Positions 1-34,804 of a stretch of 34,804 nt of DNA are shown here, one piece after another. The notes under the pieces are model-generated. The model was not told the DNA's origin, made no database searches, and saw nothing but the letters and a program-made list of their open reading frames with translations. Source of the stretch: Candidatus Omnitrophota bacterium (GTDB lineage: Bacteria > Omnitrophota > JACPQZ01); NCBI GenBank assembly GCA_016190205.1, contig JACPQZ010000042.1, forward strand, positions 1 through 34,804, in the 5' to 3' direction. Both the position numbers and the translations under genes were made by a program. How positions within the stretch are numbered: position 1 is the stretch's first letter; every line of letters begins with the position of its first letter.

Positions 1-3000
1 CAGCTTGATGAGCTGCGGCAGGGATACGCTTTTGCAGCTCCGATACTTCAGGCCGACCTTCCTCGATTCGAGTGGGCCGGGAAGTTATGGAGGGATAAGT
101 ATAACGAACTTGTGGAACTCGTTCCGCTCCCTGAACTCCCGAAGGCCAAGCCAGGTATCCAGCCGGGGGTTTTAGTGGTTGTCCCTACGGGTGAAATGGC
201 TTACAGCCAGCCGGGTTCAAACCGCCTGGCTGGATGGCATGATGTCCCTTTGACAGACCAAGGCAGGCGCGAGGCGGCCGCGGCAGGGCAACTTCTTATT
301 CTCAATGAACTCAAGCTAGACCGGGCTTTCGCTTCGGATCAATCTCGTTCCATCGAGACGGCAGACATTATCCTTAAAGCAGGGGATTTCGGTGAGGTGC
401 CGGTCACGAAGCAGTCCGAGCTCAAGGGCCGCAATGCGGGACTCATGACAGGCTGGCGAATCCCGGATATGATCGACGTCTTCGGCAGGGAGACTTGTAA
501 GTACTGGAGCTTGGGATATTCGAGCAGTGACGCAAGACCCCCGGGCGGAGAAAATCTCTTAGACAGTCAGGAGAGGATTATCCCGCGTTTTGTGAATGAT
601 GTGATGCGTGAAGTAGTCGAGGGGAAAAATGTGCTGGTGTCACTTGATGATGACGCGATCCGCGCCATTCTGGTCTATCTTCGCAGACAGGAAGTGGACG
701 GGCCGCTTATGGAGGAGGATGTTATGGCACTCGAGATTCCGCGTGTCCCCTTCATCCATATTTCGTTCGAAGCAGGTCCGGATGGCCGCCTGACCAGTAA
801 TGAGATCTTTGTGTCGGGCAAGCAAGAGGTATCAGCAGAACGCGAGACTTCCGGGGATGGCCTTGGCGCTGTCGATGGTGTTTCGGAGCCGTCCATTCCA
901 TTTTTAGAGCGCGCGCCGCAGGATATGAAACTCAACGACCCCGTTCGGACAGTTGTGAGCGCCGATCTTGCGATTGACCTGGATGAAGATACCGGCATCC
1001 GTTCCATTAAGCTTAGCCGCCAGAGCCGGATCCTCGATGCCCTCATCCGGCAGATCGAGGGAAATCCCAACTGGGCTGTCACGGATATCTACGGGGTGGG
1101 CGATGTGGAGGCATTTGCCAGGTTCCTTAAGAACAATAAGGCGCACGGCCGGTTTAAAGGGAATCTTGAATATATGCTGGAACAGCCCATCGCAGGCAGC
1201 GACACCTCTGAGTTCGGTATTCTTCAGATAAACGGAGGTACAAGTATCGGGATCCACCGAAAGACGCTGGCACGTACTCACGGGATTATGCCGCCCGATA
1301 CCCAAAGGTTGATTCACTTCGCAGGGGCTGTTTCTCCGATCGGTTCTTACCCAAAAGATCTCAAGGTCATGTACATCCATCCCAGTCGCACGCCGGAGAA
1401 TGTTCCATTAACGGCCTGGGGCGTGTCCGGAACCCCAAGGGCTCATCATAAACACTTGTTACGCGTCTTACCCATGACCAGTCAAGGCGCTGCCCCGATC
1501 CTCCAAATACTCGGCAAGTATTTTGGAATTACCGCAGTCTCCATTGAAGCGGCCATGCCCTCCAATCAGATGGGTCAGGATCTCGACGTACAGCTCAATC
1601 AGCAGGTAGGCGGGGGACTCTCCCAGTTGCTGCCGGAAGTCTTCGGCCCGGGGAAGGCCCCTGTCATTAGTGGCGCCGGTGTGAGCTTTAGCCCGGTTAA
1701 GGGGGGGACAGAACTTTCTATTAATGTAGTTTTAAACAAACGAGATAGGCCTGTGACGGCGGATGAAGTAAACCAAGCGCTGAAGAAAGCTGTCCAGGAA
1801 GATCCGGCACTTTCTCAATTCATCTATTTTCCCTCTGACGACGAGGAGCCGGTTGCCTCGCACAGCGCAGACCGGCCGCAAGTGATCGTAGATTGGAAAC
1901 ACACAGGAGTAGTGGAGAGGGAATTTCAAGGAGGGCGTTATACACAGGTGAGCCTCAATGTTTGGATCAGCGAGTGGGCTTACGCGAGGGCCATCTGGGA
2001 CTTGGCCATCCGCGAGGAGCTTGCCCGTAACGCGCCGCGAGACCAGGATCCCGCACAGGCTCGGTTTCTCGCCTTTCAGCGCGGGCACGGGGCGGTTCCG
2101 CCGAGGCCGGAGTCTCAATACCGGGCTGTTTATGAACCCGTCCGGGATGCCGCCTTAAGCCTTGGACGGAAGGTGAAGGTGGCGATTCAGGGAGGCGGCG
2201 GGAGATCCGGCAAGCATGCCATTTGGGATCTCATCGGCAATCCTTATGTAGAACTTGTTGCGATCAATGGGGTGGACAACCTCGTTTCGTTGACGGAACA
2301 GCTTAAGCACGATGATGTATACGGGGATATTGATCTTGAGACAAGTTACGGACTTGACGAGAGCACGCGGCGGAACTTCATCATGCTCAATGGCCATAGG
2401 GTTTGGGTGTTTAACATAAGGGATGATATGACGAAACTTCCCTGGCGCGAGCTTGGGGTTGACGTCGTCGAGGAGATTTCAGGTACGCAGACCACGCGGG
2501 AGAAGGCCTATGGCCATATCGACGCGGGTGCCCAGGCCGTTCTCATTAATAACCCTCCGGGAGAAACGCTGGATGCCACCGTCATCCTGGGGGTCAACGA
2601 CGATGTGGGGCTGGACGGTACGGGCAGAATTTTCTCAATCGGATCATGCACGACGAATAATTGCGCGACACTCACGCAGGTGCTCGCACGGCGTTATGGG
2701 TCAGCCGGCATCTTAACAGAAAGTGGCAATACCATTCATGCCGTGACGAATACACAACGCCTCCTCGGCACCACCTCGGTAGAACCCCAGTCGCGGCGCG
2801 ACCGCTCGGGGCCTTATACGGCGCTTCGCACCTCATCGGGCGCCGGCGTACTCACGGCGCAGGTGGTGCCTGGAATGAAGGAAAACATCCAGGTAGCTGC
2901 CCTGCGGGCCGGAAACCCAACCGGTTCTGTGGTACCTCTTTTAATCCACCTGGCACCTGGGATTAAGACGTCCGTTGAGGAAGTAAACTCACTGTTTCAA

Positions 3001-6000
3001 GAGTCGGCTCAAACTGACCTACAGGGCATCCTGGCTGTTGAAGCTGGGGTCATGAGCTCCGGTGACATTTTGGGTAATCGCGCTTCGGCCGTCTTGGACC
3101 CGGAGCTGACGCGTGTCGAGGTGACCGAAGAAGGGACTTTGGTCTATCTGGTGGCTTGGTATGACAATGAGCCCGCACCCTCCGCCCGGATGAATGACAT
3201 GGCGGTTCTTGTGACCGCGAGGAAAGAAGCGTACCGACAGGGCCTGACCCCGCAAGAATCTCGCGCGCGGGAATTGGCCGAATGGTATTTCACCTCGAAT
3301 CAAAAAGAGGGCCTGACCGCACTTCGGCTGGAGCAATTGTGCAGATCGCGCGGAATCAGGATAGAACCTGCGCAGGCATTAAAAGTTTTGAATCGTATGG
3401 CGCATGAACGCCCGCTTGAGTTCCATCGGGAGATCGCAGACGCACAGGATAAGACCCATAACCTCTACAGCTACCGTCCGGTTCAACTCGCCACAGTGGG
3501 GCCCACCACTCCCAAACGCGGCGCGTTTACCGGGAAGGTGAGTATGGAGCATCTTGTAGAGGGCAGGGCAGGGGCCGTCTGGCTCGGCGACGATCCTTTA
3601 AGTGATGACAAAAGAACCGCTCTAGCAGTCAAAACGGCGCGATACTTGGGCCTCTACCCCATCGTTTCCATCAATGAGGCGACGGAGGTGGATCCCGAGC
3701 AGTTGAAGGGTCCAATCGAGCGGGCGCAGAGGAGCATAGCTCGAAGGCAACTCCTGGGGGAGGAGGGGGTCGCACGCCGCAGAAGAATCAGAAGCGATGC
3801 ACAGAGATCTGAACTCGTGGACCATCTCCTGGGCGAGCTCAAGGCACGCCTAAGCCCGACCTACCAGCTTACAAAGGAAGATCTTTTGCGGACCGCCCTT
3901 GCCTTCCGAATCGAGTCGGGAATGGAGGCCCAGGGTGTGCAAGAGGTGTTTAAGCATCTGCGCGCTCAACTGGCGCTGGAATACGGTATGGCGCCGGAGG
4001 AAGCCGCAAAGATTCCTTTCATTTATACTGGAAAACTTGCGGATGAAATTCCAGAAAATCATGTGAAGGCACTGCTCGCTCAAGAAGACGTCGGTGGCGT
4101 TTTCATTCCGGCGGAGCATTTTGAGGTGATCAGAAGACTCGAGGGCAATGAAGGTGACCCCCCCATTCTTCTAGTGGAGGCCCCGGCACAGCTCTCGGAG
4201 CGGGAGATCTTGGACGCCCTCGAGCCTTATCAGAAATCCTTCCGCATCGTCCTGCTCGCACCCTTTGAGCGTCTCTATGCCCTGGATCAGGAGCAAAAGG
4301 GTGCTCCCATTGATTGGGAGGCTCAAAGGCCGGTGGCGGTGTTTAGCCAGGGCATGGGCGAGCATCGCATCCTGGACGAGATTCTGAAACCCCTGGTTGG
4401 TCAACCCCAGCCTTTTGGCTGGAGTGCCAGGTTGAGCCCGGAACTTACCCCCCAGGCGCTCAAGGGAAGGGTCGACGGGGTGCTCGCCGGCCATTCTGAA
4501 ATCCGGAAGGATCTTAAGGATCGTATTGAAGCCCTTATCAACGCCGGCAGGCTGGTTGTGCCCCAGGGTGAGGTGCGGGAAACTTTCGTGCGCAGTCTGG
4601 TCGATCGGGTGATTCGGAAGGCCCTGGAGGAAGCCGTGGGAGTCCGCAGGCCCGGTGCGAAAAATATCCTAGCCATCAACGTGACGAATGAGGAGTACGA
4701 GGCGGGCCTTACGGAGCGGGTGATCGAGGCTCAACTTGTGGGAAATGCCTTCAACGGCGGGTTTGGCGCGCTTCGAAACATTTCACTGGAAGAGATGTTA
4801 GAGACCCTCGTGGTTTTTGAACCGGTATTTGCCATAGGCACGGGCAAGACGCCCACGTCGGACGTTGTGAAAAGTAAACTGGACCATGTGGAGAACGTTC
4901 TGGCGGGCCTCATTGCCGGCAAGTTGAGAATGATGGAAGCTGGAGCGCTGTCTGGGCTCATTCAGACGCATTTGAGCGAAGGTGAACGTGCGGCCCTAGA
5001 AGGCGCGACGGGTGCGGAGAAGATCGAGCGGTTGGCGCGGAGTTTGGCTAAACAGCAGATTTCGAGAGGATACGGCGGGAGCGTGAGCAAGGAAAATGTG
5101 GAGAGGCTCATCGCCGAGGCTGGCGGCGAGGTATGGCTGGTGGGAACCGCCAGCCGCAGTGCCGATGAATTTGCGGCCGTTGTAGACATGTCGGCGAGAA
5201 GGGGTGCCGCGGCAGGTGTGGTACCCTTTGCGATCGCCAACTGGAAGGCCGCAGTAAATAAACACTCTCCCCAGGAGCATGTTGCCACGCTCGCTCCTCT
5301 GATTGAACCTGAGTTTCGTTCGCCTGACGTGCGTGTGGGGCTATCCGTAGCGGCGACACAGATTCCCATCGTTGTGCAGGCGCTAAACGAGGCCACTAGC
5401 GAGAGGGAAGGGATGACGGGAGTGGCAAGTTCTGCAGGGGATGGCTTGGTGGAAGATGCGATTACGATCCCGCTGGAAAAGTTGCAAGTTACATTTGAGC
5501 AGGTGAATGCGACAGGCAGCGGCCGGATGGAACGCGTGTTGCGCCGTCAGCTCGCAAATCACCGTAGCTCTCTACTCGGACAGGTGATTTTGGCGCGTCA
5601 GGCGCGGGACTTGGTTAATATTTCAGCGACTCCTTTTTCCATTGTGGTGAGCGACGCGGCTATAACAGCGCAAGAGGGCTTAAGGGAGTTCGAAATCTTG
5701 CGGACTCTCTTCGGTCCGGAACAGGTCTTTACTGTGAGCGAATATCTTGGCAAGATTCGGCCGGTTTCTCCGAAGACCCTGTTTGTCGTGACGGAAAAAG
5801 AACAAGGTCTCATCGGGCTGGGAGATTTTGATCTCGGCCGGCTGTATCGCACAGAAAATTTTGAAGAGATCCACGTGTTTCGATGCGAGGGCAGTGTCCT
5901 TTCTGCCCTCCGGGGTATCAGTCGGGCCGTTCCTTTCCAGGATCACGTCCAGTTTTTACAAGAACTCATGCAGTCCATCGCCGAAGAAGTGACCCGCCAG

Positions 6001-6009
6001 GCCGCGTAA
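1..6009 (+). CDS. Giant multidomain fusion of PGAM-, GAPDH- and TIM-like modules (5' partial)
   Basis: The frame is open from base 1 with no stop, so the GTG at 112 in the ORF track is not a real start and the N-terminus lies upstream. Numbering from that GTG, the domains are as follows. Residues ~20-230 resemble phosphoglycerate mutase/histidine phosphatase (WHDVPLTDQG, PPGGENLL), but RHG is PTG and the second His is Leu. Residues ~277-633 are GAPDH-like, with Met455 in place of the catalytic Cys. Residues ~684-1050 are GAPDH with SCTTN (Cys846), IHAVTNTQ and WYDNE. Residues ~1120-1340 are a degenerate TIM (GAFTGKVS kept, GHSER lost). Residues ~1345-1695 are a TIM with GHSE (His1461), FEPVFAIGTGKT (Glu1570) and YGGSV but no NWK. 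A third TIM-like start with NWK (Lys1712) follows. Family assignments come from motifs read by eye. Which modules are active is inference. Confidence 0.85.
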   Translation, partial: QLDELRQGYAFAAPILQADLPRFEWAGKLWRDKYNELVELVPLPELPKAKPGIQPGVLVVVPTGEMAYSQPGSNRLAGWHDVPLTDQGRREAAAAGQLLILNELKLDRAFASDQSRSIETADIILKAGDFGEVPVTKQSELKGRNAGLMTGWRIPDMIDVFGRETCKYWSLGYSSSDARPPGGENLLDSQERIIPRFVNDVMREVVEGKNVLVSLDDDAIRAILVYLRRQEVDGPLMEEDVMALEIPRVPFIHISFEAGPDGRLTSNEIFVSGKQEVSAERETSGDGLGAVDGVSEPSIPFLERAPQDMKLNDPVRTVVSADLAIDLDEDTGIRSIKLSRQSRILDALIRQIEGNPNWAVTDIYGVGDVEAFARFLKNNKAHGRFKGNLEYMLEQPIAGSDTSEFGILQINGGTSIGIHRKTLARTHGIMPPDTQRLIHFAGAVSPIGSYPKDLKVMYIHPSRTPENVPLTAWGVSGTPRAHHKHLLRVLPMTSQGAAPILQILGKYFGITAVSIEAAMPSNQMGQDLDVQLNQQVGGGLSQLLPEVFGPGKAPVISGAGVSFSPVKGGTELSINVVLNKRDRPVTADEVNQALKKAVQEDPALSQFIYFPSDDEEPVASHSADRPQVIVDWKHTGVVEREFQGGRYTQVSLNVWISEWAYARAIWDLAIREELARNAPRDQDPAQARFLAFQRGHGAVPPRPESQYRAVYEPVRDAALSLGRKVKVAIQGGGGRSGKHAIWDLIGNPYVELVAINGVDNLVSLTEQLKHDDVYGDIDLETSYGLDESTRRNFIMLNGHRVWVFNIRDDMTKLPWRELGVDVVEEISGTQTTREKAYGHIDAGAQAVLINNPPGETLDATVILGVNDDVGLDGTGRIFSIGSCTTNNCATLTQVLARRYGSAGILTESGNTIHAVTNTQRLLGTTSVEPQSRRDRSGPYTALRTSSGAGVLTAQVVPGMKENIQVAALRAGNPTGSVVPLLIHLAPGIKTSVEEVNSLFQESAQTDLQGILAVEAGVMSSGDILGNRASAVLDPELTRVEVTEEGTLVYLVAWYDNEPAPSARMNDMAVLVTARKEAYRQGLTPQESRARELAEWYFTSNQKEGLTALRLEQLCRSRGIRIEPAQALKVLNRMAHERPLEFHREIADAQDKTHNLYSYRPVQLATVGPTTPKRGAFTGKVSMEHLVEGRAGAVWLGDDPLSDDKRTALAVKTARYLGLYPIVSINEATEVDPEQLKGPIERAQRSIARRQLLGEEGVARRRRIRSDAQRSELVDHLLGELKARLSPTYQLTKEDLLRTALAFRIESGMEAQGVQEVFKHLRAQLALEYGMAPEEAAKIPFIYTGKLADEIPENHVKALLAQEDVGGVFIPAEHFEVIRRLEGNEGDPPILLVEAPAQLSEREILDALEPYQKSFRIVLLAPFERLYALDQEQKGAPIDWEAQRPVAVFSQGMGEHRILDEILKPLVGQPQPFGWSARLSPELTPQALKGRVDGVLAGHSEIRKDLKDRIEALINAGRLVVPQGEVRETFVRSLVDRVIRKALEEAVGVRRPGAKNILAINVTNEEYEAGLTERVIEAQLVGNAFNGGFGALRNISLEEMLETLVVFEPVFAIGTGKTPTSDVVKSKLDHVENVLAGLIAGKLRMMEAGALSGLIQTHLSEGERAALEGATGAEKIERLARSLAKQQISRGYGGSVSKENVERLIAEAGGEVWLVGTASRSADEFAAVVDMSARRGAAAGVVPFAIANWKAAVNKHSPQEHVATLAPLIEPEFRSPDVRVGLSVAATQIPIVVQALNEATSEREGMTGVASSAGDGLVEDAITIPLEKLQVTFEQVNATGSGRMERVLRRQLANHRSSLLGQVILARQARDLVNISATPFSIVVSDAAITAQEGLREFEILRTLFGPEQVFTVSEYLGKIRPVSPKTLFVVTEKEQGLIGLGDFDLGRLYRTENFEEIHVFRCEGSVLSALRGISRAVPFQDHVQFLQELMQSIAEEVTRQAA

Positions 6010-6041
6010 GCGAATTATTTTCAAAAACGCAAGAAAAATTC

Positions 6042-6070
6042 TTGACAAGGATTTCGGACTCACGTAGATT
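6042..6070 (+). promoter_or_regulatory. Sigma70-like promoter, TTGACA-17-TAGATT
   Basis: A perfect -35 box TTGACA (6042-6047) is followed after exactly 17 bp by TAGATT (6065-6070, 4 of 6 matches to TATAAT). It lies 30 bp after the giant ORF stop. The predicted transcription start near 6077 falls inside the purine-rich GGAAGGTGAG stretch before the small ORF at 6089, so the leader would be very short. Confidence 0.55.
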
Positions 6071-6088
6071 AGTGGAAGGTGAGTAGAC

Positions 6089-6283
6089 ATGTTGTTTTCT
6101 CTAATGCTTGCTCTGATCTTTACGGTCCCGGTCACCGGGTCGCCGATCACGCGCCCCGCAACTAGTGAACTTGCAACTCTGACTGAAGTGCTGGTTGATC
6201 CTTCGACCCGGCCGGGACCTTTTTTACAAGAGACCGTATTCCGCCGGGGCCGTCATTCGGATCTCTTAGCTAGAAACCTCTAG
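6089..6283 (+). CDS. Small hypothetical protein, 64 aa, hydrophobic N-terminus
   Basis: The ATG at 6089 follows a GGAAGG purine run by 9 bases. The first ~15 residues (MLFSLMLALIFTVPV) are strongly hydrophobic and could be a signal or membrane segment; the rest is polar with a basic tail (RRGRHSD). I recognise no family. It is the only ORF between a sigma70-like promoter and a rho-independent terminator, so the roughly 270-nt unit may encode this peptide. A non-coding RNA is the alternative. The call rests on context only. Confidence 0.4.
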   Translation: MLFSLMLALIFTVPVTGSPITRPATSELATLTEVLVDPSTRPGPFLQETVFRRGRHSDLLARNL

Positions 6284-6306
6284 GTGACGACAACGGTTGG
6301 CTTTTT

Positions 6307-6345
6307 AGCGTGAGGGATTTGTAAAGCCCTCGCGCTGTTTTTTTT
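6307..6345 (+). terminator. Rho-independent terminator
   Basis: AGCGTGAGGG and CCCTCGCGCT pair as a 10-bp stem (one G-T wobble) around a 10-nt loop, and a run of eight T follows at 6338-6345. It closes the small unit beginning at 6042 and separates it from the DUF1015 gene. Confidence 0.8.
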
Positions 6346-6347
6346 GT

Positions 6348-6376
6348 TTGGATGGGACCGCGGCCCTTCCTAATAT
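6348..6376 (+). promoter_or_regulatory. Weak candidate promoter for the DUF1015 gene
   Basis: TTGGAT (6348-6353, 3 of 6) and TAATAT (6371-6376, 4 of 6) are spaced 17 bp just after the terminator and 36 bp before the ATG at 6413. The location is right because a terminator precedes it, but the match is poor. Confidence 0.25.
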
Positions 6377-6412
6377 ATAGAAGCTATCCCTCCTTGTAAG
6401 GCGGCACGCCCT

Positions 6413-7675
6413 ATGATAAAATCCCCTCTCGGAATGGCTGGTATCTTGCCCTTTCGCGCAACCCGCTATAACCTGCGCAAAATAAAGGTATTAGAGAAAG
6501 TCGTTGCCCCGCCATACGACTGTATCAGCCCTCTGGAACAGAAGGCCCTTTACCGGAAAAGCCCTTATAACTGCGTGCGGCTAATTTTAAGGAAGGGGTC
6601 CTTTACGCGTTCTGCGGGCCCTTTGCTTTACAAAGCGGCGGCCAGGGATCTTAAGCGGTGGAAGTCGGGCGGCGTTCTGGTGAAGGATGCCGAGCCGTCT
6701 TGCTACCTTTATGAGCAGCGGTACACGGCGGGCGGCCATCATGTTAGGAGAAAGGGTCTCTTCGTTTTAATAGCCCTTTCGTCGGGCAAGCGGAAGATAG
6801 TGCCGCACGAACGCACCCTTTCTGCTCCCAAGAAGGACCGGTTTGAGCTCACCAAGGCGACGCGTACGAATCTCTCGGCCATTTTTGGCCTCTACCGTGA
6901 TCCGGGCAGAAGGATAGAAAGGCTCACGCGTGACGCGCGGGGGGGCCGTCCCCTTTTTACAGTTCGGGGGCAGGATGGGGTGCTCAATAGCCTTTGGCAG
7001 GTGCGGGATCCCAAAAAGCTAAGCGCCTTGACCCGCGCGCTGGGCACCAAGCGAATTTGGATTGCAGACGGGCACCACCGTTTTGAGACGGCCGTTGAGT
7101 ATAACCACTGGGCCCGGTCGAGGGGGTTAAAGCTCAACACGGGATATATCCTGGCGTGCCTGGTGGCGATGGAAGATCCCGGTTTAAGGATTTTTGCCAT
7201 ACATCGGCTCATACGAATCCGGGACAGGGATGCCAAGAGTGACTTTCTCAGAGGGTTAAGACAGAATTTTAATATCCGGTCCGTCGCCAGCCTTGTAAAG
7301 CTCCTGCCCCTCCTGGAGAAAAGGAGCGCCTTCCATAATATAGGGATGACCGACGGGAGGGGTTTTTACCTGGTAACGGCCCGGCGCCGCCATCCGGGCG
7401 ATTTGGATGTGGAGTTCCTGGACCGCAAGATCATGCGGCCCCTCATGGAGCGGGCCCATCTCAAAAAGGGAACGGATATCCAGTTTGAGCACGAACCTGC
7501 GAAGGCGGTCAGGCGCGTGGCACGAGGCGAGTTTGACTACGGCGTTTTTCTCGCCCCTACGACCTTGAAGGACTTGAGGCGAAGGACGGGCCAGGGCAAG
7601 CGCCTCCCTGAAAAGTCGACATACTTTTACCCCAAGATTTTGTCGGGGCTCGTTTTTAATGAGTTAGAAAATTGA
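6413..7675 (+). CDS. DUF1015 family protein
   Basis: This 420-aa protein carries the DUF1015 hallmarks in order: an N-terminal ILPFRATRY, VAPPYDCISPLEQ near residue 31, a YLYEQRY strand, VPHERTLSAPKKDR in the middle, and IADGHHRFETAVEY around residue 220. The molecular function of the family is not established. The HE and DGHHR motifs are its most conserved polar positions and suggest an enzymatic or ligand-binding site. Family members usually start with a short M-A-x-I-x-PFRA sequence, so the Met at 6434 is a plausible alternative start. Neither ATG has a good ribosome-binding site. The gene appears monocistronic, lying between a terminator and a repeat-filled spacer. Confidence 0.85.
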   Translation: MIKSPLGMAGILPFRATRYNLRKIKVLEKVVAPPYDCISPLEQKALYRKSPYNCVRLILRKGSFTRSAGPLLYKAAARDLKRWKSGGVLVKDAEPSCYLYEQRYTAGGHHVRRKGLFVLIALSSGKRKIVPHERTLSAPKKDRFELTKATRTNLSAIFGLYRDPGRRIERLTRDARGGRPLFTVRGQDGVLNSLWQVRDPKKLSALTRALGTKRIWIADGHHRFETAVEYNHWARSRGLKLNTGYILACLVAMEDPGLRIFAIHRLIRIRDRDAKSDFLRGLRQNFNIRSVASLVKLLPLLEKRSAFHNIGMTDGRGFYLVTARRRHPGDLDVEFLDRKIMRPLMERAHLKKGTDIQFEHEPAKAVRRVARGEFDYGVFLAPTTLKDLRRRTGQGKRLPEKSTYFYPKILSGLVFNELEN

Positions 7676-7680
7676 GGTTT

Positions 7681-7750
7681 CGTATCTCGTATCTCGTGAA
7701 GCGTATCTCGCAACGGTTTGCGATTCACGATTCACGATTCACGAACGACG
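7681..7750 (+). repeat. 70-bp dyad built of ten heptamers
   Basis: The stretch divides exactly into ten heptamers: CGTATCT twice, CGTGAAG, CGTATCT, CGCAACG, then GTTTGCG, ATTCACG three times, and AACGACG. The centre CGCAA-CGGT-TTGCG is an inverted repeat. The third heptamer on the left (CGTGAAG) sits exactly opposite an ATTCACG on the right and pairs over 6 of 7 positions. It fills the gap between the DUF1015 stop and the hflK ribosome-binding site. The same heptad design flanks the four-helix-bundle gene at 33614-34040. Confidence 0.75.
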
Positions 7751-7773
7751 AACCAGCACGCTAGGAGGAAGTC

Positions 7774-8772
7774 ATGGCTGATTTCGGTCCGGAAGACATC
7801 ATAAGAGGAGGTCGGTTCGGAAACATTCCTCCCGAAAAGATGAGGCAGCTCCTGATCAATGGGGGAGGTGTCCTCATGGCCCTGGTGCTTCTCTTGACCA
7901 GCTTTTATATGGTCAATCCCGACGAGGTGGGGGTCATCCAGCGATTCGGGAGGTATGTGCGCACCACTACTCCGGGGCCCCACTTTAAGCTTCCTTTATG
8001 GATTGAAAAGGTCACGAACGTTCCGGTCAAGCATGAGTTCACGGAGCAATTCGGGTTCCGGACGCTCCGGTCCGGCGTACGAACCGAGTACGTCCGGGGC
8101 GATTTCAGCAACGAAAGCCTGATGCTCACAGGGGATCTCAATAACGCGGTTGTGGAGTGGGCCGTACACTACCGGATCAGCGACGCCCGGGAGTTCATCT
8201 TCGACAACCGGAATCCCCGCGAGACGATCCGTGATATGTCTGAGGTGGCCATGAGACAAATCGTCGGCGACCGGAGCGTGAACGAGGTCATCACGACCGG
8301 AAGACAGGAGCTGGAGGGGGAGTCACAGAAAAAGCTGCAGGAAATCATGGATTCCTATCACATCGGCGTGGAGATCCGCAGGGTTGAGCTTCAGGACGTC
8401 AACCCCCCCGATGCGGTGGCTGCTTCCTTTGCCGAGGTGAACCAGGCCAAACAGGAGAGGGAGAAGCTCATCAACCAGGCCTGGGAGGATTACAATAAGG
8501 TGATCCCGAAGGCGAAGGGTGAGGCCGAGAAGGTGATCCGGGAGGCGGAAGGCTATCTCGCGCGGCGGGTGAACGAGGCGGAAGGCGATGCGAATCGCTT
8601 TCTCGCGACCTGGGAGGAGTATAAAAACGCTAAGGAGGTAACGAGGAAGAGGCTTTATTTGGAGACCCTGACCGACCTCTTGCCCCGGCTCAAGACCAAG
8701 ATTGTGGTAGACGAAGATCTTCAAGGGATTCTGCCTCTTTTGGATCTCTCAAAGGAAATGGGGGTGGAGTGA
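7774..8772 (+). CDS. hflK: HflK-like SPFH/band-7 membrane protein
   Basis: This 332-aa protein has a short N-terminal cytoplasmic stretch and one transmembrane helix at about residues 29-48 (GGGVLMALVLLLTSFYMV). An SPFH/band-7 domain opens with NPDEVGVIQRFGRY. A long charged, probably coiled-coil region (about 210-290, AKGEAEKVIREAEGYLARR) follows. In bacteria HflK pairs with HflC in a large membrane cage that encloses and modulates the FtsH protease. It is shorter than E. coli HflK (about 420 aa), mainly because it lacks a long Gly/Pro-rich N-terminus. The start is supported by AGGAGG at 7763-7768, five bases before the ATG. The stop overlaps the hflC start (TGATG), indicating coupling. Confidence 0.9.
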   Translation: MADFGPEDIIRGGRFGNIPPEKMRQLLINGGGVLMALVLLLTSFYMVNPDEVGVIQRFGRYVRTTTPGPHFKLPLWIEKVTNVPVKHEFTEQFGFRTLRSGVRTEYVRGDFSNESLMLTGDLNNAVVEWAVHYRISDAREFIFDNRNPRETIRDMSEVAMRQIVGDRSVNEVITTGRQELEGESQKKLQEIMDSYHIGVEIRRVELQDVNPPDAVAASFAEVNQAKQEREKLINQAWEDYNKVIPKAKGEAEKVIREAEGYLARRVNEAEGDANRFLATWEEYKNAKEVTRKRLYLETLTDLLPRLKTKIVVDEDLQGILPLLDLSKEMGVE

Positions 8773-9725
8773 TGAGCATTCGTGCGATACTTCCTTCCAT
8801 TCTCGCGGTGATAGGGGTTATCCTTTTTGTGGGTAATCCCTTCTATATTGTGGATGAAACGCAGCAGGTCGTCGTCACAGAGCTTGGCAAGCCCGTCGGG
8901 GAGCCTATCACCCAGGCCGGACTCTACGTGAAAATCCCATTTCTTCAAGCCGTGAACCGGTTTGATAAACGGATCCTGGAGTGGGACGGCGATCCGAACA
9001 AGGTCCCAACGCGGGACAAGAAGTATATCTGGATAGACACGACCGGGCGCTGGCAGATTAACGACCCCCTTAAGTTCCTCGAGGCCGTGCACGGCGATGA
9101 GCGGATAGCGCAAAGCCGCCTGGACGACATCGTGGATTCGGCGACGCGCGATGCCGTGACCTCGAATCTCTTGATCGAGCTCGTGCGTAATACCCAGAGG
9201 GAGTTCGAGCCATCGGAGGAGGATATCCAGGTCGATCCAGAGGTCCTGGGAGACAGAATCCAGAGCGGACGAGACGAGATAACCCGGGGCATCCTGGAGC
9301 AGGCAAGGCCCGAGGTCGTAGAATTAGGCATTGATCTATTGGATGTCCGCATCACGCGCATCAATTACACCGATGAGGTCCTGCGCAATGTTTATGAACG
9401 CATGATTTCGGAGAGGAAGCGGGTCGCGGAGCTTTACCGGTCCGAGGGCCAGGGCAAAAGGGCGGGGATCGAAGGCGAGAAGCTCAAGGAGCTCGAGCGC
9501 ATCCGCTCCGAGGCCTACCGCGCGGCCCAGGAGGTGCGGGGAAAGGCGGATGCGGAGGCCACCCGCATCTATGCGGATGCCTTCAGCCGGGATCCGGAAT
9601 TCTATTCCTTCCTGAAGACCCTGGAGAGCTACAAAGGCACCCTCGGCGATCAAACCTCTCTCGTTCTTACCACGGACAGCGAATACCTCAAATTCTTGAA
9701 GGGCGTCGGGACCACTCCCGAGTAG
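8772..9725 (+). CDS. hflC: HflC-like SPFH/band-7 membrane protein
   Basis: This 317-aa partner of HflK has an N-terminal membrane anchor (about residues 5-21, AILPSILAVIGVILFVG). The SPFH domain begins YIVDETQQVVVTELGKP, with KIPFLQAVNRFDKRILEWDG typical of HflC. A C-terminal helical region contains RSEGQGKRAGIEGEKLKEL and KADAEATRIYADAFSRDPEFYSF. The last motif is characteristic of HflC. The ATG at 8772 shares its A with the hflK TGA; the ORF track's GTG one codon earlier is less likely. The role is modulation of FtsH at the inner membrane together with HflK. Confidence 0.92.
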   Translation: MSIRAILPSILAVIGVILFVGNPFYIVDETQQVVVTELGKPVGEPITQAGLYVKIPFLQAVNRFDKRILEWDGDPNKVPTRDKKYIWIDTTGRWQINDPLKFLEAVHGDERIAQSRLDDIVDSATRDAVTSNLLIELVRNTQREFEPSEEDIQVDPEVLGDRIQSGRDEITRGILEQARPEVVELGIDLLDVRITRINYTDEVLRNVYERMISERKRVAELYRSEGQGKRAGIEGEKLKELERIRSEAYRAAQEVRGKADAEATRIYADAFSRDPEFYSFLKTLESYKGTLGDQTSLVLTTDSEYLKFLKGVGTTPE

Positions 9726-9746
9726 CTTGCGGGGTGCGGTGTGGGC

Positions 9747-11159
9747 ATGACCTGCAAATCGTTTGCCATAGAGCTCCCCTGGCTGTGGTCTCCGGAAGAG
9801 TGGTTCGCCTCTGTCCGCGGTGAGCATCGCCCGTTTCTCTTTGAGAGCGGCCTTGAGCACCCCCAGACGGGGCGCTGGTCGTTCGTGGGATGTAACCCCT
9901 TCCTGACCTTTGAATCCCGCGGGGACGAGATCCTGATTGAAAAAGAAGGGCGCAGGGATGAAGTTCGGGGAGACCCCGTTTGCGTCCTTTCAAACTATCT
10001 GGCCCGGTACCACGCCATGAAAGTGCCCGCCGGCCTGCCTACGGCGGGAGGCGCCTTCGGATTTTTCTCCTATGATCTCGGAAGGCGCTTTGAGCGCCTG
10101 CCCGCGCTCGCGGTAGACGACCTGGGCGTGCCGGATATCGCCCTCGGGTTTTATGACGAAGTGGTTCTGTTTGACCACTGCCGGAAGAAGGTTTATTTGG
10201 GGGTGACGGTCTTTGACTCTTCCAGTCCGCGCGGCGAGCGGGAAGACATATTAGAAAGGGCCCGGGTCTGGACGGAAAGGAAAAAGGAGTTAAGACCGGG
10301 ATCCTTTCGCATCTTGGGCTCACCGAAGGCCCTGGTCACGGCGGAAGAATTTAAGAAGGGTGTGCGAAGGGCCTTGGACTATATTGCCCAGGGGGATATC
10401 TTCCAGGTGAATCTCTCCCAGAGGTTCGAGGCGCCTTATGAAGGGGATCCCTTCTCGCTCTACATGGCGCTTAAGAAGATCAACCCGAGTCCCTTCGGCG
10501 GATTTTTGGACTGGGGTGATGTGGTCCTGGCGAGCGCTTCTCCGGAGCGGCTGGTCTCGTGGGATGGCGAGCGGGCGAAGACCCGCCCTATCGCGGGCAC
10601 GTACCCGCGGGGGCGAGACGCCGCCCAGGCAGTCGCAAACCGGGAGGCCCTCATACTGGATCCCAAGGAGCGGGCGGAGCACCTCATGCTCGTGGACCTC
10701 GAGCGCAATGACCTGGGCCGGGTCTCGGAGTTCGGGACCGTGCACGTGAGCGAGCTCATGGCGCTTGAGGAATATTCTCATGTGATTCACATCGTTTCCC
10801 AGGTTGAGGCCAGGACGCGCCCGGGGACGGGGCCCCTGGACTTGGTGCGGGCCCTTTTTCCGGGCGGGACCATTACGGGGACTCCCAAGATCCGGGCGAT
10901 GGAGATTATCGAGGAGATCGAGCCGGTGCGACGCGGGGTTTACACCGGTTCCATGGGGTATTTGAGCTTTTCAGGCGGAATGGATTTAAACATCATCATC
11001 CGCACCTTTGTGCTCAAAGGGGGACGCGCCTTTATCCAGACGGGGGCCGGGATCGTGGCTGATTCCGACCCGGACCGCGAATATCTAGAAACCATGCATA
11101 AGGGAAGGGCTCTCTTTGAAGCGCTTGAGCGAAGCCGCGAGCCGGCAGCCGTTATCTGA
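9747..11159 (+). CDS. pabB: Aminodeoxychorismate synthase component I (PabB/TrpE family)
   Basis: This is a chorismate-utilising enzyme with the full C-terminal domain: GDIFQVNLSQRF, ASASPERLVS, HLMLVDLERNDLGRV, FPGGTITGTPK, YTGSMGYLSF and QTGAGIVADSDPD. The product would be 4-amino-4-deoxychorismate for the p-aminobenzoate moiety of folate, using ammonia or a PabA glutaminase not seen here. One point is ambiguous. The nucleophile-position motif reads RPIAGTYPRG, with Ala as in many TrpE proteins, whereas E. coli PabB has PIKGT. Anthranilate synthase therefore cannot be excluded on motif alone. The overlapping lyase gene and the surrounding folate genes favour PabB. The start is ATG 9747 or GTG 9741; GGGGTG lies upstream. 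Confidence 0.82.
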   Translation: MTCKSFAIELPWLWSPEEWFASVRGEHRPFLFESGLEHPQTGRWSFVGCNPFLTFESRGDEILIEKEGRRDEVRGDPVCVLSNYLARYHAMKVPAGLPTAGGAFGFFSYDLGRRFERLPALAVDDLGVPDIALGFYDEVVLFDHCRKKVYLGVTVFDSSSPRGEREDILERARVWTERKKELRPGSFRILGSPKALVTAEEFKKGVRRALDYIAQGDIFQVNLSQRFEAPYEGDPFSLYMALKKINPSPFGGFLDWGDVVLASASPERLVSWDGERAKTRPIAGTYPRGRDAAQAVANREALILDPKERAEHLMLVDLERNDLGRVSEFGTVHVSELMALEEYSHVIHIVSQVEARTRPGTGPLDLVRALFPGGTITGTPKIRAMEIIEEIEPVRRGVYTGSMGYLSFSGGMDLNIIIRTFVLKGGRAFIQTGAGIVADSDPDREYLETMHKGRALFEALERSREPAAVI

Positions 11160-11907
11160 TTTGACTCATCCTGCGGGTGAGGTTTTTGAGACCCTTCGGA
11201 TGTACGAGGGGCGCGTGTTCCGCGCCGAGGAACATGTGGACCGTCTTTACGAGTCGGCAAGGACCGGAGGAGTGAGGACTCGTCTCGCCCGGAGCAGGGT
11301 TAAGGCCCAGCTCTCCCGCTTCGCGGGAGACTGCGGGCGCCGGAACGGCCTCGTTCGGATCATGCTGGGGGAGAAGGGGCTCAAGCTCGTTTCAGTCCCC
11401 GGCCGCAGATATTCGCCGAATTGCTATAAAAGGGGTGTGTGCCTAAGGACGTCGGTGATGAAGCGGTCCGGCGCGCGTTTTCTCTTAAGCCGCATGAAGT
11501 CCAAAGACTGCCTGACGGGTGTCATGGCGTCTTCCGAACGGAGTTCCAAGGATATTTTCGATACCCTGCTTTTGACGAACGAGGGGCATGTGGGTGAGGG
11601 CACGACCAGCAACGTTTTTATCGTCAAAGGCGGTGTGATTGTGACGCCGCCCTTGTGGGAAGGCATCCTCGACGGGGTTACGCGGCGTGCCGTCATGGAA
11701 CTTGCTTCGCGCGAGGGTCTTAAGGTAAGGGAGGACGTCCTCTTGCGTCACGATCTTTATAATGCCGATGAAGGTTTTCTCACCAATACCTCCATGGAAA
11801 TCATGCCTGTTTCGTACGTGGATGGACGTCGGATTGGCAGGGCGGCACCGGGTCCGGTGACCCGGCGGCTTCGGCACGCCTTCAAGAGCGTGGTGGCGAG
11901 CCTATGA
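11116..11907 (+). CDS. pabC: Aminodeoxychorismate lyase-like PLP class IV enzyme
   Basis: This 263-aa fold-type IV PLP protein has an FETLRMYEG segment near the N-terminus and a lysine in LLSRMKSKDCLTGVMA matching the PLP lysine position. EGTTSNVFIVKGG and NTSMEIMPV complete the cofactor site. In the folate pathway it would release pyruvate from aminodeoxychorismate to give p-aminobenzoate. Class IV also contains branched-chain and D-amino-acid aminotransferases, so specificity is inferred from its overlap with pabB. The N-terminus is shorter than usual for the family. TTG 11116 has a good AGGGAAGGG site upstream, which is why I keep it; TTG 11161 is the alternative. Its last bases overlap purH as ATGA. 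Confidence 0.78.
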   Translation: MKRLSEAASRQPLSDLTHPAGEVFETLRMYEGRVFRAEEHVDRLYESARTGGVRTRLARSRVKAQLSRFAGDCGRRNGLVRIMLGEKGLKLVSVPGRRYSPNCYKRGVCLRTSVMKRSGARFLLSRMKSKDCLTGVMASSERSSKDIFDTLLLTNEGHVGEGTTSNVFIVKGGVIVTPPLWEGILDGVTRRAVMELASREGLKVREDVLLRHDLYNADEGFLTNTSMEIMPVSYVDGRRIGRAAPGPVTRRLRHAFKSVVASL

Positions 11908-13454
11908 TAAAGATCAAGCGCGCCCTATTGAGCGTTTCAGACAAGAGCGGGATTGAGGTACTGGCAAAGGGCTTGGCGGACTTGAAGATTGAGATTATCT
12001 CGACCGGGGGCACTGCGGCGCTACTTAAGAAGCAGCGCATCCCGGTGCGGGATGTCGCGTCGGTCACCGGTTTTCCGGAGATGCTTGACGGGCGCGTCAA
12101 GACCCTGCACCCCCTGATCCATGGCGGGCTTCTGGCCGCGCGTTCGCGGTCCACTCATCTGGATGAGTGCCGGCAGCATAATATAGAGCTCATCGACATG
12201 GTAGTGGTTAACCTCTACCCCTTTGAAAAGGCGGCCTCCGAGCCGGGGGCTGCTCTGGAAAGGGTCCTCGAGGAGATCGATATCGGCGGGCCTTCCATGC
12301 TGCGCTCCGGCGCCAAGAATTTCGATTCCGTTGCGGTGGTGACGCATCCCGATCAGTATGAAGAAATCCTCGCGGAGCTCAAGAGTCGAAGAGGGGGCTT
12401 GGCACGAGAGACTTTAAGCCGCCTGGCCGTGGCGGCCTTTGAGCTGTCGGCCGCGTATGATGCCGCCGTAAGCCGCTATCTGCGCGCCCAGCTTCTCAAT
12501 GAAAGAGAAGGACTGCCGGAGCGCATCACCGTAGCTTTAAAAAAGGGCAAGGACCTTCGTTACGGGGAAAATCCCCATCAGCGGGGGGCATTTTATATGG
12601 AGCCCAAAGCCCGTTCCTTCGACGAATGGGCCCGGCTCTTGGGCGGCAAGGAACTTTCCTTTAATAACATAATGGACGCTTCTTGCGCCTGGCGCCTTGT
12701 GAAAAGTTTTAAGGGGTGCGCCGCCGCCATCGTCAAACATGGGACTCCTTGCGGGGTAGCCGTACGGCAGGGAGCCGGGGCGGCCTACTTAGCGGCGCTT
12801 AAGTCGGATCCCGAGTCGGCCTTCGGAGGAATTGTGGGGTTTAACCAGGCGGTGGATCGCCAGGTGGCCAGGAAACTTGTGGAATCCTTCCTGGAAGTGA
12901 TCGTGGCTCCTTCCTTTAGCAGGGAGGCCCTCGAGGTCCTAAGACTCAAGAAAAATTTAAGAGTGCTTGAGCCAGGTCCATTGCTGGAAAAAGGCCGGGG
13001 TACTTTTAACATTCGTTTCGTGCCGGGCGGCGCCCTGGTTCAGGATTTTGACGAGGCGGGCGATAAGGAAGGGCTTAAGGTGGTGACCAAGAAGAAGCCC
13101 GCGCCAGATGTAATTGCCTCCCTTCGCTTTGCCTGGCAGGTTGTAAAGTTTGCGCACTCCAATGCCATCGTGCTCGCGAAAGGAACCGAGACGGTGGGCA
13201 TAAGTTCCGGCGGCACGAGCCGTGTGGAGGGCGTGCGCGCGGCGTGTCGGAGGGCCGGCTCGCGCGCCCAGGGGGCGGTCATCGCGAGCGACGGGTTTTT
13301 CCCGAAGCCCGACAACGTGGAGGCGGCTCATGAGGCGGGGGTTACCGCCATCATTCAGCCCGGCGGTTCGATTAAGGATGCGGACGTGATTTCCGCAGCG
13401 GATAGATTAGGGGTGGCCATGGTTTTTACGGGTGTGCGGCATTTTTCGCATTAA
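11904..13454 (+). CDS. purH: Bifunctional AICAR transformylase / IMP cyclohydrolase
   Basis: This 516-aa protein has the normal PurH length. The N-terminal MGS-like cyclohydrolase domain shows ALLSVSDKSGIEVLAKGL, ISTGGTAALL and MLDGRVKTLHP. The C-terminal transformylase has DLRYGENPHQRGAFY, IVKHGTPCGVAV (Lys-His active pair; the usual Asn in KHxNPCG is Thr), SDPESAFGGIVGFN, and a GGSIKDADVISAADRLGVAMVFTGVRHFSH ending. It carries out the last two steps of IMP synthesis and consumes 10-formyl-tetrahydrofolate, which ties it to the folate genes around it. ATG 11904 overlaps the pabC TGA as ATGA, so translation is probably coupled. Confidence 0.95.
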   Translation: MIKIKRALLSVSDKSGIEVLAKGLADLKIEIISTGGTAALLKKQRIPVRDVASVTGFPEMLDGRVKTLHPLIHGGLLAARSRSTHLDECRQHNIELIDMVVVNLYPFEKAASEPGAALERVLEEIDIGGPSMLRSGAKNFDSVAVVTHPDQYEEILAELKSRRGGLARETLSRLAVAAFELSAAYDAAVSRYLRAQLLNEREGLPERITVALKKGKDLRYGENPHQRGAFYMEPKARSFDEWARLLGGKELSFNNIMDASCAWRLVKSFKGCAAAIVKHGTPCGVAVRQGAGAAYLAALKSDPESAFGGIVGFNQAVDRQVARKLVESFLEVIVAPSFSREALEVLRLKKNLRVLEPGPLLEKGRGTFNIRFVPGGALVQDFDEAGDKEGLKVVTKKKPAPDVIASLRFAWQVVKFAHSNAIVLAKGTETVGISSGGTSRVEGVRAACRRAGSRAQGAVIASDGFFPKPDNVEAAHEAGVTAIIQPGGSIKDADVISAADRLGVAMVFTGVRHFSH

Positions 13455-13492
13455 AAGGCAAAATCAAAAGACAGAAATGAGAGGAGGCTTAG

Positions 13493-13915
13493 ATGAAAAA
13501 GTGGGCGTTGGGTGTTTTGGTATTAGGGATCTTGCTGGGTTCGCCGGCCGCAGCGGAGAAGGGGCAGGAGGGTGAGGCCCTGGACGCGGCGACGGCCTGG
13601 ATTGCGCTTGTTGATCAAGGCGATTATGCGAAGAGCTGGCAGGAGGCGGCCGAGGCCTTCAAGAAGGGGGTAACGCAAGAGGAATGGGTGAATGCCCTGA
13701 CCGCGAACCGCAGTCCGCTGGGACAGGCCATGTCCCGTAAAGTGGCGACCAAGGAATCCAAGACCTCGCCTCCGGGGGCGCCCGAGGGAGAGTATGTCGG
13801 GATCAAATATGAAACGGTCTTCGAGCGCAGAGGGACGATGAATGAAGAAGTCACTCCGATGCGCGATAAAGACGGAAAGTGGCGGGTTTCAGGCTACTAT
13901 ATTTATACGCCATGA
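13493..13915 (+). CDS. Secreted DUF4019 domain protein
   Basis: This 140-aa protein has a clear signal peptide (MKKWALGVLVLGILLGSPAAA, cleavage expected near AAA-EK). A DUF4019 domain follows: ATAWIALVDQGDYAKSWQEAA, EEWVNALTANRSPLGQAMSRK, GEYVGIKYETVFE and KDGKWRVSGYYIY. The family is exported or periplasmic and of unknown function. The start is well set by GAGAGGAGG upstream of the ATG. It sits in the folate run and its TGA overlaps the folC ATG, but nothing in the protein links it to one-carbon metabolism. Confidence 0.85.
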   Translation: MKKWALGVLVLGILLGSPAAAEKGQEGEALDAATAWIALVDQGDYAKSWQEAAEAFKKGVTQEEWVNALTANRSPLGQAMSRKVATKESKTSPPGAPEGEYVGIKYETVFERRGTMNEEVTPMRDKDGKWRVSGYYIYTP

Positions 13916-15264
13916 CCTTTGAAGAAGCCCTGAAATATCTCGAGGGGTTCACGAACTACGAGCTCCTGATGCGCACTCCGTATGAGAGCGCCTATAAGCT
14001 CCAGCGGATGCAGGAGCTCTGCAGTCTAGTGGGCCATCCCGAGCAGGGGCTGACGTCCGTCCACATCGGCGGCACGAAGGGCAAGGGCTCGGTCGCCGCC
14101 ATGACGGAATCCATCCTCCGGGCGGCGGGGTTTAAAACGGGTCTCTACATCTCTCCGCACCTCGTGTCGATGCGTGAGCGCATCCTAATCTGCGGAAGGC
14201 CCATCCCAGCCGAGCACTTTGGACGGCTCATGGGGATTGTGAGAGATGCCTTGAAGAGCCGCGAGGTGAATCCGCGGCACGGGGCCTACACCTTTTTCGA
14301 GCTCGTGACCCTCGCAGCGTTTCTCGCCTTTCGGGAGGAGCAGGTGGACGTGGCTGTTCTTGAAGTGGGCCTGGGGGGCAGGCTCGACGCCACGAACGTC
14401 GTGTCGCCTCTCGCGGTGGGACTTGTCCCCGTGAGCTTTGATCATGCCTCCATCCTGGGGGTGACGCTCGAGCAAATCGCGCGGGAGAAGTGCGGCATCG
14501 TAAAAAAAAGAACGCCTGTTATTTCGGGAGTTCAGACCGACAGCGTGATGTCTCTTATCGATGACACGGCCCGAGAGCGCGGATGCCCCGTTTTGGCAGT
14601 CGAGAGAGACATCCACGTGGAGCGCAAGGGTTGGGACTTAGGCGGCGAACGGTTTAGCTGCGAGGGCCCATGGCCAGCGCGCTATGAGGATATGGAGGTC
14701 GCTCTCTTGGGGGCTCATCAGGTCCGGAACGCGGCCATTGCTATCGGCCTTATTGAAGTTCTTAAGAGCAGGGGTCTGGATATTTCCCTGGACGCGGTGC
14801 GTGTGGGTTTGAAGGCGGTGTCCTGGCCCGGGAGGCTCGAGGTGGTGGAAACCAAACCTTTTGTCGTTCTGGATGGGGCGCAGAATGTCGATTCGGCGCA
14901 GGCCCTTGTGCAGGCGGTCAAAGATCATTTCTGTTACCGAAGGCTTATCCTTATTCTGGGCATGTCTCAAGACAAGGACTTGGTGGGGGTGGGAAAAACC
15001 CTTGCGCCGCTTGCTGATGAAGTCATCTTCACCGAGTCAGGTCATCCCCGCGCGGCGAGCGCCGATTTTCTAAAGGGGGTGATGGGCGGCTTTTTTAAGT
15101 CAGGGCGCACCGTGTCCAATTGTGAAGAGGCCCTGGAGGCCGCCCGGCGGGCGGCGGATCCCGAGGATTTTATTTTGGTCACGGGCTCCCTCTATTTGAT
15201 CGGGCGTATCCGGAAGCTATTAAAGCCCGCCGAGGAATTGGAAGATGTCTCTCTTAGCAGATGA
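13912..15264 (+). CDS. folC: Folylpolyglutamate / dihydrofolate synthase
   Basis: This is a Mur-ligase-type ATP-dependent enzyme of about 450 aa. An N-terminal YLEGFTNYE segment is followed by the P-loop VHIGGTKGKGSVAAMTESIL, the FolC signature GLYISPHLVSMRERI, VLEVGLGGRLDATNVV, and FDHASILGVTLEQIAREKCGIVK. The C-terminal domain has WPGRLEVVETKPFVVLDGAQNVDSAQ. It adds glutamates to folates and possibly to dihydropteroate, retaining the cofactors used by neighbouring enzymes. I take ATG 13912, which forms an ATGA overlap with the DUF4019 stop, rather than the earlier start in the ORF track. The 3' end overlaps mnmE by 20 bp. Confidence 0.93.
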   Translation: MTFEEALKYLEGFTNYELLMRTPYESAYKLQRMQELCSLVGHPEQGLTSVHIGGTKGKGSVAAMTESILRAAGFKTGLYISPHLVSMRERILICGRPIPAEHFGRLMGIVRDALKSREVNPRHGAYTFFELVTLAAFLAFREEQVDVAVLEVGLGGRLDATNVVSPLAVGLVPVSFDHASILGVTLEQIAREKCGIVKKRTPVISGVQTDSVMSLIDDTARERGCPVLAVERDIHVERKGWDLGGERFSCEGPWPARYEDMEVALLGAHQVRNAAIAIGLIEVLKSRGLDISLDAVRVGLKAVSWPGRLEVVETKPFVVLDGAQNVDSAQALVQAVKDHFCYRRLILILGMSQDKDLVGVGKTLAPLADEVIFTESGHPRAASADFLKGVMGGFFKSGRTVSNCEEALEAARRAADPEDFILVTGSLYLIGRIRKLLKPAEELEDVSLSR

Positions 15265-16651
15265 TTGGGACACCATCGTCGCGGTTGCGACGGCAAAGGG
15301 CGAAGCCCCGATTGCCGTCGTGCGCATGAGCGGTCGGGAGGCCATCGCGATTGCGGATCAGGTCTTCCGCGCACGCTCCGTGAAAAGGCTGGCGCAGGCG
15401 CCTTCCGCTACGGTGCACTATGGCCGTATCGTGGAAGAGAACGGCGCGCCGGGGGGCGGGGTCCTGGATGAGGTGCTCGTGACCGTGTTCCGGGCTCCGC
15501 GAAGTTACACGCGGGAGGACATGGTCGAGGTTTCCTGTCACGGCGGGCCCTTTGTCCAGGAGCGGATCGCGCGGCTCCTTCAGCGCCGGGGCGCGCGGCC
15601 GTCAGCGCCGGGCGAATTTACCAAGCGAGCCTTTTTAAACGGCCGGATGGACCTTGCCCAGGCCGAGGCGGTCCTGGATTTAATCCGCGCCCGCGGCGAC
15701 GCGGCCCTCAAAAATGCGGCCGAGCAGCTCGAGGGGTCGCTCTCGCGCACGATCCAAAATTTAAGATCCGAGCTTTTGGATCTATTGGCCCATTTGGAGG
15801 TGGCCGTCGATTTTCCCGATGAGGAGGTGGAGATCCTGGACCGGGGGGCGATGCTGGAACGGCTTACCTCCCTGGGTGTTCAGATAGAAAGTCTGTTGCG
15901 CGGGGCTTCCATGGGGAGGTTTCTAAGGGAGGGTATCCGGACGGTCATCGCGGGGCGGCCCAATGTGGGGAAATCATCCCTTTTAAACCGCCTGGTCGGG
16001 GTCGATCGCGCCATCGTGACCGACGTCCCCGGCACGACACGGGATGCGATCGAGGAGGAGGTGGAGCTTAATGGAATGCGCTTCCGGCTCGTGGACACGG
16101 CAGGTTACACGGAAACCGAGGATCGCGTCGAGCGCATCGGGGTGGCGCGAGCGAGACAGTGGATCTTAAATTCGGATTTGACCATTTTTGTGGTGGACGG
16201 AAGCGAGCCTCTTCAAGAAGAAGACCGCCGGGTGGCGGAGCTTCTTTCCCCGGGACGCGTCATACCGGTCATCAACAAGTGTGATTTAGGAACCGTGGTT
16301 TCTCGAGGCGAGCTGAAGGCCCTCCTGGGCGGGGCGCCGGAGGTCAAGGTATCCGCCCGTGAGGGGACGGGCATGGGCGAGCTCGAGCAGGCGCTTGTCC
16401 AGAAGGCGGCACGCGAAGGCCCCGAGGCCCCGGAAGGCTCCTGGGTGACCAATCTCCGTCACCGCGATTGTCTGGAGCGCAGCCAAGCAGCGCTTAAGCA
16501 AAGTCTCAAGACCCTGGGCGCGCATGAGCCCCCGGAGTTCGTCTCGGCGGATGTCCGGGAAGCGCTGGAGGCCTTGGGTGAGATCGTGGGCGAGGTCACG
16601 ACGGACGATCTCCTGGACCAAATATTTTCCCAGTTCTGTATCGGCAAGTAG
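15245..16651 (+). CDS. mnmE: tRNA modification GTPase MnmE
   Basis: The 468-aa protein has the MnmE layout. The N-terminal tetrahydrofolate-binding domain shows DTIVAVATAKGEAPIAVVRMSG and the YTREDMVEVSCHGG motif. A helical domain surrounds an inserted G domain with GRPNVGKSSLLNRLVG, DVPGTTRD, DTAG and NKCD. The C-terminus ends in FCIGK, carrying the essential Cys. With MnmG it installs (carboxymethyl)aminomethyl groups at U34 of certain tRNAs, taking the methylene carbon from 5,10-methylene-THF. That makes it one more one-carbon-folate consumer in this cluster. ATG 15245 lies inside the end of folC. Confidence 0.95.
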   Translation: MSLLADDWDTIVAVATAKGEAPIAVVRMSGREAIAIADQVFRARSVKRLAQAPSATVHYGRIVEENGAPGGGVLDEVLVTVFRAPRSYTREDMVEVSCHGGPFVQERIARLLQRRGARPSAPGEFTKRAFLNGRMDLAQAEAVLDLIRARGDAALKNAAEQLEGSLSRTIQNLRSELLDLLAHLEVAVDFPDEEVEILDRGAMLERLTSLGVQIESLLRGASMGRFLREGIRTVIAGRPNVGKSSLLNRLVGVDRAIVTDVPGTTRDAIEEEVELNGMRFRLVDTAGYTETEDRVERIGVARARQWILNSDLTIFVVDGSEPLQEEDRRVAELLSPGRVIPVINKCDLGTVVSRGELKALLGGAPEVKVSAREGTGMGELEQALVQKAAREGPEAPEGSWVTNLRHRDCLERSQAALKQSLKTLGAHEPPEFVSADVREALEALGEIVGEVTTDDLLDQIFSQFCIGK

Positions 16652-16655
16652 CTAA

Positions 16656-18161
16656 ATGACCGAGCTCGTCCGGCTGGCGAGGGATTTTGGCTTTGCAGAT
16701 GAATCCCTGGTGTCGTATGGCCCGGACCGCATCAAGGTTTTTTTTGATCTTACGGCCGCCCCGGCGGGGGACGGCAGGCTCTTTGTCATTGCGGGCATGA
16801 CCCCTCCCCGCGAAGGGGTTGGAAAGTCGAGCGTCGCCCTGGCCTTGACGGATGCCCTCAACCGGCGCGGGACGCGCGCGCTTGCGTCCATGAGGCATCT
16901 CTCATTAGGCGAGGCCGTTGGGAAGGGGCCGGGAAAAGGGTACCTGCCGCGCATAGAGCCTGAAGAGGTCTTTCGCTTCGCGGTAAACCAGGACTCGGGC
17001 CTGGTGGCCTCGTGCCAGAACCTTTTCGCAGCGCTCGCAGATCAGGCGCTAAAGACGGGCGCCTTCGCTCTGGATCCACAGAGGGTTTTCGTGAAGCGCT
17101 GCCACGACCTCTGCGACGACACCCTTCGCCGCGCAGGTTTTGTGCTGGCCGGATCGAGCGAGCTGATGGCCATACTGGCCCTGGTGACGGATCCCGATGA
17201 GGTTGAGTCCCGCGTGGGCCAGATGATCGTGGGGTGCAACACCGCAGGGGGTGCGGTCCGCGTCCGTGACTTTGGCGCCGGGCAGGCGGCCGCGCGTATC
17301 TTAAAGTGCGCGGCGCGTCCCGATCTTATGCGCACGTCGGGCGGTTCGCCCTGTCTGGTGCATACGGCCAGTTTCGCGCATACCTCCCTGGGCTCATCCT
17401 CAATCACCGCCGACCGGATGGCCCTGGCGCACGGGGCCGTCTGCGTGACCGAGACCGGATACGGGTCAGAGCTCGGCCTGGAAAAGTTTTTCGACATCAA
17501 GGTTCGTGCCTGGGGGCGCTTTCCCGAGCGGGTTATCCTGGTGGTCTCGGTGAGCGCCATTCGCGCCCAGGGCGACGGGGAAGAGCTGGATTCAGGAATG
17601 GCCAATCTCGGCGCGCATGTGGAAAACGTAAGGAAATTCGGCTATGAGCCTGTTGTCGTGGTGAACCGCTTTGAATCTGATTCCGCAAAAGATCTGGAGG
17701 CATTGGCCTCCGGGATCCGTGCGTTAGGATTCCTTTCCTTTACTGTCTCCCTCGGTGAGAAGGGGCATCCGGGAATGGACGAACTTGCAGAGGCCCTTTT
17801 TGTAAGAAAAGACGCTTGCTCGTTCACCCTCGGCTATAAACTGGCCGCGCCTCTTCAAGAGAAGGTGGAGTCGGTCGCCCGCACGTTTTTTGGAGCGGAA
17901 GGCGTGGAATTTTCGAATGAGGCTCTTGAGGAGATGGAAAACTTACGTAACGAGGGATATGACCGTTTTCCCGTCATGTTCGTCAAAACGCCCTTTTCCC
18001 TTGGCCATGCATCTTCGCTCAAGGGGCGTCCGAAGGGGTACATGTTACCGGTCAAGGATATTTCGTATTGGGCCGGGGCAGGTGTTGTGCGCGCTGATTG
18101 CGGAGGGGTGCCGCTCATGCCGTCCTTCAAAACGGGCCCGGAAGTGATCAACCTGACATGA
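16656..18161 (+). CDS. fhs: Highly divergent formate-tetrahydrofolate ligase homologue
   Basis: This 501-aa protein aligns throughout with FTHFS (usual length about 557). VIAGMTPPREGVGKSS corresponds to the P-loop, VFVKRCHDLCDDTLR to WKRVxDxNDRxLR, LVHTASFAHTSLGSSS to VHGGPFANIAHGCNS, CVTETGYGSELGLEKFFDIKVR to VTEAGFGADLGAEKFxDIKCR, and PVMFVKTPFSLGHAS to the KTxYSxSD motif. Both classic signatures are degraded: GGAAGGGY reads GKGPGKGY, and the VAT-RALK-HGG motif reads VSVSAIRAQGD. HFTGD reads AVNQD, keeping the Asp. The P-loop Lys and the Arg of R-x-x-SLG remain. Operon position (fchA overlaps its stop as ATGA) argues for expression and a folate role. Retained activity, altered substrate or a structural role are all possible. 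Confidence 0.78.
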   Translation: MTELVRLARDFGFADESLVSYGPDRIKVFFDLTAAPAGDGRLFVIAGMTPPREGVGKSSVALALTDALNRRGTRALASMRHLSLGEAVGKGPGKGYLPRIEPEEVFRFAVNQDSGLVASCQNLFAALADQALKTGAFALDPQRVFVKRCHDLCDDTLRRAGFVLAGSSELMAILALVTDPDEVESRVGQMIVGCNTAGGAVRVRDFGAGQAAARILKCAARPDLMRTSGGSPCLVHTASFAHTSLGSSSITADRMALAHGAVCVTETGYGSELGLEKFFDIKVRAWGRFPERVILVVSVSAIRAQGDGEELDSGMANLGAHVENVRKFGYEPVVVVNRFESDSAKDLEALASGIRALGFLSFTVSLGEKGHPGMDELAEALFVRKDACSFTLGYKLAAPLQEKVESVARTFFGAEGVEFSNEALEEMENLRNEGYDRFPVMFVKTPFSLGHASSLKGRPKGYMLPVKDISYWAGAGVVRADCGGVPLMPSFKTGPEVINLT

Positions 18162-18781
18162 TCGTTGAAAAATCAGTCCAGCGTTTTATAAAGGAGCTTG
18201 CAAGTCCCAGCCCCGTGCCTGGAGGCGGCAACGTCTCCTGTGTAGTGGCGGCACAAGCTGCGGGGCTCGTTTCGATGGCTTGCCTCATTTCGGCGAGGCG
18301 TGAGGAGGCGCTGCGGAAGAGGACGGCCCTCAAGGAGCTTGCGGCGTCGGCGGACGTGCTTATCGATCTGGGATTAAGCCTTGCCGAGCTGGACGCAGAG
18401 GTCTTCACGCGGCTCATCCAGATTTTTAAAACGCGCTTTCGCAGCTCCGCCGAGAGAAGGCGCAGTCTAAGGGAGGCGCTCTCGTTTTGCGCGGCCGCAT
18501 GTCTCGACCTTTTGCTGCTCGCACGTGAGGGGGCCCTTTTGAGCGCGCGAGCCAGCCGGCTCGCCGGGCATGAGATGCTGTCGGAGATCCACACCGCCGT
18601 CTTTTTATGGGATGCTGCGTTTGAAGGCGCCCGGATCAATACCCGCGCGAATCTCGCGTGGCTTAAGGAGCGCGAGGTTGAGCGGCGGGTCCGCGGCTTC
18701 GTTGAGAAGGTATCCGTATCTTACAGGAAACAGAGGGCCATGACGCTCAAGGCATTGCGCGCGCGGGGTGCGCGTATATGA
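18158..18781 (+). CDS. fchA: Methenyl-THF cyclohydrolase FchA (formiminotransferase-cyclodeaminase family)
   Basis: This 207-aa, mostly helical protein begins with FIKELASPSPVPGGGNVSCVVAAQAAGLVSMAC, matching the F-x-x-x-LAS-x-x-PxPGGG signature of the cyclodeaminase/FchA family. In acetogens and purine-fermenting clostridia this stand-alone protein converts 10-formyl-THF and methenyl-THF. I use ATG 18158 (ATGA overlap with fhs) rather than the upstream start in the ORF track, because homology begins there. Its TGA also forms ATGA with folD. The gene matters here because the adjacent FolD has lost its cyclohydrolase residues. Confidence 0.85.
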   Translation: MIVEKSVQRFIKELASPSPVPGGGNVSCVVAAQAAGLVSMACLISARREEALRKRTALKELAASADVLIDLGLSLAELDAEVFTRLIQIFKTRFRSSAERRRSLREALSFCAAACLDLLLLAREGALLSARASRLAGHEMLSEIHTAVFLWDAAFEGARINTRANLAWLKEREVERRVRGFVEKVSVSYRKQRAMTLKALRARGARI

Positions 18782-19662
18782 AGACTGGAAAACTTTTGAC
18801 CGGCAAGGACCTGGCCGTCAAGATGCAGGTGCCATTGGGGCAAGAAGTATGCAGACTCACCAGGCGTTTCGGGCGCCGGCCGACCTTGGCGGTCATCCGG
18901 ATCGGTGGGAGGAACCATGCCCAGGCCGCCTATTTGAGAAGCCAGGAGCGGCTCGCGTCCCTTTTAAATATCGGATACCGGCTCATCACGCTCCCCGCGA
19001 GGACAAATGAGGCCCGGCTCCTCCGGGTGATTCAGCGTCTTAACCGTGATGCCGCGGTGTCGGCCATCCTGGTTCTCATGCCGGTCCCCCGGCACATAGA
19101 CGTCAAGCACATCATGCATCACATCCTGCCCGCCAAAGATGCTGAGGGCCTGCATTCTGAAAACCTGGGCCGGCTTGTTATGGAGCGCGATCACGTGGTC
19201 CCGCCCACGCCGGGGGCGATCATGACGCTTCTAAAAAGCTCCCGCGTCAATCTTGCGGGAAGGGAAGCGGTGGTGGTGGGCCATAGTCAGGTGGTGGGAA
19301 GGCCCCTGGCCCTTATGCTCTTGAGGGAGCTCGCGACCACGACCGTCTGTCACATCGCGACCTCCCGGCGCGGGCACCTCAAGAAACATGTTGAGAAGGC
19401 TGAAGTACTGATCGTTGCGGTGGGCAAGGCGGGTCTTATTCCGGGGCGTTGGATTCGAAGAGGGGCCATCGTAGTGGACGTGGGGCTCAACCGCAAGGGG
19501 GGAAGGCTCGCGGGAGATGTTGACTTTGAAGGCGCGCGGAGGCGCGCGAGCCTCATCACCCCTGTTCCCGGAGGGGTGGGCCCGCTCACGGTGACCATCT
19601 TAATGAAAAATGTCGTGGAGTGCTTTAAGTGGCAGCATGGAGTGGGGAGGCATAGGATATAA
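18778..19662 (+). CDS. folD: FolD-like methylene-THF dehydrogenase lacking cyclohydrolase residues
   Basis: The 294-aa protein has the FolD fold. An N-terminal catalytic half is followed by a Rossmann half with VVVGHSQVVGRPLALML and a C-terminal TPVPGGVGPLTVTILMKN. Three catalytic positions are changed. The YVxxK lysine is Gln (AAYLRSQER), the Gln of VQLPLP is Leu (ILVLMPVP), and the KDVDG aspartate is Glu (AKDAEGLHSENLGRL). In characterised FolD/MTHFD proteins the Lys and Gln are needed for cyclohydrolase activity. The dinucleotide site looks intact, so I infer a dehydrogenase working with FchA, its ATGA-coupled neighbour. Complete loss of activity remains possible. Confidence 0.85.
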   Translation: MKTGKLLTGKDLAVKMQVPLGQEVCRLTRRFGRRPTLAVIRIGGRNHAQAAYLRSQERLASLLNIGYRLITLPARTNEARLLRVIQRLNRDAAVSAILVLMPVPRHIDVKHIMHHILPAKDAEGLHSENLGRLVMERDHVVPPTPGAIMTLLKSSRVNLAGREAVVVGHSQVVGRPLALMLLRELATTTVCHIATSRRGHLKKHVEKAEVLIVAVGKAGLIPGRWIRRGAIVVDVGLNRKGGRLAGDVDFEGARRRASLITPVPGGVGPLTVTILMKNVVECFKWQHGVGRHRI

Positions 19663-19667
19663 ACGCA

Positions 19668-19752
19668 CGGGGTCAGGTCTTGCATTATAAGATTTCCGTG
19701 CCTGATCTGTGCATTTGAATACCAAAATGTGATAATGCAAGACCTGACCCCG
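19668..19752 (+). repeat. 85-bp REP/MITE-like inverted repeat
   Basis: GGGGTCAGGTCTTGCATTAT (19669-19688) is perfectly complementary to 19732-19751, and one more outer C-G pair makes 21 bp, around a 43-nt interior. It is the only sizeable gap in the one-carbon run and lies between folD and metF. The arm resembles ends I associate with REP-linked tyrosine (Y1) transposases, but no transposase is present in the window. In RNA it would form a long hairpin and could affect read-through into metF. Confidence 0.85.
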
Positions 19753-19766
19753 ATGACGAGGGCATC

Positions 19767-20636
19767 ATGACTCTTAAAGAGAAACTTAAGCAGGGCAAGT
19801 TCGTTGTCACGGCAGAGCTCAACCCCCCCAAGGGGACTGACCTCACGCAGCTTTATCAAGGCGTGGACCTTTTAAAGGGCAAGGTAGACGCCTGCAATAT
19901 TACGGATGGGACGGGGGCGCTTATGAAGGCCGCGCCTGTCCCCATTGCCTCCCTGGTTAAGGAGCGGGGGATTGAACCTATCCTCCAGCTTACGTGCAGG
20001 GACCGCAACCGCATGGCGCTTCAGTCGGAGCTTTTGGGGGCCTGGTGCTTAGGCGTCCGGAACATGCTGGCCCTGGGCGGGGATCCCATTCAGATCGGGG
20101 ATCACCCGGAGGCCAAGCCGGTGTATGATCTGGACACCCTGGGACTTATCAAGGCGGCCAAGACGCTTTCACAGGGCAAGGATCTGGCGGGGAAGGAGCT
20201 CACCGGCTCGCCTGATTTCTTTGTAGCGGCAGCCGCCAATCCAGGTGCGGATGATCTCGATAGCGAGATGAGTAAGACGAAGGCCAAGATAGACGCCGGC
20301 GCGGATTTTTTCCAGACCCAGGCGGTGTTTGAGCAAGCCGTGTTCGACCGCTGGTGGACGAAGGTCAAGGGGATAGGAAAACCTATGATCCTGGGGGTCA
20401 TCCTCGTGAAGTCTGTCAAGATGGCTCAATATATGAATAAGCACATCCCCGGAGTTCATATTCCCGACCCGCTGATGAAAAAGCTGGACGAAGCCCCTGA
20501 TAAGGCCGAGGCCTGTGTCGAGATCGCCTCGAGCCTCATTCGTATGGTTAAGGGTGCCGTTCAAGGCGTCCACATCATGGCAATCGGCTGGGAAGACAAG
20601 ATCCCCGCGGTGCTTAAAAGGTGCGGCCTTGGATAA
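19767..20636 (+). CDS. metF: Methylene-tetrahydrofolate reductase
   Basis: This 289-aa MTHFR barrel has KFVVTAELNPPKGTD near the N-terminus (the family's catalytic Glu and PP turn), NITDGTGALMKAAPV, the LTCRDRNRMALQSELLGAWCLGVRNMLALGGDP core, and DFFQTQAVFE. It reduces 5,10-methylene-THF to 5-methyl-THF, the last folate step of the Wood-Ljungdahl methyl branch. No separate MetV-type gene with a Fe-S motif adjoins it; MetE/UroD-like methyltransferases follow instead. The ATG is about 15 bp beyond the inverted repeat at 19668-19752. The next gene starts within its last codons. Confidence 0.9.
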   Translation: MTLKEKLKQGKFVVTAELNPPKGTDLTQLYQGVDLLKGKVDACNITDGTGALMKAAPVPIASLVKERGIEPILQLTCRDRNRMALQSELLGAWCLGVRNMLALGGDPIQIGDHPEAKPVYDLDTLGLIKAAKTLSQGKDLAGKELTGSPDFFVAAAANPGADDLDSEMSKTKAKIDAGADFFQTQAVFEQAVFDRWWTKVKGIGKPMILGVILVKSVKMAQYMNKHIPGVHIPDPLMKKLDEAPDKAEACVEIASSLIRMVKGAVQGVHIMAIGWEDKIPAVLKRCGLG

Positions 20637-21555
20637 AAGTCTCCGCCACGGCTTCCGCCCGCGCGGGGCTGTGACAGGCGTGGGCAGTGTGGCGTGGACG
20701 GAGCCCGAGCGCGCCCTCGAGGTAATCCTGCGTTATTGCCCTGAAGTCCCTTACTGGCCGCAGCTTCCCTTAAGGGCCCAGTCGGAGGGTATGATTGAGC
20801 AGGCCTTGAGCGGAGCTGAATTGAGCGCCGAGAGTGCCGCTGGATTTTTCTATTGCATGGAGCGGCTCAAGGCGGGCCCGCCCGCCTTTCGTTATTTCAA
20901 GGGCCAGATCACGGGGCCGTGGACGCTGGCGTTTCAAACAAAGAAAAGTCCGGAGGCCGTGGTGGATAGCGTCCGCGCGAAGGCCCTGCAGCAGGCGCGG
21001 GAAATTAAGAGCCGCTCCTTAGTGCCCATCATCTTTTTGGATGAGCCCTGCTTGGTCCTTTTGGAAAAGCCCGCATTTCAGACCGAGAGAGAGAATCTCG
21101 CTCCACTCCTTAAGCATCTTATCGATGAACTGAAGGAGGAGGGGGCCCTGGTGGGAGTGCACCACTGCGCCGATGGCGCGTGGGACCTCATGCTCGAGTG
21201 CGGGGCTGATATAGTCCATTTTGACGCCTTTCATTTTATGGATTCGTTTCTTGAGTCACTGGAGGCCTTGCGCGGTTTTTTTCAGAATGGGGGGTGTGTC
21301 GCATGGGGGATTGTGCCGACGAGAGGCGAGCTCAGGCGGCTCAAAGCGGCAGAACTAGTTGAACGGATCCAAATGGCATTTCGAAAGCTGGCTGAAGTTG
21401 GCCAGGAACCCCCGGCCATTTTTGAGCGTTCCCTGGTCAGCCCGGCTTGCGGTCTTGCAGGTCTCGCCCAGGCGGACAATGTATGGGTTTTTGAAATCTG
21501 TCAGGCGGTATCGAGGCTCTTAAAGAAGCAGTTTAGTATAAAGGAGAAATTTTGA
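20629..21555 (+). CDS. UroD/MetE-like methyltransferase (methyltransferase 1 of 3)
   Basis: This 308-aa barrel protein resembles the cobalamin-independent methionine synthase C-terminal / UroD superfamily: GVGSVAWTEP, YCPEVPYWPQLP, FKGQITGPWTLAF, FLDEPCLV, GVHHCADGAWDLML and SPACGLAGL. His-x-Cys in VHHC and the Cys in SPACG match positions that bind zinc in MetE, so a thiol-activating metal site looks possible. It probably transfers a methyl group from a folate or corrinoid donor; substrate unknown. The TTG at 20629 is chosen because homology begins there and AAAAGGTG precedes it by about 8 bp. The ORF-track start lies deep within metF. It overlaps metF by 8 bp. Confidence 0.7.
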   Translation: MDKSLRHGFRPRGAVTGVGSVAWTEPERALEVILRYCPEVPYWPQLPLRAQSEGMIEQALSGAELSAESAAGFFYCMERLKAGPPAFRYFKGQITGPWTLAFQTKKSPEAVVDSVRAKALQQAREIKSRSLVPIIFLDEPCLVLLEKPAFQTERENLAPLLKHLIDELKEEGALVGVHHCADGAWDLMLECGADIVHFDAFHFMDSFLESLEALRGFFQNGGCVAWGIVPTRGELRRLKAAELVERIQMAFRKLAEVGQEPPAIFERSLVSPACGLAGLAQADNVWVFEICQAVSRLLKKQFSIKEKF

Positions 21556-22524
21556 ATGAAAACGACCGTAGTGGGAGGGTATCCCAAGATTCTCGAGGAT
21601 CAGCTCCTCCGCAAGACCCTTTGGGAGATTGATCGCGAGGGCGGTAAGGCCAATGGAAAGCTGGAAGAGGCGGTTCAAAAAGTCACGCGCTCCGCGATCC
21701 GCGAACAGGAGGAGGCGGGGCTTGACATTGTTTCCGACGGGGCCATCCGCTGGGAAGATGAAATTACGGCTTCCCTAAGGGGAATGGAAGGCATGGAGTT
21801 TACGGGACTCATCCGTTACTTTGACACGAACGTCCTCTACCGCCAGCCGGTCGTGACGCGTCCCGTAAAGCTCAAAATACCGGCCCTTGCGGCCGATTAC
21901 TCCTTCGCGGTGAAAAACGCGAAGAGGCCGGTAAAGGCTATTATGACAGGGCCCTTCACGATCGCGAAGGCCTCGCGGGATGAATATTACCAAAACGGGG
22001 AAAAGTTTGTTTTGGCCTTCGCGGAGGCCCTTCGGGGGGAGCGCGAGGCCCTCGAGCGGGCCGGGGCCAAAAAGATCCAGATAAATGAGCCATTCCTCTT
22101 AAGCGCCCCAGAAGAGTTTGAGCTTTTCCGCAAGGGGTTCCGGACCCTGGCCGAAGGGGCCAGGGCGGAGCTTGAGCTTTTCTTTTCCTTCGGCGATTTT
22201 TCGAAGGTGTTCCCCAAGATCATGGACGTGTGCGTCTGGCGCGTGGGGTTTGACTTAGGCACGGCGCGAAATCCCGAGCGCATCCTCAAAGACAAGGTCT
22301 GGAAAGGCAGAAAGCTCCTGGCCGGGGTCATAGATGCCCGCAACACGCGCCTTGAGACAAAGGAGGAGCTTCACGGAAGGCTCAAGGCGGCCTTGGCTTG
22401 CGTCGCGTCCCAAGACCTCGAGGTCGCGCCCAGCGCAAACCTGGAATTTCTGCCCCTCGACCGCTGCCGCGCGAAACTGAAGAACTTGGTAAAACTGACT
22501 CGTGATTTTAAGGAGGTTGTTTAA
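21556..22524 (+). CDS. MetE-core paralogue without zinc ligands (methyltransferase 2 of 3)
   Basis: This 322-aa protein is clearly homologous to the next gene and to the MetE catalytic barrel (VGGYPKI, ELEEAV-type helices, IMTGPFTIAKAS, KIQINEPFLL, AGVIDARNTRLETKEEL). The metal ligands are gone. The expected H-x-C region reads LFFSFGD (Phe and Ser), the Glu position reads FDLG, and the PDCGLKTR Cys region reads APSANLEFL. It follows the previous gene directly, and the third paralogue starts at the next base after its stop. I infer a non-catalytic or redesigned subunit, perhaps a partner of the intact paralogue. A distinct zinc-free methyltransferase is the alternative. Confidence 0.75.
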   Translation: MKTTVVGGYPKILEDQLLRKTLWEIDREGGKANGKLEEAVQKVTRSAIREQEEAGLDIVSDGAIRWEDEITASLRGMEGMEFTGLIRYFDTNVLYRQPVVTRPVKLKIPALAADYSFAVKNAKRPVKAIMTGPFTIAKASRDEYYQNGEKFVLAFAEALRGEREALERAGAKKIQINEPFLLSAPEEFELFRKGFRTLAEGARAELELFFSFGDFSKVFPKIMDVCVWRVGFDLGTARNPERILKDKVWKGRKLLAGVIDARNTRLETKEELHGRLKAALACVASQDLEVAPSANLEFLPLDRCRAKLKNLVKLTRDFKEVV

Positions 22525-23526
22525 ATGAGGCCCGTTTCAGAATGTCTTCCCACCACTTCGGTCGGAAGTTTCCCCAAGCCGGAGGAACTTAAAACGGCGC
22601 GCACGCGCTTCACGCGCGGCCAGATTAAAAAAGACGAACTCACGCGGCTCGAGAAAAAGGCCACCGAGTTCTGGATCCGCAAGCAGGAGGAGCTCGATAT
22701 TGACCTTGTGGTCGATGGCGAGATGTACCGCGGCGACATGGCGACTTACTTCGCTGAAAACGTGGGCGGGTGTGAAATATCCGGCCTCGTCCGCTCTTAC
22801 GGCAACCGCTACTACAAAAAGCCCATAGTTACGGGTCCCCTTAAGTTTAAGGGGGCGATCACGGTGGAGTGGTTTAAGTTCGCTCAAGGGTTGACCGACC
22901 GGCCCGTCATCGGGATGTTTACCGGGCCCTACACCATGATGGACTGGTCGTTTATCGAGTATTACAAGACGCGGGAGGAAGCGGCCATGGCCTGGGCTGA
23001 AGTGTTGCACGAAGAGGCCGCGGCGCTCGAGCGGGCCGGGGCCCAGTACATCCAGATTGATGAGCCGGCCGTGAGCGTGCGGCCCGAAGAGATGGACCTC
23101 GCCGTCCGCGCCATGGAGGTGGTGGTGGAAGGCCTCAAGGCCAAGACCATCACGCACATCTGTTACGGGGCTTTTGAAAAGATCTACCCAAAGGTCCTCG
23201 AAATCCCGGTGGACCGGATTGACCTCGAGATGTCCAACTCGGGCCTGGATCTTTTGGAGCACATGAAGAGAAATCCGTTCACGAAGGAGCTCGGCCTCGG
23301 CGTGGTAGACGTCCATTCCCACAAGCTGGAGTCCAAGGATGAGGTCAAGAAACGCATCCGTGATGTGATGAAGTATGTCCCGGCGGAGCGCCTCTGGGTG
23401 GATCCGGATTGCGGATTAAAGACGCGCACGGTGGACGAGGCAATTGAAAAGATGCGTGTAGTGTCGGAGGCAGCGAGAGAGGTCCGCAAGGAGCTCAAGG
23501 TAAAAGGAAAGGTATGCCGAAGCTAG
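22525..23526 (+). CDS. Core methionine synthase (MetE C-terminal domain type; methyltransferase 3 of 3)
   Basis: This 333-aa protein contains only the catalytic barrel of cobalamin-independent methionine synthase. TTSVGSFPKP opens it, FTGPYTMMDWSF and YIQIDEPAV follow, and a full zinc site is visible: THICYG (H-x-C), DLEMSNSG (Glu) and VDPDCGLKTR (Cys). Core-MetE proteins lacking the N-terminal folate domain are known in archaea and some anaerobic bacteria and take methyl groups from corrinoid donors rather than from methyl-THF triglutamate. That fits a Wood-Ljungdahl context, but the donor is not shown by the sequence. The end overlaps panB by 13 bp. Confidence 0.85.
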   Translation: MRPVSECLPTTSVGSFPKPEELKTARTRFTRGQIKKDELTRLEKKATEFWIRKQEELDIDLVVDGEMYRGDMATYFAENVGGCEISGLVRSYGNRYYKKPIVTGPLKFKGAITVEWFKFAQGLTDRPVIGMFTGPYTMMDWSFIEYYKTREEAAMAWAEVLHEEAAALERAGAQYIQIDEPAVSVRPEEMDLAVRAMEVVVEGLKAKTITHICYGAFEKIYPKVLEIPVDRIDLEMSNSGLDLLEHMKRNPFTKELGLGVVDVHSHKLESKDEVKKRIRDVMKYVPAERLWVDPDCGLKTRTVDEAIEKMRVVSEAAREVRKELKVKGKVCRS

Positions 23527-24317
23527 CAGCCTCCGACTTTAAGCGCAAGAAGGCCCAAAAAGAGCGCATCATCGTGCTCACGGCCTACGACTATTTCTGC
23601 GCCCGCCTCATTCAGAAGGCGGGGCTGGATGCCATCCTCGTGGGGGATTCTTTGGCAATGGTGGCCTTGGGGTACGAAAATACCCTTCCGGTCACCATGG
23701 ATGAAATGGTCCACCACTCGAAGGCCGTCCGGCGCGGGGCGCCGGATATGTTTATGATCGGCGATCTCCCCTATGAGGCCCTGCGCGGCTCACCCGGAGA
23801 GGCTTTGGAGGCCGCCGAGCGCTTTCTGGAAGAAGGCGGGTGCGACGCGGTTAAAGTCGAGGGCGCTTACCCCGAAGCCCTCGAGGCCGTCCGCCTGATG
23901 CGTAGGAAAAAGATCGAGGTCATGGGACATTTGGGTCTTTTACCTCAAGTTCTTTTAAAAGATGGGAAACCCCTCAAGGCGCAGGGGAGGGATCCAAACT
24001 CAGCCCGGCGCATCTTGGATGAAGCACGAAAGCTCGCTGGTCTTGAAATCTTTAGCCTTGTCCTCGAGTGCATCCCGGCGGACCTGGCGGCCGAATTGTC
24101 CCGGGAGCATCCCTTCCCAACCATCGGTATCGGCGCCGGGCCTCACACCGACGGCCAAATTCTTGTCACCGACGATATCCTGGGCCGCTATGACCGCCTG
24201 AAGCCAAAGCACGTCAAACAGTACTTAAACTCTATAGAGCTCAGCCTGGAGGCCATCTCCAAGTTCAAACAGGAAGTCCAGGCAGGTTCCTTCCCCACCC
24301 AAGCGCACTCCTTCTAA
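23514..24317 (+). CDS. panB: 3-methyl-2-oxobutanoate hydroxymethyltransferase
   Basis: This 267-aa protein has the normal PanB length. Recognisable motifs are IIVLTAYDYFCARLIQKAG, ILVGDSLAMVALGYENTLPVTMDEMVHHSKAV, FMIGDLPYEA, VKVEGA, VMGHLGLLPQ and IGIGAGPHTDGQILVTDDILG. It transfers the methylene carbon of 5,10-methylene-THF to ketoisovalerate, the first step toward pantothenate and coenzyme A. It closes the one-carbon run and starts inside the preceding gene, so it is probably cotranscribed. After its stop the composition becomes AT-rich and the accessory island begins. Confidence 0.95.
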   Translation: MPKLAASDFKRKKAQKERIIVLTAYDYFCARLIQKAGLDAILVGDSLAMVALGYENTLPVTMDEMVHHSKAVRRGAPDMFMIGDLPYEALRGSPGEALEAAERFLEEGGCDAVKVEGAYPEALEAVRLMRRKKIEVMGHLGLLPQVLLKDGKPLKAQGRDPNSARRILDEARKLAGLEIFSLVLECIPADLAAELSREHPFPTIGIGAGPHTDGQILVTDDILGRYDRLKPKHVKQYLNSIELSLEAISKFKQEVQAGSFPTQAHSF

Positions 24318-24319
24318 GA

Positions 24320-24360
24320 AACTTTATATAAGTTCCTCGCATTGACTAACTTTATAAAGT
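24320..24360 (+). repeat. Two similar palindromic boxes upstream of the first TA module
   Basis: AACTTTATATAAGTT (24320-24334) and AACTTTATAAAGT (24348-24360) are near-identical short palindromes, with centres about 27 bp apart. They lie just after panB and before the promoter at 24379. They could be paired protein-binding sites or weak RNA hairpins; no partner protein is identified. Confidence 0.45.
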
Positions 24361-24378
24361 CAGGATGGGGAAAAGAGC

Positions 24379-24407
24379 TTTACAATTTGTATCAAATGTG
24401 GTACTAT
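24379..24407 (+). promoter_or_regulatory. Promoter of the RelB/RelE-like module, TTTACA-17-TACTAT
   Basis: TTTACA (24379-24384) and TACTAT (24402-24407) are spaced exactly 17 bp, giving a start near 24414 and a leader of about 33 nt before the ATG at 24447, which has AAAGGAG upstream. Confidence 0.6.
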
Positions 24408-24411
24408 TTGT

Positions 24412-24426
24412 TGTAGAAGTGCTACA
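24412..24426 (+). promoter_or_regulatory. Candidate operator, TGTAG-N5-CTACA
   Basis: A perfect 5-bp inverted repeat (TGTAG AAGTG CTACA) lies at the predicted transcription start of the toxin-antitoxin operon. This is a usual place for autoregulation by a ribbon-helix-helix antitoxin. The binding protein is inferred from position only. Confidence 0.35.
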
Positions 24427-24446
24427 GATAAAAGAAAGGAGATTGC

Positions 24447-24683
24447 ATGCCTCCATCTCAACCCAGATTAACCGCCGTAGTGGAAAAACCGCTCTATGAG
24501 GTTGTTGAGAACTTGGCTAAGCGAGACCACATGAGTCTCTCCCAGAAGGTGAGGGACCTCTTGTTAGGGGCCCTTGAGCTCATTGAGGATGCCTCCCTTG
24601 AGGCCCTTGTTGAGGAGCGAAGAAAGGTTTCCAAAAAGGGTTATTCGCTGGCCGAAACCAAGCGCCGCTTTCGGGTTGCGTGA
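24447..24683 (+). CDS. Antitoxin, ribbon-helix-helix / RelB-like
   Basis: This 78-aa protein starts with a short strand (PRLTAVVEKPLYEVVE) and two helices (LAKRDHMSLSQKVRDLLLGALEL) that look like a ribbon-helix-helix DNA-binding fold. An acidic/basic tail ending YSLAETKRRFRVA would be the toxin-binding part. AAAGGAG precedes the ATG. The toxin gene starts 6 bp after its stop. It should neutralise the RelE-like toxin and repress their shared promoter. The exact antitoxin family is uncertain. Confidence 0.75.
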   Translation: MPPSQPRLTAVVEKPLYEVVENLAKRDHMSLSQKVRDLLLGALELIEDASLEALVEERRKVSKKGYSLAETKRRFRVA

Positions 24684-24689
24684 CCTGTC

Positions 24690-24971
24690 TTGAAGTACGA
24701 CGTTGAAATCCGGGAAGTGGTTTGGGATGACCTCGAGGAGGTCCCTCTGAACTTGCGGGCCCGGATCCTTCGGGCGCTTGAAAGGCGGCTGGCCGTCGCT
24801 CCCTCCAACTACGGCGTCAGATTGAGCCAGTCGCTCGCTGGTCTTTGGAAAATCCGTGTCGGCGATTACCGGGTGGTCTACGAGATCAAAGGTACTCACG
24901 TCACAGTCTGGGCGATTCGCAATCGCAGGGATGTCTACCCTCGAGTTCAGCAACGCTGGCTTAGACCGTAA
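24690..24971 (+). CDS. RelE/ParE-family toxin
   Basis: This 93-aa protein has the RelE core: DDLEEVPLNLRARILRALERRL helices, then LWKIRVGDYRVVYEIKGTHVTVWAIRNRRDVYPR, where the RVGDYRVVYEI strand and the basic RNRRDVY end are family hallmarks. RelE members cut mRNA on ribosomes; ParE members target gyrase. This one reads closer to RelE, but eye inspection cannot settle the target. The start is TTG 24690 with no strong ribosome-binding site, so translation probably depends on coupling to the antitoxin 6 bp upstream. Confidence 0.85.
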   Translation: MKYDVEIREVVWDDLEEVPLNLRARILRALERRLAVAPSNYGVRLSQSLAGLWKIRVGDYRVVYEIKGTHVTVWAIRNRRDVYPRVQQRWLRP

Positions 24972-24975
24972 CCTC

Positions 24976-25042
24976 TCACTCCGTCCCATCCGGCACAAAC
25001 ACGATGTCCGACTGGCCGGATATGGCCCAGATGTCGGTGCGG
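24976..25042 (-). pseudogene. 3'-end remnant of the surface-protein gene (copy A)
   Basis: On the - strand this reads RTDIWAISGQSDIVFVPDG-TE-stop. It is almost identical to the last residues of the secreted protein encoded at 25789-28422 (RTDIWAMFGQADIVFVPDGN). About 58 bp (24985-25042) match 25795-25852 with five differences. No gene continues upstream on the - strand, so only the tail is present. Confidence 0.8.
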
Positions 25043-25080
25043 GTAAATTTCGCTCGTGTAAGCAATCCACCCTGTTATTA

Positions 25081-25109
25081 TTGACAGATATACGTATATC
25101 TGTTATAAT
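25081..25109 (+). promoter_or_regulatory. Consensus promoter whose spacer is a 20-bp palindromic operator
   Basis: TTGACA (25081-25086) and TATAAT (25104-25109) are both perfect and 17 bp apart. The perfect palindrome ACAGATATACGTATATCTGT (25084-25103) covers the last half of the -35 box and the whole spacer. A bound repressor would block polymerase directly. The ribbon-helix-helix antitoxin encoded 21 bp downstream of the -10 box is the obvious candidate. Confidence 0.9.
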
Positions 25110-25129
25110 GTATAAGAAGAGGTGATTTC

Positions 25130-25396
25130 ATGTACAGGACAGAAATGTATCTGCGGCAAGATCAGCTTGACGCCTTGCAGAACCTAGCCTTTTTAAGGAC
25201 GAAAAAAGGAAGGAAGCGGGTGGCGATGTCGGAGATCGTCCGAGAGGCGATCGACCTTTGGCTGAAACAACAGCCCAGCGCGACAAAGGCTTACAAGCTG
25301 ATCGAGCGCGCACTCGGCACAGCTATAGCGAGCGAGTCGGCCCTTAAAAAGGACTGGCTGCGAAAAGAAGAGGATGAGGCTTGGCGCGATTTATAA
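25130..25396 (+). CDS. Ribbon-helix-helix antitoxin of a MazF/PemK module
   Basis: This 88-aa protein has an RHH N-terminus: strand YRTEMYLRQDQ, helix LDALQNLAFLRTKKG, then MSEIVREAIDLWLKQQ, which matches the second RHH helix. The C-terminal part (SALKKDWLRKEEDEAWRDL) is acidic and amphipathic, as expected for a toxin-wrapping tail. AGAGGTGA precedes the ATG. The toxin ORF overlaps its end by 16 bp. It is probably an autoregulator acting on the palindrome at 25084-25103. Confidence 0.85.
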   Translation: MYRTEMYLRQDQLDALQNLAFLRTKKGRKRVAMSEIVREAIDLWLKQQPSATKAYKLIERALGTAIASESALKKDWLRKEEDEAWRDL

Positions 25397-25713
25397 AGGG
25401 GGATGTAGTTGTTCTGCCTTTCCCTTTTTCAGATCTTACACAGGCAAAAAGGCGTCCCGCCCTGGTCGTAGCAGATGCTGGGGGAGAGGATGTCATCCTC
25501 TGCCAGATCACGAGCCAACCGGTAAAAGATCGGGACGCGCTAGGGATCGATCACGAGGATTTTGAAACCGGAACGCTCAAGCTCAAGAGTAACATCCGGC
25601 CGAATCGCATCTTCACTGCCGATCAAAGCATCATTCTTTACAAGGCTGGCAGTCTGAAGGCCAAAAAAATCGGCGAAGTCATCGAGAAGATCATCCAAAT
25701 CTTAGAAAGGTAA
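25381..25713 (+). CDS. MazF/PemK-family endoribonuclease toxin
   Basis: This 110-aa protein opens with FIKGDVVVLPFPFSDLTQAKRRPALVVAD, the typical MazF/PemK start (RGDVV-x-PF-FSD ... KRPALVV). VILCQITSQPVKD and LKLKSNIRPNRIFTADQSII follow, matching the strand carrying the conserved Ser/Thr. These toxins cleave mRNA at short sequences. The start is TTG 25381 inside the antitoxin gene, which ties its translation to the antitoxin. A strong terminator follows 7 bp after the stop. Confidence 0.9.
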   Translation: MARFIKGDVVVLPFPFSDLTQAKRRPALVVADAGGEDVILCQITSQPVKDRDALGIDHEDFETGTLKLKSNIRPNRIFTADQSIILYKAGSLKAKKIGEVIEKIIQILER

Positions 25714-25720
25714 ATGAACA

Positions 25721-25757
25721 AAAAGACCGCTGCTCGAGCTTTGAGCAGCGGTCTTTT
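25721..25757. terminator. Bidirectional terminator between convergent genes
   Basis: AAAAGACCGCTGCTC (25721-25735) pairs perfectly with GAGCAGCGGTCTTTT (25743-25757) around a 7-nt loop. A/T runs at both ends let it work for the MazF operon on the + strand and the surface-protein gene on the - strand. Confidence 0.9.
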
Positions 25758-25788
25758 GATGTCTAGGGATATGGCTAATAAATCCCAG

Positions 25789-28422
25789 CTAATTCCCATC
25801 CGGCACAAACACGATATCCGCCTGGCCGAACATGGCCCAGATGTCGGTGCGCATGGGGATGGTGCTCACGTCTGTCCCATCGTACTGGCTGGACCACTCG
25901 ATGGAGTCTTTGATCTCAATGTCTCCGAACGTCCTGGGCAGTGTCCCTTGGCCATACCAAAAGAAGCGCTCTGACCCACCGGAGCCATTGATGTTGACGA
26001 CGACCGTATAGGTCCTTCCGGCCTGAAGAGCAACTGGTGTGATTTGGGTATAGCCCCAGTCATTGCAGGCCGAAACCAAAGTCTCCGCCAGCATCTCGCC
26101 AGGCCAGCCATCCCCGCGGTCATTGAATATCCTGGCTTTTTTGTTTCCGCAGAAGAAACCTCCTAGGTGAGTTACGACTCCATTCTTTTTGGGCGTGAAG
26201 CGATAACCCATCCAGTAGGGATAGCCGTGATGGGTGCCCAGCTCGCCAAAGGCATTGGTTTTCCAGGGGATCTGGACAGATTGAAACGTGACATCAACCT
26301 GACCATAAATGTAGTTGGTGAGGTTAATTGTGGGCCGCGCGTTGGGGTCGTTACCTGTGTAAGCATGGGTAGCGCCATCGATGCGAATGTCTTCATACGT
26401 CTGGGGAAGGGGAGGGTTAAGTGATTGGTATGCCCCTCCGGAGCCAGCGAGATAGACAGCCACCGTGTATTGAACCCCTTTTTTGACGGGTAAGGGTCTA
26501 ATGACAGTCCTGGCCCAGTTGTAGTTCATTGACGTGACATCCGCTGAAGCAAGCAAGGCTCCTGTACCTTTGTTAAAAAGCTTCACTTTCTTCGTGCCGT
26601 TGAATCGCCCTCCCAGGTGTGAGATCAAGCCATCGACCTGCGGGGTGAAGTGGTATCCCATAGCATAGTTCCAGGCGTATCCCGTTCGAAGTATGCCGTT
26701 ATTATTCGTTTCCCAGGGCGTTTGGCCGGGGACAAATGTGATGTCTACCTCCCCATACATCCGGCCAGGGGTAGTGAAGAAAGGAGGGAGGTTGGGTGTG
26801 TTCCACCCCCCGTTATAGGTACCGCTTACGATCGTAATATTACCGAAAGTCTTTGGAAATATGTCCTTGTCGTTGAAGGAATGCATACTGAGTTCAAGCG
26901 GATTGTCGGGATAGACTGCCACAATATAACTAGTGCCTGCCTGGACGTCCACCGGGGCAATGTCATTATAACTCCAGGCGTTTGATGCCGTGATTCTGGT
27001 GGATGCTAATAATGAACTCTCCAGCCATGCCTGCGTGTATCTGAAGAGTTTTACTGTAGCGGTACCATTAAATAAGCCCCCAAGACGTGTGATCTTTCCA
27101 GGAACCTTTGGGACAAAATGATATCCGTAAAAATTTGTCCCGCTCGTTTCAAATGTCCCAGGCTGTCCGAACGCGTTCGTGCTCCATGGCGTTTGAGGAG
27201 GGAACTCCATTTCGAAGGGGCCTTGGAACACGTAAACAGCACCTATAGCGTCTGCTGCTACTTGTTCTTGGGGACTCCCAATGATGATTTTATCTTTTGC
27301 AACTACTATGGACGCGCCAAAGGAGTCATAGTTCTGAGTGTTGGAACTTTTGTACGTGTGGAGCAGCTCGCCTGTCTCGGTATTGAAACCGTACACTATT
27401 CCTCCATACTTTTTACCATCGATGTAAGAAGTAAATGAGTCTCCAATCAGAACTAAGCATGTTCCATAAAATGCCACTGAAGATCCGTAATTCGAGTACG
27501 GATGTGCCTGAGGATTGGGAAAAGTGCGTAGGAGTCGACCGGTATTTAGATCGAACAAGTGGACCATATCGGACGAACTGGAAACGGCGCTGATCAATGC
27601 CTTTCCGTTCTTTGTTGCGAGCGCAGAACCGAATCGGCCCCATTCTGCGGGTAAAGGATTTTTGAAAGTGCGCTTTAATGTACCGTTGCTGCCGTCAAAC
27701 AAGTAGACCTCGCCAACGGCACGCCCAACGTCTGAGTCGGCGGCGCAGGGGTTTCCAATAAGTACGTCATTCTCCGAAGTGGCCAGCGCGTAACCAAAAC
27801 AATCCCCATCTCGTGCCGTCGGACTCTTGAGCGTACGGACGAGTTTTCCTGTTATGCCCGCGACTTCAAAGATTTGAACTGCGCCTTCGAGCGAGAACGC
27901 GGATCTGCGATAAGCGTAGGGATCTCCAACAACAATCTGATTGCCGAGGAAGGCTACCGAATAACCGAAGCCGTTGTTATCTATGGAACTATCTAAATTG
28001 GACCGAAAAGTGATCGGTTCGTTGAGAGTGCCGGTTCCGGTCCACTCGTCAAATATGACATACCCATTGTCACTAGGCTCTGAATCAAGCTGTGGAACTC
28101 CGATGATGAATTTGTTTCCTTTAGTGGCGACATTCGTTTGCCATGAGGAAGAGAGCCCCTTAATGAGACTAAGCACGCTGCCAGTATTGAAGTCGATGAG
28201 GTATACTGCGGCGTTGTCCTCACCAAGATAACCACTTGCGGTTGCAACCAAAATATCGTTGTCCAGAAGAGCAAGATGGGAGCCTAAGAAAAAAGTGCCC
28301 TCCCCTTGTGGGATCCCAATCCTCATGATCGGTTTGAGCTCTTCCGCATAGCCTGCTGGTGAGAACCAAGGCATCAGAGAGACAAATAATATAGAAATAA
28401 GTGGCAAGGTTATTTTATGCAT
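25789..28422 (-). CDS. Secreted FG-GAP-like propeller protein with three DUF4082-like C-terminal repeats
   Basis: I start at ATG 28422, where an AAGGAA site precedes a signal peptide (MHKITLPLISILFVSLMPWF, then AGYAEE). The earlier start in the ORF track adds an unlikely basic extension. Mature residues ~30-410 contain repeats of the type FGYSVAFLGNQIVVGDP / GAVYVF / LLRTFPNP, an FG-GAP/integrin-like beta-propeller pattern. Three tandem domains of ~150 aa follow from about 412, 567 and 717. Each has PWxTNxxG, MGYxFTPKxxGxxxHLGGxFxG, a kinase-like spacing KxxLFN and AGxxYTVxV, and resembles DUF4082. No membrane anchor or sorting tail is visible, so the protein is exported. Its lower GC differs from neighbouring metabolic genes. 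Ligand unknown. Confidence 0.75.
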   Translation of the reverse strand: MHKITLPLISILFVSLMPWFSPAGYAEELKPIMRIGIPQGEGTFFLGSHLALLDNDILVATASGYLGEDNAAVYLIDFNTGSVLSLIKGLSSSWQTNVATKGNKFIIGVPQLDSEPSDNGYVIFDEWTGTGTLNEPITFRSNLDSSIDNNGFGYSVAFLGNQIVVGDPYAYRRSAFSLEGAVQIFEVAGITGKLVRTLKSPTARDGDCFGYALATSENDVLIGNPCAADSDVGRAVGEVYLFDGSNGTLKRTFKNPLPAEWGRFGSALATKNGKALISAVSSSSDMVHLFDLNTGRLLRTFPNPQAHPYSNYGSSVAFYGTCLVLIGDSFTSYIDGKKYGGIVYGFNTETGELLHTYKSSNTQNYDSFGASIVVAKDKIIIGSPQEQVAADAIGAVYVFQGPFEMEFPPQTPWSTNAFGQPGTFETSGTNFYGYHFVPKVPGKITRLGGLFNGTATVKLFRYTQAWLESSLLASTRITASNAWSYNDIAPVDVQAGTSYIVAVYPDNPLELSMHSFNDKDIFPKTFGNITIVSGTYNGGWNTPNLPPFFTTPGRMYGEVDITFVPGQTPWETNNNGILRTGYAWNYAMGYHFTPQVDGLISHLGGRFNGTKKVKLFNKGTGALLASADVTSMNYNWARTVIRPLPVKKGVQYTVAVYLAGSGGAYQSLNPPLPQTYEDIRIDGATHAYTGNDPNARPTINLTNYIYGQVDVTFQSVQIPWKTNAFGELGTHHGYPYWMGYRFTPKKNGVVTHLGGFFCGNKKARIFNDRGDGWPGEMLAETLVSACNDWGYTQITPVALQAGRTYTVVVNINGSGGSERFFWYGQGTLPRTFGDIEIKDSIEWSSQYDGTDVSTIPMRTDIWAMFGQADIVFVPDGN

Positions 28423-28483
28423 AGGGTTCCTTGTTGAGGCACCTCTTCTAAAAACGGGCACACACAACATTCTCTGCCTAAAC

Positions 28484-28508
28484 AATAAAAACCGTACATC
28501 TTTTACGG
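28484..28508 (-). terminator. Small terminator hairpin after remnant copy C
   Basis: On the - strand CCGTA pairs with TACGG around a 7-nt loop and is followed by TTTTTATTG. It begins at the stop codon of the remnant at 28503-28568, so it looks like the original terminator of a lost gene. Confidence 0.5.
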
Positions 28509-28568
28509 CATCCGGTCCGGCACAAACACGATGTCTGCCTGATCGAATATGACACAGGGTCTGTGCGC
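28503..28568 (-). pseudogene. 3'-end remnant of the surface-protein gene (copy C), frameshifted
   Basis: On the - strand it reads IFDQADIVFVPDRMP-stop, matching MFGQADIVFVPDG of the gene at 25789-28422. The upstream RTD codons are in another frame. It sits between that gene's promoter side and the PilZ gene, and is more diverged than copy A. Confidence 0.65.
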
Positions 28569-28582
28569 GTTCAAGTTGTGGA

Positions 28583-29164
28583 TCATGATTGCAACAATTG
28601 GCTAAACCGGGCCATGTCTTCCGAGTGGACGTGTGTGAGCTCTATCCCGGCCATCATGGAAGCGGCGCCGTTGCCGTTTTCGCGCATCCAGACGGCGTGG
28701 GCCGTGGCCTTCACAGGGGGAGCATCCATATGCTCCGGGTCGCGGATCTCAAGCTCCAGGCCCTGGTGAAAATCCAGAATGGGCTTGGGAGAGTCGAGGT
28801 AAACCTTAAGCCCGCCCATGCTGATATCGCCCGTCGTGGCAAACGAGAATTCGCTTCCGTTCTCGCGCTTGCGCAGGCGGATGTGGAGCCTCTTCTTGAG
28901 CCGGGGATGCTTCCTTCTTTCAGCGGGGTTGGAGCGTGCGGCAAGTATGCGTCTAGTAAGTTCCTGCTTATCCCTTAGCCCGACTCCCGACAGCCCCATG
29001 GCCATGGCACCCTGCACGAGGGCGCTCATGACGTCGACCTTGGTGAGCCGGTTTCCGGTTGAAAAGCGCGCGTCAATAATGAGCTTGTCTATAAATTCGA
29101 CTTGTTCGCGAGTGAGAAGGGCGATGACCCTTCCTCTAACAGCGTGGTCCAGTGGAGCGTTCAT
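28583..29164 (-). CDS. PilZ-domain protein with an N-terminal ribbon-helix-helix-like segment
   Basis: This is a 193-aa protein. Residues ~82-190 form a PilZ domain with both c-di-GMP-binding motifs: RRKHPR (R-x-x-x-R) and GDISMGGLKV (D-x-S-x-x-G). Residues ~10-60 (RVIALLTREQVEFIDKLIIDAR, then TKVDVMSALVQGAMAMGL) have the strand-helix-turn-helix pattern of RHH proteins and resemble the neighbouring antitoxin. If real, it would be a c-di-GMP-responsive regulator; the DNA-binding part is inference. AAAGGAAC precedes the ATG at 29164. A strong - strand promoter lies at 29245-29273, divergent from the tetrapyrrole operon. Confidence 0.82.
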   Translation of the reverse strand: MNAPLDHAVRGRVIALLTREQVEFIDKLIIDARFSTGNRLTKVDVMSALVQGAMAMGLSGVGLRDKQELTRRILAARSNPAERRKHPRLKKRLHIRLRKRENGSEFSFATTGDISMGGLKVYLDSPKPILDFHQGLELEIRDPEHMDAPPVKATAHAVWMRENGNGAASMMAGIELTHVHSEDMARFSQLLQS

Positions 29165-29244
29165 GGTTAGGTTCCTTTCTCATGAGTTATGGATAAGTCT
29201 CTATAAAGGTGTAACCGAATGAGTATGAATAAAATAACCTGAAA

Positions 29245-29273
29245 ACTATAACCTACAACTGTTAGTCTGTCAA
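29245..29273 (-). promoter_or_regulatory. Promoter of the PilZ gene, TTGACA-17-TATAGT
   Basis: Read on the - strand, TTGACA (29268-29273) and TATAGT (29245-29250) are separated by 17 bp. The start would be near 29238, giving a leader of roughly 74 nt to the ATG at 29164. Several TAACC pentamers around it (near 29213, 29235, 29249) and one inverted copy (near 29321) may be regulator sites. Confidence 0.65.
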
Positions 29274-29363
29274 ATAAACTGTATGAAGGTTTATACAGAA
29301 CTTGCTTTCATTTAACAGGTTACAGCAATGAAAAATATTTATGGTGCCTGTGTGCGAATCTGC

Positions 29364-29406
29364 ACATATAGCCTCAATTGACTATATGTATGGCTTATGA
29401 TATTTT
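29364..29406 (+). promoter_or_regulatory. Candidate promoter/operator of the tetrapyrrole operon
   Basis: TTGACT (29378-29383) and TATTTT (29401-29406) are 17 bp apart. A perfect 8-bp inverted repeat ACATATAG-N10-CTATATGT (29364-29371 / 29382-29389) overlaps the -35 region. The predicted start lies only a few bases before ATG 29416, which lacks a Shine-Dalgarno sequence, so the first gene may be translated from a nearly leaderless mRNA. Confidence 0.4.
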
Positions 29407-29415
29407 TAACTAACT

Positions 29416-30063
29416 ATGTATTATCCGATCAATCTGGACCTTAAAGGACGGCCAGTATTGGTCGTCGGCGGGGGCAGGGTCGCCGAGCGTAAGGTATTGT
29501 CGCTCATTGAGTACGGGGCACGCGTTACTGTTGTGAGCCCGGAGCTGACCCCAAAGCTTTCACGGTTTGCCAAAAGGGGTAGGATCAGGACTTTTAGCCG
29601 GCCAGTTCGCGTGAGAGATCTTAAAGGGCAGTTTGTCATCATCTGTGCCACCTCGAATCAAGCTCTCAATGCGCGTATCGGCCGCAGGGCGATTGCGAAA
29701 GGCCAGCTCGTCAACGTAGTAGATGCCCCAAGCGTTTCTAACTTCATAGCTCCTTCTGTCGTGCGGAGAGGGGCCCTCGTCATCGCGATTTCGACGGAAG
29801 GGCAGGTCCCGGCCCTCTCCAAGAGGCTCCGCAAAGACATTGAAAGGACCATCGGCCCCCGCTATACCGAGATCGTCCGCTTTCTGGCAAGGCTCCGCAA
29901 GGGGCTTCAGGATGAGGTCGAGGATATCCGCGTCCGCCGGCAGCTGATGAACCAAATTGTAGACCGCGACTTTCACCTTCTGGCAAACCGCGCCAAGAGG
30001 TCCGTTCTCGAAAAAAGGATCAAGCGTCTCATCAGGAAATTCACGAAGGACATCAAAGGATAA
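29416..30063 (+). CDS. Precorrin-2 dehydrogenase / sirohydrochlorin ferrochelatase (CysG N-terminal type)
   Basis: The 215-aa protein starts MYYPINLDLKGRPVLVVGGGRVAERKV, the standard NAD-binding opening of the family. CATSNQALNARIGRRA, LVNVVDAPSVSNFIAPSVV and IAISTEGQVPALSKRLRKDIE follow. It oxidises precorrin-2 to sirohydrochlorin and may insert iron, leading to siroheme or to the siroheme route to haem. The N-terminus matches homologues, so ATG 29416 is secure even though no ribosome-binding site precedes it. It heads the hem genes and hemA starts 10 bp downstream. Confidence 0.92.
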   Translation: MYYPINLDLKGRPVLVVGGGRVAERKVLSLIEYGARVTVVSPELTPKLSRFAKRGRIRTFSRPVRVRDLKGQFVIICATSNQALNARIGRRAIAKGQLVNVVDAPSVSNFIAPSVVRRGALVIAISTEGQVPALSKRLRKDIERTIGPRYTEIVRFLARLRKGLQDEVEDIRVRRQLMNQIVDRDFHLLANRAKRSVLEKRIKRLIRKFTKDIKG

Positions 30064-30073
30064 GCGAATCTGT

Positions 30074-31162
30074 ATGGGCATAGCGGTCGTCGGACTTAAT
30101 CACCGGACGGCGCCTGTTGCCGTCCGCGAAAAATTGGCGTTTCCCCACGCAGGCCTGGAGGATGCCTACCGGCGTTTGCGTTCTATCTACGGCATTGAGG
30201 AGGCGGTCATCCTCTCGACCTGCAACCGGGTGGAGATTTACGCCCAAAGGTCGGCGGGCCCGCTCGGGGAGGAGTTGGAGGCTTTTCTGGGCTCTTTTCA
30301 CGGGATCAAGCGGGAGCGCTTTGCCGCGAGCCTTTATCACTATCACGAGATGGATGCTATTCGTCACCTCTTCTCCGTAAGTTCCAGCCTCGATTCCATG
30401 GTGATTGGGGAGTCCGAGATCGTGGGCCAGGTCAAACAGGCGTACCGCGTGGCGGATGAGAACGGCATGTGCGGCAAGCAGTTTCATCATATATTTCAGA
30501 AATCTTTCCAGGTCTCCAAGAGGGTGCGAACGGAGACGGGCATCAGCCAGGGAGCGGTGAGCGTGAGCTCCATCGCCCTGGACCTGGCGCGGAAGATTTT
30601 CGGCAGTGTATGGGGCAAAGAGGTCCTCATTATCGGCACGGGCAAGATGAGCGCGAAGACCGCGCTCCTTCTTAAGCAGGGCGGGGTGGGCCGGGTGATG
30701 GTCGTGAGCCGGACGGAAGAAAGGGCCTGCGATTTGGCCCGGGCGATGGGAGGGGTCGCGCTCGCCGCGCAAGACTTGGACCGCGCCCTGGCCCGGGCGG
30801 ATATCGTCATTGCATCGAGCACGGCGCCGCAGTTTTTGGTGCGCCGGGCGACCTTGGAGGGCATACTTCCGGCGCGGGGATTCAGGCCGCTCCTTTTTGT
30901 GGATCTCGGCGTCCCGCGGAATGTGGACCCGGAAGTGGGTCAGATGAGTCAGGTCCTCGTGTATGATATCGATAGCCTCGCCGCGATCTCCGAGGAAAAC
31001 GCCTGCAGGAGGCAGGCGGATCTACACAGGGGACTTATGCTCGTCGACGAAAAGGCCGGCCAAGTGGCGGGGTGGTTAAACTCGGCGAACGGCCGGGCCG
31101 ATGGCCCGCAAAGCCTCCGGCCGCGGGCTGAAAGCGTCCCCAGTGCCCAGGCCGCTCTTTAA
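30074..31162 (+). CDS. hemA: Glutamyl-tRNA reductase with shortened C-terminus
   Basis: This enzyme reduces glutamyl-tRNA to glutamate-1-semialdehyde, the first committed step of tetrapyrrole synthesis. Motifs include AVVGLNHRTAPVAVREKLAF, VILSTCNRVEIYA (catalytic Cys), SSLDSMVIGESEIVGQVKQAY, LIIGTGKMSAKTALLL and VDLGVPRNVDPEV. At 362 aa it is some 60 or more residues shorter than usual. The sequence stops soon after GWLNSANG...SLRPRAES, so most of the C-terminal dimerisation domain is missing. The tail overlaps hemC by 62 bp. I found no obvious frameshift restoring the domain. hemL is not in the window. Confidence 0.9.
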   Translation: MGIAVVGLNHRTAPVAVREKLAFPHAGLEDAYRRLRSIYGIEEAVILSTCNRVEIYAQRSAGPLGEELEAFLGSFHGIKRERFAASLYHYHEMDAIRHLFSVSSSLDSMVIGESEIVGQVKQAYRVADENGMCGKQFHHIFQKSFQVSKRVRTETGISQGAVSVSSIALDLARKIFGSVWGKEVLIIGTGKMSAKTALLLKQGGVGRVMVVSRTEERACDLARAMGGVALAAQDLDRALARADIVIASSTAPQFLVRRATLEGILPARGFRPLLFVDLGVPRNVDPEVGQMSQVLVYDIDSLAAISEENACRRQADLHRGLMLVDEKAGQVAGWLNSANGRADGPQSLRPRAESVPSAQAAL

Positions 31163-32078
31163 GATAGGTTCCCGTGCGAGTCTGCTCGCCCGGACCCAGG
31201 CGCTCTGGGTTCAAGCAGCGCTTAAAAGAAATTTTCCACGCCTTAAGTTTGAGCTGGTTTTAGTCCGTACGGAAGGCGACAGGAATCTTGCCCCCTTCGA
31301 TCAGGTGGGGACGAAGGGGATGTTTACCCGCGCGATCGATGAGAAGCTGGTAAGGGGCGCGGTGGATCTGGCCGTGCACAGCCTCAAGGATCTGCCTGCG
31401 GAGCTTCCCGAGGGGGTGGTCCTGGCCTGTGTTCCCAGGCGGGAGGATCCGCGCGACGCGCTGGTAAGTCTCGCCGGGGAAGTGGACTCGCTTCGAGGCT
31501 TGGCCGCGGGGTCCAGGATCGGGACCTCGAGCCCGAGGAGGGCGGCACAGATCCGGGCCTTAAGACCTGATTGCGCCGTCACCGATGTGCGCGGTAATCT
31601 GGATACCCGGCTTAAAAAACTTGAGGCGCGCGAATTTGAATGCCTCGTCGTGGCCCTGGCAGGGCTCATCCGGCTTAAAGTGCGCGATAGGCATGTGGTC
31701 CCCATTCCGGCAGATGACATGCTGCCCTGCCCGGGGCAGGGGGCTTTGGGGTTAACGGCGCGCGAGGGTGATTTAGAAGCCCGGGAGCTTGCCGGCAGCA
31801 TTGAAGATGAGCGCTCACGGCTGGCGGCCGACGCGGAGCGTTCATTTCTAAAGGCCCTTGGGGGGAGCTGCCGCCTGCCCTGCGGGGCGCTGGCCGAGGT
31901 AAGCAAGGAGCGAATAAAAATGTCCGGAATTCTTCTCTCTACGGACGGTACGAAGAGCTATAAAGCCTGTGTGGAATCTCAAGCGGCACAGGCAGAAGAG
32001 ATCGGGGCGCGGCTTAAGGAAGAGCTCCTTAACTTGGGAGCGGGAGATGTGTTGCCACGTGAGACGAAGGCGGTTTAA
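31101..32078 (+). CDS. hemC: Hydroxymethylbilane synthase
   Basis: This 325-aa porphobilinogen deaminase has KIGSRASLLARTQALWVQ, VRTEGDRNL, KGMFTRAIDEKLVRGAVDLAVHSLKDLPAELP, RIGTSSPRRAAQIRALRPD, VRGNLDTRLKKL, DDMLPCPGQGALGLTAR and LGGSCRLPCGALAE. The Cys in GGSC is at the dipyrromethane-cofactor attachment position. It joins four porphobilinogens into hydroxymethylbilane. ATG 31101 lies within hemA. GTG 31143 is an alternative start nearer the homologous N-terminus, and neither has a clear ribosome-binding site, so coupling to hemA is likely. Confidence 0.93.
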   Translation: MARKASGRGLKASPVPRPLFKIGSRASLLARTQALWVQAALKRNFPRLKFELVLVRTEGDRNLAPFDQVGTKGMFTRAIDEKLVRGAVDLAVHSLKDLPAELPEGVVLACVPRREDPRDALVSLAGEVDSLRGLAAGSRIGTSSPRRAAQIRALRPDCAVTDVRGNLDTRLKKLEAREFECLVVALAGLIRLKVRDRHVVPIPADDMLPCPGQGALGLTAREGDLEARELAGSIEDERSRLAADAERSFLKALGGSCRLPCGALAEVSKERIKMSGILLSTDGTKSYKACVESQAAQAEEIGARLKEELLNLGAGDVLPRETKAV

Positions 32079-33600
32079 GAAAGGAAAGGTTTTCCTGGTC
32101 GGGGCAGGCCCCGGCGATCCGGGGCTTATTACGGTAAAGGGCCTTGAGCTTTTGCAAAGGGCGGATGCCGTGGTCTATGACGCCCTTGTGGATACCAGCC
32201 TTTTAGACCACGCCCGGGCGGGGGCGCGGCGCATTTTTATGGGTAAGCGGATGGGCCAGCCCTCCGCCAAACAGGGCGAGATCCACCGCCTGCTCATTCG
32301 CGAAGCGCGCAGGGGCCGCGCGGTCGTGCGGCTTAAGGGCGGGGATCCCTTGCTCTTCGGCCGCGGGGCGGAAGAAGCAAGCGCCCTGCGCCGGGCCCGT
32401 GTGCCTTATGAGATCGTCCCCGGCGTCTCGAGCGCCTGGGCGGTCCCCGCATACGCGGGAATTTCCCTCACAGACAGGCGCTTAAGTTCCAGTGTGATGC
32501 TCACGACGGCCCACGAGGCGTCTTTCAAGAGAAATTTAACCCCAATGCGTTGGAAACGGCTTGCGAGGGGAGCCGATACCCTCGTCATTTTTATGGGCCT
32601 AAGCCGCCTGGCCGACCTGACTCGTCACCTGATGCGGGCCGGTTTAAAGAGCAGCGCGCCTTGCGCATTGCTCTACTGGGGCACCACATCCAGGCAACGG
32701 TCTCTTTTTTCAACCCTTGGACGCGTGGCCCAACTGGCCGAGCGACTGCGTTTTAAGGCTCCCTCGCTTCTCATCGTGGGCCGGGTGGCCCGCCAAAGGC
32801 GTCTGGGGCGGTGGTGGCATCCGCCCGGGCTAAAAGGCAAAAGGATTTTGGTGACGCGGCCCCGCGGTCAGGCCGGTGCGCTCGCGCGGCTATTAAGGGC
32901 GAGGGGGGCGCGCGTCGTTACGGCCGCAACCATCCGCATCGAACCCGCTTCAAGTTACAAGGCGCTGGACCGTGCGATCTACGCGATCAGCCGGTTTGAC
33001 TGGCTCGTTTTTACCAGCGCAAACGGGGTCGAGGCGTTTTTCCGCCGCTGGAAGAAGGTTCGGCCGGGGCAGAGTCTTCCTGCAAAGCTGCGCGTGGCGG
33101 TGATTGGACCCGCGACACGCGCCGCGGCGCGGGGGTACAGACTCAAAGTGCACCTTTCACCCAAGCAGTACGTGGCCGAGGGGCTTTTGCAGGCCTTCCG
33201 CGACAAAAGGTTATCTTTAAAGGGAAAACATGTTCTGCTCCCGCGGGCCCGCGACGCCCGGCCGACAATGGTCCAGGGGCTTCGTCGGATGGGGGCAAAG
33301 GTGGAAGTGGTCGAGGCCTACCACACCGCGGTGGACCCGCGCGCGGCGCGGGCCCTGCGGGCCGTTTCGGCCAACGGGGGAGTGGATCTCGTCACATTCA
33401 CGAGTTCCTCCACGGCGGAGAATTTCGTTCGGATACTGGGGCCCGGAAAGGCGCAGAAAATCGCGCAGAGGGCCGTGACTGCAAGCATCGGCCCCGTGAC
33501 CAGCGAGACCCTGAACCGCTTGGGATTAAACGTGGACATCGAGGCGAATCCCTCGACCGTTCATGGACTTGTTCAGGCAATTGAACGATATTTTAACTAG
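32047..33600 (+). CDS. cobA-hemD: Fused uroporphyrinogen-III methyltransferase / uroporphyrinogen-III synthase
   Basis: The first ~245 residues are a SUMT (CobA) domain: VFLVGAGPGDPGLITVKGLELLQ, VVYDALVD, KQGEIHRLLI, VVRLKGGDPLLFGRGAEEA and VPGVSSAWAVPAYAGISLTDR. From about 257 a HemD domain follows: KRILVTRPRGQAGALARLLRARGA, WLVFTSANGVEAFF, AVIGPATRAAA and VTFTSSSTAENF. It closes hydroxymethylbilane to uroporphyrinogen III and methylates it to precorrin-2, the branch to siroheme and cobalamin, which the dehydrogenase at 29416 would continue. ATG 32047 with GGGAG upstream fits better than the ORF-track start and overlaps hemC by 32 bp. Confidence 0.93.
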   Translation: MCCHVRRRRFKKGKVFLVGAGPGDPGLITVKGLELLQRADAVVYDALVDTSLLDHARAGARRIFMGKRMGQPSAKQGEIHRLLIREARRGRAVVRLKGGDPLLFGRGAEEASALRRARVPYEIVPGVSSAWAVPAYAGISLTDRRLSSSVMLTTAHEASFKRNLTPMRWKRLARGADTLVIFMGLSRLADLTRHLMRAGLKSSAPCALLYWGTTSRQRSLFSTLGRVAQLAERLRFKAPSLLIVGRVARQRRLGRWWHPPGLKGKRILVTRPRGQAGALARLLRARGARVVTAATIRIEPASSYKALDRAIYAISRFDWLVFTSANGVEAFFRRWKKVRPGQSLPAKLRVAVIGPATRAAARGYRLKVHLSPKQYVAEGLLQAFRDKRLSLKGKHVLLPRARDARPTMVQGLRRMGAKVEVVEAYHTAVDPRAARALRAVSANGGVDLVTFTSSSTAENFVRILGPGKAQKIAQRAVTASIGPVTSETLNRLGLNVDIEANPSTVHGLVQAIERYFN

Positions 33601-33613
33601 TTAGGGGTGTGTG

Positions 33614-34040
33614 GTGAGTGATGTGTGGTGAGGTTGGGAGACGAGGGCTTAATGAAAGTTAAAAGCTATAAAGAATTAGAAGTTTGGAAAAAGGGAATAG
33701 AAATAGTGAACATGGTTTACGCGATAGCGAATAGCTTCCCGGACGGTGAGAAGTACGTCCTAGCCGCACAGATGCAGCGAAGCGCTCTGTCGATCCCCTC
33801 CAATATTGCTGAAGGATTTGTTCGTCAATATACTAAAGAGTACAAGCAGTTCCTATACATCGCGCGGGGGTCTTGCGCGGAACTTGAAACTCAAAGGATC
33901 GTTGCCATGCGGCGCAGTTTTGCACCACATGCTGATCTTGAGGAGTTAGGATCACATCTGGAGCACGAAAGCCGTATGCTGATGCGTCTTATTCAGAGGT
34001 TAAATGACCGCGCACTCATCACTCATCACACAGCACTCAC
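33614..34040 (+). mobile_element. IVS-like element: four-helix-bundle gene between heptameric inverted repeats
   Basis: The left arm GTGAGTGATGTGTGGTGAG (33614-33632) and right arm CTCATCACACAGCACTCAC (34022-34040) are complementary at 17 of 19 positions. Both arms are made of related heptamers (right side CACTCAT, CACTCAT, CACACAG, CACTCAC, GACTGAC). They enclose a gene related to the protein carried by 23S rRNA intervening sequences. It interrupts the hemD-hemB series. Mobility is inferred. Confidence 0.6.
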
Positions 34041-34053
34041 GACTGACGCGTAA
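33652..34053 (+). CDS. Four-helix-bundle protein, 23S rRNA intervening-sequence family
   Basis: This 133-aa protein has the IVP family pattern: SYKELEVWKKGIEIVNMVYAI, SFPDGEKYVLAAQMQRSALSIPSNIAEGFVRQ, KEYKQFLYIARGSCAELETQ, and a final helix LEHESRMLMRLIQRLND. The family is found in IVS elements inserted in 23S rRNA genes and as free-standing genes. Its function is unknown, though RNA binding is often suspected. ATG 33652 (GAGGG upstream) is preferred to the GTG at 33625. The last residues, THHTALTTDA, are encoded by the right-hand repeat itself. Confidence 0.88.
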   Translation: MKVKSYKELEVWKKGIEIVNMVYAIANSFPDGEKYVLAAQMQRSALSIPSNIAEGFVRQYTKEYKQFLYIARGSCAELETQRIVAMRRSFAPHADLEELGSHLEHESRMLMRLIQRLNDRALITHHTALTTDA

Positions 34054-34074
34054 CGCATCATAGGGATAATACGT

Positions 34075-34804
34075 ATGCACTTTCCAAAGTATCGATCACG
34101 AAGAATGCGCCGGACGGAAGGCTTAAGAAGGCTCGTACGTGAGACGGAGCTCGGCGTAGAGCACCTGGTCATGCCGCTATTTGTGCGGCAGGGGAGGGGT
34201 ATCCGCGAAGCCATCCCCTCCCTGGAAGGCCAGTACCATTTTTCTCCCGATACGATCGTGGAAGAGGCCGGAGAGCTGGTGACTTTAGGTATAGGGGCCG
34301 TTTGTCTCTTCGGCATCCCTGACCGAAAGGATGAGGAGGCGTCGGGGGCATGGGATGAAAACGGGGTAGTGCAGCAGTCGGTCCGTAAGATTAAGCGCGA
34401 GCTCCCGGAGCTGGTCGTCATGGTGGATACCTGCCTCTGCGAATATATGAGTCACGGCCACTGCGGCGTGGTGCGCGGCGGAGAGGTGGACAACGATCTC
34501 TCGCTTAAGGTTTTGGCCAAGGTGGCGGTGTCGCAGGCCCGCGCCGGAGCGGATGCCGTGAGCCCCTCTGATATGATGGACGGCCGCGTGGGCGCCATCC
34601 GGCAGGCGCTCGACGCTGAGGGCTTCACGCATATCCCCATCGTAAGTTACGCCACCAAGTACGCCTCGTCGTTCTATGCCCCCTTCCGGGAAGCGGCTCA
34701 AAGCGCGCCCCAATTTGGAGACCGCAGGGGCTACCAGATGGATCCGGCAAACGGCGATGAGGCCATGCGCGAGATCCGTCAGGATCTCGAGGAGGGCGCG
34801 GACG
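34075..34804 (+). CDS. hemB: Porphobilinogen synthase (3' partial)
   Basis: The frame from ATG 34075 stays open to the window end (243 codons) and is absent from the ORF track. It reads MHFPKYRSRRMRRTEGLRRLVRET, then MPLFVRQGRGIREAIPSLEGQ, VDTCLCEYMSHGHCGVV, AVSPSDMMDGRVGAIRQALD and SYATKYASSFYAPFREAA, all typical of HemB. The three Cys of DTCLCEY...HGHCG indicate the zinc-binding type, and the Lys of SYATKYASSF is one of the two active-site lysines; the second lies beyond the window. It condenses two 5-aminolevulinates to porphobilinogen. A weak AGGG lies upstream. Confidence 0.95.
   Translation, partial: MHFPKYRSRRMRRTEGLRRLVRETELGVEHLVMPLFVRQGRGIREAIPSLEGQYHFSPDTIVEEAGELVTLGIGAVCLFGIPDRKDEEASGAWDENGVVQQSVRKIKRELPELVVMVDTCLCEYMSHGHCGVVRGGEVDNDLSLKVLAKVAVSQARAGADAVSPSDMMDGRVGAIRQALDAEGFTHIPIVSYATKYASSFYAPFREAAQSAPQFGDRRGYQMDPANGDEAMREIRQDLEEGAD

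What the first reader, a model, noticed from the sequence alone, without database searches (positions are those of the whole stretch)
16656..18161. Formate-THF ligase homologue with both signature motifs eroded
The protein aligns end to end with FTHFS but is ~55 residues short. GGAAGGGY, HFTGD and the VAT-RALK-HGG motif are degraded, while the P-loop Lys, the Arg before SLG and the Asp of HFTGD remain. Sitting as the first gene of fhs-fchA-folD with ATGA coupling, it is evidently kept. It may be a changed-specificity ligase or a regulatory partner of a canonical Fhs.
Basis: partly seen in the sequence, partly recalled or inferred. Interest (0 to 1): 0.7.

Follow-up and report, generated by a model that had tools for sequence, protein, structure and literature searches.

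The report
Sole formate-folate ligase, rebuilt active-site loop
This uncultured bacterium's only enzyme for attaching formate to folate keeps its ATP- and formate-binding residues, but the loop that closes over the active site has been rebuilt as in none of 55 relatives compared, so whether it still does the usual reaction needs a bench test.

Summary
Window 16656-18161 encodes a 501-aa homologue of formate--tetrahydrofolate ligase (Fhs; Pfam 360 bits). It fails the NCBIfam equivalog cut-off (330 of 652 bits) and differs at 45 of 132 near-invariant FTHFS columns; 51 phylum relatives differ at 13 or fewer. Signature 1 is exceptional (4 of 11 positions; relatives 7-11). Signature 2 is not: five relatives are equally poor. 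P-loop Lys, Arg97, Asp132 and Phe384 equivalents remain. The gene is intact, coding-like, and sits in an fhs-fchA-folD(-metF) block conserved across its phylum, so it is the vertical orthologue. It is the only FTHFS found in a 93%-complete genome, which argues against 'partner of a canonical Fhs'. Its branch is over three times the next longest; neighbour FchA is also fast, FolD and MetF are normal. The genome shows no AcsB, pyruvate formate-lyase or clear formate dehydrogenase, so constraint on formate activation probably relaxed. Best reading: a drifted or retuned ATP-dependent formyl ligase, probably still acting on folate (0.5); a non-catalytic partner is the main rival. By-product: FolD beside FchA lacks the catalytic lysine (K54Q) in nearly every phylum copy read, implying a split dehydrogenase/cyclohydrolase pair.

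The parts
16656..18161 (+). Divergent Fhs (formate--tetrahydrofolate ligase homologue), 501 aa
   Evidence: PF01268 360.4 bits; PRK13505 329.7 bits vs cut-off 652; only FTHFS found in the genome
16806..16832 (+). P-loop PREGVGKSS, residues 51-59 (K57 = Moorella K74, S58 = T75): ATP site kept
   Evidence: alignment
16893..16994 (+). Rebuilt segment, residues 80-113 (R80 = R97 kept, H81 at E98, KGPGKGY in place of KGGAAGGGY, FAVNQD in place of HFTGD with D113 kept); 13 of 21 near-invariant positions changed in Moorella 97-139
18158..18781 (+). FchA (methenyl-folate cyclohydrolase family), divergent; D143E and S25N at near-invariant positions
   Evidence: PF04961 98.1 bits; NF045657 58 vs cut-off 275
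18778..19662 (+). FolD, only copy found in the genome; catalytic K54->Q, Q98->L, D121->E (K->Q and D->E are shared by nearly all phylum copies read)
19767..20636 (+). MetF (methylene-folate reductase), normal divergence
   Evidence: PF02219 152.1 bits
21556..23526 (+). Two MetE-like methionine synthase catalytic-domain genes in tandem
   Evidence: PF01717 97.6 and 284.5 bits

Best explanation
This is the vertically inherited Fhs of its lineage, not a paralogue. After the lineage lost, or never had, acetyl-CoA synthase and the main formate-producing enzymes, selection on formate activation relaxed or changed. The active-site loop (Moorella 97-132 region) and the likely monovalent-cation site were rebuilt while the ATP P-loop, the formyl-phosphate arginine and the aromatic Phe384 were kept. 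It most likely still binds ATP and forms formyl phosphate, and passes the formyl group to tetrahydrofolate at low or altered efficiency, or runs in reverse. SHMT, FolD and FchA can also supply 10-formyl-folate to PurN, PurH and Fmt, so Fhs is not the only route. Shown: orthology, single detected copy, accelerated divergence, retained and lost residues, gene context. Inferred: relaxed constraint as the cause, and residual ligase activity.
For: Same operon slot in all 18 relatives examined, with fchA next and folD/metF following in nearly all. Only FTHFS found in the genome. The Fhs branch is 1.82 against 0.55 for the next longest (z 6.8); FchA 1.82 against 1.20; FolD 0.72, unremarkable; MetF 0.56, unremarkable. 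So the lineage is not fast-evolving overall. Neighbours PurH, MnmE, FolC and PanB pass curated cut-offs. Codon usage matches the neighbours. K74, R97, D132, H271, F275, A276 and F384 equivalents are kept after a very long branch; an M-CSA-based table lists Lys, Arg, Ala, Trp, Thr and Phe as FTHFS catalytic residue types (PMC13156950). AcsB and PFL were not found; the only molybdopterin oxidoreductase found is PhsA-like. Consumers PurN and Fmt-like, PurH and SHMT are present. AcsB-negative phylum members have slightly more divergent Fhs (p 0.01, not corrected for relatedness).
Against: Invariant or near-invariant positions around the active site are lost: G113K, G115Y, N277H, F304Y, T75S, H128A, E/Q98H, and the 179-193 loop. 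Such loss is also what a dead enzyme would show. There are no activity data and no usable structure model (mean pLDDT 48.6). 71 of 165 Fhs-bearing genomes in the phylum sample lack a detected AcsB, and none of the 24 of these compared (other than this one) is nearly as divergent, so losing AcsB cannot be the whole cause.
Confidence: 0.5

Rival explanations
1. Pseudo-ligase: catalytically dead Fhs kept as a folding or assembly partner or regulator of the FchA/FolD pair, or as an ATP-dependent sensor.
For: Loss of invariant loop glycines and of the 179-193 loop. FchA is co-accelerated, as expected if the two proteins co-adapt. No canonical Fhs partner is needed in this version.
Against: P-loop K57, R80, D113 and F339 are all kept. 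219 of the 384 phylum genomes sampled have no detected Fhs, and FchA-FolD pairs occur in loci without fhs, so no general need for an Fhs scaffold is evident.
Confidence: 0.23
2. Changed acceptor or acid: an ATP-dependent ligase that formylates something other than tetrahydrofolate, or activates another small acid.
For: Changes concentrate in the loop around the acceptor and cation (13 of 21 conserved positions against 35 of 111 elsewhere, p 0.012) while ATP/formate residues stay.
Against: FolD and MetF in the same block are normal, and PurH, PurN, Fmt-like and FolC are present, so folate is the carrier here. No gene in the block suggests another acceptor.
Confidence: 0.12
3. Early decay: the gene is no longer selected but has not yet been broken.
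For: Very long branch, no evident formate source, and fhs absent from many phylum members.
Against: Intact 501 codons with genome-typical codon use, tight ATGA coupling, and most near-invariant positions kept (84 of 132). A neutral gene would not be expected to hold these over 1.8 substitutions per site.
Confidence: 0.1
4. A canonical Fhs exists in the missing ~7% of the genome and this copy is its regulatory paralogue.
For: The assembly is incomplete (92.8%). Two or more Fhs matches occur in a few phylum genomes (for example G214, G185, G367).
Against: This copy occupies the conserved orthologous slot fhs-fchA-folD-metF; a paralogue would more likely sit elsewhere.
Confidence: 0.05

Closest known systems
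Formate--tetrahydrofolate ligase / FTHFS (Fhs; PF01268; solved 1FP7/4IOJ and 3DO6)
   Same: End-to-end homology, P-loop, Arg97, Asp132, His271 and Phe384 equivalents, operon slot
   Different: 501 aa; signature 1 loop rebuilt, E/Q98->H, G113K, G115Y, H128A, N277H, loop 179-193 missing; fails the NCBIfam equivalog cut-off
Canonical Fhs of the same (unnamed) phylum in fhs-fchA-folD-metF blocks
   Same: Synteny and orthology
   Different: Those share about 55% identity with each other and have 13 or fewer deviations at 132 conserved positions; this one is 34% identical to them with 45 (48 with gaps)
FchA (FTCD_C family) methenyl-THF cyclohydrolase, solved 7VG4
   Same: Family and pairing with FolD
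   Different: Window FchA has D143E and S25N; 58 bits against a cut-off of 275

Membership tests
FTHFS (PF01268) | Pfam gathering score | tested here: met
   360.4 vs 27 bits
Fhs equivalog (NCBIfam PRK13505/13506/13507) | curated equivalog cut-off | tested here: not met
   329.7 vs 652; 294.9 vs 800; 251.9 vs 938
FTHFS | P-loop Lys74 and Arg97 (ATP, formyl phosphate) | tested here: met
   K57, R80
FTHFS | Signature 1 glycine-rich loop GxKGGAAGGGY (pattern recalled from memory) | tested here: not met
   4 of 11 positions; 55 other FTHFS 7-11
FTHFS | Signature 2 VATxRALKxHGG (pattern recalled from memory) | tested here: inconclusive
   6 of 12, but five relatives also score 6
FTHFS | Monovalent-cation residues E(Q)98 and D132 | tested here: inconclusive
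   D132 kept, E98 is His; relatives have only Q or E. The cation role is recalled, not tested
FTHFS | Formate-THF ligase activity, K+-dependent tetramer | not testable with these tools
   needs expressed protein
Bifunctional FolD | Catalytic Lys54, Gln98, Asp121 (E. coli numbering) | tested here: not met
   Q, L, E in the window; K->Q and D->E in nearly all copies read in this phylum
FchA cyclohydrolase | curated NCBIfam cut-off | tested here: not met
   58 vs 275; PF04961 98.1 vs 24.5 is met

The most novel reading that the evidence does not exclude
An FTHFS that has been converted, in place in its ancestral operon, into an ATP-dependent enzyme or sensor with a new acceptor or cation requirement, co-adapted with its neighbour FchA.
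Probability: 0.15. Interest if true: 0.65.

Novelty: new variant of a known kind. Interest (0 to 1): 0.38.

Why it matters
FTHFS is a highly conserved enzyme of one-carbon metabolism and a standard marker gene for acetogens. A single-copy orthologue with a rebuilt active-site loop tests which residues are truly needed, and warns that an fhs hit alone does not show formate activation. The FolD/FchA by-product suggests that, in this phylum, the two activities normally housed in one FolD active site may be divided between two neighbouring genes.

Tried and rejected
Carrier swap (all folate enzymes retuned to another pterin): rejected because FolD and MetF evolve normally and folate-dependent PurH, MnmE and FolC are canonical by score. 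FolD triad loss as a peculiarity of this genome: rejected, K->Q and D->E are phylum-wide. Acetyl-CoA synthase loss as a sufficient cause: rejected, because many AcsB-negative genomes keep near-canonical Fhs. Structure prediction: only 3 sequences were admissible, mean pLDDT 48.6, so no fold search was run. A scan of 84,980 genomes with exact peptide patterns found no close homologue, only relatives at 30-32% identity. Literature searches found no described degenerate Fhs of this kind; coverage is limited to open-licence papers. The K108 'deletion' is alignment-dependent (K90 could fill it).

Full report
What is there. The ORF at 16656-18161 (501 aa) is a full-length FTHFS homologue: PF01268 at 360.4 bits over residues 2-499; all solved relatives matched are FTHFS, best 3DO6 (I use Moorella numbering for the 4IOJ/1FP7 sequence, organism names recalled). 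It falls far short of the curated cut-offs for formate--THF ligase (329.7 of 652 bits). Under the same library the window's PurH, MnmE, FolC, PanB, HemA, HemC and HemB pass a curated cut-off of their family, so the shortfall is not a property of the genome.

How unusual. On a MAFFT alignment with 53 loci plus the Moorella and Thermotoga sequences, 132 columns are at least 90% identical among the others. P0001 departs at 48 including gaps (45 without). Among 51 phylum relatives the most divergent departs at 13; with columns redefined to include P0001 it is 38 of 124 against at most 12 in all 55 others. In the Moorella 97-139 segment 13 of 21 conserved positions are changed, 10 of them radically, against 35 of 111 elsewhere (Fisher p 0.012). 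Signature 1 is the exceptional loss (4 of 11 against 7-11); signature 2 is poor in several relatives as well. The 15-residue loop 179-193 is missing.

What is kept. K74, R97, S100, D132, H271, F275, A276, E301, K312 and F384 equivalents are all present. A published M-CSA-based table lists Lys, Arg, Ala, Trp, Thr and Phe as the catalytic residue types of this enzyme (PMC13156950). Trp412 is Gly here, but it is W, Y, F, V, H or R in relatives, and Pro385 and Leu408 vary widely, so these folate contacts (named in PMC11559097) are weak evidence. E98 is Q or E in all relatives and His here. Around the glycine loop the alignment is not unique: K90 may stand for K108.

Orthologue, not paralogue. In 18 phylum relatives the order is fhs-fchA-folD(-metV)-metF or a local variant with metF and folD swapped (one lacks a detected metF), and panB follows in several, as in the window (metV identified by eye). 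It is the only FTHFS found in G000. No other genome of its class is held, so there is no close relative for dN/dS.

Specific acceleration. With 37 genomes carrying all three genes, the Fhs terminal branch is 1.82 (next 0.55), FchA 1.82 (next 1.20) and FolD 0.72 (not the longest). With MetF added on 18 genomes: Fhs 1.75 (next 0.65), FchA 1.68 (next 1.42), FolD 0.60, MetF 0.56. The acceleration is strong in Fhs, moderate in FchA and absent in FolD and MetF. The trees place the window lineage with little or no support, so branch lengths, not topology, carry the argument.

Metabolic setting. AcsB was not found (146 of 384 phylum genomes have it). PFL was not found. The one molybdopterin oxidoreductase found is PhsA-like (392.6 bits, itself below its cut-off of 694) rather than FDH (231 of 666). 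SHMT, PurN, an Fmt-like protein (183.9 of 201.5 bits on a partial stretch) and PurH are present. So the cell needs 10-formyl-folate. It can come from FolD plus FchA or from Fhs; formate is probably a minor metabolite unless taken up. The genome is 92.8% complete, so every absence carries some risk.

FolD by-product. The genome's only detected FolD lacks E. coli K54 and D121 (Q and E). The same K->Q holds in nearly all copies read and in all 45 further copies, where D->E is also universal and fchA lies close by in every locus, with or without fhs. The simplest reading is that FolD is a dehydrogenase only and FchA supplies the cyclohydrolase. One paper argues from kinetic data that the human lysine matters for binding more than for hydride transfer (PMC9173628).

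Verdict. An ordinary family, an ordinary operon, and an extraordinary degree of local divergence in one enzyme and, to a lesser degree, its neighbour. I favour a still-catalytic, drifted or retuned ligase (0.5). Death with retention as a partner (0.23), a new acceptor (0.12), early decay (0.1) and a hidden second Fhs (0.05) remain. The phylum is not named by the tools; genome sizes and the mix of acetogenic and non-acetogenic members resemble what is published for Omnitrophota (PMC10066038), but this was not tested.

Noticed in passing
window 18778-19662 and FolD loci L005-L056, L061-L089, L109-L124: FolD in this phylum has the catalytic lysine replaced by Gln (one apparent exception, L030) and the Asp by Glu, with fchA adjacent even where fhs is absent: a probable phylum-wide split of dehydrogenase and cyclohydrolase.
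   Followed up: partly
window 1-6009: A 2002-aa open frame (5' end outside the window) joins a histidine phosphatase domain, GAPDH N- and C-terminal domains and a triosephosphate isomerase domain, with long unassigned stretches between: a glycolytic mega-fusion.
   Followed up: partly
window 20602-23526: Three consecutive genes after metF: a weakly UROD-like protein and two tandem MetE-catalytic-domain proteins; possibly a core methionine synthase with a degenerate partner.
   Followed up: no
window 33664-34050: A 23S rRNA intervening-sequence (IVP) family protein gene sits inside the haem biosynthesis gene run.
   Followed up: no
L027 (G060) and L036 (G278): Shorter Fhs (539-542 aa) missing part of the same loops (around 179-193 and 338-360) in AcsB-negative genomes; possible intermediate forms.
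   Followed up: no
L100 (G072) and L101 (G214): In these genomes a gene related to the window's UROD-like protein lies directly before fhs, and metF comes before folD.
   Followed up: no

Follow-up and report, generated by a model that had tools for sequence, protein, structure and literature searches.

The question raised by this locus is whether a FolD that has lost the residues of its cyclohydrolase site still catalyzes both of its reactions, or whether one of them is left to FchA, the methenyl-THF cyclohydrolase-like protein encoded directly upstream. The window, by which we mean the whole stretch of DNA analyzed (34,804 nucleotides of contig JACPQZ010000042.1), comes from an assembly of a Candidatus Omnitrophota bacterium of 1.65 Mb that is 92.8% complete. 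The first-pass annotation of the window had proposed a division of labour in which FchA performs cyclohydrolysis and FolD dehydrogenation only. The genes fhs, fchA, folD, and metF form a tight plus-strand run of folate one-carbon genes (Table 1), preceded on the same strand by genes starting at 13879 and 15245, which we take from their sequences to be folC and mnmE, respectively. The stop codon of fchA and the start codon of folD have an ATGA in common, as do those of fhs and fchA, so that each pair overlaps by 4 nt, and MetF represents the next step after FolD in the same C1 branch. All four frames are open, and the GC content at third positions is about equal among them. A genome search recovered one folD and one fchA.

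Table 1. Features of the folate one-carbon locus (window positions)
Feature	Position	Strand	Details
fhs (formate-tetrahydrofolate ligase-like)	16656..18161	+	501 aa; PF01268 E=1.7e-107
fchA (methenyl-THF cyclohydrolase-like)	18158..18781	+	207 aa; PF04961 (FTCD_C) E=6.5e-28
folD (QE-type, predicted dehydrogenase-only)	18778..19662	+	294 aa; PF00763 E=3.8e-24, PF02882 E=1.4e-58; clade membership
metF (methylene-THF reductase)	19767..20636	+	PF02219 E=2.6e-44
CAG codon, FolD Gln56 for E. coli Lys54	18943..18945	+	
CTC codon, FolD Leu100 for E. coli Gln98	19075..19077	+	
GAG codon, FolD Glu123 for E. coli Asp121	19144..19146	+	
GAG codon, FchA Glu143	18584..18586	+	Asp in 159/159 other FchAs

The window FolD belongs to the same two-domain family as the bifunctional FolD of E. 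coli (PDB 1b0a and 5o22; residues 3-283 aligned, E ~1e-65). Both domains occur in order and score well above their cut-offs (PF00763, 85.6 versus 32.8 bits; PF02882, 197.2 versus 27 bits), and the cofactor motifs are kept, in the forms GHSQVVGRP and ITPVPGGVGP. In contrast, the residues characteristic of bifunctional FolDs are replaced: Gln56 stands for the lysine of YxxxK (K54), Leu100 for the glutamine of VQLPLP (Q98), and Glu123 for the pterin-binding aspartate of KDVDG (D121), the latter change preserving a carboxylate. Tyr52, corresponding to Y50, is kept. The alignment and the codons thus confirm the three replacements named in the first-pass annotation, and its further observations, an intact Rossmann half and an overlapping upstream fchA, also hold; a second canonical folD that could carry both roles was not found in the 92.8% complete genome. 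The best score against the NCBIfam equivalogs for bifunctional FolD was 282, below the cut-off of 355, which is weak evidence since many of these models are lineage specific. All 28 phylum-conserved columns are kept, by which we ruled out decay of folD; the protein appears to be under normal constraint. Yeast MTD1 (PDB 1edz), for which we know of no FchA partner, is very distant from the window FolD (partial match, E=2e-6) and belongs to another lineage. It is a natural NAD-dependent monofunctional dehydrogenase according to Barlowe and Appling (1990), as cited in PMC11064299.

We then searched 285 Omnitrophota genomes for FolD and FchA. Each was found in 270 genomes; 269 had both, 14 had neither, a single genome had FchA only (G075), and a single one had FolD without FchA (G091, 72% complete), where the 2.6 kb read around folD contained no FchA. 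Wherever both genes were read in a locus they lay on the same strand, mostly abutting, overlapping, or a few nucleotides apart, and in a few cases at a distance of about 0.85 to 1.0 kb, which leaves room for one gene. Among 81 distinct FolDs, including that of the window and leaving out row L058 (a misassigned FchA), residue 54 was Gln in 78, Leu in 2, Ile in 1, and Lys in none, while residue 121 was Glu in all 81; family f14 combines Leu or Ile at 54 with Glu121. Residue 98 was Q in 59, H and S in 6 each, T and F in 3 each, N in 2, and L and P in 1 each. The Lys-to-Gln and Asp-to-Glu changes are therefore phylum-wide, and only the Gln-to-Leu change, at a freely varying site, is peculiar to the window FolD. 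This ruled out a triple change unique to the window, two of the three changes being common to the phylum. Since K54 was absent from, and E121 present in, 81 of 81 proteins, these changes are not due to chance.

For the comparison with other phyla, FolDs were coded by the residues at E. coli positions 50/54/98/121, the canonical code being YKQD. The phylum labels of the two samples were deduced from their centre records, Caloramator proteoclasticus for Bacillota and a Spirochaetaceae MAG for Spirochaetota. The Bacillota sample comprised 149 genomes, with the FchA family in 87 and FolD in 147, and 130 FolDs were read. YKQD was found in 59 of 63 FolDs from genomes without FchA, in 29 of 43 with FchA elsewhere in the genome, and in none of the 24 adjoining FchA, which read YKED (14), YAFD (7), or YLLD/YLMD (3). 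Clostridial fhs loci with FchA likewise carried FolDs of the type Y-A/I/S-F/L/M-D (rows L130 and L158 being misassigned). Similarly, among the 60 Spirochaetota genomes YKQD occurred in 39 of 39 FolDs without FchA or FTCD, in 2 of 15 with a distant FchA, and in 0 of 4 with an adjacent one (2 of 19 with FchA overall). Pooling both samples, canonical residues were present in 98 of 102 FolDs without FchA versus 0 of 28 beside FchA. Fisher tests of adjacent versus none gave 1e-17 and 8e-6, values that ignore shared descent and so overstate the evidence. In both phyla, FchA is strongly linked to a non-canonical FolD. Nevertheless, the 29 Bacillota FolDs that are canonical despite a distant FchA indicate that the loss is not an inevitable result of having FchA. 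The four Bacillota FolDs that lacked YKQD without FchA were second FolD copies (YQQE, YQHE, or YQNE); for three of them the YKQD companion from the genome concerned was also read, the remaining copy being that of G351. As a rule, FolD cyclohydrolase residues were lost almost only where another cyclohydrolase, either FchA or a canonical FolD copy, was encoded.

In a tree of 108 FolDs from which columns 50-54, 98, and 121 had been left out, one clade of 45 rows (SH-aLRT 100) brought together the window FolD, all of the 36 further FolDs included from the phylum, and the YQxE copies of Bacillota, apart from the canonical, YKED, and YAFD FolDs. We call QE FolD a protein having Gln54 and Glu121 (K54Q + D121E) together with placement in this clade, to which the window FolD belongs with the trait columns left out. 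The clostridial FchA-linked FolDs (Y-A/I/S-F/L/M-D) form a separate clade that does not include it. Forcing all Lys-less FolDs together was rejected only marginally (p-AU 0.048), and parsimony on a quick tree required at least four changes of Lys54, which changes again within the YKED group (YLLD/YLMD). In a better tree than the quick one, the phylum FolDs form their own clade, and the Bacillota QE copies may be sister to them rather than nested.

The Bacillota QE copy usually adjoins a canonical-residue FolD copy, most often beside xseA (tandem pairs in loci L344-L350), and in two loci (L345 and L348) NfnAB-type transhydrogenase genes adjoin the QE copy; we assigned the names nusB, xseA, and Nfn ourselves, by sequence and Pfam domain content. 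In the companions YKQD is kept, and the cofactor motifs have changed, GRSNIVGKP to GWSIEIGKP or GDSFDL, PCTP to GVTA or SCAA, and CHSRT to VHP. The QE copies show the reverse pattern, with cofactor motifs kept and cyclohydrolase residues changed. Such complementary losses would be expected if the dehydrogenase and cyclohydrolase activities had been split between two FolD copies.

From residues, gene order, clade, and co-occurrence we infer that QE FolD is probably a dehydrogenase only and that the cyclohydrolase step is performed by FchA or by a canonical FolD copy. Its NAD(P)-binding half is retained, as is the tyrosine that stacks on the folate, and the lysine needed for cyclohydrolase activity is lost, so that the protein would most likely catalyze only the reversible 5,10-methylene-THF/5,10-methenyl-THF dehydrogenase step. 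The interconversion of methenyl-THF and 10-formyl-THF would be left to FchA, whose gene lies directly upstream and overlaps, and with FTHFS before and MetF after, the four proteins would make up a formate-to-methyl folate branch. This is in good agreement with findings in E. coli FolD, where K54N left no detectable cyclohydrolase and about 19% of the dehydrogenase activity, and Q98H about 1% and 8%, respectively (PMC5688156). Since Q98H retained only 8% of the dehydrogenase activity, the leucine of the window FolD at this site could weaken its dehydrogenase too. E. coli Asp121 corresponds to Asp125 of human MTHFD1, which contacts the edge of the pterin and has been called invariant (PMC6443876); in QE FolDs the carboxylate is kept on a side chain one methylene longer. 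The earlier proposal of a dehydrogenation-only FolD is thus well supported by comparison, through the phylum-wide loss of Lys54, the constant FchA partner, the link seen in two further phyla, and the E. coli mutants.

The cofactor may also differ. Human MTHFD1 binds the 2'-phosphate of NADP through a trio of residues, Arg, His, and Ser (PMC3368264). The window FolD (GHS, CHI) has His for the Arg, keeps the His, and has Ile for the Ser, and among 82 phylum rows the Arg position is His in 57 and the Ser position Ile in 53. Because two of these three residues are gone, QE FolD probably uses NAD(H). This prediction is of moderate strength, since the NADP-using FolD of E. coli departs from the trio too, with Ala and Arg at the Arg and Ser positions. 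We see about an even chance that QE FolD constitutes an old, separate, dehydrogenase-only and probably NAD-linked subfamily, which serves with FchA as the sole FolD of the phylum and in some Bacillota divides the two activities with a tandem copy.

That FchA supplies the cyclohydrolase step, as the first-pass annotation had it, stands for the phylum and is less sure for the copy in the window. This protein scores 98.1 bits against PF04961 (cut-off, 24.5) and only 58 bits against the NCBIfam FchA equivalog (cut-off, 275; E=8.6e-16). It has PGGG and Asp79 in common with the methenyl-THF cyclohydrolase 7vg4 and with 1o5h of Thermotoga maritima, which belong to the same FchA/FTCD_C family, and it also keeps Asn165. 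However, it is remote in sequence (E=8e-9) and carries Glu143 in place of an invariant aspartate, a residue unique among 160 FchAs (the 159 others being 79 from the phylum and 80 from Bacillota). A single-base assembly error in this codon is possible. The window FchA is also tied as the most diverged among 80. None of the 49 phylum FTHFSs has diverged further than its FTHFS neighbour, in which 15 of the 55 conserved columns differ and motifs including REPSLGPxFGIKGG, NLHFTGD, and PFANIAHG have been rewritten, while the P-loop and the frame are intact. These changes are too many to be explained by a single-base assembly error and would reflect either drift or a changed function. FolD and MetF of the window are normally conserved. 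Both cyclohydrolysis and the ligase step may therefore be altered in this genome. A search of the genome, at its 92.8% completeness, for the acetyl-CoA synthase family PF03598 (CdhC/AcsB) gave no match, and a Wood-Ljungdahl role in this genome was therefore rejected.

The divergence of these two proteins could mean that FTHFS and FchA are eroding here and that FchA is not a true partner of FolD, methenyl-THF being hydrolyzed spontaneously or otherwise. Spontaneous turnover has been noted (PMC5688156), and the missing acetyl-CoA synthase match, the D143E change of FchA, and the rank of both proteins as most or joint most diverged of their sets would all fit. We nevertheless consider this unlikely, since all frames are open with 4-nt overlaps and nearly the same third-position GC in the four genes, FchA keeps PGGG, Asp79, and Asn165 with an Asp-to-Glu change that is mild, and FolD and MetF are normally conserved. 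A modified pterin or another one-carbon carrier as the substrate of QE FolD would explain D121E together with the drift of FTHFS and FchA, the more so as the pterin contact described as invariant in human MTHFD1 is Glu in 81 of 81 phylum FolDs. Yet a carboxylate is kept at 121, the genes of the locus (FTHFS-FchA-FolD-MetF, with folC close by) are those of ordinary folate metabolism, and elsewhere in the phylum the same QE FolD occurs together with an FTHFS whose motifs are the ordinary ones, all of which makes such a substrate very improbable.

A further alternative is that the site has been rewired and that QE FolD is still bifunctional, with Glu121 and Gln54 together standing in for Asp and Lys and with FchA boosting the rate. 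The two changes are indeed fixed together in nearly all of the phylum's copies and in those of Bacillota, as one would expect for a compensated pair. On the other hand, Lys54 has been lost differently beside FchA in other lineages (to A, I, L, or S), Glu121 also accompanies Leu or Ile54 in family f14, and the E. coli K54N protein lacks detectable cyclohydrolase (PMC5688156), so that we regard a rewired bifunctional site as very unlikely. We thus favor a dehydrogenase-only FolD partnered by FchA.

A comparable arrangement is known from Clostridium perfringens, for which Aluri et al. in 2016, a study cited in PMC7219735, reportedly found FolD to be a monofunctional dehydrogenase, with a separate FchA as the cyclohydrolase and Fhs also in the set. 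This division of labour is like that proposed for the window. However, the FchA-adjacent Bacillota FolDs that we read (the C. perfringens sequence not being among them) are YKED or Y-A/I/L/S-F/L/M-D, keep Asp121, and fall in other parts of the tree than QE FolD. Clusters of fhs, fchA, and folD are known from acetogens and syntrophs (PMC3584212). A limited literature search turned up no description of the QE clade, of a tandem FolD split, or of the fixation of QE FolD throughout the phylum; this fixation, the clade with its D-to-E change, and the lost NADP-phosphate contacts predicting NAD use appear to be new. Nearly all annotations, the NCBIfam names included, present FolD as a bifunctional enzyme. 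If our reading is right, this label would misname the protein in most or all members of the phylum, as well as in many Clostridia and Spirochaetota. Models of their one-carbon metabolism would then have to include FchA and, for the QE clade, would probably have to replace NADPH by NADH. Tandem FolD pairs would then represent a natural separation of two activities of one active site, useful for studying the cyclohydrolase mechanism; according to a recent study, no mechanism had been proposed for this step (PMC9173628).

Several minor observations were made in the phylum and in the window. Two FTCD_C matches with one FolD were found per genome in G035, G036, G042, G050, and other genomes of family f16, unlike in most of the phylum. 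In one phylum-mate (L045; G249:C33:55079-55261), FolD- and FchA-like segments lie within giant frames of 8,199 and 18,421 aa, in addition to a normal fchA-folD pair; giant open frames have been described for Omnitrophota (PMC10066038). The folD-metF gap of the window contains an inverted repeat (19668-19752) with 28-nt arms that are 93% complementary and a 29-nt loop, and since no T run follows, it is not an ordinary terminator. After metF come three MetE/URO-D-like genes (20515-23526), the first of which has no family match over the cut-off and which are possibly core-type methionine synthases. Finally, a single frame of 1965 aa (112-6009) combines a histidine-phosphatase (PGM-like) domain, both domains of GAPDH, and triosephosphate isomerase and is a fused glycolytic polyprotein.

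What the first reader, a model, noticed from the sequence alone, without database searches (positions are those of the whole stretch)
20629..23526. Three tandem MetE/UroD-like proteins, one stripped of zinc ligands
The third protein has a complete H-x-C / E / C zinc site and the first keeps H-x-C and Cys. The second has Phe/Ser, Asp and Ala at these positions. A zinc-less MetE paralogue encoded directly before the intact one suggests a heteromeric methyltransferase, possibly taking methyl groups from the corrinoid arm of the Wood-Ljungdahl pathway.
Basis: partly seen in the sequence, partly recalled or inferred. Interest (0 to 1): 0.7.

Follow-up and report, generated by a model that had tools for sequence, protein, structure and literature searches.

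The report
Bacterial split methionine synthase plus MesB-like gene
Two of the three genes encode the two halves of a known kind of methionine-making enzyme as separate proteins (the half without zinc is the normal folate-side half), while the first gene is an altered relative of another methionine synthase whose usual vitamin-B12 protein partner was not found in this genome.

Summary
Proteins 2 and 3 are the non-catalytic and catalytic halves of a split MetE, known mainly from archaea (Price 2021). The 'stripped' protein carries the residue signature of the N-terminal half of ordinary MetE, which is itself zinc-less. It groups with that half in a tree (SH-aLRT 100) and is almost never found without its partner: 79 of 80 loci, the last cut by a contig end. 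The corrinoid donor is not supported. The held genome (92.8% complete) shows no iron-sulfur corrinoid protein, no methyl-corrinoid cap domain and a single pterin-binding protein. The operon is a folate one-carbon operon. Methyl-THF is therefore the likely donor. Protein 1 is a divergent MesB-like protein. Across 286 genomes of the phylum, strong MesB matches accompany the corrinoid protein in 105 of 108 cases. This genome is one of three exceptions, and all three have an altered zinc-site loop. Nothing was tested biochemically.

The parts
20629..21555 (+). P1: divergent MesB-like UroD/MetE-superfamily protein, zinc ligands H-x-C / D / C kept; MesB loop HCCGNTDW changed to HHCADGAW; a segment of roughly 30-40 residues missing relative to its relatives
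21556..22524 (+). P2: zinc-less, MetE-N-type (folate-side, non-catalytic) subunit of split MetE
22525..23526 (+). P3: catalytic subunit of split MetE (complete zinc and homocysteine sites)
19767..20636 (+). methylene-THF reductase (MTHFR, PF02219 152 bits), overlapping P1
18778..19662 (+). FolD (methylene-THF dehydrogenase/cyclohydrolase)
18098..18781 (+). FTCD_C / FchA-like methenyl-THF cyclohydrolase
16656..18161 (+). formate-THF ligase (PF01268)
13879..15264 (+). FolC (folylpolyglutamate synthase)
23514..24317 (+). PanB ketopantoate hydroxymethyltransferase, overlapping P3

Best explanation
P2 and P3 are the two halves of a cobalamin-independent methionine synthase (MetE) made as separate, translationally adjacent proteins. 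P3 binds zinc and homocysteine and carries out the methyl transfer. P2 is the zinc-less half, orthologous to the N-terminal barrel of ordinary MetE, which helps hold the methylfolate and completes the active-site cleft. The methyl group most likely comes from 5-methyl-THF, made by the enzymes encoded just upstream (formate-THF ligase, cyclohydrolase, FolD, MTHFR). Shown here by sequence: the identity of the two halves, their co-occurrence, the catalytic residues, the genome context and the missing corrinoid partners. Inferred: the physical complex, the donor and the activity. P1 is a separate, divergent MesB-like protein that kept a zinc site in a genome where the MesB partner was not found. 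It is probably a retained or repurposed relative, not a third subunit.
For: Tree: P2 rows plus MetE-N against P3 rows plus MetE-C are split by a branch with SH-aLRT 100. MetE-N-type residues in P2 homologues: D at 665 (80/89), R at 694 (89/89), L at 561 (78/89), basic at K117 (R 89/89) and K20 (R 85/89), D at 120 (89/89; D/N in MetE-N). P3 homologues keep S433, E484, R515, W561, D599, H641, C643, H694, C726 in 73-74 of 74 and E665 in 64 of 74. Partner present in 79 of 80 P2 loci and in 9 of 9 genomes of the phylum. Of 58 relatives, 9 have split and 9 full-length MetE, none both. MTHFR-like genes flank the pair in five further loci from several phyla: L114, L128, L135, L138, L145. No CoFeSP, no B12-binding_2, one pterin-binding protein in the genome. 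A model of P2-P3 read through the stop matches full-length MetE end to end in order (Z 38, 634 residues).
Against: P2 scores higher with Meth_synt_2 than with Meth_synt_1, so it would fail the literal screen Price et al. used for the folate subunit; they note that such cases exist. The fusion model has pTM 0.53 and overall rmsd about 28 A to MetE, so the mutual arrangement of the halves is not confirmed. P3 lacks E605 and C516, which I recall as lining the folate site. The genome is 92.8% complete. No P. furiosus PF1268/PF1269 sequence was at hand for direct comparison. Adjacency does not show binding.
Confidence: 0.86

Rival explanations
1. [quoted passage not shown]
For: The formate-to-methyl-THF branch genes are present. 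P1 belongs to a family (MesB) tied to that corrinoid protein (PMC7857596).
Against: No AcsC/AcsD, no methyl-corrinoid cap domain, one pterin-binding protein only. The B12 proteins examined are methylmalonyl-CoA mutase and radical SAM. None of the 9 split-MetE genomes of the phylum has a CoFeSP-grade match.
Confidence: 0.04
2. P2 is a catalytically dead paralogue of P3 from a recent local duplication, acting as a regulator or relic.
For: P2 and P3 are homologous and adjacent; P2 has a Meth_synt_2 hit.
Against: P2 and P3 are only 32% identical in the window. P2 homologues form their own set with MetE-N across many phyla and keep dozens of invariant columns in nine genomes.
Confidence: 0.03
3. 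P1 is a third functional subunit or an alternative methionine synthase that now takes methyl groups directly from methyl-THF or another donor.
For: Its gene overlaps MTHFR and abuts P2. Zinc ligands and the homocysteine-side Ser/Asp are intact; the corrinoid partner was not found; the loop after the zinc Cys is altered as in the other two CoFeSP-less genomes.
Against: P1 is not next to P2 in any of the 80 other P2 loci nor present in the other eight split-MetE genomes of the phylum.
Confidence: 0.25

Closest known systems
Split MetE (e.g. Pyrococcus furiosus PF1268/PF1269; Price et al. 2021, PMC7857596)
   Same: Two adjacent genes of about 320-335 aa, non-catalytic MetE-N-type protein first and zinc-bearing catalytic protein second; no other established methionine synthase (MetH, full-length MetE) found in the genome.
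   Different: Described mainly from archaea plus Sulfobacillus; here in a bacterium of the phylum Omnitrophota, with relatives in several further bacterial phyla. P2 scores better with Meth_synt_2 than Meth_synt_1.
MetE (E. coli, T. maritima; cobalamin-independent methionine synthase)
   Same: Same two barrels in the same order; the N-terminal barrel of MetE also lacks the zinc ligands.
   Different: One polypeptide of about 750 aa with a linker, instead of two proteins.
MesB core methionine synthase (Dehalococcoides mccartyi; PMC7857596, PMC7005905)
   Same: P1 has the H-x-C / D / C zinc ligands with closely similar spacing (2, 19, 75 against 2, 19, 76 residues).
   Different: P1 lacks roughly 30-40 residues, has HHCADGAW instead of HCCGNTDW, and its genome has no detected CoFeSP.

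Membership tests
split MetE (P2+P3) | catalytic subunit with complete zinc and homocysteine sites, at most 400 aa | tested here: met
   P3, 333 aa, H/C/E/C, S433, E484, D599, H694
split MetE (P2+P3) | separate non-catalytic subunit of the MetE-N lineage, at most 400 aa | tested here: met
   tree (SH-aLRT 100); signature residues; 322 aa
split MetE (P2+P3) | Price et al. screen: Meth_synt_1 must outscore Meth_synt_2 in the folate subunit (a search filter, not a biological definition; its authors say it misses true cases) | tested here: not met
   77.6 against 97.6 bits; the authors give AMET1_0515 as a similar miss
split MetE (P2+P3) | the two genes co-occur and are usually adjacent | tested here: met
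   79 of 80 loci; 9 of 9 genomes of the phylum
split MetE (P2+P3) | catalytic subunit at least 200 bits to PF1269 | not tested
   sequence not held; NCBIfam PRK04326 gives 398.8 bits against cut-off 406
split MetE (P2+P3) | physical complex and methylfolate-dependent activity | not testable with these tools
   fusion model inconclusive on arrangement
MesB (P1) | zinc ligands HC(D/E)C | tested here: met
   H177 C179 D198 C273
MesB (P1) | genome encodes CoFeSP (AcsC/AcsD) | tested here: not met
   (genome 92.8% complete); P1 is therefore called MesB-like only
MesB (P1) | phmmer score against the D. mccartyi enzyme above the published threshold | not tested
   reference sequence not held

The most novel reading that the evidence does not exclude
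P1 represents a MesB that has left the corrinoid protein behind and works with another methyl donor (for example methyl-THF delivered by the overlapping MTHFR, or the P2 folate subunit). The loop right after the zinc cysteine (GNT) would then be the part of MesB that recognises the corrinoid protein, since it is altered in all three genomes of the phylum found to keep MesB without that protein.
Probability: 0.2. Interest if true: 0.6.

Novelty: new member of a known kind. Interest (0 to 1): 0.36.

Why it matters
It shows split MetE to be spread over bacterial lineages where it was hardly known, and it explains a zinc-less 'paralogue' as a normal enzyme half. It also gives a testable signature: the loop after the MesB zinc cysteine tracks presence of the Wood-Ljungdahl corrinoid protein, which bears on the open question of how MesB picks its methyl donor.

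Tried and rejected
Single-sequence AlphaFold model of P1: mean pLDDT 45, useless. P2-P3 read-through model: good domains, but the mutual arrangement does not reproduce MetE (pTM 0.53, rmsd about 28 A), so not used as evidence of a complex. Alignment A5 (fusions plus single subunits) put the single P2 rows on the P3 half and was dropped. P1 had no PDB sequence match. Recent duplication of P3 as source of P2: rejected by identity and tree. Corrinoid donor for P2/P3: rejected on genome content.

Full report
What is there. The window carries one tight + strand cluster: folC, mnmE, formate-THF ligase, FTCD_C/FchA-like cyclohydrolase, folD, MTHFR, P1, P2, P3, panB. MTHFR and P1 overlap, P1/P2 and P2/P3 abut without a gap, and P3 overlaps panB. 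That is the third ligand in the MesB family (HCDC; PMC7857596), with spacing 2/19/75 against 2/19/76 in MesB.

P2 and P3 are split MetE. Price et al. 2021 (PMC7857596) describe MetE enzymes encoded as two adjacent genes, an N-type folate subunit and a catalytic subunit, mainly in archaea and in one Sulfobacillus. The N-terminal barrel of one-chain MetE lacks the zinc ligands (MetE-N rows), so a zinc-less partner is expected. Three tests agree. First, in a tree of 84 sequences, P2 homologues and MetE-N lie on one side of a branch with SH-aLRT 100, P3 homologues and MetE-C on the other (quick search, midpoint drawing). Second, P2 homologues share MetE-N states at the zinc, proton-donor and folate positions (D665, R694, L561, basic K117 and K20), while P3 homologues keep the catalytic set. 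The position roles beyond the zinc and homocysteine ligands given by Price et al. are from my memory of MetE annotations. Third, the partner rule: a scan of named genomes with P2 orthologues gave 209 relatives, of which the best 80 were kept. Those 80 carry titles from Omnitrophota, Chloroflexota, Zixibacteria, Actinomycetota, Armatimonadota, Elusimicrobia, Thermoplasmata and others. In 75 P3 lies downstream on the same strand; in L105 its start is present before the contig ends; three Zixibacteria have P3 elsewhere in the genome; L157 ends with P2. Most are metagenome-assembled genomes, so single taxon labels may be wrong.

Organism. Of 58 relatives, nine carry the P2+P3 pair and nine full-length MetE, none both.

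Methyl donor. The genome gives no CdhD/AcsC/AcsD match and no B12-binding_2 domain even at E = 1, which argues against MetH and methyl-corrinoid proteins. It has one pterin-binding protein of 328 aa, by size a dihydropteroate synthase, so no separate AcsE or MetH pterin domain was seen. The B12-binding hits examined sit with methylmalonyl-CoA mutase or in radical SAM proteins. Upstream genes lead from formate to methyl-THF, and MTHFR-like genes flank the pair in five further loci. Methyl-THF as donor is the best inference. The corrinoid-arm proposal is not supported for P2/P3. Completeness of 92.8% leaves some room.

Structure. P2-P3 read through its TAA stop with six similarly arranged loci gave pLDDT 83.7, pTM 0.53. 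It matches full-length MetE end to end and in order (Z 38, 634 residues) but with rmsd about 28 A, so each half matches and their mutual placement is not tested.

P1. A profile of P1 and twelve relatives finds strong matches in 108 of 286 Omnitrophota genomes; 105 of these have CoFeSP, 3 do not (G000, G052, G126), and 12 have CoFeSP without a strong match (Fisher p about 6e-60, which ignores relatedness). The loop at the zinc site is HCCGNTDW in 96 of 103 sequences (86 of about 93 genomes after removing duplicates by hand). The three CoFeSP-less genomes have HHCADGAW (window), HCCGDADW (G052) and HCCADADW (G126); one CoFeSP genome (G268) has HCCSDTDW. G052 and G126 are one family, so this is about two independent events. 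The loop was looked at after the exceptions were known, so it is an exploratory finding. P1 also lacks a segment of roughly 30-40 residues, scores 281 bits over its main stretch against about 385-530 for the complete full-length relatives, and never adjoins P2 in the other 80 loci. I call it MesB-like, possibly repurposed; its donor is unknown.

Verdict. An ordinary enzyme in an unusual host, correctly noticed but misread as a new heteromer with a corrinoid donor. The MesB-like neighbour is the more interesting part.

Noticed in passing
(286 Omnitrophota genomes; L078, L212, window 20629-21555): MesB and CoFeSP co-occur almost perfectly (105 of 108). The loop after the MesB zinc Cys (HCCGNTDW) is altered in all three CoFeSP-less genomes.
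   Followed up: partly
112-6009: A single 1965-aa ORF holds a histidine-phosphatase domain, a GAPDH (both domains) and a triosephosphate-isomerase match: an unusual glycolytic fusion.
   Followed up: no
L078, L272, L079, L081, L082: mesB lies beside arginase/agmatinase-family and pyruvoyl arginine decarboxylase genes, often followed by hypF and hypD; the order is kept in the CoFeSP-less genomes G052 and G126.
   Followed up: partly
L153, L154: In two other Omnitrophota the split MetE pair again precedes panB and the same tetrapyrrole genes as in the window; in L153 ORFs resembling glycine-cleavage genes lie upstream (by eye).
   Followed up: partly
29416-33600: Siroheme/heme genes downstream: precorrin-2 dehydrogenase-like, HemA, HemC and a TP_methylase-HemD fusion.
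   Followed up: no
24690-24971: Small ParE-like toxin ORF (PF05016, 39 bits); its antitoxin partner was not looked for.
   Followed up: no
33625-34053: 23S rRNA-intervening-sequence (IVP) protein.
   Followed up: no
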